Shown in pieces: positions 1 through 25,296 of a stretch of DNA of 25,296 nucleotides. This DNA comes from a virus. The translations under genes and the position numbers were made by a program. The notes under the pieces are model-generated. The model did no database searches, had not been told where the DNA came from, and worked only from the letters and a program-made list of their open reading frames with translations. The stretch lies in the IMG/VR virus record IMGVR_UViG_3300034190_002397, positions 1 to 25,296 of that record, one strand, 5' to 3'. Position 1 is the first letter of the stretch; every line of letters starts with the position of its first letter.

Positions 1-273
1 GGCGGAGGTGGTCCTTATGCCGGTCGATCTAATGGATCAGGAACTTGGATTGGCGGTGGCCCATACGGAGGAGGAAATTCTAGCAAAATGCCAGATGGTG
101 CATTTTCACCTGCTAGTGTTTTTGGAGATGCAGGTTTAGTTAATAGAGGTGGAGGCGGAGGCGCCGGCGCATCTGGATTAAACAATCCTAATGCAAGTAC
201 AGGAGGTGGCGCTGGCGGATCAGGCGTTATAATTTTAAAAATTACTTCATCTACTGGTTATTTCATAAATTAA
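1..273 (+). CDS. Glycine-rich tail-fibre-type protein, C-terminal end (5' truncated by window)
   Basis: The frame is open from base 1 to the TAA at 271-273, so this is the last 90 residues of a longer protein that begins outside the window. The visible part is dominated by Gly with Ala, Ser and Asn, in runs such as GGGGGAGASG and GGGAGGSG. It ends in a short hydrophobic beta-strand (GVIILKI) and a few polar residues. Glycine-rich stretches closed by a G-V-I/V-I-hydrophobic strand are common at the tips of phage tail fibres and adhesins, where they can carry host-range variability. The place just ahead of the neck and tail genes fits a virion fibre or structural protein. An internal ATG at 88 is not a convincing start because coding character continues upstream of it. 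The exact fibre type cannot be told from this fragment. Confidence 0.7.
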   Translation, partial: GGGGPYAGRSNGSGTWIGGGPYGGGNSSKMPDGAFSPASVFGDAGLVNRGGGGGAGASGLNNPNASTGGGAGGSGVIILKITSSTGYFIN

Positions 274-282
274 AATTAAAAA

Positions 283-316
283 CTCCTGTTTATACTAAAT
301 AGAAGAAAAACAGGAG
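283..316 (+). promoter_or_regulatory. Inverted repeat sequestering the ribosome-binding site, with late-promoter motif in its loop
   Basis: CTCCTGTTT at 283-291 is the exact reverse complement of AAACAGGAG at 308-316, giving a 9-bp perfect stem with a 16-base loop. The 3' arm contains the Shine-Dalgarno sequence (AGGAG, 312-316) of the gene starting at 323. The loop holds ACTAAATA (294-301), which matches the late-promoter motif seen elsewhere in this window. Read-through RNA from upstream would fold and hide the ribosome site. RNA begun at the loop promoter (about base 307) would lack the 5' arm and leave it free. T4 is known to use this arrangement for some late genes, such as the lysozyme gene e. 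Its operation here is inference. Confidence 0.65.
294..301 (+). promoter_or_regulatory. Late promoter motif ACTAAATA
   Basis: The octamer resembles the T4 late consensus TATAAATA, and the same ACTAAATA occurs at 5608 and 9904 ahead of other late genes. It lies 22 bases upstream of the ATC start at 323. By T4 spacing, transcription would start near 307 and would serve the 112-residue protein and gp13-gp17 downstream. Confidence 0.6.
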
Positions 317-322
317 AACGAC

Positions 323-661
323 ATCGCTGCTTATACTGAGCTCTTTCTAGAGCAATACGCAAATTTTTCAAATACCATACACGCAAAAGATAATTCAGGT
401 GCAAATATAAACCTGTTTGGCTATCTTGCAAACTCTCAGATTAGAAAATCCCAGTTTTCTGCTACGGCTAATGATTTTGTTGCAACGATTACCAGTAACG
501 GAACTGGTCAGATAACACTTACTATGACCGCAGCAAATACTGGAAACCTTACAGCTGGACGATATATGTATGATGTTCTTATTCATAAAACAGCAACGGG
601 TGAAAAAACAAGAGTAGTTGAAGGTATAGTTAATATATTACCAGGTGTTACAAGGACATAA
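323..661 (+). CDS. Small beta-rich virion-type protein with apparent ATC start codon
   Basis: The frame is open from a stop at 296-298 to TAA at 659-661. It contains no ATG, GTG or TTG codon before the late ATG near 524. ATC at 323 lies six bases after a good Shine-Dalgarno (AGGAG, 312-316), and from it the protein would read M-AAYTELFLEQYANFSNTI. I recognise this as the N-terminus typical of a small conserved structural protein in marine T4-like phages. The rest (NLFGYLANSQIRKS, then GQITLTMTAANTGNLTAGRYMYDV, here split across positions about 34-47 and 65-88) has the alternating pattern of an Ig-like or BppU-N-like beta-sandwich. No enzymatic motif is present. The function is probably a structural or fibre-associated part of the virion, inferred from fold and location next to gp13. 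A G-to-C base error at 325 is the main alternative to a true ATC start. Confidence 0.7.
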   Translation: MAAYTELFLEQYANFSNTIHAKDNSGANINLFGYLANSQIRKSQFSATANDFVATITSNGTGQITLTMTAANTGNLTAGRYMYDVLIHKTATGEKTRVVEGIVNILPGVTRT

Positions 662-664
662 AAG

Positions 665-1672
665 ATGCCAACATATACTAGAGGAAGAACAGGACAACCA
701 TCAACTAGACAACAATTCAAAGAGTATTGTTTAAGAAGATTAGGTTTTCCAGTAATCGAAATTAATGTAGATGACGATCAGTTAGAAGATCGTGTTGATG
801 ATGCTTTAGATTTTTTTCATGACTATCATTTTGATGGTGTTGAAAAAGTATTCATGAAACATCAAATCACTCAAGCTGATATTGATCGTAAATGGATATA
901 TGCACCATCGGCTGTTATATTTGTAACAGGTGTTTTTCCTTTTGATGATTCTAATGCTTCCATCAATATGTTTGATTTAAGATACCAGTTAAGATTACAT
1001 GACTTGTATGACTTTACATCTGTTTCTTATGTGTCTTATGAAATTACAATGCAACATATACAAACATTAAATATGTTGTTTTCAGGTAAACCACAATTCA
1101 GATTCAATCGTCACATGAATAAATTGATGTTAGATATATCTTGGGACGCTGATATACAAGTAGGTGAATATGTTGTGATAGAATGTTATCGTCAACTAAG
1201 ACCTGATACAGTTGATGTAACTGGTCTTGCAACCGCTGAAACATTTGTAGATACCGTATCAAACACACTTACAGGTTTTGGTACCACATTTGATCAAGAA
1301 TTAATTGAAAATGATTTTATTACAGTTGCAAATACAGTTCAAGGTGTAAGTGAAGAATTACAAATTTCAAAAATAAATTCACCAACATCTATCACTTTAG
1401 TCAATGCACCAACAGCTAATGTTACAAATGGCTCTATGACAGTTGCAGGTTCTTCAGATGTTTGGAACGATAGATTTTTGAAAAGGTACGCAACAGCTCT
1501 AATCAAATACCAATGGGGTTCTAACCTTTCTAAATTTGCAGGCATACAAATGCCAGGAGGTGTTACTCTTGATGGGCCTAGAATACAAGAAGAAGCGAAA
1601 GCTGAAATAGATAAACTAGAAGAGGAGATGCAAATCTACAATGTAGCACCTAATGAAATTTATATGGGTTAA
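665..1672 (+). CDS. 13: Neck protein gp13
   Basis: This 335-residue protein matches T4 gp13, which joins the portal and the completed tail at the neck of the virion. The N-terminal stretch around 15-60 (QQFKEYCLRRLGFPVIEINV, then DDQLEDRVDDAL and FFHDYHFDGVEK) is the clearest family signature. A second conserved stretch is the run ending VIECYRQLRP near residue 180. Residues about 187-263 form a beta-type insertion (TLTGFGTTF..ELIENDFITV...SITLV) before the conserved WNDRFLKRYATALIKYQWG region at 267-285. The C-terminus is a helical, acidic stretch. The start at 665 has AAGGA upstream and follows the previous gene by three bases. T4 gp13 is about 309 residues, so this one is slightly longer, consistent with the insertion. 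Confidence 0.93.
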   Translation: MPTYTRGRTGQPSTRQQFKEYCLRRLGFPVIEINVDDDQLEDRVDDALDFFHDYHFDGVEKVFMKHQITQADIDRKWIYAPSAVIFVTGVFPFDDSNASINMFDLRYQLRLHDLYDFTSVSYVSYEITMQHIQTLNMLFSGKPQFRFNRHMNKLMLDISWDADIQVGEYVVIECYRQLRPDTVDVTGLATAETFVDTVSNTLTGFGTTFDQELIENDFITVANTVQGVSEELQISKINSPTSITLVNAPTANVTNGSMTVAGSSDVWNDRFLKRYATALIKYQWGSNLSKFAGIQMPGGVTLDGPRIQEEAKAEIDKLEEEMQIYNVAPNEIYMG

Positions 1673-1674
1673 TA

Positions 1675-2580
1675 ATGGCTACTAATCAATATTTCAATCC
1701 TTTTCCAGCAAATCAAGTTACAAATGAGCAGCTTCTTGTAGAAGATTTACTCATTGAGTCCATGAAAATTTATGGCATGGACACTTTGTATTTACCAAGA
1801 ACAAGTCGTGATACAGTTGATTTTCTTTATGGTGAAGATACACTCAAACAATATGTACAATCATTTCCTCTTGAAATGTATCTTGAAAATGTACAAGGTT
1901 TTGAAGGTGAAGGCGATTTTGTTTCTAAATTTGGATTAGAAATAAGAGATGAAATAACACTCTTAGTTTCTCGTAGAAGATTTGTTCACACAGTAAGAGA
2001 ATTAGCGGATATAAATCGACCAAGAGAAGGTGATTTAGTTTATGTTCCACTTACAGATGCTTTTTTTGAAATATCTTTTGTAGAACATGAAAATGAACAG
2101 GCTATGTTTTATACTTTAGGCCGTGGTCGTGGTGCAAATGTTTATGTCTATGCTTTAAAGCTTAGAAAGTTTGTTTTCTCAAACGAACTTGTGCTTACTG
2201 GTAATCCTACAATAGATGATAAAATAAAAGATTATTACCCAAGAACAAGAATTAGTTTATCTGGTGATGGCACAGGCCAATATGATGTAAATGAAACTGT
2301 ATTTCAAAGTAGTGACTTAACACTTGCTAACGCATCAGTTCAAGCAGTTGTTCACACTTTTGTACCAAATACACATATGGATGTAATTAGAGTACAAGGC
2401 ACGTTTACATCAGCTAATGTAATTGGTGAAACATCAAATGCCACATTTACAGTTTCAACATCAGATGATACTGCAACAATGAATACATCTTTTGAAAGTA
2501 TTGATGACAATGCAAGAATAGAAGCTGATGCAGATGGTATATTAGACTTTAGTGAAACAAATCCATTTGGTGAGGCATAA
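1675..2580 (+). CDS. 14: Neck protein gp14
   Basis: This 301-residue protein is the T4 gp14 neck protein. It works with gp13 to close the DNA-filled head and form the connector to which the tail binds. Family signatures are near the N-terminus (NEQLLVEDLLIESMKIYG at 17-34, followed by D-T-L-Y-L-P-R) and in the middle (VYVPLTDAFFEISFVEHEN at 122-140, then A-MFYTLGRGR). T4 gp14 is about 256 residues. The extra length is a C-terminal beta module at about 198-262, containing GTGQY and GETSNATFTV, and an acidic tail ending FSETNPFGEA. A similar module sits at the end of the neighbouring gp15. The gene begins two bases after the gp13 stop and its TAA shares its last base with the gp15 ATG, so it is translated within the same transcript. 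Confidence 0.92.
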   Translation: MATNQYFNPFPANQVTNEQLLVEDLLIESMKIYGMDTLYLPRTSRDTVDFLYGEDTLKQYVQSFPLEMYLENVQGFEGEGDFVSKFGLEIRDEITLLVSRRRFVHTVRELADINRPREGDLVYVPLTDAFFEISFVEHENEQAMFYTLGRGRGANVYVYALKLRKFVFSNELVLTGNPTIDDKIKDYYPRTRISLSGDGTGQYDVNETVFQSSDLTLANASVQAVVHTFVPNTHMDVIRVQGTFTSANVIGETSNATFTVSTSDDTATMNTSFESIDDNARIEADADGILDFSETNPFGEA

Positions 2581-3578
2581 TGTTAGGTAACGCACATTTC
2601 TATAATCGTACAATACGAAAAGTTGTTACAGCTTTCGGTACAGTTTTTAATGATATTCTTTTACAAAGATATAATTTAAATAACACAGTAAAAAAAGAAA
2701 TATTTAAAGTACCATTATCTTATGGTGCAAAAGAAAAATATCTTACACGAATCACATCTGATCCAAGTTTAACTAAAGCTGTAAATATAGTTGTGCCTCG
2801 AATTTCTTTTGAGATGGTAAGTATGACTTACGATACATCAAGAAAATTAAATACACTTATAAGAAATTTTGCAGCCAATACATCAACTTCAATTAAAACA
2901 CAATTCAACCCAATACCATATAATTTTGATTTTAATTTATCCATTTATGTAAGAAATACAGAAGATGGTACACAAATATTAGAACAGATATTACCTTTTT
3001 TCACACCAGATTTTACTGTAACAGTTAATTTTATTTCTGAAATGAACCAGAAATATGATATGCCAATTATATTAAATTCAGTACAATCAACAGTTGATTA
3101 TGAAGGTGATATGATGAGTACACGTTTGATTATGTGGGATTTACAATTTACAGCTAAAGGTTATATTTGGCCACCTGTTAAATCTGGTAAATATATTCGT
3201 CAATCAAATACAAATCTTTATATTGATACAACTCTATCAGCACCTTCACAAAAAGTTTTTGTTGATTTTGCAAATGGTACGGGTCAATTTACATCATCTG
3301 AAACAATAAGAGTTAAGGCAAGAGATTTAAATGGTACAGTAGATTCATTTAGTAATTCTAATACTGGTACATTAATTATATCAGGATTTAATAAATCTCT
3401 TGAAGTTGGTGACATTGTAACAGGTGATACATCAAATGCAACATTTACTGTTAAAACTTTAGGAGTTGATTCAATTAATGCAGCTGCCATAGTTATAACA
3501 CCAGATCCTTCATCAGCTGAGCCTGATGATGAGTTTGGCTTTTCTGAAACAATAACTGAATACCCTGACACATTATGA
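2580..3578 (+). CDS. 15: Tail sheath stabilizer and completion protein gp15
   Basis: This is T4 gp15, the hexameric terminator that caps the sheath and tube at the head-proximal end of the tail. The signature opening HFYNRTIRKVVTAFGTVFND (6-25) and the following I-LLQR are strongly conserved. So are FNPIPYNFDFNLSIYVRN (109-126) and the ILPFFTPDFTVTVN segment (137-150). T4 gp15 is about 272 residues, and this one has 332. The additional C-terminal part (about 232-293) carries NGTGQF and GDTSNATFTV and resembles the module at the end of gp14. It is followed by an acidic tail with FSET. The start codon shares one base with the gp14 stop, and the last codon overlaps gp16 by ATGA. Confidence 0.92.
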   Translation: MLGNAHFYNRTIRKVVTAFGTVFNDILLQRYNLNNTVKKEIFKVPLSYGAKEKYLTRITSDPSLTKAVNIVVPRISFEMVSMTYDTSRKLNTLIRNFAANTSTSIKTQFNPIPYNFDFNLSIYVRNTEDGTQILEQILPFFTPDFTVTVNFISEMNQKYDMPIILNSVQSTVDYEGDMMSTRLIMWDLQFTAKGYIWPPVKSGKYIRQSNTNLYIDTTLSAPSQKVFVDFANGTGQFTSSETIRVKARDLNGTVDSFSNSNTGTLIISGFNKSLEVGDIVTGDTSNATFTVKTLGVDSINAAAIVITPDPSSAEPDDEFGFSETITEYPDTL

Positions 3579-3982
3579 AAAAATTAAATGAAAATTTATC
3601 TGATTTATTAGACATACCTGAAATTGAAACTATTGAAGAAAAACAAAATGAAATAGTTCCCGTAGAAACTGGTGAAGAAATTTCTAATGATGCTCAATTT
3701 GCCAGACAAAATATTAAAGGCTTAATTACAAAAGGTGATGATGCCTTAGATAGTTTATTAAGAGTCGCAAAAGAATCAGAACACCCAAGAGCTTTTGAAG
3801 TTGTTGCACAAACACTCAAAAATTTAGGTGAATTAAACAAAGATTTACTTGAAGTGCAAAAAAGAAAAAGAGATTTAGAGCCTAAAAAAACATCAAGTGA
3901 TATTAATGTAGATAAAGCTGTATTTGTTGGGTCAACAAATGACCTTGTGAAGATGTTAAAAGGTAAAAGAGATGCCAAATAA
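3575..3982 (+). CDS. 16: Terminase small subunit gp16
   Basis: The position (ATGA overlap with gp15, 11-base overlap with gp17), the 135-residue size and the sequence fit the T4 gp16 family. This subunit recognises concatemeric DNA and stimulates the large terminase ATPase. The protein is helical and charged. An acidic N-terminal arm (1-40) is followed by AQFARQNIKGLITKGDDALD (41-60) and a central helix pair, including EHPRAFEVVAQTLKNLGELN (68-87), which would form the oligomerisation core of the ring. A basic, Lys-rich C-terminus (KRKRDLEPKK, and GKRDAK at the end) could contact DNA or gp17. T4 gp16 is about 164 residues, so this is a compact version. The family call rests partly on synteny because small terminases diverge quickly. 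Confidence 0.88.
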   Translation: MKKLNENLSDLLDIPEIETIEEKQNEIVPVETGEEISNDAQFARQNIKGLITKGDDALDSLLRVAKESEHPRAFEVVAQTLKNLGELNKDLLEVQKRKRDLEPKKTSSDINVDKAVFVGSTNDLVKMLKGKRDAK

Positions 3983-5603
3983 AAATGATGGTTACTTAGG
4001 TAATGATAAACTAAAAAAAGTAGGTGTAGACCTTCCATATACGGAAGAACAAGTAACAGAAATTTTAAAATGTACAGAAGATCCAATATATTTCATTAAG
4101 AAATATGTAAAGATTGTCAATGTAGATTTAGGTATTGTTGATTTTGATATGTGGCCATTTCAAGAAGATATGGTAGATGGTTTTCATAAGAATCGTTTTT
4201 CAATATGTAAAATGCCACGACAAGTTGGTAAAACAACTACAACTGTTGGTTATATGTTATGGGCTGTTTTATTCAATCCTGATTATACAATTGGTATTCT
4301 CGCAAACAAAGGCCAACTTGCAAGAGAAATACTTGGTCGTTTACAAAGAGCATACGAGTATCTACCTTTATGGTTACAACAAGGTATTATAAATTGGAAC
4401 AAAGGTAATATAGAATTAGAAAATGGTTCTAAAATATATGCCTATGCAACATCTAATTCAGGTGTTCGAGGTGGTACTTACAACTTAATATTCCTTGATG
4501 AGTTTGCTTTCGTGCCTCATAATATGGCACAAGAGTTTTTTACTGCTACATACCCTGTAATATCATCAGGTAAAACAACAAAAGTAATTATTGTTTCTAC
4601 GCCAAATGGTTTGAATATGTTTTATAAAATGTGGACAGATGCAATAGAAAAAAGGTCAACATATAATCCAATTGAAGTTCATTGGTCTAGTGTTCCTGGT
4701 AGAGATGATGATTGGAAGAAAGAAACAATACGAAATACATCTGAGGAACAATTCAGACAAGAGTTTGAAACTGAATTTATAGGTTCTTCAGCTACTTTAG
4801 TATCTGGATCTAAACTTAGGTCACTTGCATTTTTCAATCCAATTAGTACAATTGACAAATTAGATATGTACGAAGAACCAAAAGAAGGTCATGTTTACAT
4901 AGCTACAGTTGATTGTTCGGAGGGTGTTGGTCAAGATTACTCGGCCATAAATATCATAGATGCAACACAAACGCCTTACAGGCAAGTTGCAAAATATAGA
5001 GCAAACGATTTACCTTTATTATTTTTTCCAAATATAATTTATTCAATTGGTATGAAGTACAATGGTGCATATATTCTAATTGAAACAAACAATATTGGCC
5101 AACAAGTGGTTGATATTTTACATTATGATTTAGAATATGAAAACATTTATAAGATAGATCAACATCACATAAAAGGTCAGACAATATCAGGAGGGTTTAG
5201 ACGAAACTCATCTTTTGGTATTAAAACCACTAAATCAGTTAAAAAAATTGGTTGTGCAAACTTAAAAACACTTATTGAAAGTGATAAGTTAATTATTGTT
5301 GACTTTGATACAATTGCAGAACTCAATTCATTTGTCCGTGTTCGTGATTCATACGCAGCTGAAGAAGGTAATAATGATGATTTAGCTATGGGACTTGTAT
5401 TATTTGGTTGGTTAACAGCACAATCTTATTTTAAAGATAGCACAAATGTTGATGTTCGTTCAATTTTATTGAAAGAACAAAGTCTTTTAATCGAAGAAAG
5501 TTTAACTCCAGTTGGTATAATTGATGATGGGTTACAAGAAGAAGTAACAGTTGATAGTGGTGATGTTTGGACAAAAAGTGGTCAGTTTAACACAAGATTG
5601 TAA
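3972..5603 (+). CDS. 17: Terminase large subunit gp17 (packaging ATPase and nuclease)
   Basis: This is the packaging motor that pumps DNA into the prohead and cuts the concatemer. The N-terminal ATPase has Walker A MPRQVGKT (81-88), Walker B LIFLDE (172-177) and the coupling motif VSTPNG (209-213 region). The C-terminal RNase H-type nuclease supplies acidic metal ligands: Asp in ATVDCSEG (D314), Glu in IETNN (E371) and the NNDDLAMG pair (D469/D470). At 543 residues it is shorter than T4 gp17 (610) but has all catalytic parts. The start at 3972 lies inside the end of gp16 with AGG-type spacing upstream (AAAAGGTAAAAGAG). It is followed by a 65-base gap with a late promoter for gp18, so gp13 to gp17 probably form one transcript. 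Confidence 0.97.
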   Translation: MPNKNDGYLGNDKLKKVGVDLPYTEEQVTEILKCTEDPIYFIKKYVKIVNVDLGIVDFDMWPFQEDMVDGFHKNRFSICKMPRQVGKTTTTVGYMLWAVLFNPDYTIGILANKGQLAREILGRLQRAYEYLPLWLQQGIINWNKGNIELENGSKIYAYATSNSGVRGGTYNLIFLDEFAFVPHNMAQEFFTATYPVISSGKTTKVIIVSTPNGLNMFYKMWTDAIEKRSTYNPIEVHWSSVPGRDDDWKKETIRNTSEEQFRQEFETEFIGSSATLVSGSKLRSLAFFNPISTIDKLDMYEEPKEGHVYIATVDCSEGVGQDYSAINIIDATQTPYRQVAKYRANDLPLLFFPNIIYSIGMKYNGAYILIETNNIGQQVVDILHYDLEYENIYKIDQHHIKGQTISGGFRRNSSFGIKTTKSVKKIGCANLKTLIESDKLIIVDFDTIAELNSFVRVRDSYAAEEGNNDDLAMGLVLFGWLTAQSYFKDSTNVDVRSILLKEQSLLIEESLTPVGIIDDGLQEEVTVDSGDVWTKSGQFNTRL

Positions 5604-5607
5604 AAAC

Positions 5608-5615
5608 ACTAAATA
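5608..5615 (+). promoter_or_regulatory. Late promoter motif ACTAAATA upstream of gp18
   Basis: ACTAAATA lies in the 65-base gap between gp17 and gp18, one of the few real intergenic gaps here. Spacing to the gp18 ATG (5669) leaves a leader of about 48 bases with a strong Shine-Dalgarno (AGAGGAG, 5655-5662 region). It is identical to the motifs at 294 and 9904. Sheath protein is needed in high amounts late, which fits a dedicated promoter. Confidence 0.6.
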
Positions 5616-5668
5616 GAGAATAAATCAAAATCATTTTTTTAATTGTCTAGTCTAAAGAGGAGAAATCC

Positions 5669-7636
5669 ATGGCATTTCAGCTATCACCAGGAGTAAACGT
5701 ATCTGAGATTGATCTCACTACAATTGTTCCTTCAGTTGCCACTTCCATTGGCGCTACCGCTGGACAGTTTGCTTGGGGACCTGCAAATGAGGTTTTTACT
5801 ATATCGAATGAAGTAATATTGCAGGAAAGATTTGGAAACCCTGATGATGGAAACTACGAATACTGGTTTTCAGCGGCAAACTTCTTAGCATATGGAAATA
5901 ATTTAAAAGTTGTAAGAGCAGTAAGTAAAGATTATGCGACAGGCTCACTAAATGCTGCTGCAAATGTCGGTGGTGCAATACTTATAGAGAATGATGATGA
6001 CTATGATTTAAATCATAGTTCAGGAAATACGAGTGTAGGTCCTTTTGCAGCTAAATGGGCAGGTGCAAGAGGTAATTCATTAAGAATCTCTATTTGCCCA
6101 AGTACAAACGCATTTTCACAAAATATATCACAATCACCTGCAAGTTTTTCTGTTACTGCAAACGCAATGAATTATCTTGTAGATAATACACAAGTAATCA
6201 ATGTTAAAAAAGTAGATGCAAACGGATATATTACAGGAACGCCTACAGGACCTAAAGTAATAGTAGGTGATAAAGTTTCAGTAGATGGTGGCACAACTTA
6301 TAAAGATGTTGTAGCCGCAAATGCTACTTCCATAACAGTTGCATCTGCTCAAGCATTTGCAGCTAATATTGCAAACAACACAGCTGTTCTTCGTAAATGG
6401 CAATATGCTGACGATTTCAAGATCGCACCAGGAACTTCAGACTATGCAAATGGTAGAAATGCTACAGGTGATGAATTACACGTTGCAGTTCTTGATGAAG
6501 ATGCAGAGTTTACAGGTACAGCAAATACATTTTTAGAAAAGTTTGTAGCTGTTTCTAAGGCTACTGATGCTCTTAATTCAGAAGGTGCATCAAATTTCTA
6601 TAAGAATGTGGTTAACGATCAATCTGAATATGTTTGGTGGCAAGCACATCAAAATGGTGGTACCAATTGGGGTACAACCACTACTGCTACATCAACATTT
6701 ACAAATATAGATACACCTTTTAGTGCATCAATGGTACAAGGTGCTAATGGCGCTGTTTCAACCGCTAATGTTGTAACTGCTTTCGGTGAATTTACAGATC
6801 CAGCCGCAGTTGACATTAATTTAATTGTAACAGGTCCAGCAGTTTCTACTGTTAGTGCTTATGCAATAGATAATATTGCATTAACTCGTAAAGATTGTAT
6901 GGTATTCTTATCACCTGAAAGAGCAGATGCTTTAAATAACGCTGGTAGTGAAGCTACTGATATAATTGCATATCGTAACTCACTCACATCAACATCATTT
7001 GCCTTTATGGATTCTGGATACAAATATCAGTATGACAAATACAATGATGTATTCAGATATGTGCCATTAAACGGTGATATGGCGGGTCTATGTGTAAGAA
7101 CAGACTTAGAGAGAGATCCATTTTTCTCACCTGCTGGTTTGAATCGTGGTATTATCAAAAATGTAGTTAAACTTGGTTATAACCCATCAAAAGCGGATAG
7201 AGATGATCTTTACAGTAACGGTGTTAACCCTGTGGTTACATTCCAAGGCGAAGGTACAGTATTGTTTGGAGATAAAACAATGCAATCTAAGCCTTCAGCG
7301 TTTGATAGAATTAATGTTCGTAGATTGTTTATCTTGTTAGAAAAGGCAATATCAAGAGCTGCAAGATTCTCACTCTTTGAATTTAACGATCAATTCACAC
7401 GTTCACAATTTGTTGCTCTTGTAGAACCATTCTTGAGAGATATACAAGGGCGCCGTGGCATAACAGACTTCAGAGTTGTTTGTGATGAATCAAATAATAC
7501 TGGTGAAGTCATAGATCGTAACGAGTTTGTAGGTGATATTTACATTAAACCTGCAAGGTCTATTAACTTTATACAACTCAATTTCGTTGCAGTAAGAACG
7601 GGAGTTTCATTTGACGAGATTGTAGGACGCTTCTAA
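5669..7636 (+). CDS. 18: Tail sheath protein gp18
   Basis: This 655-residue protein is the contractile sheath subunit (T4 gp18, 659 residues). It stacks as hexameric rings around the tail tube and contracts on infection. The N-terminus FQLSPGVNVSEIDLTTIVP (3-21) is the classic sheath opening, which donates a strand to the neighbouring subunit, followed by GATAGQFAWGPANE. The C-terminal 130 residues are the most conserved part: RINVRRLFILLEKAISRAAR, the FVALVEPFLRDIQGRRG segment and the final F-D-E-I-V-G-R-F. The middle (about 150-420) is Ala/Thr/Asn-rich and variable, as expected for the surface-exposed domains. The start is supported by AGAGGAG just upstream. It is followed by a 26-base gap to gp19 with another late motif overlapping its stop. 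Confidence 0.96.
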   Translation: MAFQLSPGVNVSEIDLTTIVPSVATSIGATAGQFAWGPANEVFTISNEVILQERFGNPDDGNYEYWFSAANFLAYGNNLKVVRAVSKDYATGSLNAAANVGGAILIENDDDYDLNHSSGNTSVGPFAAKWAGARGNSLRISICPSTNAFSQNISQSPASFSVTANAMNYLVDNTQVINVKKVDANGYITGTPTGPKVIVGDKVSVDGGTTYKDVVAANATSITVASAQAFAANIANNTAVLRKWQYADDFKIAPGTSDYANGRNATGDELHVAVLDEDAEFTGTANTFLEKFVAVSKATDALNSEGASNFYKNVVNDQSEYVWWQAHQNGGTNWGTTTTATSTFTNIDTPFSASMVQGANGAVSTANVVTAFGEFTDPAAVDINLIVTGPAVSTVSAYAIDNIALTRKDCMVFLSPERADALNNAGSEATDIIAYRNSLTSTSFAFMDSGYKYQYDKYNDVFRYVPLNGDMAGLCVRTDLERDPFFSPAGLNRGIIKNVVKLGYNPSKADRDDLYSNGVNPVVTFQGEGTVLFGDKTMQSKPSAFDRINVRRLFILLEKAISRAARFSLFEFNDQFTRSQFVALVEPFLRDIQGRRGITDFRVVCDESNNTGEVIDRNEFVGDIYIKPARSINFIQLNFVAVRTGVSFDEIVGRF

Positions 7637-7639
7637 ATA
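7632..7639 (+). promoter_or_regulatory. Late promoter motif TCTAAATA upstream of gp19
   Basis: TCTAAATA overlaps the gp18 stop codon. By T4 spacing RNA would begin near 7645, just ahead of ACAGGAG (7648-7654), giving a very short leader for gp19 (ATG at 7663). It may raise tube protein output independently of gp18 read-through. The overlap with a stop codon followed by AAATA could be chance in AT-rich DNA. Confidence 0.45.
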
Positions 7640-7662
7640 AAGGATAACACAGGAGAAAATAA

Positions 7663-8208
7663 ATGGCCTTTAACGTAAACGAATTTAGAACACAGATGGT
7701 GGGCGATGGCGCCCGCCCAAATCTGTTTGAGGTCGGCTTACCTTTTCCAGGCTTTGCCGCTCCAGGCAATGCACAAGCAAAAACAACTTTCATGGCTAGA
7801 GGCGCTCAGATTCCTGGTGCTTCACTCGGTGTTGTACCAGTTACATACTTTGGTCGTGAATTAAAATTTGCAGGAAATAGAATATTTGCCGATTGGACAA
7901 TAACAGTAATTAATGATGAAGATTTTATCATCAGAAATGCAATGGAAAGATGGATGAATGGTATCAACTCTCATAGTTTGAATGTCAGAAATCCAGCTGC
8001 TTTAACACCATTAGGTTATACAGTTGATGGTGATGTAAAACAATTTGCAAAAGGTGGGGATGAACTTAAAAAATACAAATTTATCGGTCTTTACCCAACG
8101 GATCTTTCACCTATTGAATTAGAGTGGGGATCAAATGATACGATTGAGGAGTTTACTGTAACATTTTCATATCAATGGTGGGAAGCCGAAGAAACTGGTG
8201 TTATTTAA
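7663..8208 (+). CDS. 19: Tail tube protein gp19
   Basis: This 181-residue protein is the tail tube subunit (T4 gp19, 163 residues), which polymerises into the inner tube inside the sheath. The signature pattern is RPNLFEVGLPFPG near the N-terminus (18-30), FMARGAQIPGASLGVVPVTY (43-62), GRELKFAGNR and then WTITVINDEDFIIRNAMERW (78-97). The C-terminus ends FTVTFSYQWWEAEETGV, which is typical. Upstream it has ACAGGAG eight bases before ATG and its own putative late promoter. The tube-fold protein encoded at 14871 shares the same order of motifs and is a distant paralogue. Confidence 0.95.
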   Translation: MAFNVNEFRTQMVGDGARPNLFEVGLPFPGFAAPGNAQAKTTFMARGAQIPGASLGVVPVTYFGRELKFAGNRIFADWTITVINDEDFIIRNAMERWMNGINSHSLNVRNPAALTPLGYTVDGDVKQFAKGGDELKKYKFIGLYPTDLSPIELEWGSNDTIEEFTVTFSYQWWEAEETGVI

Positions 8209-8210
8209 GA

Positions 8211-8231
8211 GGGGGCTTTTTAGCTACCCCA
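8211..8231 (+). other. Weak GC hairpin between gp19 and gp20
   Basis: GGGGGCTTTTTAGCTACCCC just after the gp19 stop can pair GGGG with CCCC and GCT with AGC around a TTTT loop, with a two-base TA bulge. There is no T-run after it, so it is a poor intrinsic terminator. It may protect the 3' end of gp18-gp19 RNA or mark partial attenuation. Confidence 0.3.
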
Positions 8232-8248
8232 AAATATAGGATGGATAT

Positions 8249-9919
8249 ATGGCGATAAAATTATTTGGATTTACTCTAGGCAGAAAAGATCAAGCAAAAG
8301 AGCAACCTTCTGAACAGGCCTCTTTTGCTTTACCTAATGAAGCAATGGACGATGGTGCTGTTACAGTACAGAACAATGCTTATTACGGTACATATGTAGA
8401 CTTAGAGGGTTCTGTTCGCAATGAATTAGAACTAATTACACGATACCGTGAGATGGCAAATCACCCTGAGTTAGATGCAGCTATTGATGATATAGTCAAT
8501 GAGTCTATAACACATGATATTGATGGTAAATCAGTAGATATTAATGTTGATAACTTAAAACAACCTGAAACCATTAAGAAAAGAATCATGGAGGAGTTTA
8601 ACAATATAAAACATATGTTAAACTATGGTAACTTGGCTGATGATTTGTTTAAGAGATGGTATATAGATGGTAGATTATACTTTCATATTGTAGTTAATGA
8701 TAAAAAACCAAAAGAGGGTATCAAAGAATTAAGATATATTGACCCTAGAAAAATAAGAAAAGTCCGTGAAATAAAGAAAGACCGTGATCCTAAAACCGGT
8801 GCAATGGTTATCAAATCAATCGGTGAATATTATGTCTACAATGATAAGGGTACAACAACACAAACATATACAGCAAATATGAATAGTGGTTTGCGTATAG
8901 CTACAGATTCAATCATATACTGTACATCAGGTATGATGGATGCAAGAAATACATTTGTTATTTCTTATTTACATAAGGCGATTAAACCTTTAAATAATTT
9001 AAGAATGATAGAAGATGCGATTGTAATATATCGTATATCAAGGGCACCAGAGAGAAGAATATTTTACATTGATGTAGGTAACTTACCAAAAGGTAAAGCA
9101 GAACAATACTTGCGTGATGTAATGATTAAGTATCGTAACAAAATGGTTTATGATGCTTCAACTGGTGAGCTTAGAGATGATCGTAAACATAAGTCAATGT
9201 TAGAGGACTTTTGGTTACCTCGTAGAGAAGGTGGTAAAGGAACAGAGATTACAACACTACCAGCTGGCCAAAATTTAGGTGAGTTGGAAGATGTTAAGTA
9301 TTTTCAAAAGAAACTTTTACAATCACTAAACGTACCTATTTCACGTTTAGAACCACAACAAGGTGGTATGATTGGTTTAGGTAGAGTTTCAGAAGTTACA
9401 AGAGATGAAGTTAAGTTTAATAAATTCATTATAAGACTACGCAATAAATTTGCACAAACTTTTGACCATGCTTTAAGGGTACAATTATCACTTAAAGGTA
9501 TAATGAGTACAGAAGAGTGGGATATTGCAAGAGAAGATATTTACTATGACTTTAAGAAAGATAATAACTTTTCTGAAATGCGAGAAGCAGAGCTTCTTCG
9601 TGAAAGACTTAACTTATTAGGTACAGTTGATCCATATATTGGTCGTTATTATTCAACAGAGTGGGTAAAGAAAAATGTTTTACAATTATCTGATGAAGAA
9701 ATAATGAAGATGGATAAACAAATGAAAAAAGAAGGTGCTATTATTCAGCAACCTGAAGTAGATCAAGATGGGATCCAGGCACAATCACCACAACCACCAA
9801 ACGGGTCTGGCCCATCACCCAACAATGCAGATAATTTAGATACAGCTAGAGGTTTGAATACTGAAGGTATATTACAGTTTATAAAAGAATCTGATAGAGC
9901 CGTACTAAATAGAAAATGA
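8249..9919 (+). CDS. 20: Portal vertex protein gp20
   Basis: This 556-residue protein is the T4-type portal (gp20, 524 residues in T4). It is the dodecameric channel at the special vertex through which gp17 packages DNA and to which gp13/gp14 bind. Family signatures include NAYYGTYVDLEGSVRNELEL (42-61), the REMANHPELDAAIDDIVNES segment (67-86), IRKVREIKKDRDPKTG, and LEDFWLPRREGGKGTEITTL with the LQSLNVPISRLEPQ segment. The last 60 residues are Gln/Pro/Asn-rich and disordered-looking. AGGATGG before ATG supplies the ribosome site. A late-promoter motif for the next gene lies inside its final codons. Confidence 0.96.
   Translation: MAIKLFGFTLGRKDQAKEQPSEQASFALPNEAMDDGAVTVQNNAYYGTYVDLEGSVRNELELITRYREMANHPELDAAIDDIVNESITHDIDGKSVDINVDNLKQPETIKKRIMEEFNNIKHMLNYGNLADDLFKRWYIDGRLYFHIVVNDKKPKEGIKELRYIDPRKIRKVREIKKDRDPKTGAMVIKSIGEYYVYNDKGTTTQTYTANMNSGLRIATDSIIYCTSGMMDARNTFVISYLHKAIKPLNNLRMIEDAIVIYRISRAPERRIFYIDVGNLPKGKAEQYLRDVMIKYRNKMVYDASTGELRDDRKHKSMLEDFWLPRREGGKGTEITTLPAGQNLGELEDVKYFQKKLLQSLNVPISRLEPQQGGMIGLGRVSEVTRDEVKFNKFIIRLRNKFAQTFDHALRVQLSLKGIMSTEEWDIAREDIYYDFKKDNNFSEMREAELLRERLNLLGTVDPYIGRYYSTEWVKKNVLQLSDEEIMKMDKQMKKEGAIIQQPEVDQDGIQAQSPQPPNGSGPSPNNADNLDTARGLNTEGILQFIKESDRAVLNRK
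9904..9911 (+). promoter_or_regulatory. Late promoter motif ACTAAATA upstream of gp67
   Basis: ACTAAATA lies within the last codons of gp20, 39 bases ahead of the gp67 ATG. Initiation would fall at the gp20 stop, leaving a leader with TAGGAGAT at 9938-9945. It would drive the prohead core and protease genes. T4 gp67 is a high-copy core protein, which fits a promoter of its own. Confidence 0.55.
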
Positions 9920-9949
9920 ATAAACTAAAGTATATCATAGGAGATAGAG

Positions 9950-10243
9950 ATGCCTGATTTAGATGATTTTATTGACAAAGTGGTGGGCGGCGAAGCTTCA
10001 GCTGCGAGAGAACAGTTACAAGGAATGTTAGCTGGAAAAACTGCTGACGCTTTAGAAACTAGAAAGCAAGAAATAACAGATGCTTTATTTAATGATGGTG
10101 AAGAGGCAGAGGTAGAAGAAGAACCCGTAGAAGGTGAAGAGGGTGAAGAAGAGGTTGCAGAACTAGAAACAGACGAAATAGAAGAGGTTGACCCATATAC
10201 AGGTCAAGCAATAGAACCAGAGGCAGAAATAGAAGAAGAATGA
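9950..10243 (+). CDS. 67: Acidic prohead core protein, gp67-like
   Basis: This 97-residue protein directly follows the portal gene, as T4 gp67 does. It has the same character: a short helical N-terminus (PDLDDFIDKVVGGEASAARE, 2-21), an amphipathic middle (ALETRKQEITDALF) and a second half made almost entirely of Glu and Asp. In T4, gp67 is an abundant internal core (scaffold) component that influences head shape and is degraded by the gp21 protease at maturation. The acidity here would suit a scaffold that must leave the head before DNA enters. The assignment rests on position, size and composition more than on conserved residues. A clear TAGGAGAT precedes the ATG, and its stop overlaps the next gene by ATGA. 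Confidence 0.75.
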   Translation: MPDLDDFIDKVVGGEASAAREQLQGMLAGKTADALETRKQEITDALFNDGEEAEVEEEPVEGEEGEEEVAELETDEIEEVDPYTGQAIEPEAEIEEE

Positions 10244-10875
10244 AAACTTTACAATCACTAATGCAAGAAGTTTCGGGTGAGGCTCGTATGAAAAATACGT
10301 CTGACTTTAAAATAGTCATTGGTGCTGATGGTAAAAAGAAAAAGGTTCGAGCTCACAGAATAAAAGTAGGTGATAGAGCTCCAAGAGTTGGTGATGATCC
10401 AGAACAGGATATGGTAACAGATGAAACATCGCCAATAAAAGATCCACCTTTTGTTTTAGTTTTCAAAAGAAAGGCAATCAGACCATATCCAGGTGGTATA
10501 AAGGTCGCAATGTATTACAATAAAAATTTAGACAAGTATGTTACGGTGCCTTATGGTAAAGGTATGTTAGATAATCCAATGCAAGCAGAGGAATTTATGA
10601 AAACATTTAAAGAGTTTTCTGAAAAAGAAATGATAGAAGAGATGAAAGTTATGGATCATCTTCATGACATTGTTAAAAACAAACAAGCTAAAAGAGTAAA
10701 GTTTGCTGATGGGTCATCTAGAACTGTGGATCATTTCACAGCATCTGCTATTACAGCTGTACATAAAAAAGTAAATGATGCAAATAAAGAAAAATTATCA
10801 GACATGGTACATAAAAGTCCAGGTCATTTAAAGAAGGCGGCTGATTTTGCTTTTGGTCAGGTAAAAACTAAATGA
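10240..10875 (+). CDS. Conserved head-region protein of unknown function (between gp67 and gp21)
   Basis: This 211-residue protein has no enzyme motif that I recognise. It overlaps gp67 by ATGA and the next gene by ATGA, so it is translationally coupled in the prohead core operon. The N-terminus (MKTLQSLMQEVSGEARM) resembles the short leaders of T4 prohead internal proteins. A basic segment follows (DGKKKKVRAHRIKVGDRAPR, 30-49), then a mixed alpha/beta domain with FVLVFKRKAIRPYPGG and YYNKNLDKYVTVPYGKG. The C-terminal part (RVKFADGSSRTVDHFTASAI, then T-AVHKKVNDANKEKL, about 154-187) has a pattern I associate with conserved proteins at this locus in marine T4-like phages. A role as minor core or internal head protein is inferred only from context. 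Confidence 0.7.
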   Translation: MKTLQSLMQEVSGEARMKNTSDFKIVIGADGKKKKVRAHRIKVGDRAPRVGDDPEQDMVTDETSPIKDPPFVLVFKRKAIRPYPGGIKVAMYYNKNLDKYVTVPYGKGMLDNPMQAEEFMKTFKEFSEKEMIEEMKVMDHLHDIVKNKQAKRVKFADGSSRTVDHFTASAITAVHKKVNDANKEKLSDMVHKSPGHLKKAADFAFGQVKTK

Positions 10876-11198
10876 ATTTAGATTTTCTTTTAGACTTCTT
10901 ACGAGAAGCGCCACAAAATATTATGAAAATTGGGCGCACTAAAAAGATTAGAAGAAGAATTAGGCGTGATAGAACTGGTAAGATAGTAGTACAGAGAAAT
11001 AGAATTAGATCAGGTGTAAAAGGTTATGCAGCTACAGGTAAAGGTGGTTCAGTAAAAAGAATACCTGCTACTGCAAGAGTTAAAAAAGCGAGATTGTTAA
11101 AACGGTCTTGGAAAACAACGAGGAGAGCTAAACTTCGCCGTTCAATGTTGAAAAGGAAACTTTCAATGAGAAGGCGAGCATCACTAGGACTAAGATAA
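10872..11198 (+). CDS. Very basic small protein in the prohead operon, possible gp68-position core protein
   Basis: This 108-residue protein contains 38 Lys/Arg and only 4 Asp/Glu, with clusters such as TKKIRRRIRRDR (24-35) and LKRKLSMRRR near the C-terminus. After a short hydrophobic N-terminus (MNLDFLLDFLREAPQ) nearly every segment is cationic and helical. It is coupled by ATGA overlap to the preceding gene and abuts the next ORF without a gap. Such a protein could bind packaged DNA, or neutralise the acidic gp67 inside the scaffold. The LRE at 10-12 followed by AP is of the L-x-E type cut by T4 gp21 protease, so residues 13-108 could be a maturation product. It occupies the place of T4 gene 68, but I cannot demonstrate homology. 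Confidence 0.65.
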   Translation: MNLDFLLDFLREAPQNIMKIGRTKKIRRRIRRDRTGKIVVQRNRIRSGVKGYAATGKGGSVKRIPATARVKKARLLKRSWKTTRRAKLRRSMLKRKLSMRRRASLGLR

Positions 11199-11651
11199 AT
11201 GAGTACAAAAAATACAACAATCACAAATAAATTAAGAGGCCCATCTGTTATTAGAGTTAGTAGTAGAGTTGGTGGCACAGGAGAAACACATACAGATGTG
11301 GCAAACATATTCATGGCGAACTTATCAGCCACAGAATCTACGTCAAATAGTTACGGCGGTTTAACAATCGAAACAGTAACATCGGCTAGTATTCAAAGTT
11401 TATTCTATAGCAGTAACGGTGTTATAGAAATAAAAAGAGTTGGTGACGCCGGTGTAGCTGCCTCTGCTAACGCAAATCTTTTATCATTACAAGCCGGTGT
11501 TGGCTCTGTTGACTTTTCTAAAGACTTTCAAGCACTTGATGAAGGTAAAACAAAAAATATTTTCATTGAATTTGTAGATGATGCTCAAGGTACTGTTGTT
11601 ATGAAAGTATCTAAAGTAGCCACCTACAGCCCAGCTGCTGATACATTCTAA
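11199..11651 (+). CDS. Small beta-rich protein of unknown function, head region
   Basis: This 150-residue protein starts directly after the stop of the preceding gene and ends nine bases before gp21. It has no motif I recognise. The sequence is rich in Thr, Ser, Val and Ala with alternating hydrophobic residues (LTIETVTSASIQSLFYSSNG, GVIEIKRVGDAG, KNIFIEFVDDAQGTVVMKV). This suggests a compact beta-barrel or sandwich, and there is no membrane segment or signal peptide. A head decoration or minor virion component is a reasonable guess from fold type and position among head genes. Conserved small genes at this place occur in marine T4-like phages. A plain hypothetical-protein label would be equally defensible. 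Confidence 0.65.
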   Translation: MSTKNTTITNKLRGPSVIRVSSRVGGTGETHTDVANIFMANLSATESTSNSYGGLTIETVTSASIQSLFYSSNGVIEIKRVGDAGVAASANANLLSLQAGVGSVDFSKDFQALDEGKTKNIFIEFVDDAQGTVVMKVSKVATYSPAADTF

Positions 11652-11660
11652 GGAACAAAA

Positions 11661-12311
11661 ATGAAACTCATATCAGAAACATATTTCTCAGAAGTAAAAA
11701 CTCTTATAGAAGAGGCTGATGGGAAAAAGAATCTTTATATAGAAGGTACTTTTCTTGTCGGTGATACTGTAAACAAAAACAATCGAATGTATAAAATGGA
11801 CACTCTTCGTAATGAAGTAGCTCGCTATGATAAAGAGTATGTTCAAACTAATCGTGCCTTAGGAGAGTTAGGACACCCAGATACACCTACAATTAATCTT
11901 GAAAGAGTATCACATAAAATAGTGTCACTAAGTGAAAATGGTAAAACATTTCACGGTAAGGCAAAAATCTTAGATACACCATACGGACAAATTGTTAAGA
12001 ATTTTATTGACAATGATGTAAGTGTTGGGGTTTCTTCAAGAGCATTGGGTTCTTTAGAACCACAAAAAGAAGGATATAATTTGGTGCAAGATGATTTGAA
12101 ACTTGCTACGGCTGCTGATATTGTCGCTGACCCATCTGCTCCAGGTGCTTTCGTAAATGGCATTATGGAAAATAAAGAATGGATGTTTGTCGAGGGGCGC
12201 TTCGTAGAAGCTGATTTTGACAAAGCAAAAAAACAAATTAAAGAAGCAACAAAATCTGAAATAGAAGGAGTTGCTCTCAAATTATTCGATAATTACCTTA
12301 GAAAACTTTAA
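11661..12311 (+). CDS. 21: Prohead core protease gp21
   Basis: This 216-residue protein is the T4 gp21 maturation protease (T4 length 212), a serine protease with a herpesvirus-assemblin-like fold. It sits in the prohead core, then digests the scaffold and trims gp23. The signature GTFLVGDTVNKNNRMYKMDT (29-48) is followed by ALGELGHP, whose His (H72) is the likely catalytic base. The segment DVSVGVSSRALGSL (119-132) contains the nucleophile serine (S125 or S126). The region LKLATAADIVADPSAPGAFV (147-165) is also conserved. The start follows AAGGAAC at a suitable distance. It sits directly ahead of gp22 and gp23, its substrates, separated by a late promoter. Confidence 0.94.
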   Translation: MKLISETYFSEVKTLIEEADGKKNLYIEGTFLVGDTVNKNNRMYKMDTLRNEVARYDKEYVQTNRALGELGHPDTPTINLERVSHKIVSLSENGKTFHGKAKILDTPYGQIVKNFIDNDVSVGVSSRALGSLEPQKEGYNLVQDDLKLATAADIVADPSAPGAFVNGIMENKEWMFVEGRFVEADFDKAKKQIKEATKSEIEGVALKLFDNYLRKL

Positions 12312-12314
12312 AAT

Positions 12315-12322
12315 TATAAATA
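12315..12322 (+). promoter_or_regulatory. Late promoter TATAAATA upstream of gp22-gp23
   Basis: This is an exact match to the T4 late consensus TATAAATA in the 41-base gap after gp21. Initiation near 12328 would leave a leader of about 25 bases with AAAGGAGAT before the gp22 ATG at 12353. It also excludes the in-frame TTG at 12323 as the true start of gp22. It probably drives both scaffold and major capsid genes, ending at the terminator at 14811. Confidence 0.75.
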
Positions 12323-12352
12323 TTGTTTACAAAAACAAAGGAGATAAATCAG

Positions 12353-13435
12353 ATGTCAGATCAAAATCAACTCATGGAAGCAGCTGCTGAAGTATTAAAT
12401 AGAAGTAGAGCAGATGCGTCCTCACAGCCAATGCAAAAAGCTGACGCCTCTTCAGTAGGTGGTACGCAAGACTTAGGTGGACCAACACCTGAGAATTATA
12501 AACAGGATGATGATTCAGCAAAAGTTAAAGTTGCTGCTATGGCAGCTGATAACTCTGCTAAAAATAAAGCAAGTATAGCAACAAAGCCTTCAGCGGCTTC
12601 AACTAAACAAGAAGAAGTAAAAGCTGAAGATGCTGAGGTAGTACAAGAAAAAAGTATGCCTCAGGGTTTAAAAGATTTCTTAGAAAAGAAGAAAGAAAAG
12701 ATGAAAGAAGATATACATCAAGACGTTGAAGCTCTTTTCTCTGATGATAAAACTATTTCAGAGGACTTTAAAGCAAAAGCTTCGACTCTCTACGAAACAA
12801 GAGTCAATGATCGTGTCGCACAGATACAGGAAGAAATTGACAACCATTATGCAGCTTCATTTGATGACGCTGTACAAAAAATTAGAAGTGAACTTACAGA
12901 AAAAGTTGATGACTACCTTAACTATGTTGTTGAGCAATGGATGACGGACAATCAAATCGCAGTAGAGTCTGGTCTCCGTGCAGAGATGACTGAGGAGTTT
13001 ATTGTAGGTTTAAGAGATTTATTCAAGGAGCACTACATTGATGTTCCTGAAGAAAAAGTTGATCTAGTTGATGAATTAGCGACTAAAGTTGAAGAGTTAG
13101 AATCTCAACTTGATGAGGAGATGGAGAAAGGTATGACATTTGCTAAGGCGTTAGTCGAGGCAAGAAAAAATGAAATTACCGTAGATGTATGCGAAGGACT
13201 TACCAAGACTCAATTTGAAAAAGTCAAATCACTTGCAGAAAGTGTAGAATTTTCCACAGAGGAAGAATTTGTAGAAAAGGTAACAGTCATTCGTGAAAAT
13301 TACTTTCCCACAGAGGGAACAGTACAAGCTAATCAAGAAACAGCACTAAACGAACAGGTTGATCTACCAGCTGAACAAGTTAATGATCCATTTGTTAATG
13401 CAGTTTCCAACGCTATTTCACAATCAAAAAAATAA
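12353..13435 (+). CDS. 22: Prohead core scaffolding protein gp22
   Basis: This 360-residue, highly charged helical protein lies between the gp21 protease and gp23, where T4 has its main scaffold gp22 (269 residues). The N-terminal third is low-complexity Ala/Ser/Asp/Lys, with a short repeat ADASS near residues 20 and 31. From about residue 100 it becomes long coiled-coil-type helix, including MPQGLKDFLEKKKEKMKEDI (102-121) and VDELATKVEELESQLDEEME in the middle. A globular end carries EVRKNE-like and FEKVKSLAES helices. Several L-x-E and related sites for gp21 cleavage are present, as expected of a scaffold destroyed at maturation. The start is ATG 12353 with AAAGGAGAT. An upstream TTG at 12323 in the same frame lies on the promoter. 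The protein is longer than T4 gp22, mainly in the N-terminal low-complexity part. Confidence 0.9.
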   Translation: MSDQNQLMEAAAEVLNRSRADASSQPMQKADASSVGGTQDLGGPTPENYKQDDDSAKVKVAAMAADNSAKNKASIATKPSAASTKQEEVKAEDAEVVQEKSMPQGLKDFLEKKKEKMKEDIHQDVEALFSDDKTISEDFKAKASTLYETRVNDRVAQIQEEIDNHYAASFDDAVQKIRSELTEKVDDYLNYVVEQWMTDNQIAVESGLRAEMTEEFIVGLRDLFKEHYIDVPEEKVDLVDELATKVEELESQLDEEMEKGMTFAKALVEARKNEITVDVCEGLTKTQFEKVKSLAESVEFSTEEEFVEKVTVIRENYFPTEGTVQANQETALNEQVDLPAEQVNDPFVNAVSNAISQSKK

Positions 13436-13460
13436 TTTAAACTAAAAACAGGAGAAAAAG

Positions 13461-14792
13461 ATGTATCTTTCAGAAAGTTTACAAAAAAAATGGGGAGGAG
13501 TCTTAGATCACCCTGATCTGCCAAAGATTGATGACCCATACAAGAAAGCGGTAACAGCCGTAATTCTTGAGAATCAAGCAGTTGAAATGGGTAAGTCGCA
13601 AGAAACATTGCAAGAGACCTCACCTACAAACTTTGCAGACACCGGTGGTTTTGGTTCTGCTGGTAATCAAACCAAGGCTGGTTTTGACCCAATCTTGATT
13701 TCTTTAGTAAGAAGAAGTTTACCAAATCTTATCGCATATGATATTTGTGGTGTTCAGCCAATGACTGGACCAACCGGTCTTATCTTTGCAATGAGAGCTA
13801 AGTTTGATAACATGGGTGGTACAGAGGCCTTCTATAATGAGGCGAATACGGCTCATGCAGCTTCAGAAGGAAATGCTCCAACAGCATTAGCAGTTGGTGG
13901 TACACCTCCAACCGCTGTATTTACTGGTAACGCTGTAGCTGATCCTGGTATGACAACAGGTACGGCAGAGGCATTAGGTGATGGAAATGCTGCTAACACA
14001 TTCCACGAAATGGCCTTCTCAATCGAGAAAGTTACTGTAACCGCAAGAACAAGAGCACTCAAAGCTGAGTATTCTATGGAACTTGCTCAAGACTTGAAAG
14101 CAGTTCATGGTCTTGATGCTGAAACAGAGTTGTCAAACATTCTTTCAGCAGAAATACTTGCAGAGATCAATCGTGAGGTTGTTCGTGAGATTTACAAACA
14201 AGCTATTGTCGGCGCAAAAGTTGGAACAGTTACACATGGTAAGTTTGACTTAGATACTGACTCAAACGGTCGTTGGATGGTTGAGAAAGTTAAGGGTCTT
14301 GCGTTCCAGATAGAACGTGAAGCAAACGCTATCGCCAAGTTAACTCGTAGAGGGAAAGGTAACATCATGATTTGTTCAAGTGATGTAGCATCCGCTCTCG
14401 CTATGGCAGGTTTACTTGATTATAACTCAGCTTTACAAGGACAAGTTAACCTTCAAGTAGATGACACAGGCAATACCTTCGCAGGTACAATGTTTGGTCG
14501 CATTAAAGTGTATATTGATCCTTATTCACCTGTAAGTTCAACAAATGAATTTGCTGTTGTAGGATATAAGGGTAGCAACGCTTATGATGCTGGTATATTC
14601 TATTGTCCGTATGTACCTCTACAAATGGTCAGAGCAGTTGGTCAAGACACTTTCCAACCAAAAATTGGATTTAAGACTCGTTACGGTCTAGTATCTAACC
14701 CATTCGCTCAAGGTACCACAGTAGGTGCAGGTGCATTAACGGCACAAACTAATAACTACTATCGTGCTTTCCAGATTGCAAACTTAATGTAA
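13461..14792 (+). CDS. 23: Major capsid protein gp23
   Basis: This 443-residue protein is the HK97-fold major head protein. The signature RRSLPNLIAYDICGVQPMTG, followed by PTGLIFAMRA, at about 85-115 is almost identical in character to T4 gp23. ENQAVEM in the N-terminal region is also typical. The conserved core ends with the segment FQPKIGFKTRYGLVSNPFA. A probable gp21 cleavage site is LQE|T at residues 50-53, which would remove a 52-residue N-terminal arm, compared with 65 in T4. T4 gp23 has 521 residues. The shorter length here is normal for marine relatives and points to a smaller insertion domain. The Shine-Dalgarno ACAGGAG is strong. A UUCG-loop terminator follows 18 bases after the stop. 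Confidence 0.97.
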   Translation: MYLSESLQKKWGGVLDHPDLPKIDDPYKKAVTAVILENQAVEMGKSQETLQETSPTNFADTGGFGSAGNQTKAGFDPILISLVRRSLPNLIAYDICGVQPMTGPTGLIFAMRAKFDNMGGTEAFYNEANTAHAASEGNAPTALAVGGTPPTAVFTGNAVADPGMTTGTAEALGDGNAANTFHEMAFSIEKVTVTARTRALKAEYSMELAQDLKAVHGLDAETELSNILSAEILAEINREVVREIYKQAIVGAKVGTVTHGKFDLDTDSNGRWMVEKVKGLAFQIEREANAIAKLTRRGKGNIMICSSDVASALAMAGLLDYNSALQGQVNLQVDDTGNTFAGTMFGRIKVYIDPYSPVSSTNEFAVVGYKGSNAYDAGIFYCPYVPLQMVRAVGQDTFQPKIGFKTRYGLVSNPFAQGTTVGAGALTAQTNNYYRAFQIANLM

Positions 14793-14810
14793 TCATTTGC
14801 TTTACTTTAA

Positions 14811-14838
14811 AAGAGGAACTTCGGTTCCTCTTTTTTTT
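14811..14838 (+). terminator. Intrinsic terminator after gp23
   Basis: AAGAGGAAC (14811-14819), a TTCG tetraloop (14820-14823) and GTTCCTCTT (14824-14832) form a perfect 9-bp stem closed by C-G on UUCG, an exceptionally stable loop. It runs into an eight-base T tract (14831-14838). AA/TT can extend the stem by two pairs. This is the best terminator in the window and ends the gp22-gp23 transcript. UUCG terminators are a known habit of T4-like phages. Confidence 0.92.
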
Positions 14839-14858
14839 GGCTTCCGCTTTTTAACTTA

Positions 14859-14866
14859 TATAAATA
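14859..14866 (+). promoter_or_regulatory. Late promoter TATAAATA four bases before a start codon
   Basis: This perfect TATAAATA lies after the gp23 terminator. It ends only four bases before the ATG at 14871, so initiation by T4 rules would fall on or next to that A. The mRNA would then be leaderless or would lose the start codon. No in-frame ATG, GTG or TTG lies in the next 24 codons to rescue translation. Confidence 0.55.
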
Positions 14867-14870
14867 GAAG

Positions 14871-15407
14871 ATGGCAGGCATAACAGATAAAAACCCTAGT
14901 AATCCTAATTTTTTACACCCGAATAAATTTATATTTTCGTTTGCGAGAGCACCGAATTTACAATATTTTTGTCAATCGGCAACTGTACCTGGATTATCAA
15001 TTGGTGAAGCTATGTTTAATACACCATTTGTAGATTTGTTTTCACCTGGTGATAAACCAATGTATGATTTATTAAACGTAACATTTTTAATTGATGAAGA
15101 TTTGAAAAGTTGGTTAGAGATTCATGATTGGCTTCGTGCCATGTCATTTCCTGAAGGTTATGCTGATTATAAAAATATGAGTAAATTAAATAAATTTGCC
15201 GGAAATCAACCAAAGTTTCCACAATTTCATGATGCTTCACTTACGTTATTTTCATCATCAAATAATCCTAAATTTAGATTTAAATTTAAAGATGCCTTCC
15301 CTACCACACTTTCTACGTTTGTAATTAACTCAGCAGATTCTCCTGATGAGATACTTACAGCTGATGCTACATTCAGATTTGCCTATTATGATATTGAAAA
15401 GTTGTAA
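14871..15407 (+). CDS. Tail-tube-fold protein, probable tail completion protein gp3
   Basis: This 178-residue protein has the motif order of a contractile-tail tube protein: NKFIFSFARAPNLQYFCQSA (18-37), VPGLSIGEAMFNTPFVDL (39-56), GDKPMYDLLNVTFLIDEDLK (60-79) and WLEIHDWLRAM (81-91), ending F-R-F-A-YYDI. gp19 in this window follows the same plan (IPGASLG, then TVINDEDF and an ERW helix). In marine T4-like phages the slot between gp23 and uvsY is usually filled by the tail completion/tube terminator gene 3. That is my best name for it, but the fold alone would also suit a tube initiator such as gp54 or gp48. The only upstream ribosome signal is a weak AGAAG touching the ATG. A TATAAATA promoter sits immediately before it. 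Confidence 0.8.
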   Translation: MAGITDKNPSNPNFLHPNKFIFSFARAPNLQYFCQSATVPGLSIGEAMFNTPFVDLFSPGDKPMYDLLNVTFLIDEDLKSWLEIHDWLRAMSFPEGYADYKNMSKLNKFAGNQPKFPQFHDASLTLFSSSNNPKFRFKFKDAFPTTLSTFVINSADSPDEILTADATFRFAYYDIEKL

Positions 15408-15433
15408 AAATTAGTGTATCCTCTAATGAGGAG
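15394..15433 (+). promoter_or_regulatory. Possible sigma70-type promoter and RBS hairpin ahead of uvsY
   Basis: TTGAAA (15394-15399), a 17-base spacer and TATCCT (15417-15422) resemble a bacterial -35/-10 pair. TCCTC (15419-15423), a TAAT loop and GAGGA (15428-15432) form a 5-bp hairpin that would cover the uvsY Shine-Dalgarno GAGGAG in read-through RNA but be absent from RNA begun at about 15429. UvsY is an early/middle function, so a promoter here makes sense. Each element is short and could be chance. Confidence 0.3.
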
Positions 15434-15440
15434 ATAAATT

Positions 15441-15875
15441 ATGAAACAAATTGATGAACTATTAGAATTATGGAAAAAAGACTGTGATATAGATCGCACA
15501 GAACCAGGTAAAGAATTATCTAAAGTACCTAGTTTACACAGCAAATATCTCAACATTCTATCAAGACATAGACTACTTTCAAAAGACGCTGAGTTTAAGT
15601 ATATGAAGCTCAGAAGAATAAAGTGGGAATATTATACAGGTAAAATGAGTGAGGAAGATTTGAAGGAGAGAGGGTGGGAACCTTTTCAATATGTACTCAA
15701 ATCCGAATTGAATACATATTTAGAGAGTGATACTGATTTAAACAAGTATATGGCTACAAAAGCTTATCATGATGAAATAGTAGAACTTTGTACAAGTATA
15801 TTAAAAGAATTAAACAGTAGAACTTATCAACTTAGATCATTAATTGATTGGGAAAAATTCATTGGCGGTATGTAA
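15441..15875 (+). CDS. uvsY: Recombination mediator UvsY
   Basis: This 144-residue protein matches T4 UvsY (137 residues), the mediator that loads the UvsX recombinase on single-stranded DNA coated with gp32. Characteristic parts are the opening LLELWKKDCDIDRTEPGKEL (7-26), the middle SLHSKYLNILSRHRLLSKDA (31-50) with KLRRIKWEYYTGKMSEEDL, and the C-terminal helix with SRTYQLRSLIDWEKFIGGM. T4 UvsY has the equivalent order, including the short acidic-to-basic YYSG segment and the C-terminal SRGFAIKHIQDMRAFEAG-type helix. GAGGAG supplies a strong ribosome site eight bases before ATG. It is directly followed by uvsW, as in marine relatives, and UvsX must lie elsewhere in the genome. Confidence 0.92.
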   Translation: MKQIDELLELWKKDCDIDRTEPGKELSKVPSLHSKYLNILSRHRLLSKDAEFKYMKLRRIKWEYYTGKMSEEDLKERGWEPFQYVLKSELNTYLESDTDLNKYMATKAYHDEIVELCTSILKELNSRTYQLRSLIDWEKFIGGM

Positions 15876-15887
15876 AGATATATATTA

Positions 15888-17354
15888 ATGGCAGATATAA
15901 TTTTAAATAAATTAAACGAATCTTTTTTAAAAGTCGAATGTGAACCACACTATGAAATGGAATTATCTTCTTATTTTACTTTCTACGTTCCTGGTTATCG
16001 TTTCATGCCTGCTTACAAGAGCCGAGCATGGAATGGACAAATTTGTTTATTCAACAGACGTAACCACACGATATATTATGGCCTCATACCACACATAAAA
16101 AAATTTTGTTCCGAGAGAGATTATAAGCTTGAACTTTCTCCAGATGTTAACATAACATATTCATTAAGTCTAGTTGAGGCAGTAGACTTTATTAAGACAT
16201 TAGATTTACCTTTTGAGGTTAGAGATTATCAATTACAATCATTTGTACAATGTATAAGAAATAAAAGAAGGCTCATATTATCACCAACAGCCTCTGGTAA
16301 ATCATTAATCTTATATCTAATTGTTCGATACTTAATGAAAGATCATGATAAAGGTCTTTTAATCGTACCTACAACTTCCCTTGTTGAACAAATGTTTACA
16401 GATTTCAAATCTTATGGTTTCGATTCTGATAAACATTGTCATCGCCAGTATTCAGGTAAAGAAAAACACACAAATAGTTTTCTAACAATATCTACATGGC
16501 AATCTGTTTATAAAAACGATAAAGAATACTTTGAACAATTTGATTTTGTAATTGGTGATGAAGCACATCAGTTTAAAGCTAAATCACTTACTACAATACT
16601 ATCAAATTGTATTAACTCTAAATATAGGATAGGAACAACAGGCACCTTAGATGGTACTCAAACACATAGATTAGTTTTAGAAGGACTCTTTGGCCCTGTT
16701 TATAAAGCTACAACAACATCAGAACTCATAGAGAAAGGACAACTTGCTGATTTTAGAATTAAATGTTTAATTTTAAAATATGATGAATCAATAAGACAAC
16801 AAGCAAGAAAATGGGATTACAATTCAGAAATAGATTACATTGTTAAAAGTGAGGCAAGAAATACTTTTATTCGTAATTTAACTTTGTCTTTGAAAGGTAA
16901 TACATTAATTTTATACCAATATGTAGAGAAACATGGTAAAAATTTGTATGACAATATTCAAAGTAAAGCTGGTAAAAGAAAAACCTTTTTTGTCTTTGGT
17001 GGAACAGATACAGAAATTAGAGAGTCAGTTCGATCAATTCTTGAAAATGAAGATGATGCAATAGTTGTAGCGAGTTATGGTACTTTTAGTACAGGTATTA
17101 ATATTCGCAATCTTCACAATATAATCTTTGCAAGCCCATCAAAATCTAGAATAAGAAATTTACAATCAATAGGAAGAGGACTTCGTAAGAGTGAAACAAA
17201 AGAAAAAGCCACCTTATTTGATATAGCAGATGATTTTCGTATAGGCAAATTTGCCAATTATACGTTGAAACATTTTATAGAAAGGTGTAAAATATATGAT
17301 GAAGAGAAATTCGCCTATAAATTTTATAACATAGAGTTGAAAAATGGAAAATAA
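15888..17354 (+). CDS. uvsW: RNA-DNA/DNA-DNA helicase UvsW
   Basis: This 488-residue superfamily 2 helicase corresponds to T4 UvsW (about 503 residues). UvsW regresses stalled forks, branch-migrates recombination intermediates and removes R-loops, ending origin-dependent replication. Visible motifs are Q-type VRDYQLQSF (111-119), Walker A SPTASGKS (132-139), motif Ia IVPTTSLVEQ (159-168), DEAH (224-227), motif III RIGTTGTL (247-254), and motif VI QSIGRGLRK (426-434). The N-terminal 95 residues (with YRFMPAYKSRAWNGQICLFN, 37-56) match the small UvsW N-terminal domain involved in nucleic-acid binding. The start at 15888 has no clear Shine-Dalgarno and follows uvsY by 12 bases, so coupling is likely. 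Its last codons overlap the next gene by 11 bases. Confidence 0.96.
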   Translation: MADIILNKLNESFLKVECEPHYEMELSSYFTFYVPGYRFMPAYKSRAWNGQICLFNRRNHTIYYGLIPHIKKFCSERDYKLELSPDVNITYSLSLVEAVDFIKTLDLPFEVRDYQLQSFVQCIRNKRRLILSPTASGKSLILYLIVRYLMKDHDKGLLIVPTTSLVEQMFTDFKSYGFDSDKHCHRQYSGKEKHTNSFLTISTWQSVYKNDKEYFEQFDFVIGDEAHQFKAKSLTTILSNCINSKYRIGTTGTLDGTQTHRLVLEGLFGPVYKATTTSELIEKGQLADFRIKCLILKYDESIRQQARKWDYNSEIDYIVKSEARNTFIRNLTLSLKGNTLILYQYVEKHGKNLYDNIQSKAGKRKTFFVFGGTDTEIRESVRSILENEDDAIVVASYGTFSTGINIRNLHNIIFASPSKSRIRNLQSIGRGLRKSETKEKATLFDIADDFRIGKFANYTLKHFIERCKIYDEEKFAYKFYNIELKNGK

Positions 17355-17757
17355 AGAAATCAAAATAATAAGATTAAAGTCCGGAGAAGATGTAATAGCC
17401 ACTTTCACAGAAAATAAAAAAGAGAAGAGAGTGACTTTAGAAAATCCAATGCACATAATTTTCAAAAGATCACCCACATCTGAAGGCATAACTCCAATGA
17501 TGTATATGTATCCTTGGGTACCAGTAGAAATGGTAGAGAAAGACATAGCGTTTATAGATTCTGTAAATGTTTTAACTACATTTCAACCAAAAGGTGAGAT
17601 GATAGAATATTATGAAAACGTAATCATTGATGCAAAAGAAAGAGCTAAAAAATTAGGTGATCAAAAAGTTTTTGAAGAAGATATTGAATATGATGATGAT
17701 ATAGATGAAATTAAAGAAGCTTTGAGAGAAAGAAAAACAAAAAAAATGGTGCATTAA
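17344..17757 (+). CDS. Sm-like (LSm-type) small protein, putative
   Basis: This 137-residue protein begins with a segment that reads like the first half of an Sm fold: IKIIRLKSGEDVIATFTENK (6-25), then KRVTLENPMHIIF (28-40). It is followed by MYMYPWVPVEMVEKDIAFID (53-72) and a second strand pair, VNVLTTFQPKGEMIEYY (75-91). Small proteins with this K-I-x-R-L-x-S-G-E-D-V pattern recur in marine phages. A hexameric RNA-binding ring is possible by analogy with Hfq, but no RNA-binding residues can be assigned. The C-terminal 50 residues are acidic then basic (EEDIEYDDDIDEIKEALRER, 111-130) and look helical or disordered. It overlaps uvsW by 11 bases and touches the next gene through TAATG, so it is co-translated with both. 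Confidence 0.6.
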   Translation: MENKEIKIIRLKSGEDVIATFTENKKEKRVTLENPMHIIFKRSPTSEGITPMMYMYPWVPVEMVEKDIAFIDSVNVLTTFQPKGEMIEYYENVIIDAKERAKKLGDQKVFEEDIEYDDDIDEIKEALRERKTKKMVH

Positions 17758-18425
17758 TGGATTATAAAGATGTGATTGTAAAAAAACCTTGGGGTCAAGA
17801 ATACCTTTGTTATCATAACAAAGAAATTGCCATTTGGTTTTTACATATAAAAAAAGGAGAAAAAACTTCCTTGCATTGTCACCCAAATAAAAATACTGGC
17901 TTTGTTGTTCTTAAAGGGCAAACAAAGTTGTCATTTATAAGAGGTGGTGTTGACATATATGGTTTAAATAAAATTAATATATTTCGTTCAAGGTTTCATT
18001 CTACATATGCTGTAACAGATTCTTTTATATTTGAGATTGAAACTCCTGAAGATAAAGAAGATTTAGTAAGATTAGAAGATTCTTATGGTAGAGAGGGTGA
18101 AAAGTATGAAAGCTCTAGTCATCATTTACCTAAAAATGATTCTTGTGTGTGGCTAGATGAAGCTTCATTAAGTCCTAAACACTTAGATGTGTGTGGTTGT
18201 TGCATACAACACATGGAAATAATTGATAAAAAAGAGTTACTAAATAAGAAAGAAGAAGAAATATTTGTCATAACAAATGGTGGTTTAGTCACAGATGAGA
18301 ATGGTAAAAGACAAAAAATATTATGGCCAGGTGATGTTATTGATGGTGAAACATTACATAGACTAGCTACTGCATTTAAATTGGATTATAACACAACTGT
18401 ATTACATATAATAAAAAATGTTTGA
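17757..18425 (+). CDS. Bicupin protein, sugar-isomerase-like
   Basis: This 222-residue protein holds two cupin domains. The first begins KKPWGQEYLCYHNKEIAIWF (9-28), the same layout as phosphomannose-isomerase/ManC-type cupins. It then has GEKTSLHCHPNK, in which H40 and H42 are metal ligands, VVLKG as the turn, and H81 as the distal ligand. The second copy (about 165-215) reads EEIFVITNGGLVTDENGK, then WPGDVIDGETLHRLATAF. A CGCC cluster (146-149) between the two might bind metal. Enzymes of this shape isomerise or epimerise sugar phosphates or act as sugar-binding sensors. The exact reaction is not decidable from sequence alone. The gene opens the accessory block; it overlaps the Sm-like gene by one base and the nuclease gene by eight. 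Confidence 0.72.
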   Translation: MDYKDVIVKKPWGQEYLCYHNKEIAIWFLHIKKGEKTSLHCHPNKNTGFVVLKGQTKLSFIRGGVDIYGLNKINIFRSRFHSTYAVTDSFIFEIETPEDKEDLVRLEDSYGREGEKYESSSHHLPKNDSCVWLDEASLSPKHLDVCGCCIQHMEIIDKKELLNKKEEEIFVITNGGLVTDENGKRQKILWPGDVIDGETLHRLATAFKLDYNTTVLHIIKNV

Positions 18426-18900
18426 ATATAACTGTAAAATTATAAAAGTAGTAGATGGCGACACAGTAGATGTTGACATTGATTTAGGATTCGGTCTTTG
18501 GATTCATAATGAACGAATACGAATGTATGGTATAGACACGCCTGAATCTAGAACTAGAGATTTAGTAGAAAAAAAATATGGGATATTTGCAAAAGAATTT
18601 GTAGAGGCACACTTACCTTTAAATAGTATTACAACATTAAGAACAAAAAAAGATAAAGTAGGTAAGTTTGGTCGTGTTTTAGGTGAATTTGTATTGAGAG
18701 AGCCAACTTCTGATTTAACGGGACTTATTAAAATAGAAACGCTCAATCAGTTGATGATTCATTTTAAAATTGGTGTTGCATATCATGGCCAAGCTAAAGA
18801 ATTAATAGAACACGAACATAGAAAAAATAGAGATTTAGTTGACTTGACTTGTTTAGATAATATGAATTGGCCTGTGAAAAAAGATGATACATTTATTTGA
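18418..18900 (+). CDS. Thermonuclease-family (staphylococcal nuclease-like) nuclease
   Basis: This 160-residue protein has the complete SNase catalytic set: KVVDGDTVDVDIDL (10-23), RIRMYGIDTPESR (33-45) and KDKVGKFGRVLGE (78-90). The residues equivalent to Arg35, Asp40, Thr41, Glu43 and Arg87 of the staphylococcal enzyme appear as R35, D40, T41, E43 and R86. No signal peptide is visible, so it would act in the host cytoplasm, perhaps in degrading host nucleic acid or trimming DNA during replication. Small cytoplasmic SNase proteins of this type are common in marine T4-like phages. It overlaps the cupin gene at its 5' end and the HAD gene by 17 bases at its 3' end, so it is embedded in the accessory operon although its role is not metabolic. 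Confidence 0.88.
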   Translation: MFEYNCKIIKVVDGDTVDVDIDLGFGLWIHNERIRMYGIDTPESRTRDLVEKKYGIFAKEFVEAHLPLNSITTLRTKKDKVGKFGRVLGEFVLREPTSDLTGLIKIETLNQLMIHFKIGVAYHGQAKELIEHEHRKNRDLVDLTCLDNMNWPVKKDDTFI

Positions 18901-19378
18901 TTTAGATAAAACATTATGGGATTGCCAAAATAAATACGAAAAAGAAATATGGGCTAAACAATTAGTACCACCTTTCAAATTTGCCACCCATTATTCAGAA
19001 AATATTGTTATTGATGATGTTCTCTCTCGTTGCGAGTTGAGAGAAGGTGTTAAAGATTATTTTAAAAAAATATCAATACCAGAAAATAAAATAGGATTTT
19101 TATCTGTGGGTGCATATCATGGTATGGAAATGGAAAGACAACCTAGTGTTAAATTATTACAAAAGTTCAACATTTACGAATATTTTACACACACTAAAGT
19201 TCTACAATACAAAACTTTTGACAAAAAAGAAATTTTAGAATTAGTTAAAAAAGAGTCTGATGGTGAAGAAATTGTGTTTTATGATGATGATGAAAAAAAT
19301 TTAGATAAAGCTAAGAGTTTAGGTATTAAAGCTGTTGACTCTTTAAATATAAAAAATTGGAATTTGTATGTCGGTTGA
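18884..19378 (+). CDS. HAD-superfamily phosphatase (MDP-1/HAD-IIIC-like)
   Basis: This 164-residue protein carries HAD motif I FDLDKTLWDC (5-14; nucleophile D6, acid/base D8), a serine motif II at GFLSVG (S74), a lysine near residues 114-115 and motif IV FYDDDEKNLDKAKSLG (132-147). The DxDxTLW form is typical of the HAD-IIIC group, which includes magnesium-dependent phosphatase-1 and some sugar or acyl-phosphate phosphatases. The lack of a large cap domain suggests an accessible active site for a sizeable or flexible substrate. Being next to a heptose-type kinase and sugar-isomerase-like cupin, it may remove phosphate from a sugar phosphate, as GmhB does in heptose synthesis. This is inference. 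It overlaps the nuclease gene by 17 bases and the radical SAM gene by 11. Confidence 0.78.
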   Translation: MIHLFDLDKTLWDCQNKYEKEIWAKQLVPPFKFATHYSENIVIDDVLSRCELREGVKDYFKKISIPENKIGFLSVGAYHGMEMERQPSVKLLQKFNIYEYFTHTKVLQYKTFDKKEILELVKKESDGEEIVFYDDDEKNLDKAKSLGIKAVDSLNIKNWNLYVG

Positions 19379-20879
19379 TATTCTTTTTGTACACCCTAAT
19401 GCCTCTGAAAAAATTTACCAAGGATTATCATCTAGAAATTCTGCCATAGAACCACCTATTTGGGCTGCTATGTTGGCCAAAAGTGTTCTATCATTAGGAT
19501 ACAGAGCTGAATTAATTGATGCTGAAGTTGAAGGTTTAAGTTATACAGAAACAGCTAAAAGAATTTTTGTATATAAACCTAGAATAGTATGTTTTGTAGT
19601 TTATGGCCAACAACCTAGTGCATCATCTCAGAACATGGAAGGTGCTACAAAAGTATCCGAAATATTTAAACTACTTGAACCCGAAAGTTTTGTATTATAT
19701 GTTGGTGGTCATGTTTCAGCTTTACCTGTTGAAACATTAGAGAAGCATAGTGAGATTGATGCAGTATGTCAGAATGAAGGTGTATATACAATAAATCAAC
19801 TAATACAATCTAATTTATCTCACGAACAATTGAGGAATGTAGAAGGTCTGGTTTATAAAGTAGACAATCAAATTATAGTAAACAAACCATCACCAGTTGT
19901 ACCTAAAAAACATTTAGAACGTGATTTACCTGGAATGGCATGGGAGTTATTACCAAATTTAAAAAATTATAGAACAGCTGGTTGGCACTCTTGGTCAAAT
20001 AATACAGAGAAACAACCTTTTGCAGCTTTATATACAAGTCTTGGCTGCCCCTATAAATGTTCTTTCTGTATGATAAACATTATTAACAGAACAAAACCTG
20101 GACCTGAAATAACAAGTGAAGATAGTAATATATTTCGTTGGTGGTCACCAGAGTTTATCATAAAACAATTCGACCATATTGCAGAACAAGGTGTAAAGAA
20201 TGTAAAGATTGCTGATGAATTATTTGTTTTAAATCCTAACCACTTTATAAAAATATGTGATTTAATAATTGAAAGAGGTTATGATTTTAATATTTGGGCA
20301 TACTCAAGAGTTGATACTTGTAAACCACAATACTTAGAGAAATTAAAACAAGCCGGTGTAAATTGGCTTGGACTTGGTATAGAAAATCCTAACAATGTAT
20401 TAAGACAAGAAATACACAAAGGTGGATTTAAAGATGTGAAAGTTTTAGATTTGATTAATACAGTTCGTGATGCTGGTATAAATGTGGGTGGTAATTACAT
20501 ATTTGGTTTACCTTATGATACACATGAAACAATGCAAGATACTTTAGATTTTGCATTAGAAAATCCAACAGAAATGGCCAATTTTTATTCTGCTATGGCC
20601 TATCCAGGAAGTCCACTACATAAGGAAGCTAGAAAAAATAAAATTATTTTACCAGAAACATATGCAGGTTATAGCCAACACTCATACGAAACACAAAACT
20701 TATCAAATGATTATTTAAAGGCATCAGAAATTTTAGAGTTTAGAGATTATGCTTGGGATACTTACCACTCACATCCAAAATATTTAAGTCTAATGCAACA
20801 TAAGTTTGGTAAAAAAGCTGTAGATGAATTAGATAGTACAAAGAAAGTTAAATTGAAAAGAAAATTATTAGGAGATTGA
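19368..20879 (+). CDS. Cobalamin-binding-domain radical SAM enzyme
   Basis: This 503-residue protein joins an N-terminal B12-binding-type domain (about 1-150: DILFVHPNA, EPPIWAAMLAKSVLSLGYRA, VGGHVSALP) to a radical SAM TIM barrel. The barrel has the CxxxCxxC cluster motif CPYKCSFC (C227, C231, C234), ADELFV and LGLGIENPNNVLRQEIHKGG. A C-terminal helical tail follows (FRDYAWDTYHSHPKYLSLMQ). This is the architecture of class B radical SAM methylases and of related enzymes that rearrange carbon skeletons. The N-terminal domain lacks a clear DxHxxG B12-ligand motif, as in many members of the family. Such a gene is uncommon in phages. Its start is internal to the HAD gene by 11 bases and its end is one base from the next gene. 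The substrate is unknown. Confidence 0.88.
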   Translation: MSVDILFVHPNASEKIYQGLSSRNSAIEPPIWAAMLAKSVLSLGYRAELIDAEVEGLSYTETAKRIFVYKPRIVCFVVYGQQPSASSQNMEGATKVSEIFKLLEPESFVLYVGGHVSALPVETLEKHSEIDAVCQNEGVYTINQLIQSNLSHEQLRNVEGLVYKVDNQIIVNKPSPVVPKKHLERDLPGMAWELLPNLKNYRTAGWHSWSNNTEKQPFAALYTSLGCPYKCSFCMINIINRTKPGPEITSEDSNIFRWWSPEFIIKQFDHIAEQGVKNVKIADELFVLNPNHFIKICDLIIERGYDFNIWAYSRVDTCKPQYLEKLKQAGVNWLGLGIENPNNVLRQEIHKGGFKDVKVLDLINTVRDAGINVGGNYIFGLPYDTHETMQDTLDFALENPTEMANFYSAMAYPGSPLHKEARKNKIILPETYAGYSQHSYETQNLSNDYLKASEILEFRDYAWDTYHSHPKYLSLMQHKFGKKAVDELDSTKKVKLKRKLLGD

Positions 20880-20880
20880 T

Positions 20881-21414
20881 ATGAATTTGATGAAAGCATT
20901 AATTATAACATGGGAAAACTTTCAAGACCAGGAAGTTGTTTATCCTTATTACAGGCTAAAAGAAGAAACTGATGATGTAAAAATTATATCTAATGTAACA
21001 GGTAGATTTCATGGCATCATGGGTGTAAATATGACCTCTCATGATACGTTAGATAATTTAACAAATTATTCTAATTATGATTTTTTAGTTTTACCTGGAG
21101 GTGTTAAGTCATTAGAAAAACTAAGACAAGAAAAAGATGTCTTAGAGTTTATTCGCCAATGGGATGTAGATGGTAAATTGATAGCTTCAACTTGTCATGG
21201 CGCTCAGTTGATGATATCCGCTAAAATTACAGAAGGTAGAAAAATAAGTGGTTATTATAGTATTAAAGATGATATAAACAATTCTGGTGCAATATATGTT
21301 GATGCACCTTCTGTTAGTGATGGTAATATTGTATCTTCACCACACTACGATCATATGGGTGCTTGGATGAAAGAGGCAATTACATTATATTATGCAAACG
21401 CTGAACGAGGATAA
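20881..21414 (+). CDS. DJ-1/PfpI-family protein
   Basis: This 177-residue protein has the flavodoxin-like DJ-1/PfpI fold: MKALIITWENFQDQEVVYPY (4-23) with the conserved Glu at 18, YDFLVLPGG (66-74), and the nucleophile elbow ASTCHGAQLM (102-111; C105, H106). The C-terminal region SDGNIVSSPHYDHMGAWMKE closes the fold. Family members include proteases/deglycases (PfpI, YajL), hydratases and glyoxalase-III-type enzymes acting on reactive aldehydes and ketones. Such a function would suit a pathway producing reactive sugar intermediates from the neighbouring TPP enzyme. The call to the family is firm, the biochemical role is not. The start at 20881 follows AGGAG six bases away. It overlaps the E1 alpha gene by 23 bases, so the two are coupled. 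Confidence 0.88.
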   Translation: MNLMKALIITWENFQDQEVVYPYYRLKEETDDVKIISNVTGRFHGIMGVNMTSHDTLDNLTNYSNYDFLVLPGGVKSLEKLRQEKDVLEFIRQWDVDGKLIASTCHGAQLMISAKITEGRKISGYYSIKDDINNSGAIYVDAPSVSDGNIVSSPHYDHMGAWMKEAITLYYANAERG

Positions 21415-22267
21415 ACTCCTTAGAATACATATTAAGGCATCATATTGTAGGGCGTTTGAAGAAGAAGTTTTTGACCTTGTACAAAAAAAGATAATTAAAA
21501 TACCAGTTTATCTTTCCGCTGGGCAAGAATATATATCAGCAACTTTATCTCAATTATTACTTGATGTTGATAAACAGATATTCATACAACACAGAGGTCA
21601 TTCAACCTATCTAAATTTTGGTCGTATGGAACATAATTATAATGAACCAGGTTTAGATCCTATTTACGAGCTTCATATGAAATATTTGGCTCTAGAATTA
21701 TTGGGTGATAAAAAAGGTTGTGCAAATGGTATGGGTGGTTCTGCCTCAATACAATCAAAGAAAAATAACATATATGGTCATGATGGTCTTATGGGTTCTC
21801 ATGGCCCTATTGCCACAGGTGCCTGTTATGGTAATAAAAAATTCACTCTTTGTTTTATTGGTGATGCAGCTGCTGAAGAAGATTATTTTTTAGGTGCTTT
21901 AGGTTGGGCATCAACAAAAAAATTACCAATATGGTTTATCGTTGAAGATAATAATCTCTCTATTCTTACCGAGAAAAAAGTTAGAAGAAACTGGGAGATG
22001 AATGATGTTGCAAAAGCTTTCAAAATGAAATCACATAGTTGTACTGATGATCCAAAAGATTTAGCTCTTCGTTTCTATAAAACTTCAATTGAAGAGCCTG
22101 CATTGTTTAATGTAAAAACTAATCGTTTATTTTGGCACGCTGGTGCAGGTATAGATGACCCTGATACACCAGACTTACATAAAAAATACATCAAATATTT
22201 TGGACCTAAATACAGTAAAGAAGCAAAAGATTATGTGAAAGAACTGTGGAAAAAATGGTTAACGTAA
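21392..22267 (+). CDS. Thiamine-diphosphate-dependent dehydrogenase/transketolase-like E1 alpha subunit
   Basis: This 291-residue protein resembles the E1 alpha chain of 2-oxoacid and acetoin dehydrogenases, which bind thiamine diphosphate. Ordered motifs are HRGHSTYL (67-74), GCANGMGGSAS (109-119, equivalent to the GKGGSMH region), GSHGPIATGACYG (135-147) and the TPP-binding GDAAAEED (157-164), ending at N188 in EDNN. The usual second glycine of GDG is replaced by Ala. It is about 30-80 residues shorter than typical bacterial E1 alpha, mainly at the N-terminus and in the C-terminal phosphorylation-loop region. It is paired with an E1 beta gene that overlaps it by 13 bases. No E2 or E3 gene is here, so a stand-alone acyloin/decarboxylase or transketolase-like reaction is more plausible than a dehydrogenase complex. 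Confidence 0.87.
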   Translation: MQTLNEDKLLRIHIKASYCRAFEEEVFDLVQKKIIKIPVYLSAGQEYISATLSQLLLDVDKQIFIQHRGHSTYLNFGRMEHNYNEPGLDPIYELHMKYLALELLGDKKGCANGMGGSASIQSKKNNIYGHDGLMGSHGPIATGACYGNKKFTLCFIGDAAAEEDYFLGALGWASTKKLPIWFIVEDNNLSILTEKKVRRNWEMNDVAKAFKMKSHSCTDDPKDLALRFYKTSIEEPALFNVKTNRLFWHAGAGIDDPDTPDLHKKYIKYFGPKYSKEAKDYVKELWKKWLT

Positions 22268-23166
22268 AAGATACAATAAAAGACGTTGTTCGTTATCATC
22301 TAAAAGAAAAAAATGGTTTGGCTTTAGGTCAATGTTTAACTGCTGTAGGTTGGGTTGGTGGAACTTTGCCAGAATTATATGAAGAAGATGGTATGGTTGA
22401 ACTTTCTATGGCTGATGTTGCAGGTGGTGGCATAGCAGTTGGTATGGCTCTAGCAAATCGTAGACCAATGTATGTAATACGCTATCAAGGTTTTAATTGG
22501 TACAATGCACCAAGCATTATAAATTATGCAGCTAAATCAAAGGAGATATGGGATGTATCATGCCCAATATTTGTTCGCTCCATTGCAATGGAAGGTGGGA
22601 TTGGTCCTGTAGCAGGATCATCTCACCACTCCTTGTATTATAGAATGCCTGGAATAAAAATATATTCACCAATGACACCTAATGAATATAAAGAAGTTTA
22701 TAAAAATTTTATGAATGAAGATGAAGTTTATTATGTTTCAGAACACCGAGGTTCTTACAATAATACTGAAGAGTTACCAGATATAATTCAAAAAGATGCT
22801 AAAGTCACTTTATTTCCTATTTCTATAACAAGATTTGCAGCTGTTGAAGCCGCAAAAGAATTAGAAAAAGAAGGCACAAAAGTTAATATAATACACATCA
22901 ATCAAATAAAACCTTTTAAAATAAAAAAAGAATATGTGAACTTTATTACAAATGGATTAGTCATAGATGATGATTATGTTGATGGTATTGCTAAAGCTAT
23001 ATCATACGACATACAAAAAATTACAAATAAAAAAATAGATGTTTTAGGTCTTGAAAATAAAACTGCTGGTTTTTATAAACAAGTAGATAATCTACCACCT
23101 ACAAAAGAAAAAATTATTGGTAAAATAAAAAAACTGTTAGAGGATAATTATAATGATAATAACTAA
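22255..23166 (+). CDS. Thiamine-diphosphate-dependent E1 beta subunit (transketolase-like)
   Basis: This 303-residue protein is the partner of the upstream E1 alpha. After the N-terminal ALGQC and GGTLPELYEEDGMVELSMAD strand comes the typical AGGGIAVGMALANRRPMYVI glycine-rich helix. It is followed by RYQGFNWYNAPSIINYAAKS, GPVAGSSHHSLYYRMPG, and a C-terminal transketolase-C-like domain (KVTLFPISITRFAAVEAAKE). The conserved TPP-activating Glu of the family (in PISE-x-G) seems replaced by Asp in SMADVAGG (D54 by this start). I chose ATG 22255 over GTG 22246, nine bases upstream in frame, because both lack a strong ribosome site and ATG is the commoner codon. The pair should assemble as an alpha2-beta2 heterotetramer with TPP at the subunit interfaces. 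The substrate is unknown. Confidence 0.87.
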   Translation: MVNVKDTIKDVVRYHLKEKNGLALGQCLTAVGWVGGTLPELYEEDGMVELSMADVAGGGIAVGMALANRRPMYVIRYQGFNWYNAPSIINYAAKSKEIWDVSCPIFVRSIAMEGGIGPVAGSSHHSLYYRMPGIKIYSPMTPNEYKEVYKNFMNEDEVYYVSEHRGSYNNTEELPDIIQKDAKVTLFPISITRFAAVEAAKELEKEGTKVNIIHINQIKPFKIKKEYVNFITNGLVIDDDYVDGIAKAISYDIQKITNKKIDVLGLENKTAGFYKQVDNLPPTKEKIIGKIKKLLEDNYNDNN

Positions 23167-24127
23167 AACACCTTATAGACTTTCATTGTTCGGTGGTGGC
23201 ACAGATTATTCTGATTGGTATAGTTTTAATAAATCAAGAATTATGTCAGCTGCAATAAATCATCATTGTTTTTTGAGTGTAAAAGATTTACCTCCTTATT
23301 TCAGTTATAAGTATAGAGTGTCCTATTCAAGATTGGAAGCAGTAAATTCAATTGACGATATAGATCACCCATCTGTAAGAAATTGTTTAAAACATTTAGG
23401 CATGGAACAAAGTTTAACAATTACACATGATGGTGAAATGCCGGCAAAATCTGGTGTAGGTTCTAGCTCTGCTTTTACTGTTGGTTTATTAAATGCTTTA
23501 TTTCATAAAAAAGGCTTTAATCTTACACCAAGAGATTTAGCTGAAAAAGCAATTCATGTTGAACAAGTATTGAATCATGAGAGTGTTGGTATTCAAGATC
23601 AAATTACAGCTGCGTATGGTGGTATGAATATAATTACAGCTGGCTTAGGTAAAGAATGGGAAGTAGAACCAGTTAAAATATCAGATGAATATTTGAAAGA
23701 ATTGGAAAGTCACATACTTTTAGGATTTTCAGGTAAGAGTAGAATTGCAGAAGTACAGGCAAGAAAACAAGTAGAAAGAATTGGTAAAAATAAAAATTAT
23801 TTAAATGAAATTGCAAGTGTAGCCGATATGGGTATAAATTATATTTTGAAAGAAGATGGTATAGAAAAAGTAGCTAGTCTTTTAACAGCCACTTGGCAAT
23901 TTAAAAAACATTTAACAGATAATTTGACGAATCAAAAACTAGATTATATATTTGATCTATCGGAAAAAAATGGATCATTAGGTGGAAAATTAATGGGTGC
24001 TGGAGGTGGTGGATTTTTTATGTTTGTTGTACCTCCAGAGAAACAAGAAAAATTTAAAAAAGCACTCAACCACATAAAAGTTTGGGTGCCTTTCAGACTT
24101 AGTAAAGGAGGAAGTGAAGTCATATGA
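23153..24127 (+). CDS. GHMP kinase, D-glycero-D-manno-heptose-7-phosphate kinase-like (HddA-like)
   Basis: This 324-residue GHMP kinase begins MIITKTPYRLSLFGGGTDYS (1-20), the signature N-terminus of the HddA/GmhB-pathway heptose kinases. It has the ATP-binding loop PAKSGVGSSSAFTVGLLNAL (97-116), HVEQVLNHESVGIQDQI (135-151), and C-terminal motif 3 GGKLMGAGGGGFFMFVVP (277-294). These match D-glycero-alpha-D-manno-heptose-7-phosphate kinases, which phosphorylate the anomeric position before nucleotidyl transfer to give GDP- or ADP-heptose type precursors. Related kinases act on other sugars such as L-fucose, so the substrate is probable rather than proven. SD AGAGGATAATTATA precedes the ATG, and the 5' end overlaps E1 beta by 14 bases. 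It would supply an activated sugar phosphate in the accessory pathway. Confidence 0.85.
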   Translation: MIITKTPYRLSLFGGGTDYSDWYSFNKSRIMSAAINHHCFLSVKDLPPYFSYKYRVSYSRLEAVNSIDDIDHPSVRNCLKHLGMEQSLTITHDGEMPAKSGVGSSSAFTVGLLNALFHKKGFNLTPRDLAEKAIHVEQVLNHESVGIQDQITAAYGGMNIITAGLGKEWEVEPVKISDEYLKELESHILLGFSGKSRIAEVQARKQVERIGKNKNYLNEIASVADMGINYILKEDGIEKVASLLTATWQFKKHLTDNLTNQKLDYIFDLSEKNGSLGGKLMGAGGGGFFMFVVPPEKQEKFKKALNHIKVWVPFRLSKGGSEVI

Positions 24128-24306
24128 CCGAACAAAAACAATACAGCGAAGTTTTGTTACAAGAAGCAAAAAGAATCAGAGAGTTCATTAGGCTTAATGA
24201 ATCAGAAATAGGCGCCACTCATTTAAAAATAACAGCAAACATATTAGAAGTAAGAGCTAAACAGCTTTTAAATAACTTATCTTCAAACGGAACACCGCTA
24301 TCATAA
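24124..24306 (+). CDS. Small hypothetical protein with strong ribosome-binding site
   Basis: This 60-residue protein overlaps the kinase gene by ATGA. AAAGGAGG at 24104-24111 lies 12 bases ahead, the strongest Shine-Dalgarno sequence of the accessory block, which argues that the gene is real. The sequence is helical and charged: LLQEAKRIREFIRLNESEIG (11-30), then HLKITANILEVRAKQLLNNL (33-52). A short tail follows. It has no membrane segment and no motif I recognise. It might be an adaptor or small regulatory protein. The spacing of the ribosome site is longer than usual, so efficiency is uncertain. Confidence 0.6.
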   Translation: MTEQKQYSEVLLQEAKRIREFIRLNESEIGATHLKITANILEVRAKQLLNNLSSNGTPLS

Positions 24307-24309
24307 CAG

Positions 24310-24328
24310 TTTGTCAACCCTTTGTCAA
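24310..24328 (+). repeat. Direct repeat TTTGTCAA x2 ahead of the oxygenase gene
   Basis: TTTGTCAA occurs at 24310-24317 and again at 24321-24328, spaced by CCC (period 11), in the 30-base gap before the oxygenase start. The period equals about one helical turn, which would suit two bound protein copies on the same face. It overlaps the region of the ribosome site. Confidence 0.4.
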
Positions 24329-24336
24329 GGAATATT

Positions 24337-24936
24337 ATGCAGAATTACCAAGAAACTTTTGAAAAAAAAGGATATGTTTTAGTAAAAGAATTTATACCTA
24401 AAACAGTAGCTACATACTTATTTGAATACTTAAAATTTTCAAGTCATGCTTTGCTTTTGTCAGGAAAGGCAGTTGTTGGAGATAAGCAAGTTCCAAATTC
24501 TTTTGCACCAAGACATGGTGATATGGCCTTTCAGGCATTAATGAAACATATGCGACCTACAATGGAGATTATTACCGGGTTGGACTTGTGTCCTACTTAC
24601 ACTTATGTTAGACTATATCGTGAAGGTAGTATTTTAAAGAAGCATAAAGATAGACCTTCATGTGAAATATCAGTAACAGTAAAACTATCGGATACAAAAA
24701 AAAATGACTACAATTGGCCCATTTATATGGATGGTACTGAATGTATTTTAGAAGATGGTGATGCAGTAATTTATCGAGGTTGTGATTATGAACATTGGCG
24801 TGAACCTTGCGAAGGTGGTGAAAATTATCGTTTAGGGCAGGTGTTTTTACATTATATTGATAAAAATGGTCCTCATTATCCTGAATACGCTTATGATCAA
24901 AAACCATATACCAAATTATTTGAAAGTGAATTATGA
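24337..24936 (+). CDS. 2-oxoglutarate/Fe(II)-dependent dioxygenase
   Basis: This 199-residue protein has a double-stranded beta-helix oxygenase core with the HxD...H metal set: H103 and D105 in LKKHKDRPSCEI, and H153 in YEHWREP. A basic residue for 2-oxoglutarate is R165 in NYRLGQVFLHY. The N-terminal domain (YQETFEKKGYVLVKEFIPKT, 4-23) is the usual lead-in of phytanoyl/prolyl-hydroxylase-like phage oxygenases. Such small oxygenases are frequent in marine T4-like phages, with substrates (protein, nucleobase or small molecule) mostly unknown. I take ATG 24337, with AAGG six bases upstream, rather than the TTG at 24322. It overlaps gp55 by ATGA, so it is probably transcribed with the sigma factor. 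Confidence 0.83.
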   Translation: MQNYQETFEKKGYVLVKEFIPKTVATYLFEYLKFSSHALLLSGKAVVGDKQVPNSFAPRHGDMAFQALMKHMRPTMEIITGLDLCPTYTYVRLYREGSILKKHKDRPSCEISVTVKLSDTKKNDYNWPIYMDGTECILEDGDAVIYRGCDYEHWREPCEGGENYRLGQVFLHYIDKNGPHYPEYAYDQKPYTKLFESEL

Positions 24937-25296
24937 GTAAAGAATCGAAACACTACGTTAAAAATGCAGATTTTTTAGAAGCTTTAATAAAATACAAAGA
25001 AGCTTGTGAACTTGCTAAAGAAGAAAACAAAGAAGATCCTCCCATACCAAATTATATTGGTGAATGTTTTTTTAAAATAGCTGAACATCTATCAAGAAAA
25101 CCTAACTTCATATCATACTCATTCCGTGATGAAATGATCTCAGATGGTATAGAAAATTGCCTAATGTATTTTCGTAATTTTAATCCAGAGAAAAGTAAAA
25201 ACCCATTTGCATATTTTACACAAATAATTTATTATGCCTTTTTAAGAAGAATCACTAAAGAGAAAAAACAATTATATGTAAAATACAAGGCAACAG
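24933..25296 (+). CDS. 55: Late sigma factor gp55 (3' truncated by window)
   Basis: The first 121 residues are present and the gene continues beyond the window. They match T4 gp55, the sigma70-related factor that directs host RNA polymerase to late promoters together with the gp33 co-activator and the gp45 clamp. Diagnostic segments are FLEALIKYKEACELAKEENK (14-33), IGECFFKIAEHLSRKPNFIS (42-61) with FRDEMISDGIENCLMYFRNF, and the stretch KNPFAYFTQIIYYAFLRRIT (89-108) with K-EKKQLYVKYKA following. The Y-F-T-Q-I-I-Y-Y-A-F-L-R-R-I pattern is the sigma region 2 helix that melts the -10 element. The promoter octamers found in this window are the expected targets. The start overlaps the oxygenase stop by ATGA, with GAAAGTG as a weak ribosome site. 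Confidence 0.93.
   Translation, partial: MSKESKHYVKNADFLEALIKYKEACELAKEENKEDPPIPNYIGECFFKIAEHLSRKPNFISYSFRDEMISDGIENCLMYFRNFNPEKSKNPFAYFTQIIYYAFLRRITKEKKQLYVKYKAT

Follow-up and report, generated by a model that had tools for sequence, protein, structure and literature searches.

Why should the late promoter of a T4-like phage lie in the loop of a hairpin whose 3' arm contains the ribosome binding site of the next gene? The question is raised by positions 283-316 of a 25.3-kb virus record from an uncultured T4-like phage, analysed over its full 25,296 nt (the window). Pelagibacter phage HTVC008M, Methylophilales phage Melnitz and Synechococcus phages are among the nearest annotated relatives of this phage. 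The arms of a 9-bp perfect inverted repeat (283-291/308-316), CTCCTGTTT (283-291) and AAACAGGAG (308-316), enclose the loop ATACTAAATAGAAGAA (292-307), within which ACTAAATA is found at 294-301. The Shine-Dalgarno sequence (SD) AGGAG (312-316) lies inside the 3' arm, six bases 5' of an ATC codon at 323. Perfect arms, promoter-bearing loop and SD in the 3' arm were thus all found as the initial annotation had described them. The features of this region are:

1-273, plus strand: 3'-terminal part of the glycine-rich, fibre-like gene that lies upstream, the presumed source of read-through; its open frame stops 21 nt before the promoter box
283-291, plus strand: 5' arm CTCCTGTTT, complementary to the SD arm and present only in read-through RNA (sequence, fold, compensatory changes)
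295-301, plus strand: late promoter box CTAAATA in the loop (Aeh1-type late promoter)
307, plus strand: predicted late transcript start (CTAAATA begins at -12)
308-316, plus strand: 3' arm AAACAGGAG with the SD AGGAG at 312-316 (sequence and fold)
323-661, plus strand: 112-residue collar- or fibre-adaptor-like protein with an ATC start (homologues, PHROG, Pfam, fold model)
665-1672, plus strand: gp13-like head-tail adaptor, 3 nt past the stop of the 112-residue gene (phrog_211, E 4e-43)

The 50-nt hairpin segment has a predicted folding energy of -10.6 kcal/mol (z = -3.9), and none of 200 dinucleotide shuffles was equally stable. The window has 9 perfect 9-mer pairs with a loop of 3-30 nt, where 60 shuffles average 7.2; with at least four G/C required in the arm, the numbers are 4 and 0.6. 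The bare inverted repeat is therefore modestly unusual and by itself weak evidence; the case rests on the relatives. No Rfam family matched the window. A terminator reading for the minus strand was rejected: the T-run past the hairpin on that strand is present in the window clade but absent in two relatives (L010 and L011). Elsewhere, at 14809-14841, a perfect 11-bp hairpin followed by a T-run lies between the gene ending at 14792 and the gene at 14871, and is probably an intrinsic terminator.

In the T4-like phage Aeh1, the late promoter motif is CTAAATA and begins at -12 (PMC1524935), while the corresponding boxes are NATAAATA in S-PM2 and TATAAATA in T4 (PMC2984593). Because the Aeh1 rule sets the start of CTAAATA at -12, the RNA is predicted to start at 307, past the 5' arm (which ends at 291) and before the 3' arm (from 308). 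The annotated initiation at about 307 agrees, as a predicted start, with this published geometry. A host sigma-70 promoter in the loop was considered and discarded, no sigma-70-like site being listed at 283-316. Of the 11 [AC]TAAATA boxes on the plus strand of the window, 7 are followed by a gene start after 9-65 nt (binomial p = 2e-6), and the sheath gene and further structural genes are among those so preceded; the boxes are no more numerous than chance would give, but their placement does exceed chance. The box scan also gave:

5609-5615, plus strand: late box upstream of the tail sheath gene, without a visible SD hairpin
7633-7639, plus strand: late box before the gene at 7663
9905-9911, plus strand: late box before the gene at 9950
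12316-12322, plus strand: late box ATAAATA before the gene at about 12359

From its position, we take the gene at 7663 to be tube-like. One ATAAATA box (14860-14871 region) lies 5 nt before the ATG at 14871; the -12 rule puts its RNA start inside that ATG, which leaves three possibilities: a wrong start, a leaderless RNA read from a later codon, or a box that is not used. Compared with other CTAAATA promoters, most homologue promoters of the 112-residue gene have an extended core, TTGACTAAATAG: the frequencies of the T, T, G and A that precede the box are 0.91, 0.81, 0.82 and 0.96 (n=93 homologues) versus 0.17, 0.29, 0.17 and 0.67 (n=24 others). In the 169.8-kb record to which L414 belongs, this 12-mer is present a single time; it might be an operator or an extended promoter. 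The window core (290-309) deviates, with ATA replacing the TTG. These promoters resemble Aeh1 late promoters in their CTAAATA box at -12 and differ from them, in most homologues, by the longer core (PMC1524935).

The initial annotation had placed a gene at 323. A gene does begin there, but not with ATG, GTG or TTG: ATC is the likely start, because no in-frame ATG, GTG or TTG follows the TAA at 296 and because the start codons of homologues align with it (TTG, GTG, ATC, ATT or ATG). The ATC start also explains why the gene is absent from the list of open reading frames. The protein matches phrog_3304 ('L-shaped tail fiber protein assembly', E 3e-21), and 6 of 9 members, the window protein itself not among them, matched Pfam LtfC (E up to 1, best 3.6e-6). 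For its AlphaFold2 model (pLDDT 91.7), the closest Foldseek matches were 8hqz_T (E 4e-8, TMq 0.71) and chains of 7qg9, that is, baseplate/tail-tip chains of DT57C and T5; we take the matched chains to be the collar protein. In sequence and fold the 112-residue protein is thus similar to the T5 LtfC-like collar/fibre-attachment class, and with a modelled fold like that of T5-type collar/baseplate proteins it may well be a collar or fibre-adaptor protein. Starts other than ATG (TTG, GTG, ATC, ATT, ATA) were found in 78 of the 94 CTAAATA-clade homologues, which would be a reason why gene callers miss the gene. ATG is used by only 16 of these 94, versus 44/49 gp14 homologues, 37/37 for the 332-aa gene and 14/14 for the sheath gene. 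Weak starts together with a hidden SD suggest that output must stay low or separate from that of the neighbours.

These elements would form a cis-acting RNA switch that makes translation of the 112-residue protein depend on the gene's own promoter. A transcript entering from the fibre gene upstream has both arms and, judging from folding and covariation, would form the 9-bp hairpin over the SD, so that ribosomes could not start. Phage late polymerase acting at the CTAAATA in the loop would instead, by the Aeh1 rule, yield RNA from about 307 that lacks the 5' arm and has a freer SD. Low-efficiency start codons (ATC here) would add tight dosage control.

For the window, the predicted probability of an open SD was 0.004 when the RNA reads through and 0.32 for the late RNA. 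The first value fits the silent read-through transcript of the initial annotation; for the late transcript, which it had called active, the SD is freer, but at 0.32 not fully open by prediction. The mean for 30 hairpin genes was 0.03 in read-through and 0.51 in late RNA, compared with 0.46 and 0.55 for 118 other late genes. A gain of at least 0.5 was predicted for 12/30 hairpin genes, 7/61 other CTAAATA-clade genes, 6/34 ATAAATA homologues and 9/118 other late genes. In the Melnitz isolates (L001 and L004), predicted hiding is weak (0.26 read-through, 0.55 late).

We then compared the hairpin among relatives; all counts of loci refer to the matches listed, not to the whole collection. In close relatives (98-99% protein identity) the hairpin is identical. 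At 59-64% identity, CTCCCG/CGGGAG replaces CTCCTG/CAGGAG in L010 and L011, and L012 has a stem with one mismatch, while further lineages carry CTCCCA/TGGGAG (L018) or AATTCCCC/GGGGAATT (L029). The covariation that the initial annotation had proposed to look for is thus present, in the form of a stem kept in close relatives and of compensatory changes. Twenty-two hairpins, a set picked for having the stem, show several pair types at variable positions in an SD-anchored register; pairs were counted in this register, and a MAFFT alignment of the hairpins, which misplaced the 3' arm, was left out. In a fairer pairing test, sequences had only to carry CTCC eight bases upstream of the box and GGAG downstream of it. 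The first position inside this clamp pairs in 13/13 distinct homologue sequences (C-G 8, T-A 4, T-G 1; Fisher p = 0.007) and the second in 11/13. A pattern scan for CTCC...ACTAAATA...GGAG gave mostly chance matches among the matches listed.

Other stems and their absence delimit the distribution. Four loci with an ATAAATA box (L060-L062 and L089) have a different stem, ACACA...TCCTT/AAGGAGACTGTGT, which by prediction also hides the SD; the fold of L060 is unexceptional in stability (z = -1.7). Eight phage records (L326-L333) have ATG starts and showed no such stem by eye, and no cultured phage with a CTAAATA-type hairpin was found among the matches listed. Loss of the stem beside a retained promoter, which the initial annotation had held to count against a switch, is found among more distant relatives, with 64 of the 94 CTAAATA genes being without a hairpin label.

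Is the hairpin a property of late promoters in general? With shuffled 5' flanks as the null, an SD-containing stem across the box was found at p <= 0.01 in 27/104 homologue promoters and in 0/87 other late promoters of the same contigs, and at p <= 0.05 in 30/104 and 1/87, loci that are not independent of each other. An earlier null, in which arms were swapped between relatives, was contaminated by shared arms and gave p = 0.055 for the window stem. A larger set comprised 162 distinct homologues, entries that agreed both in protein and in their 70 upstream bases having been dropped; here, at p <= 0.02, the hairpin occurred in 25/94 CTAAATA genes and 4/55 ATAAATA genes, the other 13 having no box. 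Among these late promoters, the SD-hiding hairpin is specific to the 112-residue gene. On the protein tree the hairpin label changes 6 times, 4 of the changes being forced by supported branches, on a tree of 110 columns of a small protein with many open forks and 93/94 rows (L294, with a very long branch, was omitted). The tree was built on the small protein alone because a gp13 match is adjacent in only 15/94 loci.

These results also bear on the simplest objection, a chance inverted repeat around a promoter. Perfect 9-mer repeats are indeed nearly as common in shuffles, as described above, and many relatives have no stem. However, the difference between homologue and other late promoters, the compensatory changes and the recurrence on the tree make a coincidence scarcely credible.

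In 46 of the 64 CTAAATA genes without a hairpin label, an intrinsic terminator is found upstream instead. With the hairpin label relaxed for this comparison (p <= 0.06, at least 3 SD-run bases in the arm), the 94 CTAAATA genes comprised 26 with the hairpin only, 4 with both, 46 with an upstream terminator only and 18 with neither (p = 1e-7). Taking the majority per 80% protein-identity cluster, the numbers in the same order were 9, 1, 17 and 6 of 33 (p = 0.0015). Both labels are clustered on the tree, where only 4 independent pairs occur, which is not significant. A label-free comparison gave the same direction: the SD of terminator-free genes was predicted to be less open in read-through RNA, 0.26 (n=41) versus 0.42 (n=50; p = 0.004), with p = 0.13 when 13 and 15 clusters were compared. 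Hairpins thus appear, from these sequence comparisons, to exchange with ordinary terminators.

One pair of contigs displays such an exchange directly at the sequence level. The coding DNA of L392 and L394 is 99.4% identical, and upstream they are identical for 30 bases and then at 8 of the next ten. On the far, upstream side of the promoter they part: a terminator is found in L392 and an anti-SD arm in L394, and the stem predicted for that arm extends over the GTG start too. In read-through RNA, predicted SD openness is 0.62 for L392, of which only about 100 bases of upstream sequence are known, and 0.0002 for L394; in promoter RNA it is 0.80 in both. Alternation with terminators might also mean that the hairpin mainly caps or protects the 3' end of a processed fibre RNA in a terminator-like manner, since the two elements rarely occur together and either would provide a 3' hairpin. 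Yet a cap could sit anywhere upstream, whereas the stem always spans the promoter and takes the SD into its 3' arm, together with the start codon in L394. We consider a function as cap improbable.

The best-known hairpins of this type are those of T4. In the genes e, soc, 49 and I-TevI, the SD lies in the 3' strand of an RNA helix found only in longer upstream transcripts (PMC3014915). For gene e, a late promoter in the region encoding the 5' strand gives a late RNA without the helix, and a 100-fold effect of the hairpin was measured (PMC3014915). Similarly, hairpins of the homing endonuclease genes I-TevI, I-TevII, I-TevIII, segB and Aeh1 mobE hide the ribosome binding site in read-through RNA and free it in late RNA (PMC2988022). 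The analogy to T4 gene e drawn in the initial annotation is borne out for the helix, the position of the SD and the placement of the late promoter (PMC3014915): the SD is paired in read-through RNA according to predicted openness (0.004) and covariation, and the promoter is placed such that RNA from the predicted start at 307 lacks the 5' strand.

Does the hairpin then also serve timing, silencing early or middle read-through so that the protein is made only late? The anatomy matches that of T4 e, soc and I-TevI, and these T4 genes are reported to be part of early and middle transcripts (PMC3014915, PMC2988022). In the phages studied here, however, a late-type box precedes a co-directional upstream gene in 10 of the 12 hairpin contexts whose upstream sequence extends over 2.5 kb or more, and these upstream genes are fibre-like or accessory. 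In L015, which of the relatives with upstream sequence is the nearest, a block of fibre-like genes in the same direction precedes the hairpin, and the tandem ATAAATA boxes before this block lie about 4 kb away; its counterparts of the upstream fibre-like gene match Gly_rich_2 and phrog_2295. Because late-type boxes precede the upstream co-directional genes, read-through across the hairpin is probably late too. The gene is thus not seen embedded in early or middle transcripts as T4 e is, which speaks against the early-versus-late separation of the initial annotation, and we regard a timing switch as unlikely. The separation from fibre-gene read-through that it had also proposed fits insulation of the 112-residue gene.

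Insulation is the likely purpose because the upstream genes are themselves late-type. The hairpin would keep late read-through from being translated, a task for which sister phages have an intrinsic terminator, and would not serve to delay expression from early to late. A cis-acting RNA switch that insulates the 112-residue gene from late read-through is, on the sequence evidence, probably the best explanation of the locus.

The border upstream of the hairpin is variable. Between window positions 1-282 and L005, the upstream fibre gene differs beside near-identical downstream regions. Between L006 and L005, identity runs out some 60-70 nt ahead of the start, leaving the hairpin on the side of the downstream gene, which marks a module border. 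Promoter-early stem-loops (PeSLs) of T4-type phages likewise combine a promoter and a stem-loop at a module border (PMC4503421) and are called promoter-terminator composites in one title cited there. Since PeSLs are discussed for T4-like phages (PMC4503421) and the upstream module switches between close relatives at this boundary, the hairpin could be a mobile promoter/stem-loop cassette for upstream-module recombination, with no role in translation. PeSLs, however, have early promoters (PMC4503421), while the promoter here is of the late type and lies inside an SD-hiding stem. Furthermore, stem sequences vary by lineage with pairing kept, which sequence-based recombination would not need, and other late promoters of the same contigs have no stem. 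A recombination cassette is thus very improbable. Returning to insulation, we tentatively suggest, at somewhat less than even confidence, a late-over-late translational insulator: in one T4-like clade, the boundary before a collar-type gene would have to be sealed against an exchangeable upstream cassette, by a terminator or by an anti-SD arm in alternation, and the hairpin would have arisen several times with different stems, once between contigs with otherwise near-identical genes.

The mechanism itself is already known from T4 e, soc, 49 and I-TevI; the gene, the phage group, late insulation and the apparent interchange with terminators seem to be new. In contrast to T4 e, the gene described here would encode a collar/fibre-adaptor-like virion protein and starts with a non-AUG codon, its box is CTAAATA rather than TATAAATA, its hairpin alternates with terminators and upstream transcription is probably late, for which reason we do not file it under the timing type. 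Homing endonuclease genes invade early/middle operons, whereas the 112-residue gene is a structural gene in a late region (PMC2988022). A review (PMC3014915) counts syn9, S-PM2 and P-SSM phages among those lacking gene e and does not report such a switch in them, and our search, which most subscription journals lay outside, listed no earlier report of one in phages like the present one. If our interpretation is correct, switches of the T4 lysozyme type would not be peculiar to lysis and homing genes; environmental T4-like phages would use them recurrently to free a virion gene from its upstream cassette. The interpretation would also provide a testable equivalence of translational and transcriptional insulation, and a sequence rule by which such switches could be recognised: anti-SD arm, late box, SD.

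Three further observations were made. On the minus strand of L263, which encodes a distant homologue of the 112-residue gene, the palindrome AGATTAGTTAGGAGCTAATCT directly follows a CTAAATA box near position 9909 of that strand, with the SD in the loop and not in the stem. In the window, the structural genes are followed at 17757-24936 by a metabolic-looking cassette of frames that we presume to be cupin-like, radical-SAM-like, dehydrogenase E1-like, sugar kinase-like and oxygenase-like. Finally, L153, a 22.8-kb record in which Gp23 was not found, has a promoter-in-loop hairpin at a different gene (1095-1144, around TTGACTAAATAG; 115 aa, no PHROG), with about 16 uninterrupted pairs that take in both SD and ATG (z = -5.7).

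Follow-up and report, generated by a model that had tools for sequence, protein, structure and literature searches.

A T4-like phage gene cassette with an exchangeable ThDP enzyme that may make an unusual nucleotide-activated sugar

Between a uvsW-type helicase gene and gp55, a T4-like virus of marine bacteria carries a cassette which in our judgement has an even chance of making an unusual nucleotide-activated sugar, branched or of higher carbon number, for a surface glycan. What speaks most for a branched or extended product is that in related phages ThDP enzymes of the E1 and AHAS classes replace each other beside a 3-dehydrase; from enzyme class and gene company we infer this type of product. 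The reading is strengthened by the ColD-like 3-dehydrase and epimerase encoded in relatives and by glycan and flagellin contexts in bacteria. A sequence-only reading of the same DNA had suggested a route to such a sugar with C-C bond, radical and phosphorylation chemistry. The gene families bear out this chemistry, and class exchange, ColD-like dehydrase and bacterial contexts leave the branched or higher-carbon sugar as the best reading. Below we describe gene identities, co-occurrence, ThDP class exchange, selection and bacterial contexts.

Gene order and composition of the cassette

The window, i.e. the whole stretch of DNA analysed, comprises positions 1–25,296 of the IMG/VR record IMGVR_UViG_3300034190_002397, which has a total length of 25,296 bases. 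Genes for a major head protein, a terminase, the uvsW-type helicase and gp55 are all present, as expected for a T4-like myovirus, and the nearest major capsid proteins of isolates (cyanophages, Methylophilales phages and Pelagibacter phages) show 62% identity. The cassette spans 17757–24127 on the + strand (Table 1). All genes named in the sequence-only reading were recovered at their positions on one strand with overlapping frames. From the cupin to the small ORF following the GHMP kinase the junctions are −8, −17, −11, +1, −23, −22, −14 and −4 bases, seven of the eight being overlaps. While the family assignments of that reading were supported by Pfam-type matches, the SNase-like ORF inside the operon had been omitted. 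Its "split TPP enzyme" is indeed a split ThDP enzyme, and a PDH-type E1-alpha/E1-beta pair describes it better than a transketolase. The small ORF and the 2OG-oxygenase-like ORF continue the gene run up to gp55, the latter probably lying outside the cassette proper. Scans for promoters, terminators and the late-promoter motif TATAAATA gave matches at chance level or below.

Table 1. Features of the cassette and its flanks in the window
Feature	Coordinates	Strand	Matches and remarks
uvsW-type DNA helicase, left flank (uvsW position)	15888..17354	+	phrog_16 4e-100
Bicupin	17757..18425	+	Cupin_2 3e-5
SNase-like nuclease	18418..18900	+	SNase 2e-7; phrog_452 endonuclease 2e-29
HAD phosphatase, MDP-1-like	18884..19378	+	Acid_PPase 3e-8; MDP-1 1.5e-8
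B12-binding-type radical SAM enzyme	19368..20879	+	B12-binding + Radical_SAM 1e-19
DJ-1/PfpI family protein	20881..21414	+	DJ-1_PfpI 7e-36
E1-alpha-type ThDP subunit	21392..22267	+	E1_dh 1.8e-12; PDH E1-alpha in PDB 2e-21
E1-beta-type subunit	22246..23166	+	Transket_pyr + Transketolase_C 9e-12; PDB 3duf_B 2e-13
GHMP sugar kinase, HddA-like	23153..24127	+	GHMP 8e-14; 3k85_A profile match 3e-60; NCBIfam HddA 1e-34
Small ORF, 60 aa	24124..24306	+	no family match; conserved in siblings L001 and L064
2OG-oxygenase-like ORF, region edge	24322..24936	+	phrog_2954 (named "ferrochelatase") 1e-47; HxD...H motif by eye
gp55 late sigma factor, right flank, truncated by window end	24933..25295	+	phrog_234 8e-56

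Conservation of the encoded proteins

Across homologues, the catalytic motifs of the HAD, radical SAM, DJ-1 and GHMP proteins and those of the ThDP site are preserved. In the N-terminal cupin domain of the bicupin His40, His42 and His81 are invariant (15 homologues). The AlphaFold2 model of the bicupin has a pLDDT of 91, and the nearest folds are those of phosphomannose isomerase, the CapF cupin, KdgF and D-lyxose isomerase (Z 13–14), a comparison which covered mainly the N-terminal half and resolves no finer than the sugar-cupin superfamily. DxDxT, Ser74, Lys110/114 and DD134-135 of the HAD protein are invariant in nine homologues, the CxxxCxxC motif (C227, C231, C234) of the radical SAM enzyme in twelve, and Glu18 and Cys105 of the DJ-1/PfpI protein in thirteen. 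By family the radical SAM enzyme belongs to the neighbourhood of HpnJ, BchE and AprD4. E1-alpha aligns with the GDA...EDNN ThDP motif. The GHMP kinase motifs are present, and its best equivalog is HddA, the D-glycero-D-manno-heptose-7-phosphate kinase, although with 120 bits it falls short of the 600-bit cut-off of this NCBIfam model. The SNase-like gene was labelled only in close siblings of the window and was unlabelled in the remaining phage cassettes; judged from this distribution it is a passenger in the window's lineage.

Co-occurrence of the genes in phages

We scanned IMG/VR with the radical SAM enzyme and with the cupin as anchors, which kept E1 out of the selection. The count took in each distinct anchor protein followed by 5 kb or more of sequence, and a ThDP enzyme was sought within 6 kb; since each collection scan retained the best 80 matches, the counts are samples. 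Among these matches 49 of 52 radical SAM loci had a ThDP enzyme within 6 kb, comprising 26 loci with an E1 pair (one of them also with an AHAS-type enzyme), 16 with an AHAS-type enzyme only and 7 with a short E1 pair. Around the cupin, likewise among the best 80 matches, DJ-1 was present at 41/41 loci and a ThDP enzyme at 40/41 (33 E1 pairs, 7 AHAS-type). The single exception is the sibling L064/L142, in which the E1 pair is missing and the HAD gene is internally deleted. The genes thus form one functional set instead of scattered single AMGs, and a lack of co-occurrence in relatives, named beforehand as an outcome that would speak against the pathway, was not what we found. Among the INPHARED isolates there was no real relative of E1-beta, the radical SAM enzyme reached at most 23% identity (in a Streptomyces phage) and the GHMP kinase at most 39%, indicating that no isolate in this collection carries the full set.

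Most T4-like relatives encode a DegT-family protein and an SDR directly after the GHMP kinase. The DegT protein matches the profile of ColD, the GDP-4-keto-6-deoxy-mannose 3-dehydratase, at 2e-102, and its His185, invariant in ten sequences, aligns with His188 of ColD, the catalytic His that takes the place of the PLP lysine. Between E1-beta and the GHMP kinase many relatives carry a DUF4422 protein; elsewhere this position is taken by a 301-aa protein with an invariant HxD...H...R and, from the motif read by eye, the look of a 2OG/Fe oxygenase. PHROGs held no family for the 301-aa protein of L002 and none for the E1 pair of L008. The sequence-only reading had advised a search of relatives for nucleotidyl- and glycosyltransferases, and both types were detected: GT2 glycosyltransferases are present in 10 of 16 phage records, HldE-type kinase and nucleotidyltransferase (adenylyltransferase) ORFs in divergent phages, and HddC- or NTP_transferase-type genes near bacterial copies. 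Within 17 phage records GmhA was found in none and an NTP_transferase in one.

Exchange of ThDP enzyme classes

Three types of ThDP enzyme alternate in the phage cassettes: a long E1 pair, an AHAS-type enzyme of about 590–620 aa and a short E1 pair. At the uvsW-gp55 site of L073, L079, L084, L088, L090 and L091 an AHAS-type enzyme of 611–619 aa is located between the radical SAM enzyme and the GHMP kinase, the order being uvsW (where the contig extends), radical SAM, AHAS-type, GHMP, DegT, SDR and gp55. Cupin, DJ-1 and E1 are absent from these six loci; for L073 the AHAS-type assignment is backed by both Pfam and NCBIfam. In L189, L191, L192, L196 and L202 the genes for DJ-1, cupin and mostly HAD are followed by an AHAS-type gene where the E1 pair is expected. 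A ThDP enzyme of one of the two carboligase classes, E1-alpha/beta or YerE/AHAS, is found in the window as E1 pair and in relatives as AHAS-type enzyme. Some AHAS-type genes adjoin PanB, others hydroxyacid dehydrogenase-like ORFs. Two routes to two-carbon branches are known, one using the PDH-E1-like AviB1/AviB2 (Pau11/Pau12, Plm8/Plm9) and one using the AHAS-like flavoprotein YerE, with pyruvate as donor of the branch (PMC4425429, PMC4802897, PMC4753412).

An E1-beta subfamily with a Glu-to-Asp change at the catalytic position

In a gap-free stretch of the alignment Asp57 of the window's E1-beta takes the position of the catalytic Glu of B. stearothermophilus PDH E1-beta. Asp is found in all 58 rows of E1-beta homologues with letters at this site, some of them near-copies, and the short, separate E1-beta proteins of other phages retain Glu. 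Of the features of a 2-oxo-acid dehydrogenase E1, the ThDP motif of E1-alpha and the homology of E1-beta are thus present but the catalytic Glu is not. No E2 acyltransferase was found in 16 phage records; these are fragments, and a host could supply an E2, but the E1 pair is probably not part of a dehydrogenase complex. Together with Asp57, the lack of an E2 in these records suggests that the subfamily is not a standard dehydrogenase E1. The Asp could indicate an altered or weak ThDP chemistry.

Bacterial copies and transfer

One genome-collection scan returned 38 bacterial loci, from Pelagibacteraceae, SAR116, Betaproteobacteria, gammaproteobacterial single cells, CPR and a few others. In the 29 loci with enough context E1-alpha, cupin and SDR were each found near 25 copies, DJ-1 and GHMP each near 22 and DegT near 18. 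Genes of GmhA, HddC and NTP-transferase type occur near bacterial copies: in L038 a GmhA-like isomerase accompanies cupin and E1, and in L050 an HddC-like guanylyltransferase lies nearby. A flagellin gene adjoins the cassette in L023 and L047, and surface-glycan gene clusters of ocean bacteria share cassette genes. The E1-beta subfamily is present in 13 of 197 Pelagibacteraceae genomes, and such a scattered distribution is in keeping with genes for surface glycans. Phage and bacterial rows intermingle in the E1-beta tree with at least three forced label changes, which shows that the module has moved between phages and bacteria.

Completeness and selection in the window's lineage

Like the product expected of a ColD-type 3-dehydrase, the known substrate of YerE is a 4-keto-3,6-dideoxy sugar. 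A cluster enzyme for a 4-keto deoxy sugar acceptor is encoded in most T4-like relatives but not in the incomplete window record, and we therefore do not count the cassette as a member of the two-carbon-branched-sugar pathways but only as working alike. In the 25 kb of the window there is neither a DegT/ColD gene nor an SDR following the kinase, and an NTP_transferase-family gene is absent as well, the last in agreement with the sequence-only reading, which had noted that a nucleotidyltransferase was lacking there. ColD and SDR are also absent between GHMP and gp55 in the siblings. In the sibling L064 (uvsW 96%) E1-alpha/beta and the greater part of HAD have been lost and the remaining genes kept; an 8-base direct repeat GAGGATAA, situated in the window near 21405 and 23137, marks both ends of the segment missing in L064. 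The full set is consequently not indispensable. Considering both the missing ColD/SDR and the loss in the sibling, the route may be incomplete, completed by host or other outside genes, or in the course of being trimmed.

Across phage pairs dN/dS of the cassette genes is mostly 0.03–0.2, which identifies them as working genes. In comparison to L001 it is about 0.05–0.16 for cupin, radical SAM, DJ-1, E1-alpha, E1-beta and GHMP and higher for HAD (0.44) and SNase (0.34); these two values, and the likewise raised one of DJ-1 against L063, stem from very close or short comparisons. Between the window and L063 dS is 0.09–0.11 for DJ-1 and E1-alpha and 0.30–0.53 for the flanks, a closeness that looks like exchange and not decay.

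Proposed pathway and alternatives

Substrates, step order, product and purpose of the pathway are proposed here on the basis of the enzyme families. The GHMP kinase would phosphorylate a heptose-type aldose at C1, the HAD protein would strip a phosphate in a GmhB-like manner and the cupin would isomerise or epimerise a sugar. Most T4-like relatives would in addition use the ColD-like PMP enzyme to take the hydroxyl off C3 of a 4-keto-6-deoxy sugar and the SDR to epimerise or reduce. The ThDP enzyme, here E1-alpha/beta, would join the acyl carbons of a 2-oxo acid, e.g. pyruvate, to a keto sugar, yielding a branched or chain-extended sugar, and the radical SAM and DJ-1 proteins would tailor the same intermediate; for DJ-1, cupin and radical SAM these roles are guessed from family membership. 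Heptose phosphate and nucleotidyl transfer would be supplied by host genes. The sugar would then be attached to a surface glycan of the host, in some bacterial carriers to flagellin, and would most likely alter phage receptors during infection; blocking or altering receptors by a surface change has been proposed as the purpose of sugar genes in related marine phages (PMC7029224). Virion glycosylation may be another use. DNA modification, also considered in the sequence-only reading, was rejected, since the set includes no gene that would support it.

A different use of the E1 pair is conceivable: acting like a transketolase it could make a special ketose phosphate, which the cupin would isomerise and GHMP and HAD would convert to the sugar-1-phosphate of a linear, unbranched higher-carbon sugar. 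The order of the chemistry matches the logic of GmhA/HddA/GmhB/HddC, the N-terminal cupin domain resembles sugar isomerases and L051 contains a transaldolase-like ORF. We nevertheless consider it unlikely, as the E1 subunits match PDH E1, the AHAS-type class replacing them uses 2-oxo acids and in part neighbours the PanB or hydroxyacid dehydrogenase-like genes, and the GmhA of L038 accompanies cupin and E1, so that the cupin is no stand-in for GmhA there. The PDH E1 homology would also suit a fragment of a 2-oxo-acid dehydrogenase, or a general carbon-metabolism AMG set, feeding the energy metabolism of the host; with no E2 in the 16 fragmentary phage records, Asp for the catalytic Glu, the constant company of sugar-nucleotide enzymes and the glycan and flagellin loci in bacteria we regard this as highly improbable.

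That the window's cassette is a decaying remnant, its ORFs still under selection and the sugar no longer made without ColD and SDR, would account for the absence of these genes from the window and from the GHMP-gp55 interval of its siblings, as well as for the deletions in L064. On the other hand every ORF of the window is intact with conserved catalytic residues, dN/dS against L001 is low apart from HAD and SNase, and the dS pattern of DJ-1 and E1-alpha against L063 suggests exchange, which makes decay rather doubtful. Extending the branched-sugar reading, we tentatively propose, at somewhat under even chances, a mobile module of phages and ocean bacteria (DJ-1, cupin, HAD, a swappable ThDP carboligase, often radical SAM) that makes a family of sugars, branched or of higher carbon number, not yet described; its E1-beta would be of the Asp type, and changes of the ThDP enzyme and of the neighbour that supplies its acid would vary the acyl branch.

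Relation to known systems

The sugar genes of phages mostly encode a lone glycosyltransferase or widespread enzymes of sugar-nucleotide metabolism. If the proposal holds, marine phages, SAR11, SAR116, Betaproteobacteria and CPR have in common a conserved, exchangeable module for C-C bond formation, and phages bring along sugar chemistry of a new kind, probably in order to alter or imitate receptors on the cell surface. Surface sugars of the class it predicts could then be sought directly, and the E1 subfamily with Glu changed to Asp lends itself to biochemical study.

The pathways of two-carbon-branched octoses (avilamycin AviB1/AviB2, paulomycin Pau11/Pau12) and of yersiniose (YerE) employ the same two ThDP classes with deoxy-sugar genes alongside, and a 3-deoxygenating dehydrase is likewise found in most relatives of the cassette. 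In contrast to these pathways, the cassette has a cupin, DJ-1, often radical SAM, a heptose-type kinase and Asp for Glu; the E1-type enzymes of octose formation were reported in Gram-positive antibiotic producers, whereas those described here occur in phages and Gram-negative or CPR bacteria. With the GDP-D-glycero-D-manno-heptose pathway (GmhA, HddA, GmhB, HddC) the cassette shares the HddA-like kinase and the HAD phosphatase, and GmhA-like and HddC-like genes accompany bacterial copies. Nearly all phage records tested, however, lack the isomerase and the guanylyltransferase, and the kinase scores below the HddA cut-off. The His-type PMP dehydrase of the GDP-colitose pathway (ColD) is shared by the relatives and absent from the window; unlike in that pathway, the ColD-like gene of the relatives is joined to ThDP enzymes. 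Marine T4-like pelagimyophages and cyanomyophages carry sugar genes, glycosyltransferases, rfaE and radical SAM cassettes which are thought to alter the O-chain of the host (PMC7029224). The main text of that report describes these LPS/O-chain genes without thiamine enzymes, whereas the cassette presented here includes them and sits between uvsW and gp55.

Sequence changes within and beside the sugar operon

In the alignment the window E1-alpha carries about 16 extra residues, reading FGRMEHNYNEPGLDPIYELHMK where others have FGG-DM.., an insertion missing from all 12 other aligned homologues. In comparison to the related phage locus L063, dS is 0.09–0.11 for DJ-1 and E1-alpha, far lower than the 0.30–0.53 found for uvsW and radical SAM, which suggests from the sequences a recent recombination of the DJ-1/E1-alpha segment. 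E1-alpha/beta is missing from the sibling phage L064, and an 8-base direct repeat, GAGGATAA, is located at both sides of the matching window segment. HAD in L064 is a mere, internally deleted remnant. The SNase-like gene, labelled only in close siblings of the window, shows faster evolution than its neighbours, with identities of 89% to the sibling L001 and 71–72% to L063/L064. At the right edge of the region, the PHROGs family name 'ferrochelatase' may be wrong for one ORF, since its sequence contains an HxD...H pattern as in 2OG-Fe(II) oxygenases.

Positions of the features discussed
Feature	Locus	Position
SNase-like nuclease, inserted within sugar operon	window	18418-18900
DJ-1/E1-alpha segment	window	20881-22267
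E1-alpha	window	21392-22267
ORF named 'ferrochelatase'	window	24322-24936
HAD remnant	L064	4068-4120
DJ-1/GHMP junction	L064	near 6164-6171
PanB and AHAS-type ThDP enzyme	L104	9514-12400
Short E1-alpha/E1-beta-like pair	L099	9532-10682
Short E1-alpha/E1-beta-like pair	L107	2957-4101
Short E1-alpha/E1-beta-like pair	L125	
Short E1-alpha/E1-beta-like pair	L127	14421-15562
Dehydrogenase-like ORFs	L200	9041-10081
Dehydrogenase-like ORFs	L201	9001-10194

Neighbouring genes in bacteria and other phages

Long flagellin genes adjoin the cassette in marine Betaproteobacteria (L023, L029, L047, L051), suggesting that these loci are flagellin glycosylation islands. The flagellins of L023 and L047 comprise 1134–1139 aa; the L029 call is based on length and place, and the L051 copy is partial.

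In the marine phage L104, PanB (ketopantoate hydroxymethyltransferase) adjoins an AHAS-type ThDP enzyme, as in the similar marine phage loci L096, L100, L105, L108 and L109. Of these six loci, L104 alone has its PanB confirmed by Pfam. The pairing may be a way of making an unusual acyl branch. A third ThDP type, a short E1-alpha/E1-beta-like pair of about 204 and 178 aa, lies close to the radical SAM gene in L099, L107, L125 and L127. In L200 and L201, the AHAS-type ThDP genes have ORFs nearby that resemble, as judged by eye, malate/lactate dehydrogenase and FMN hydroxyacid dehydrogenase.
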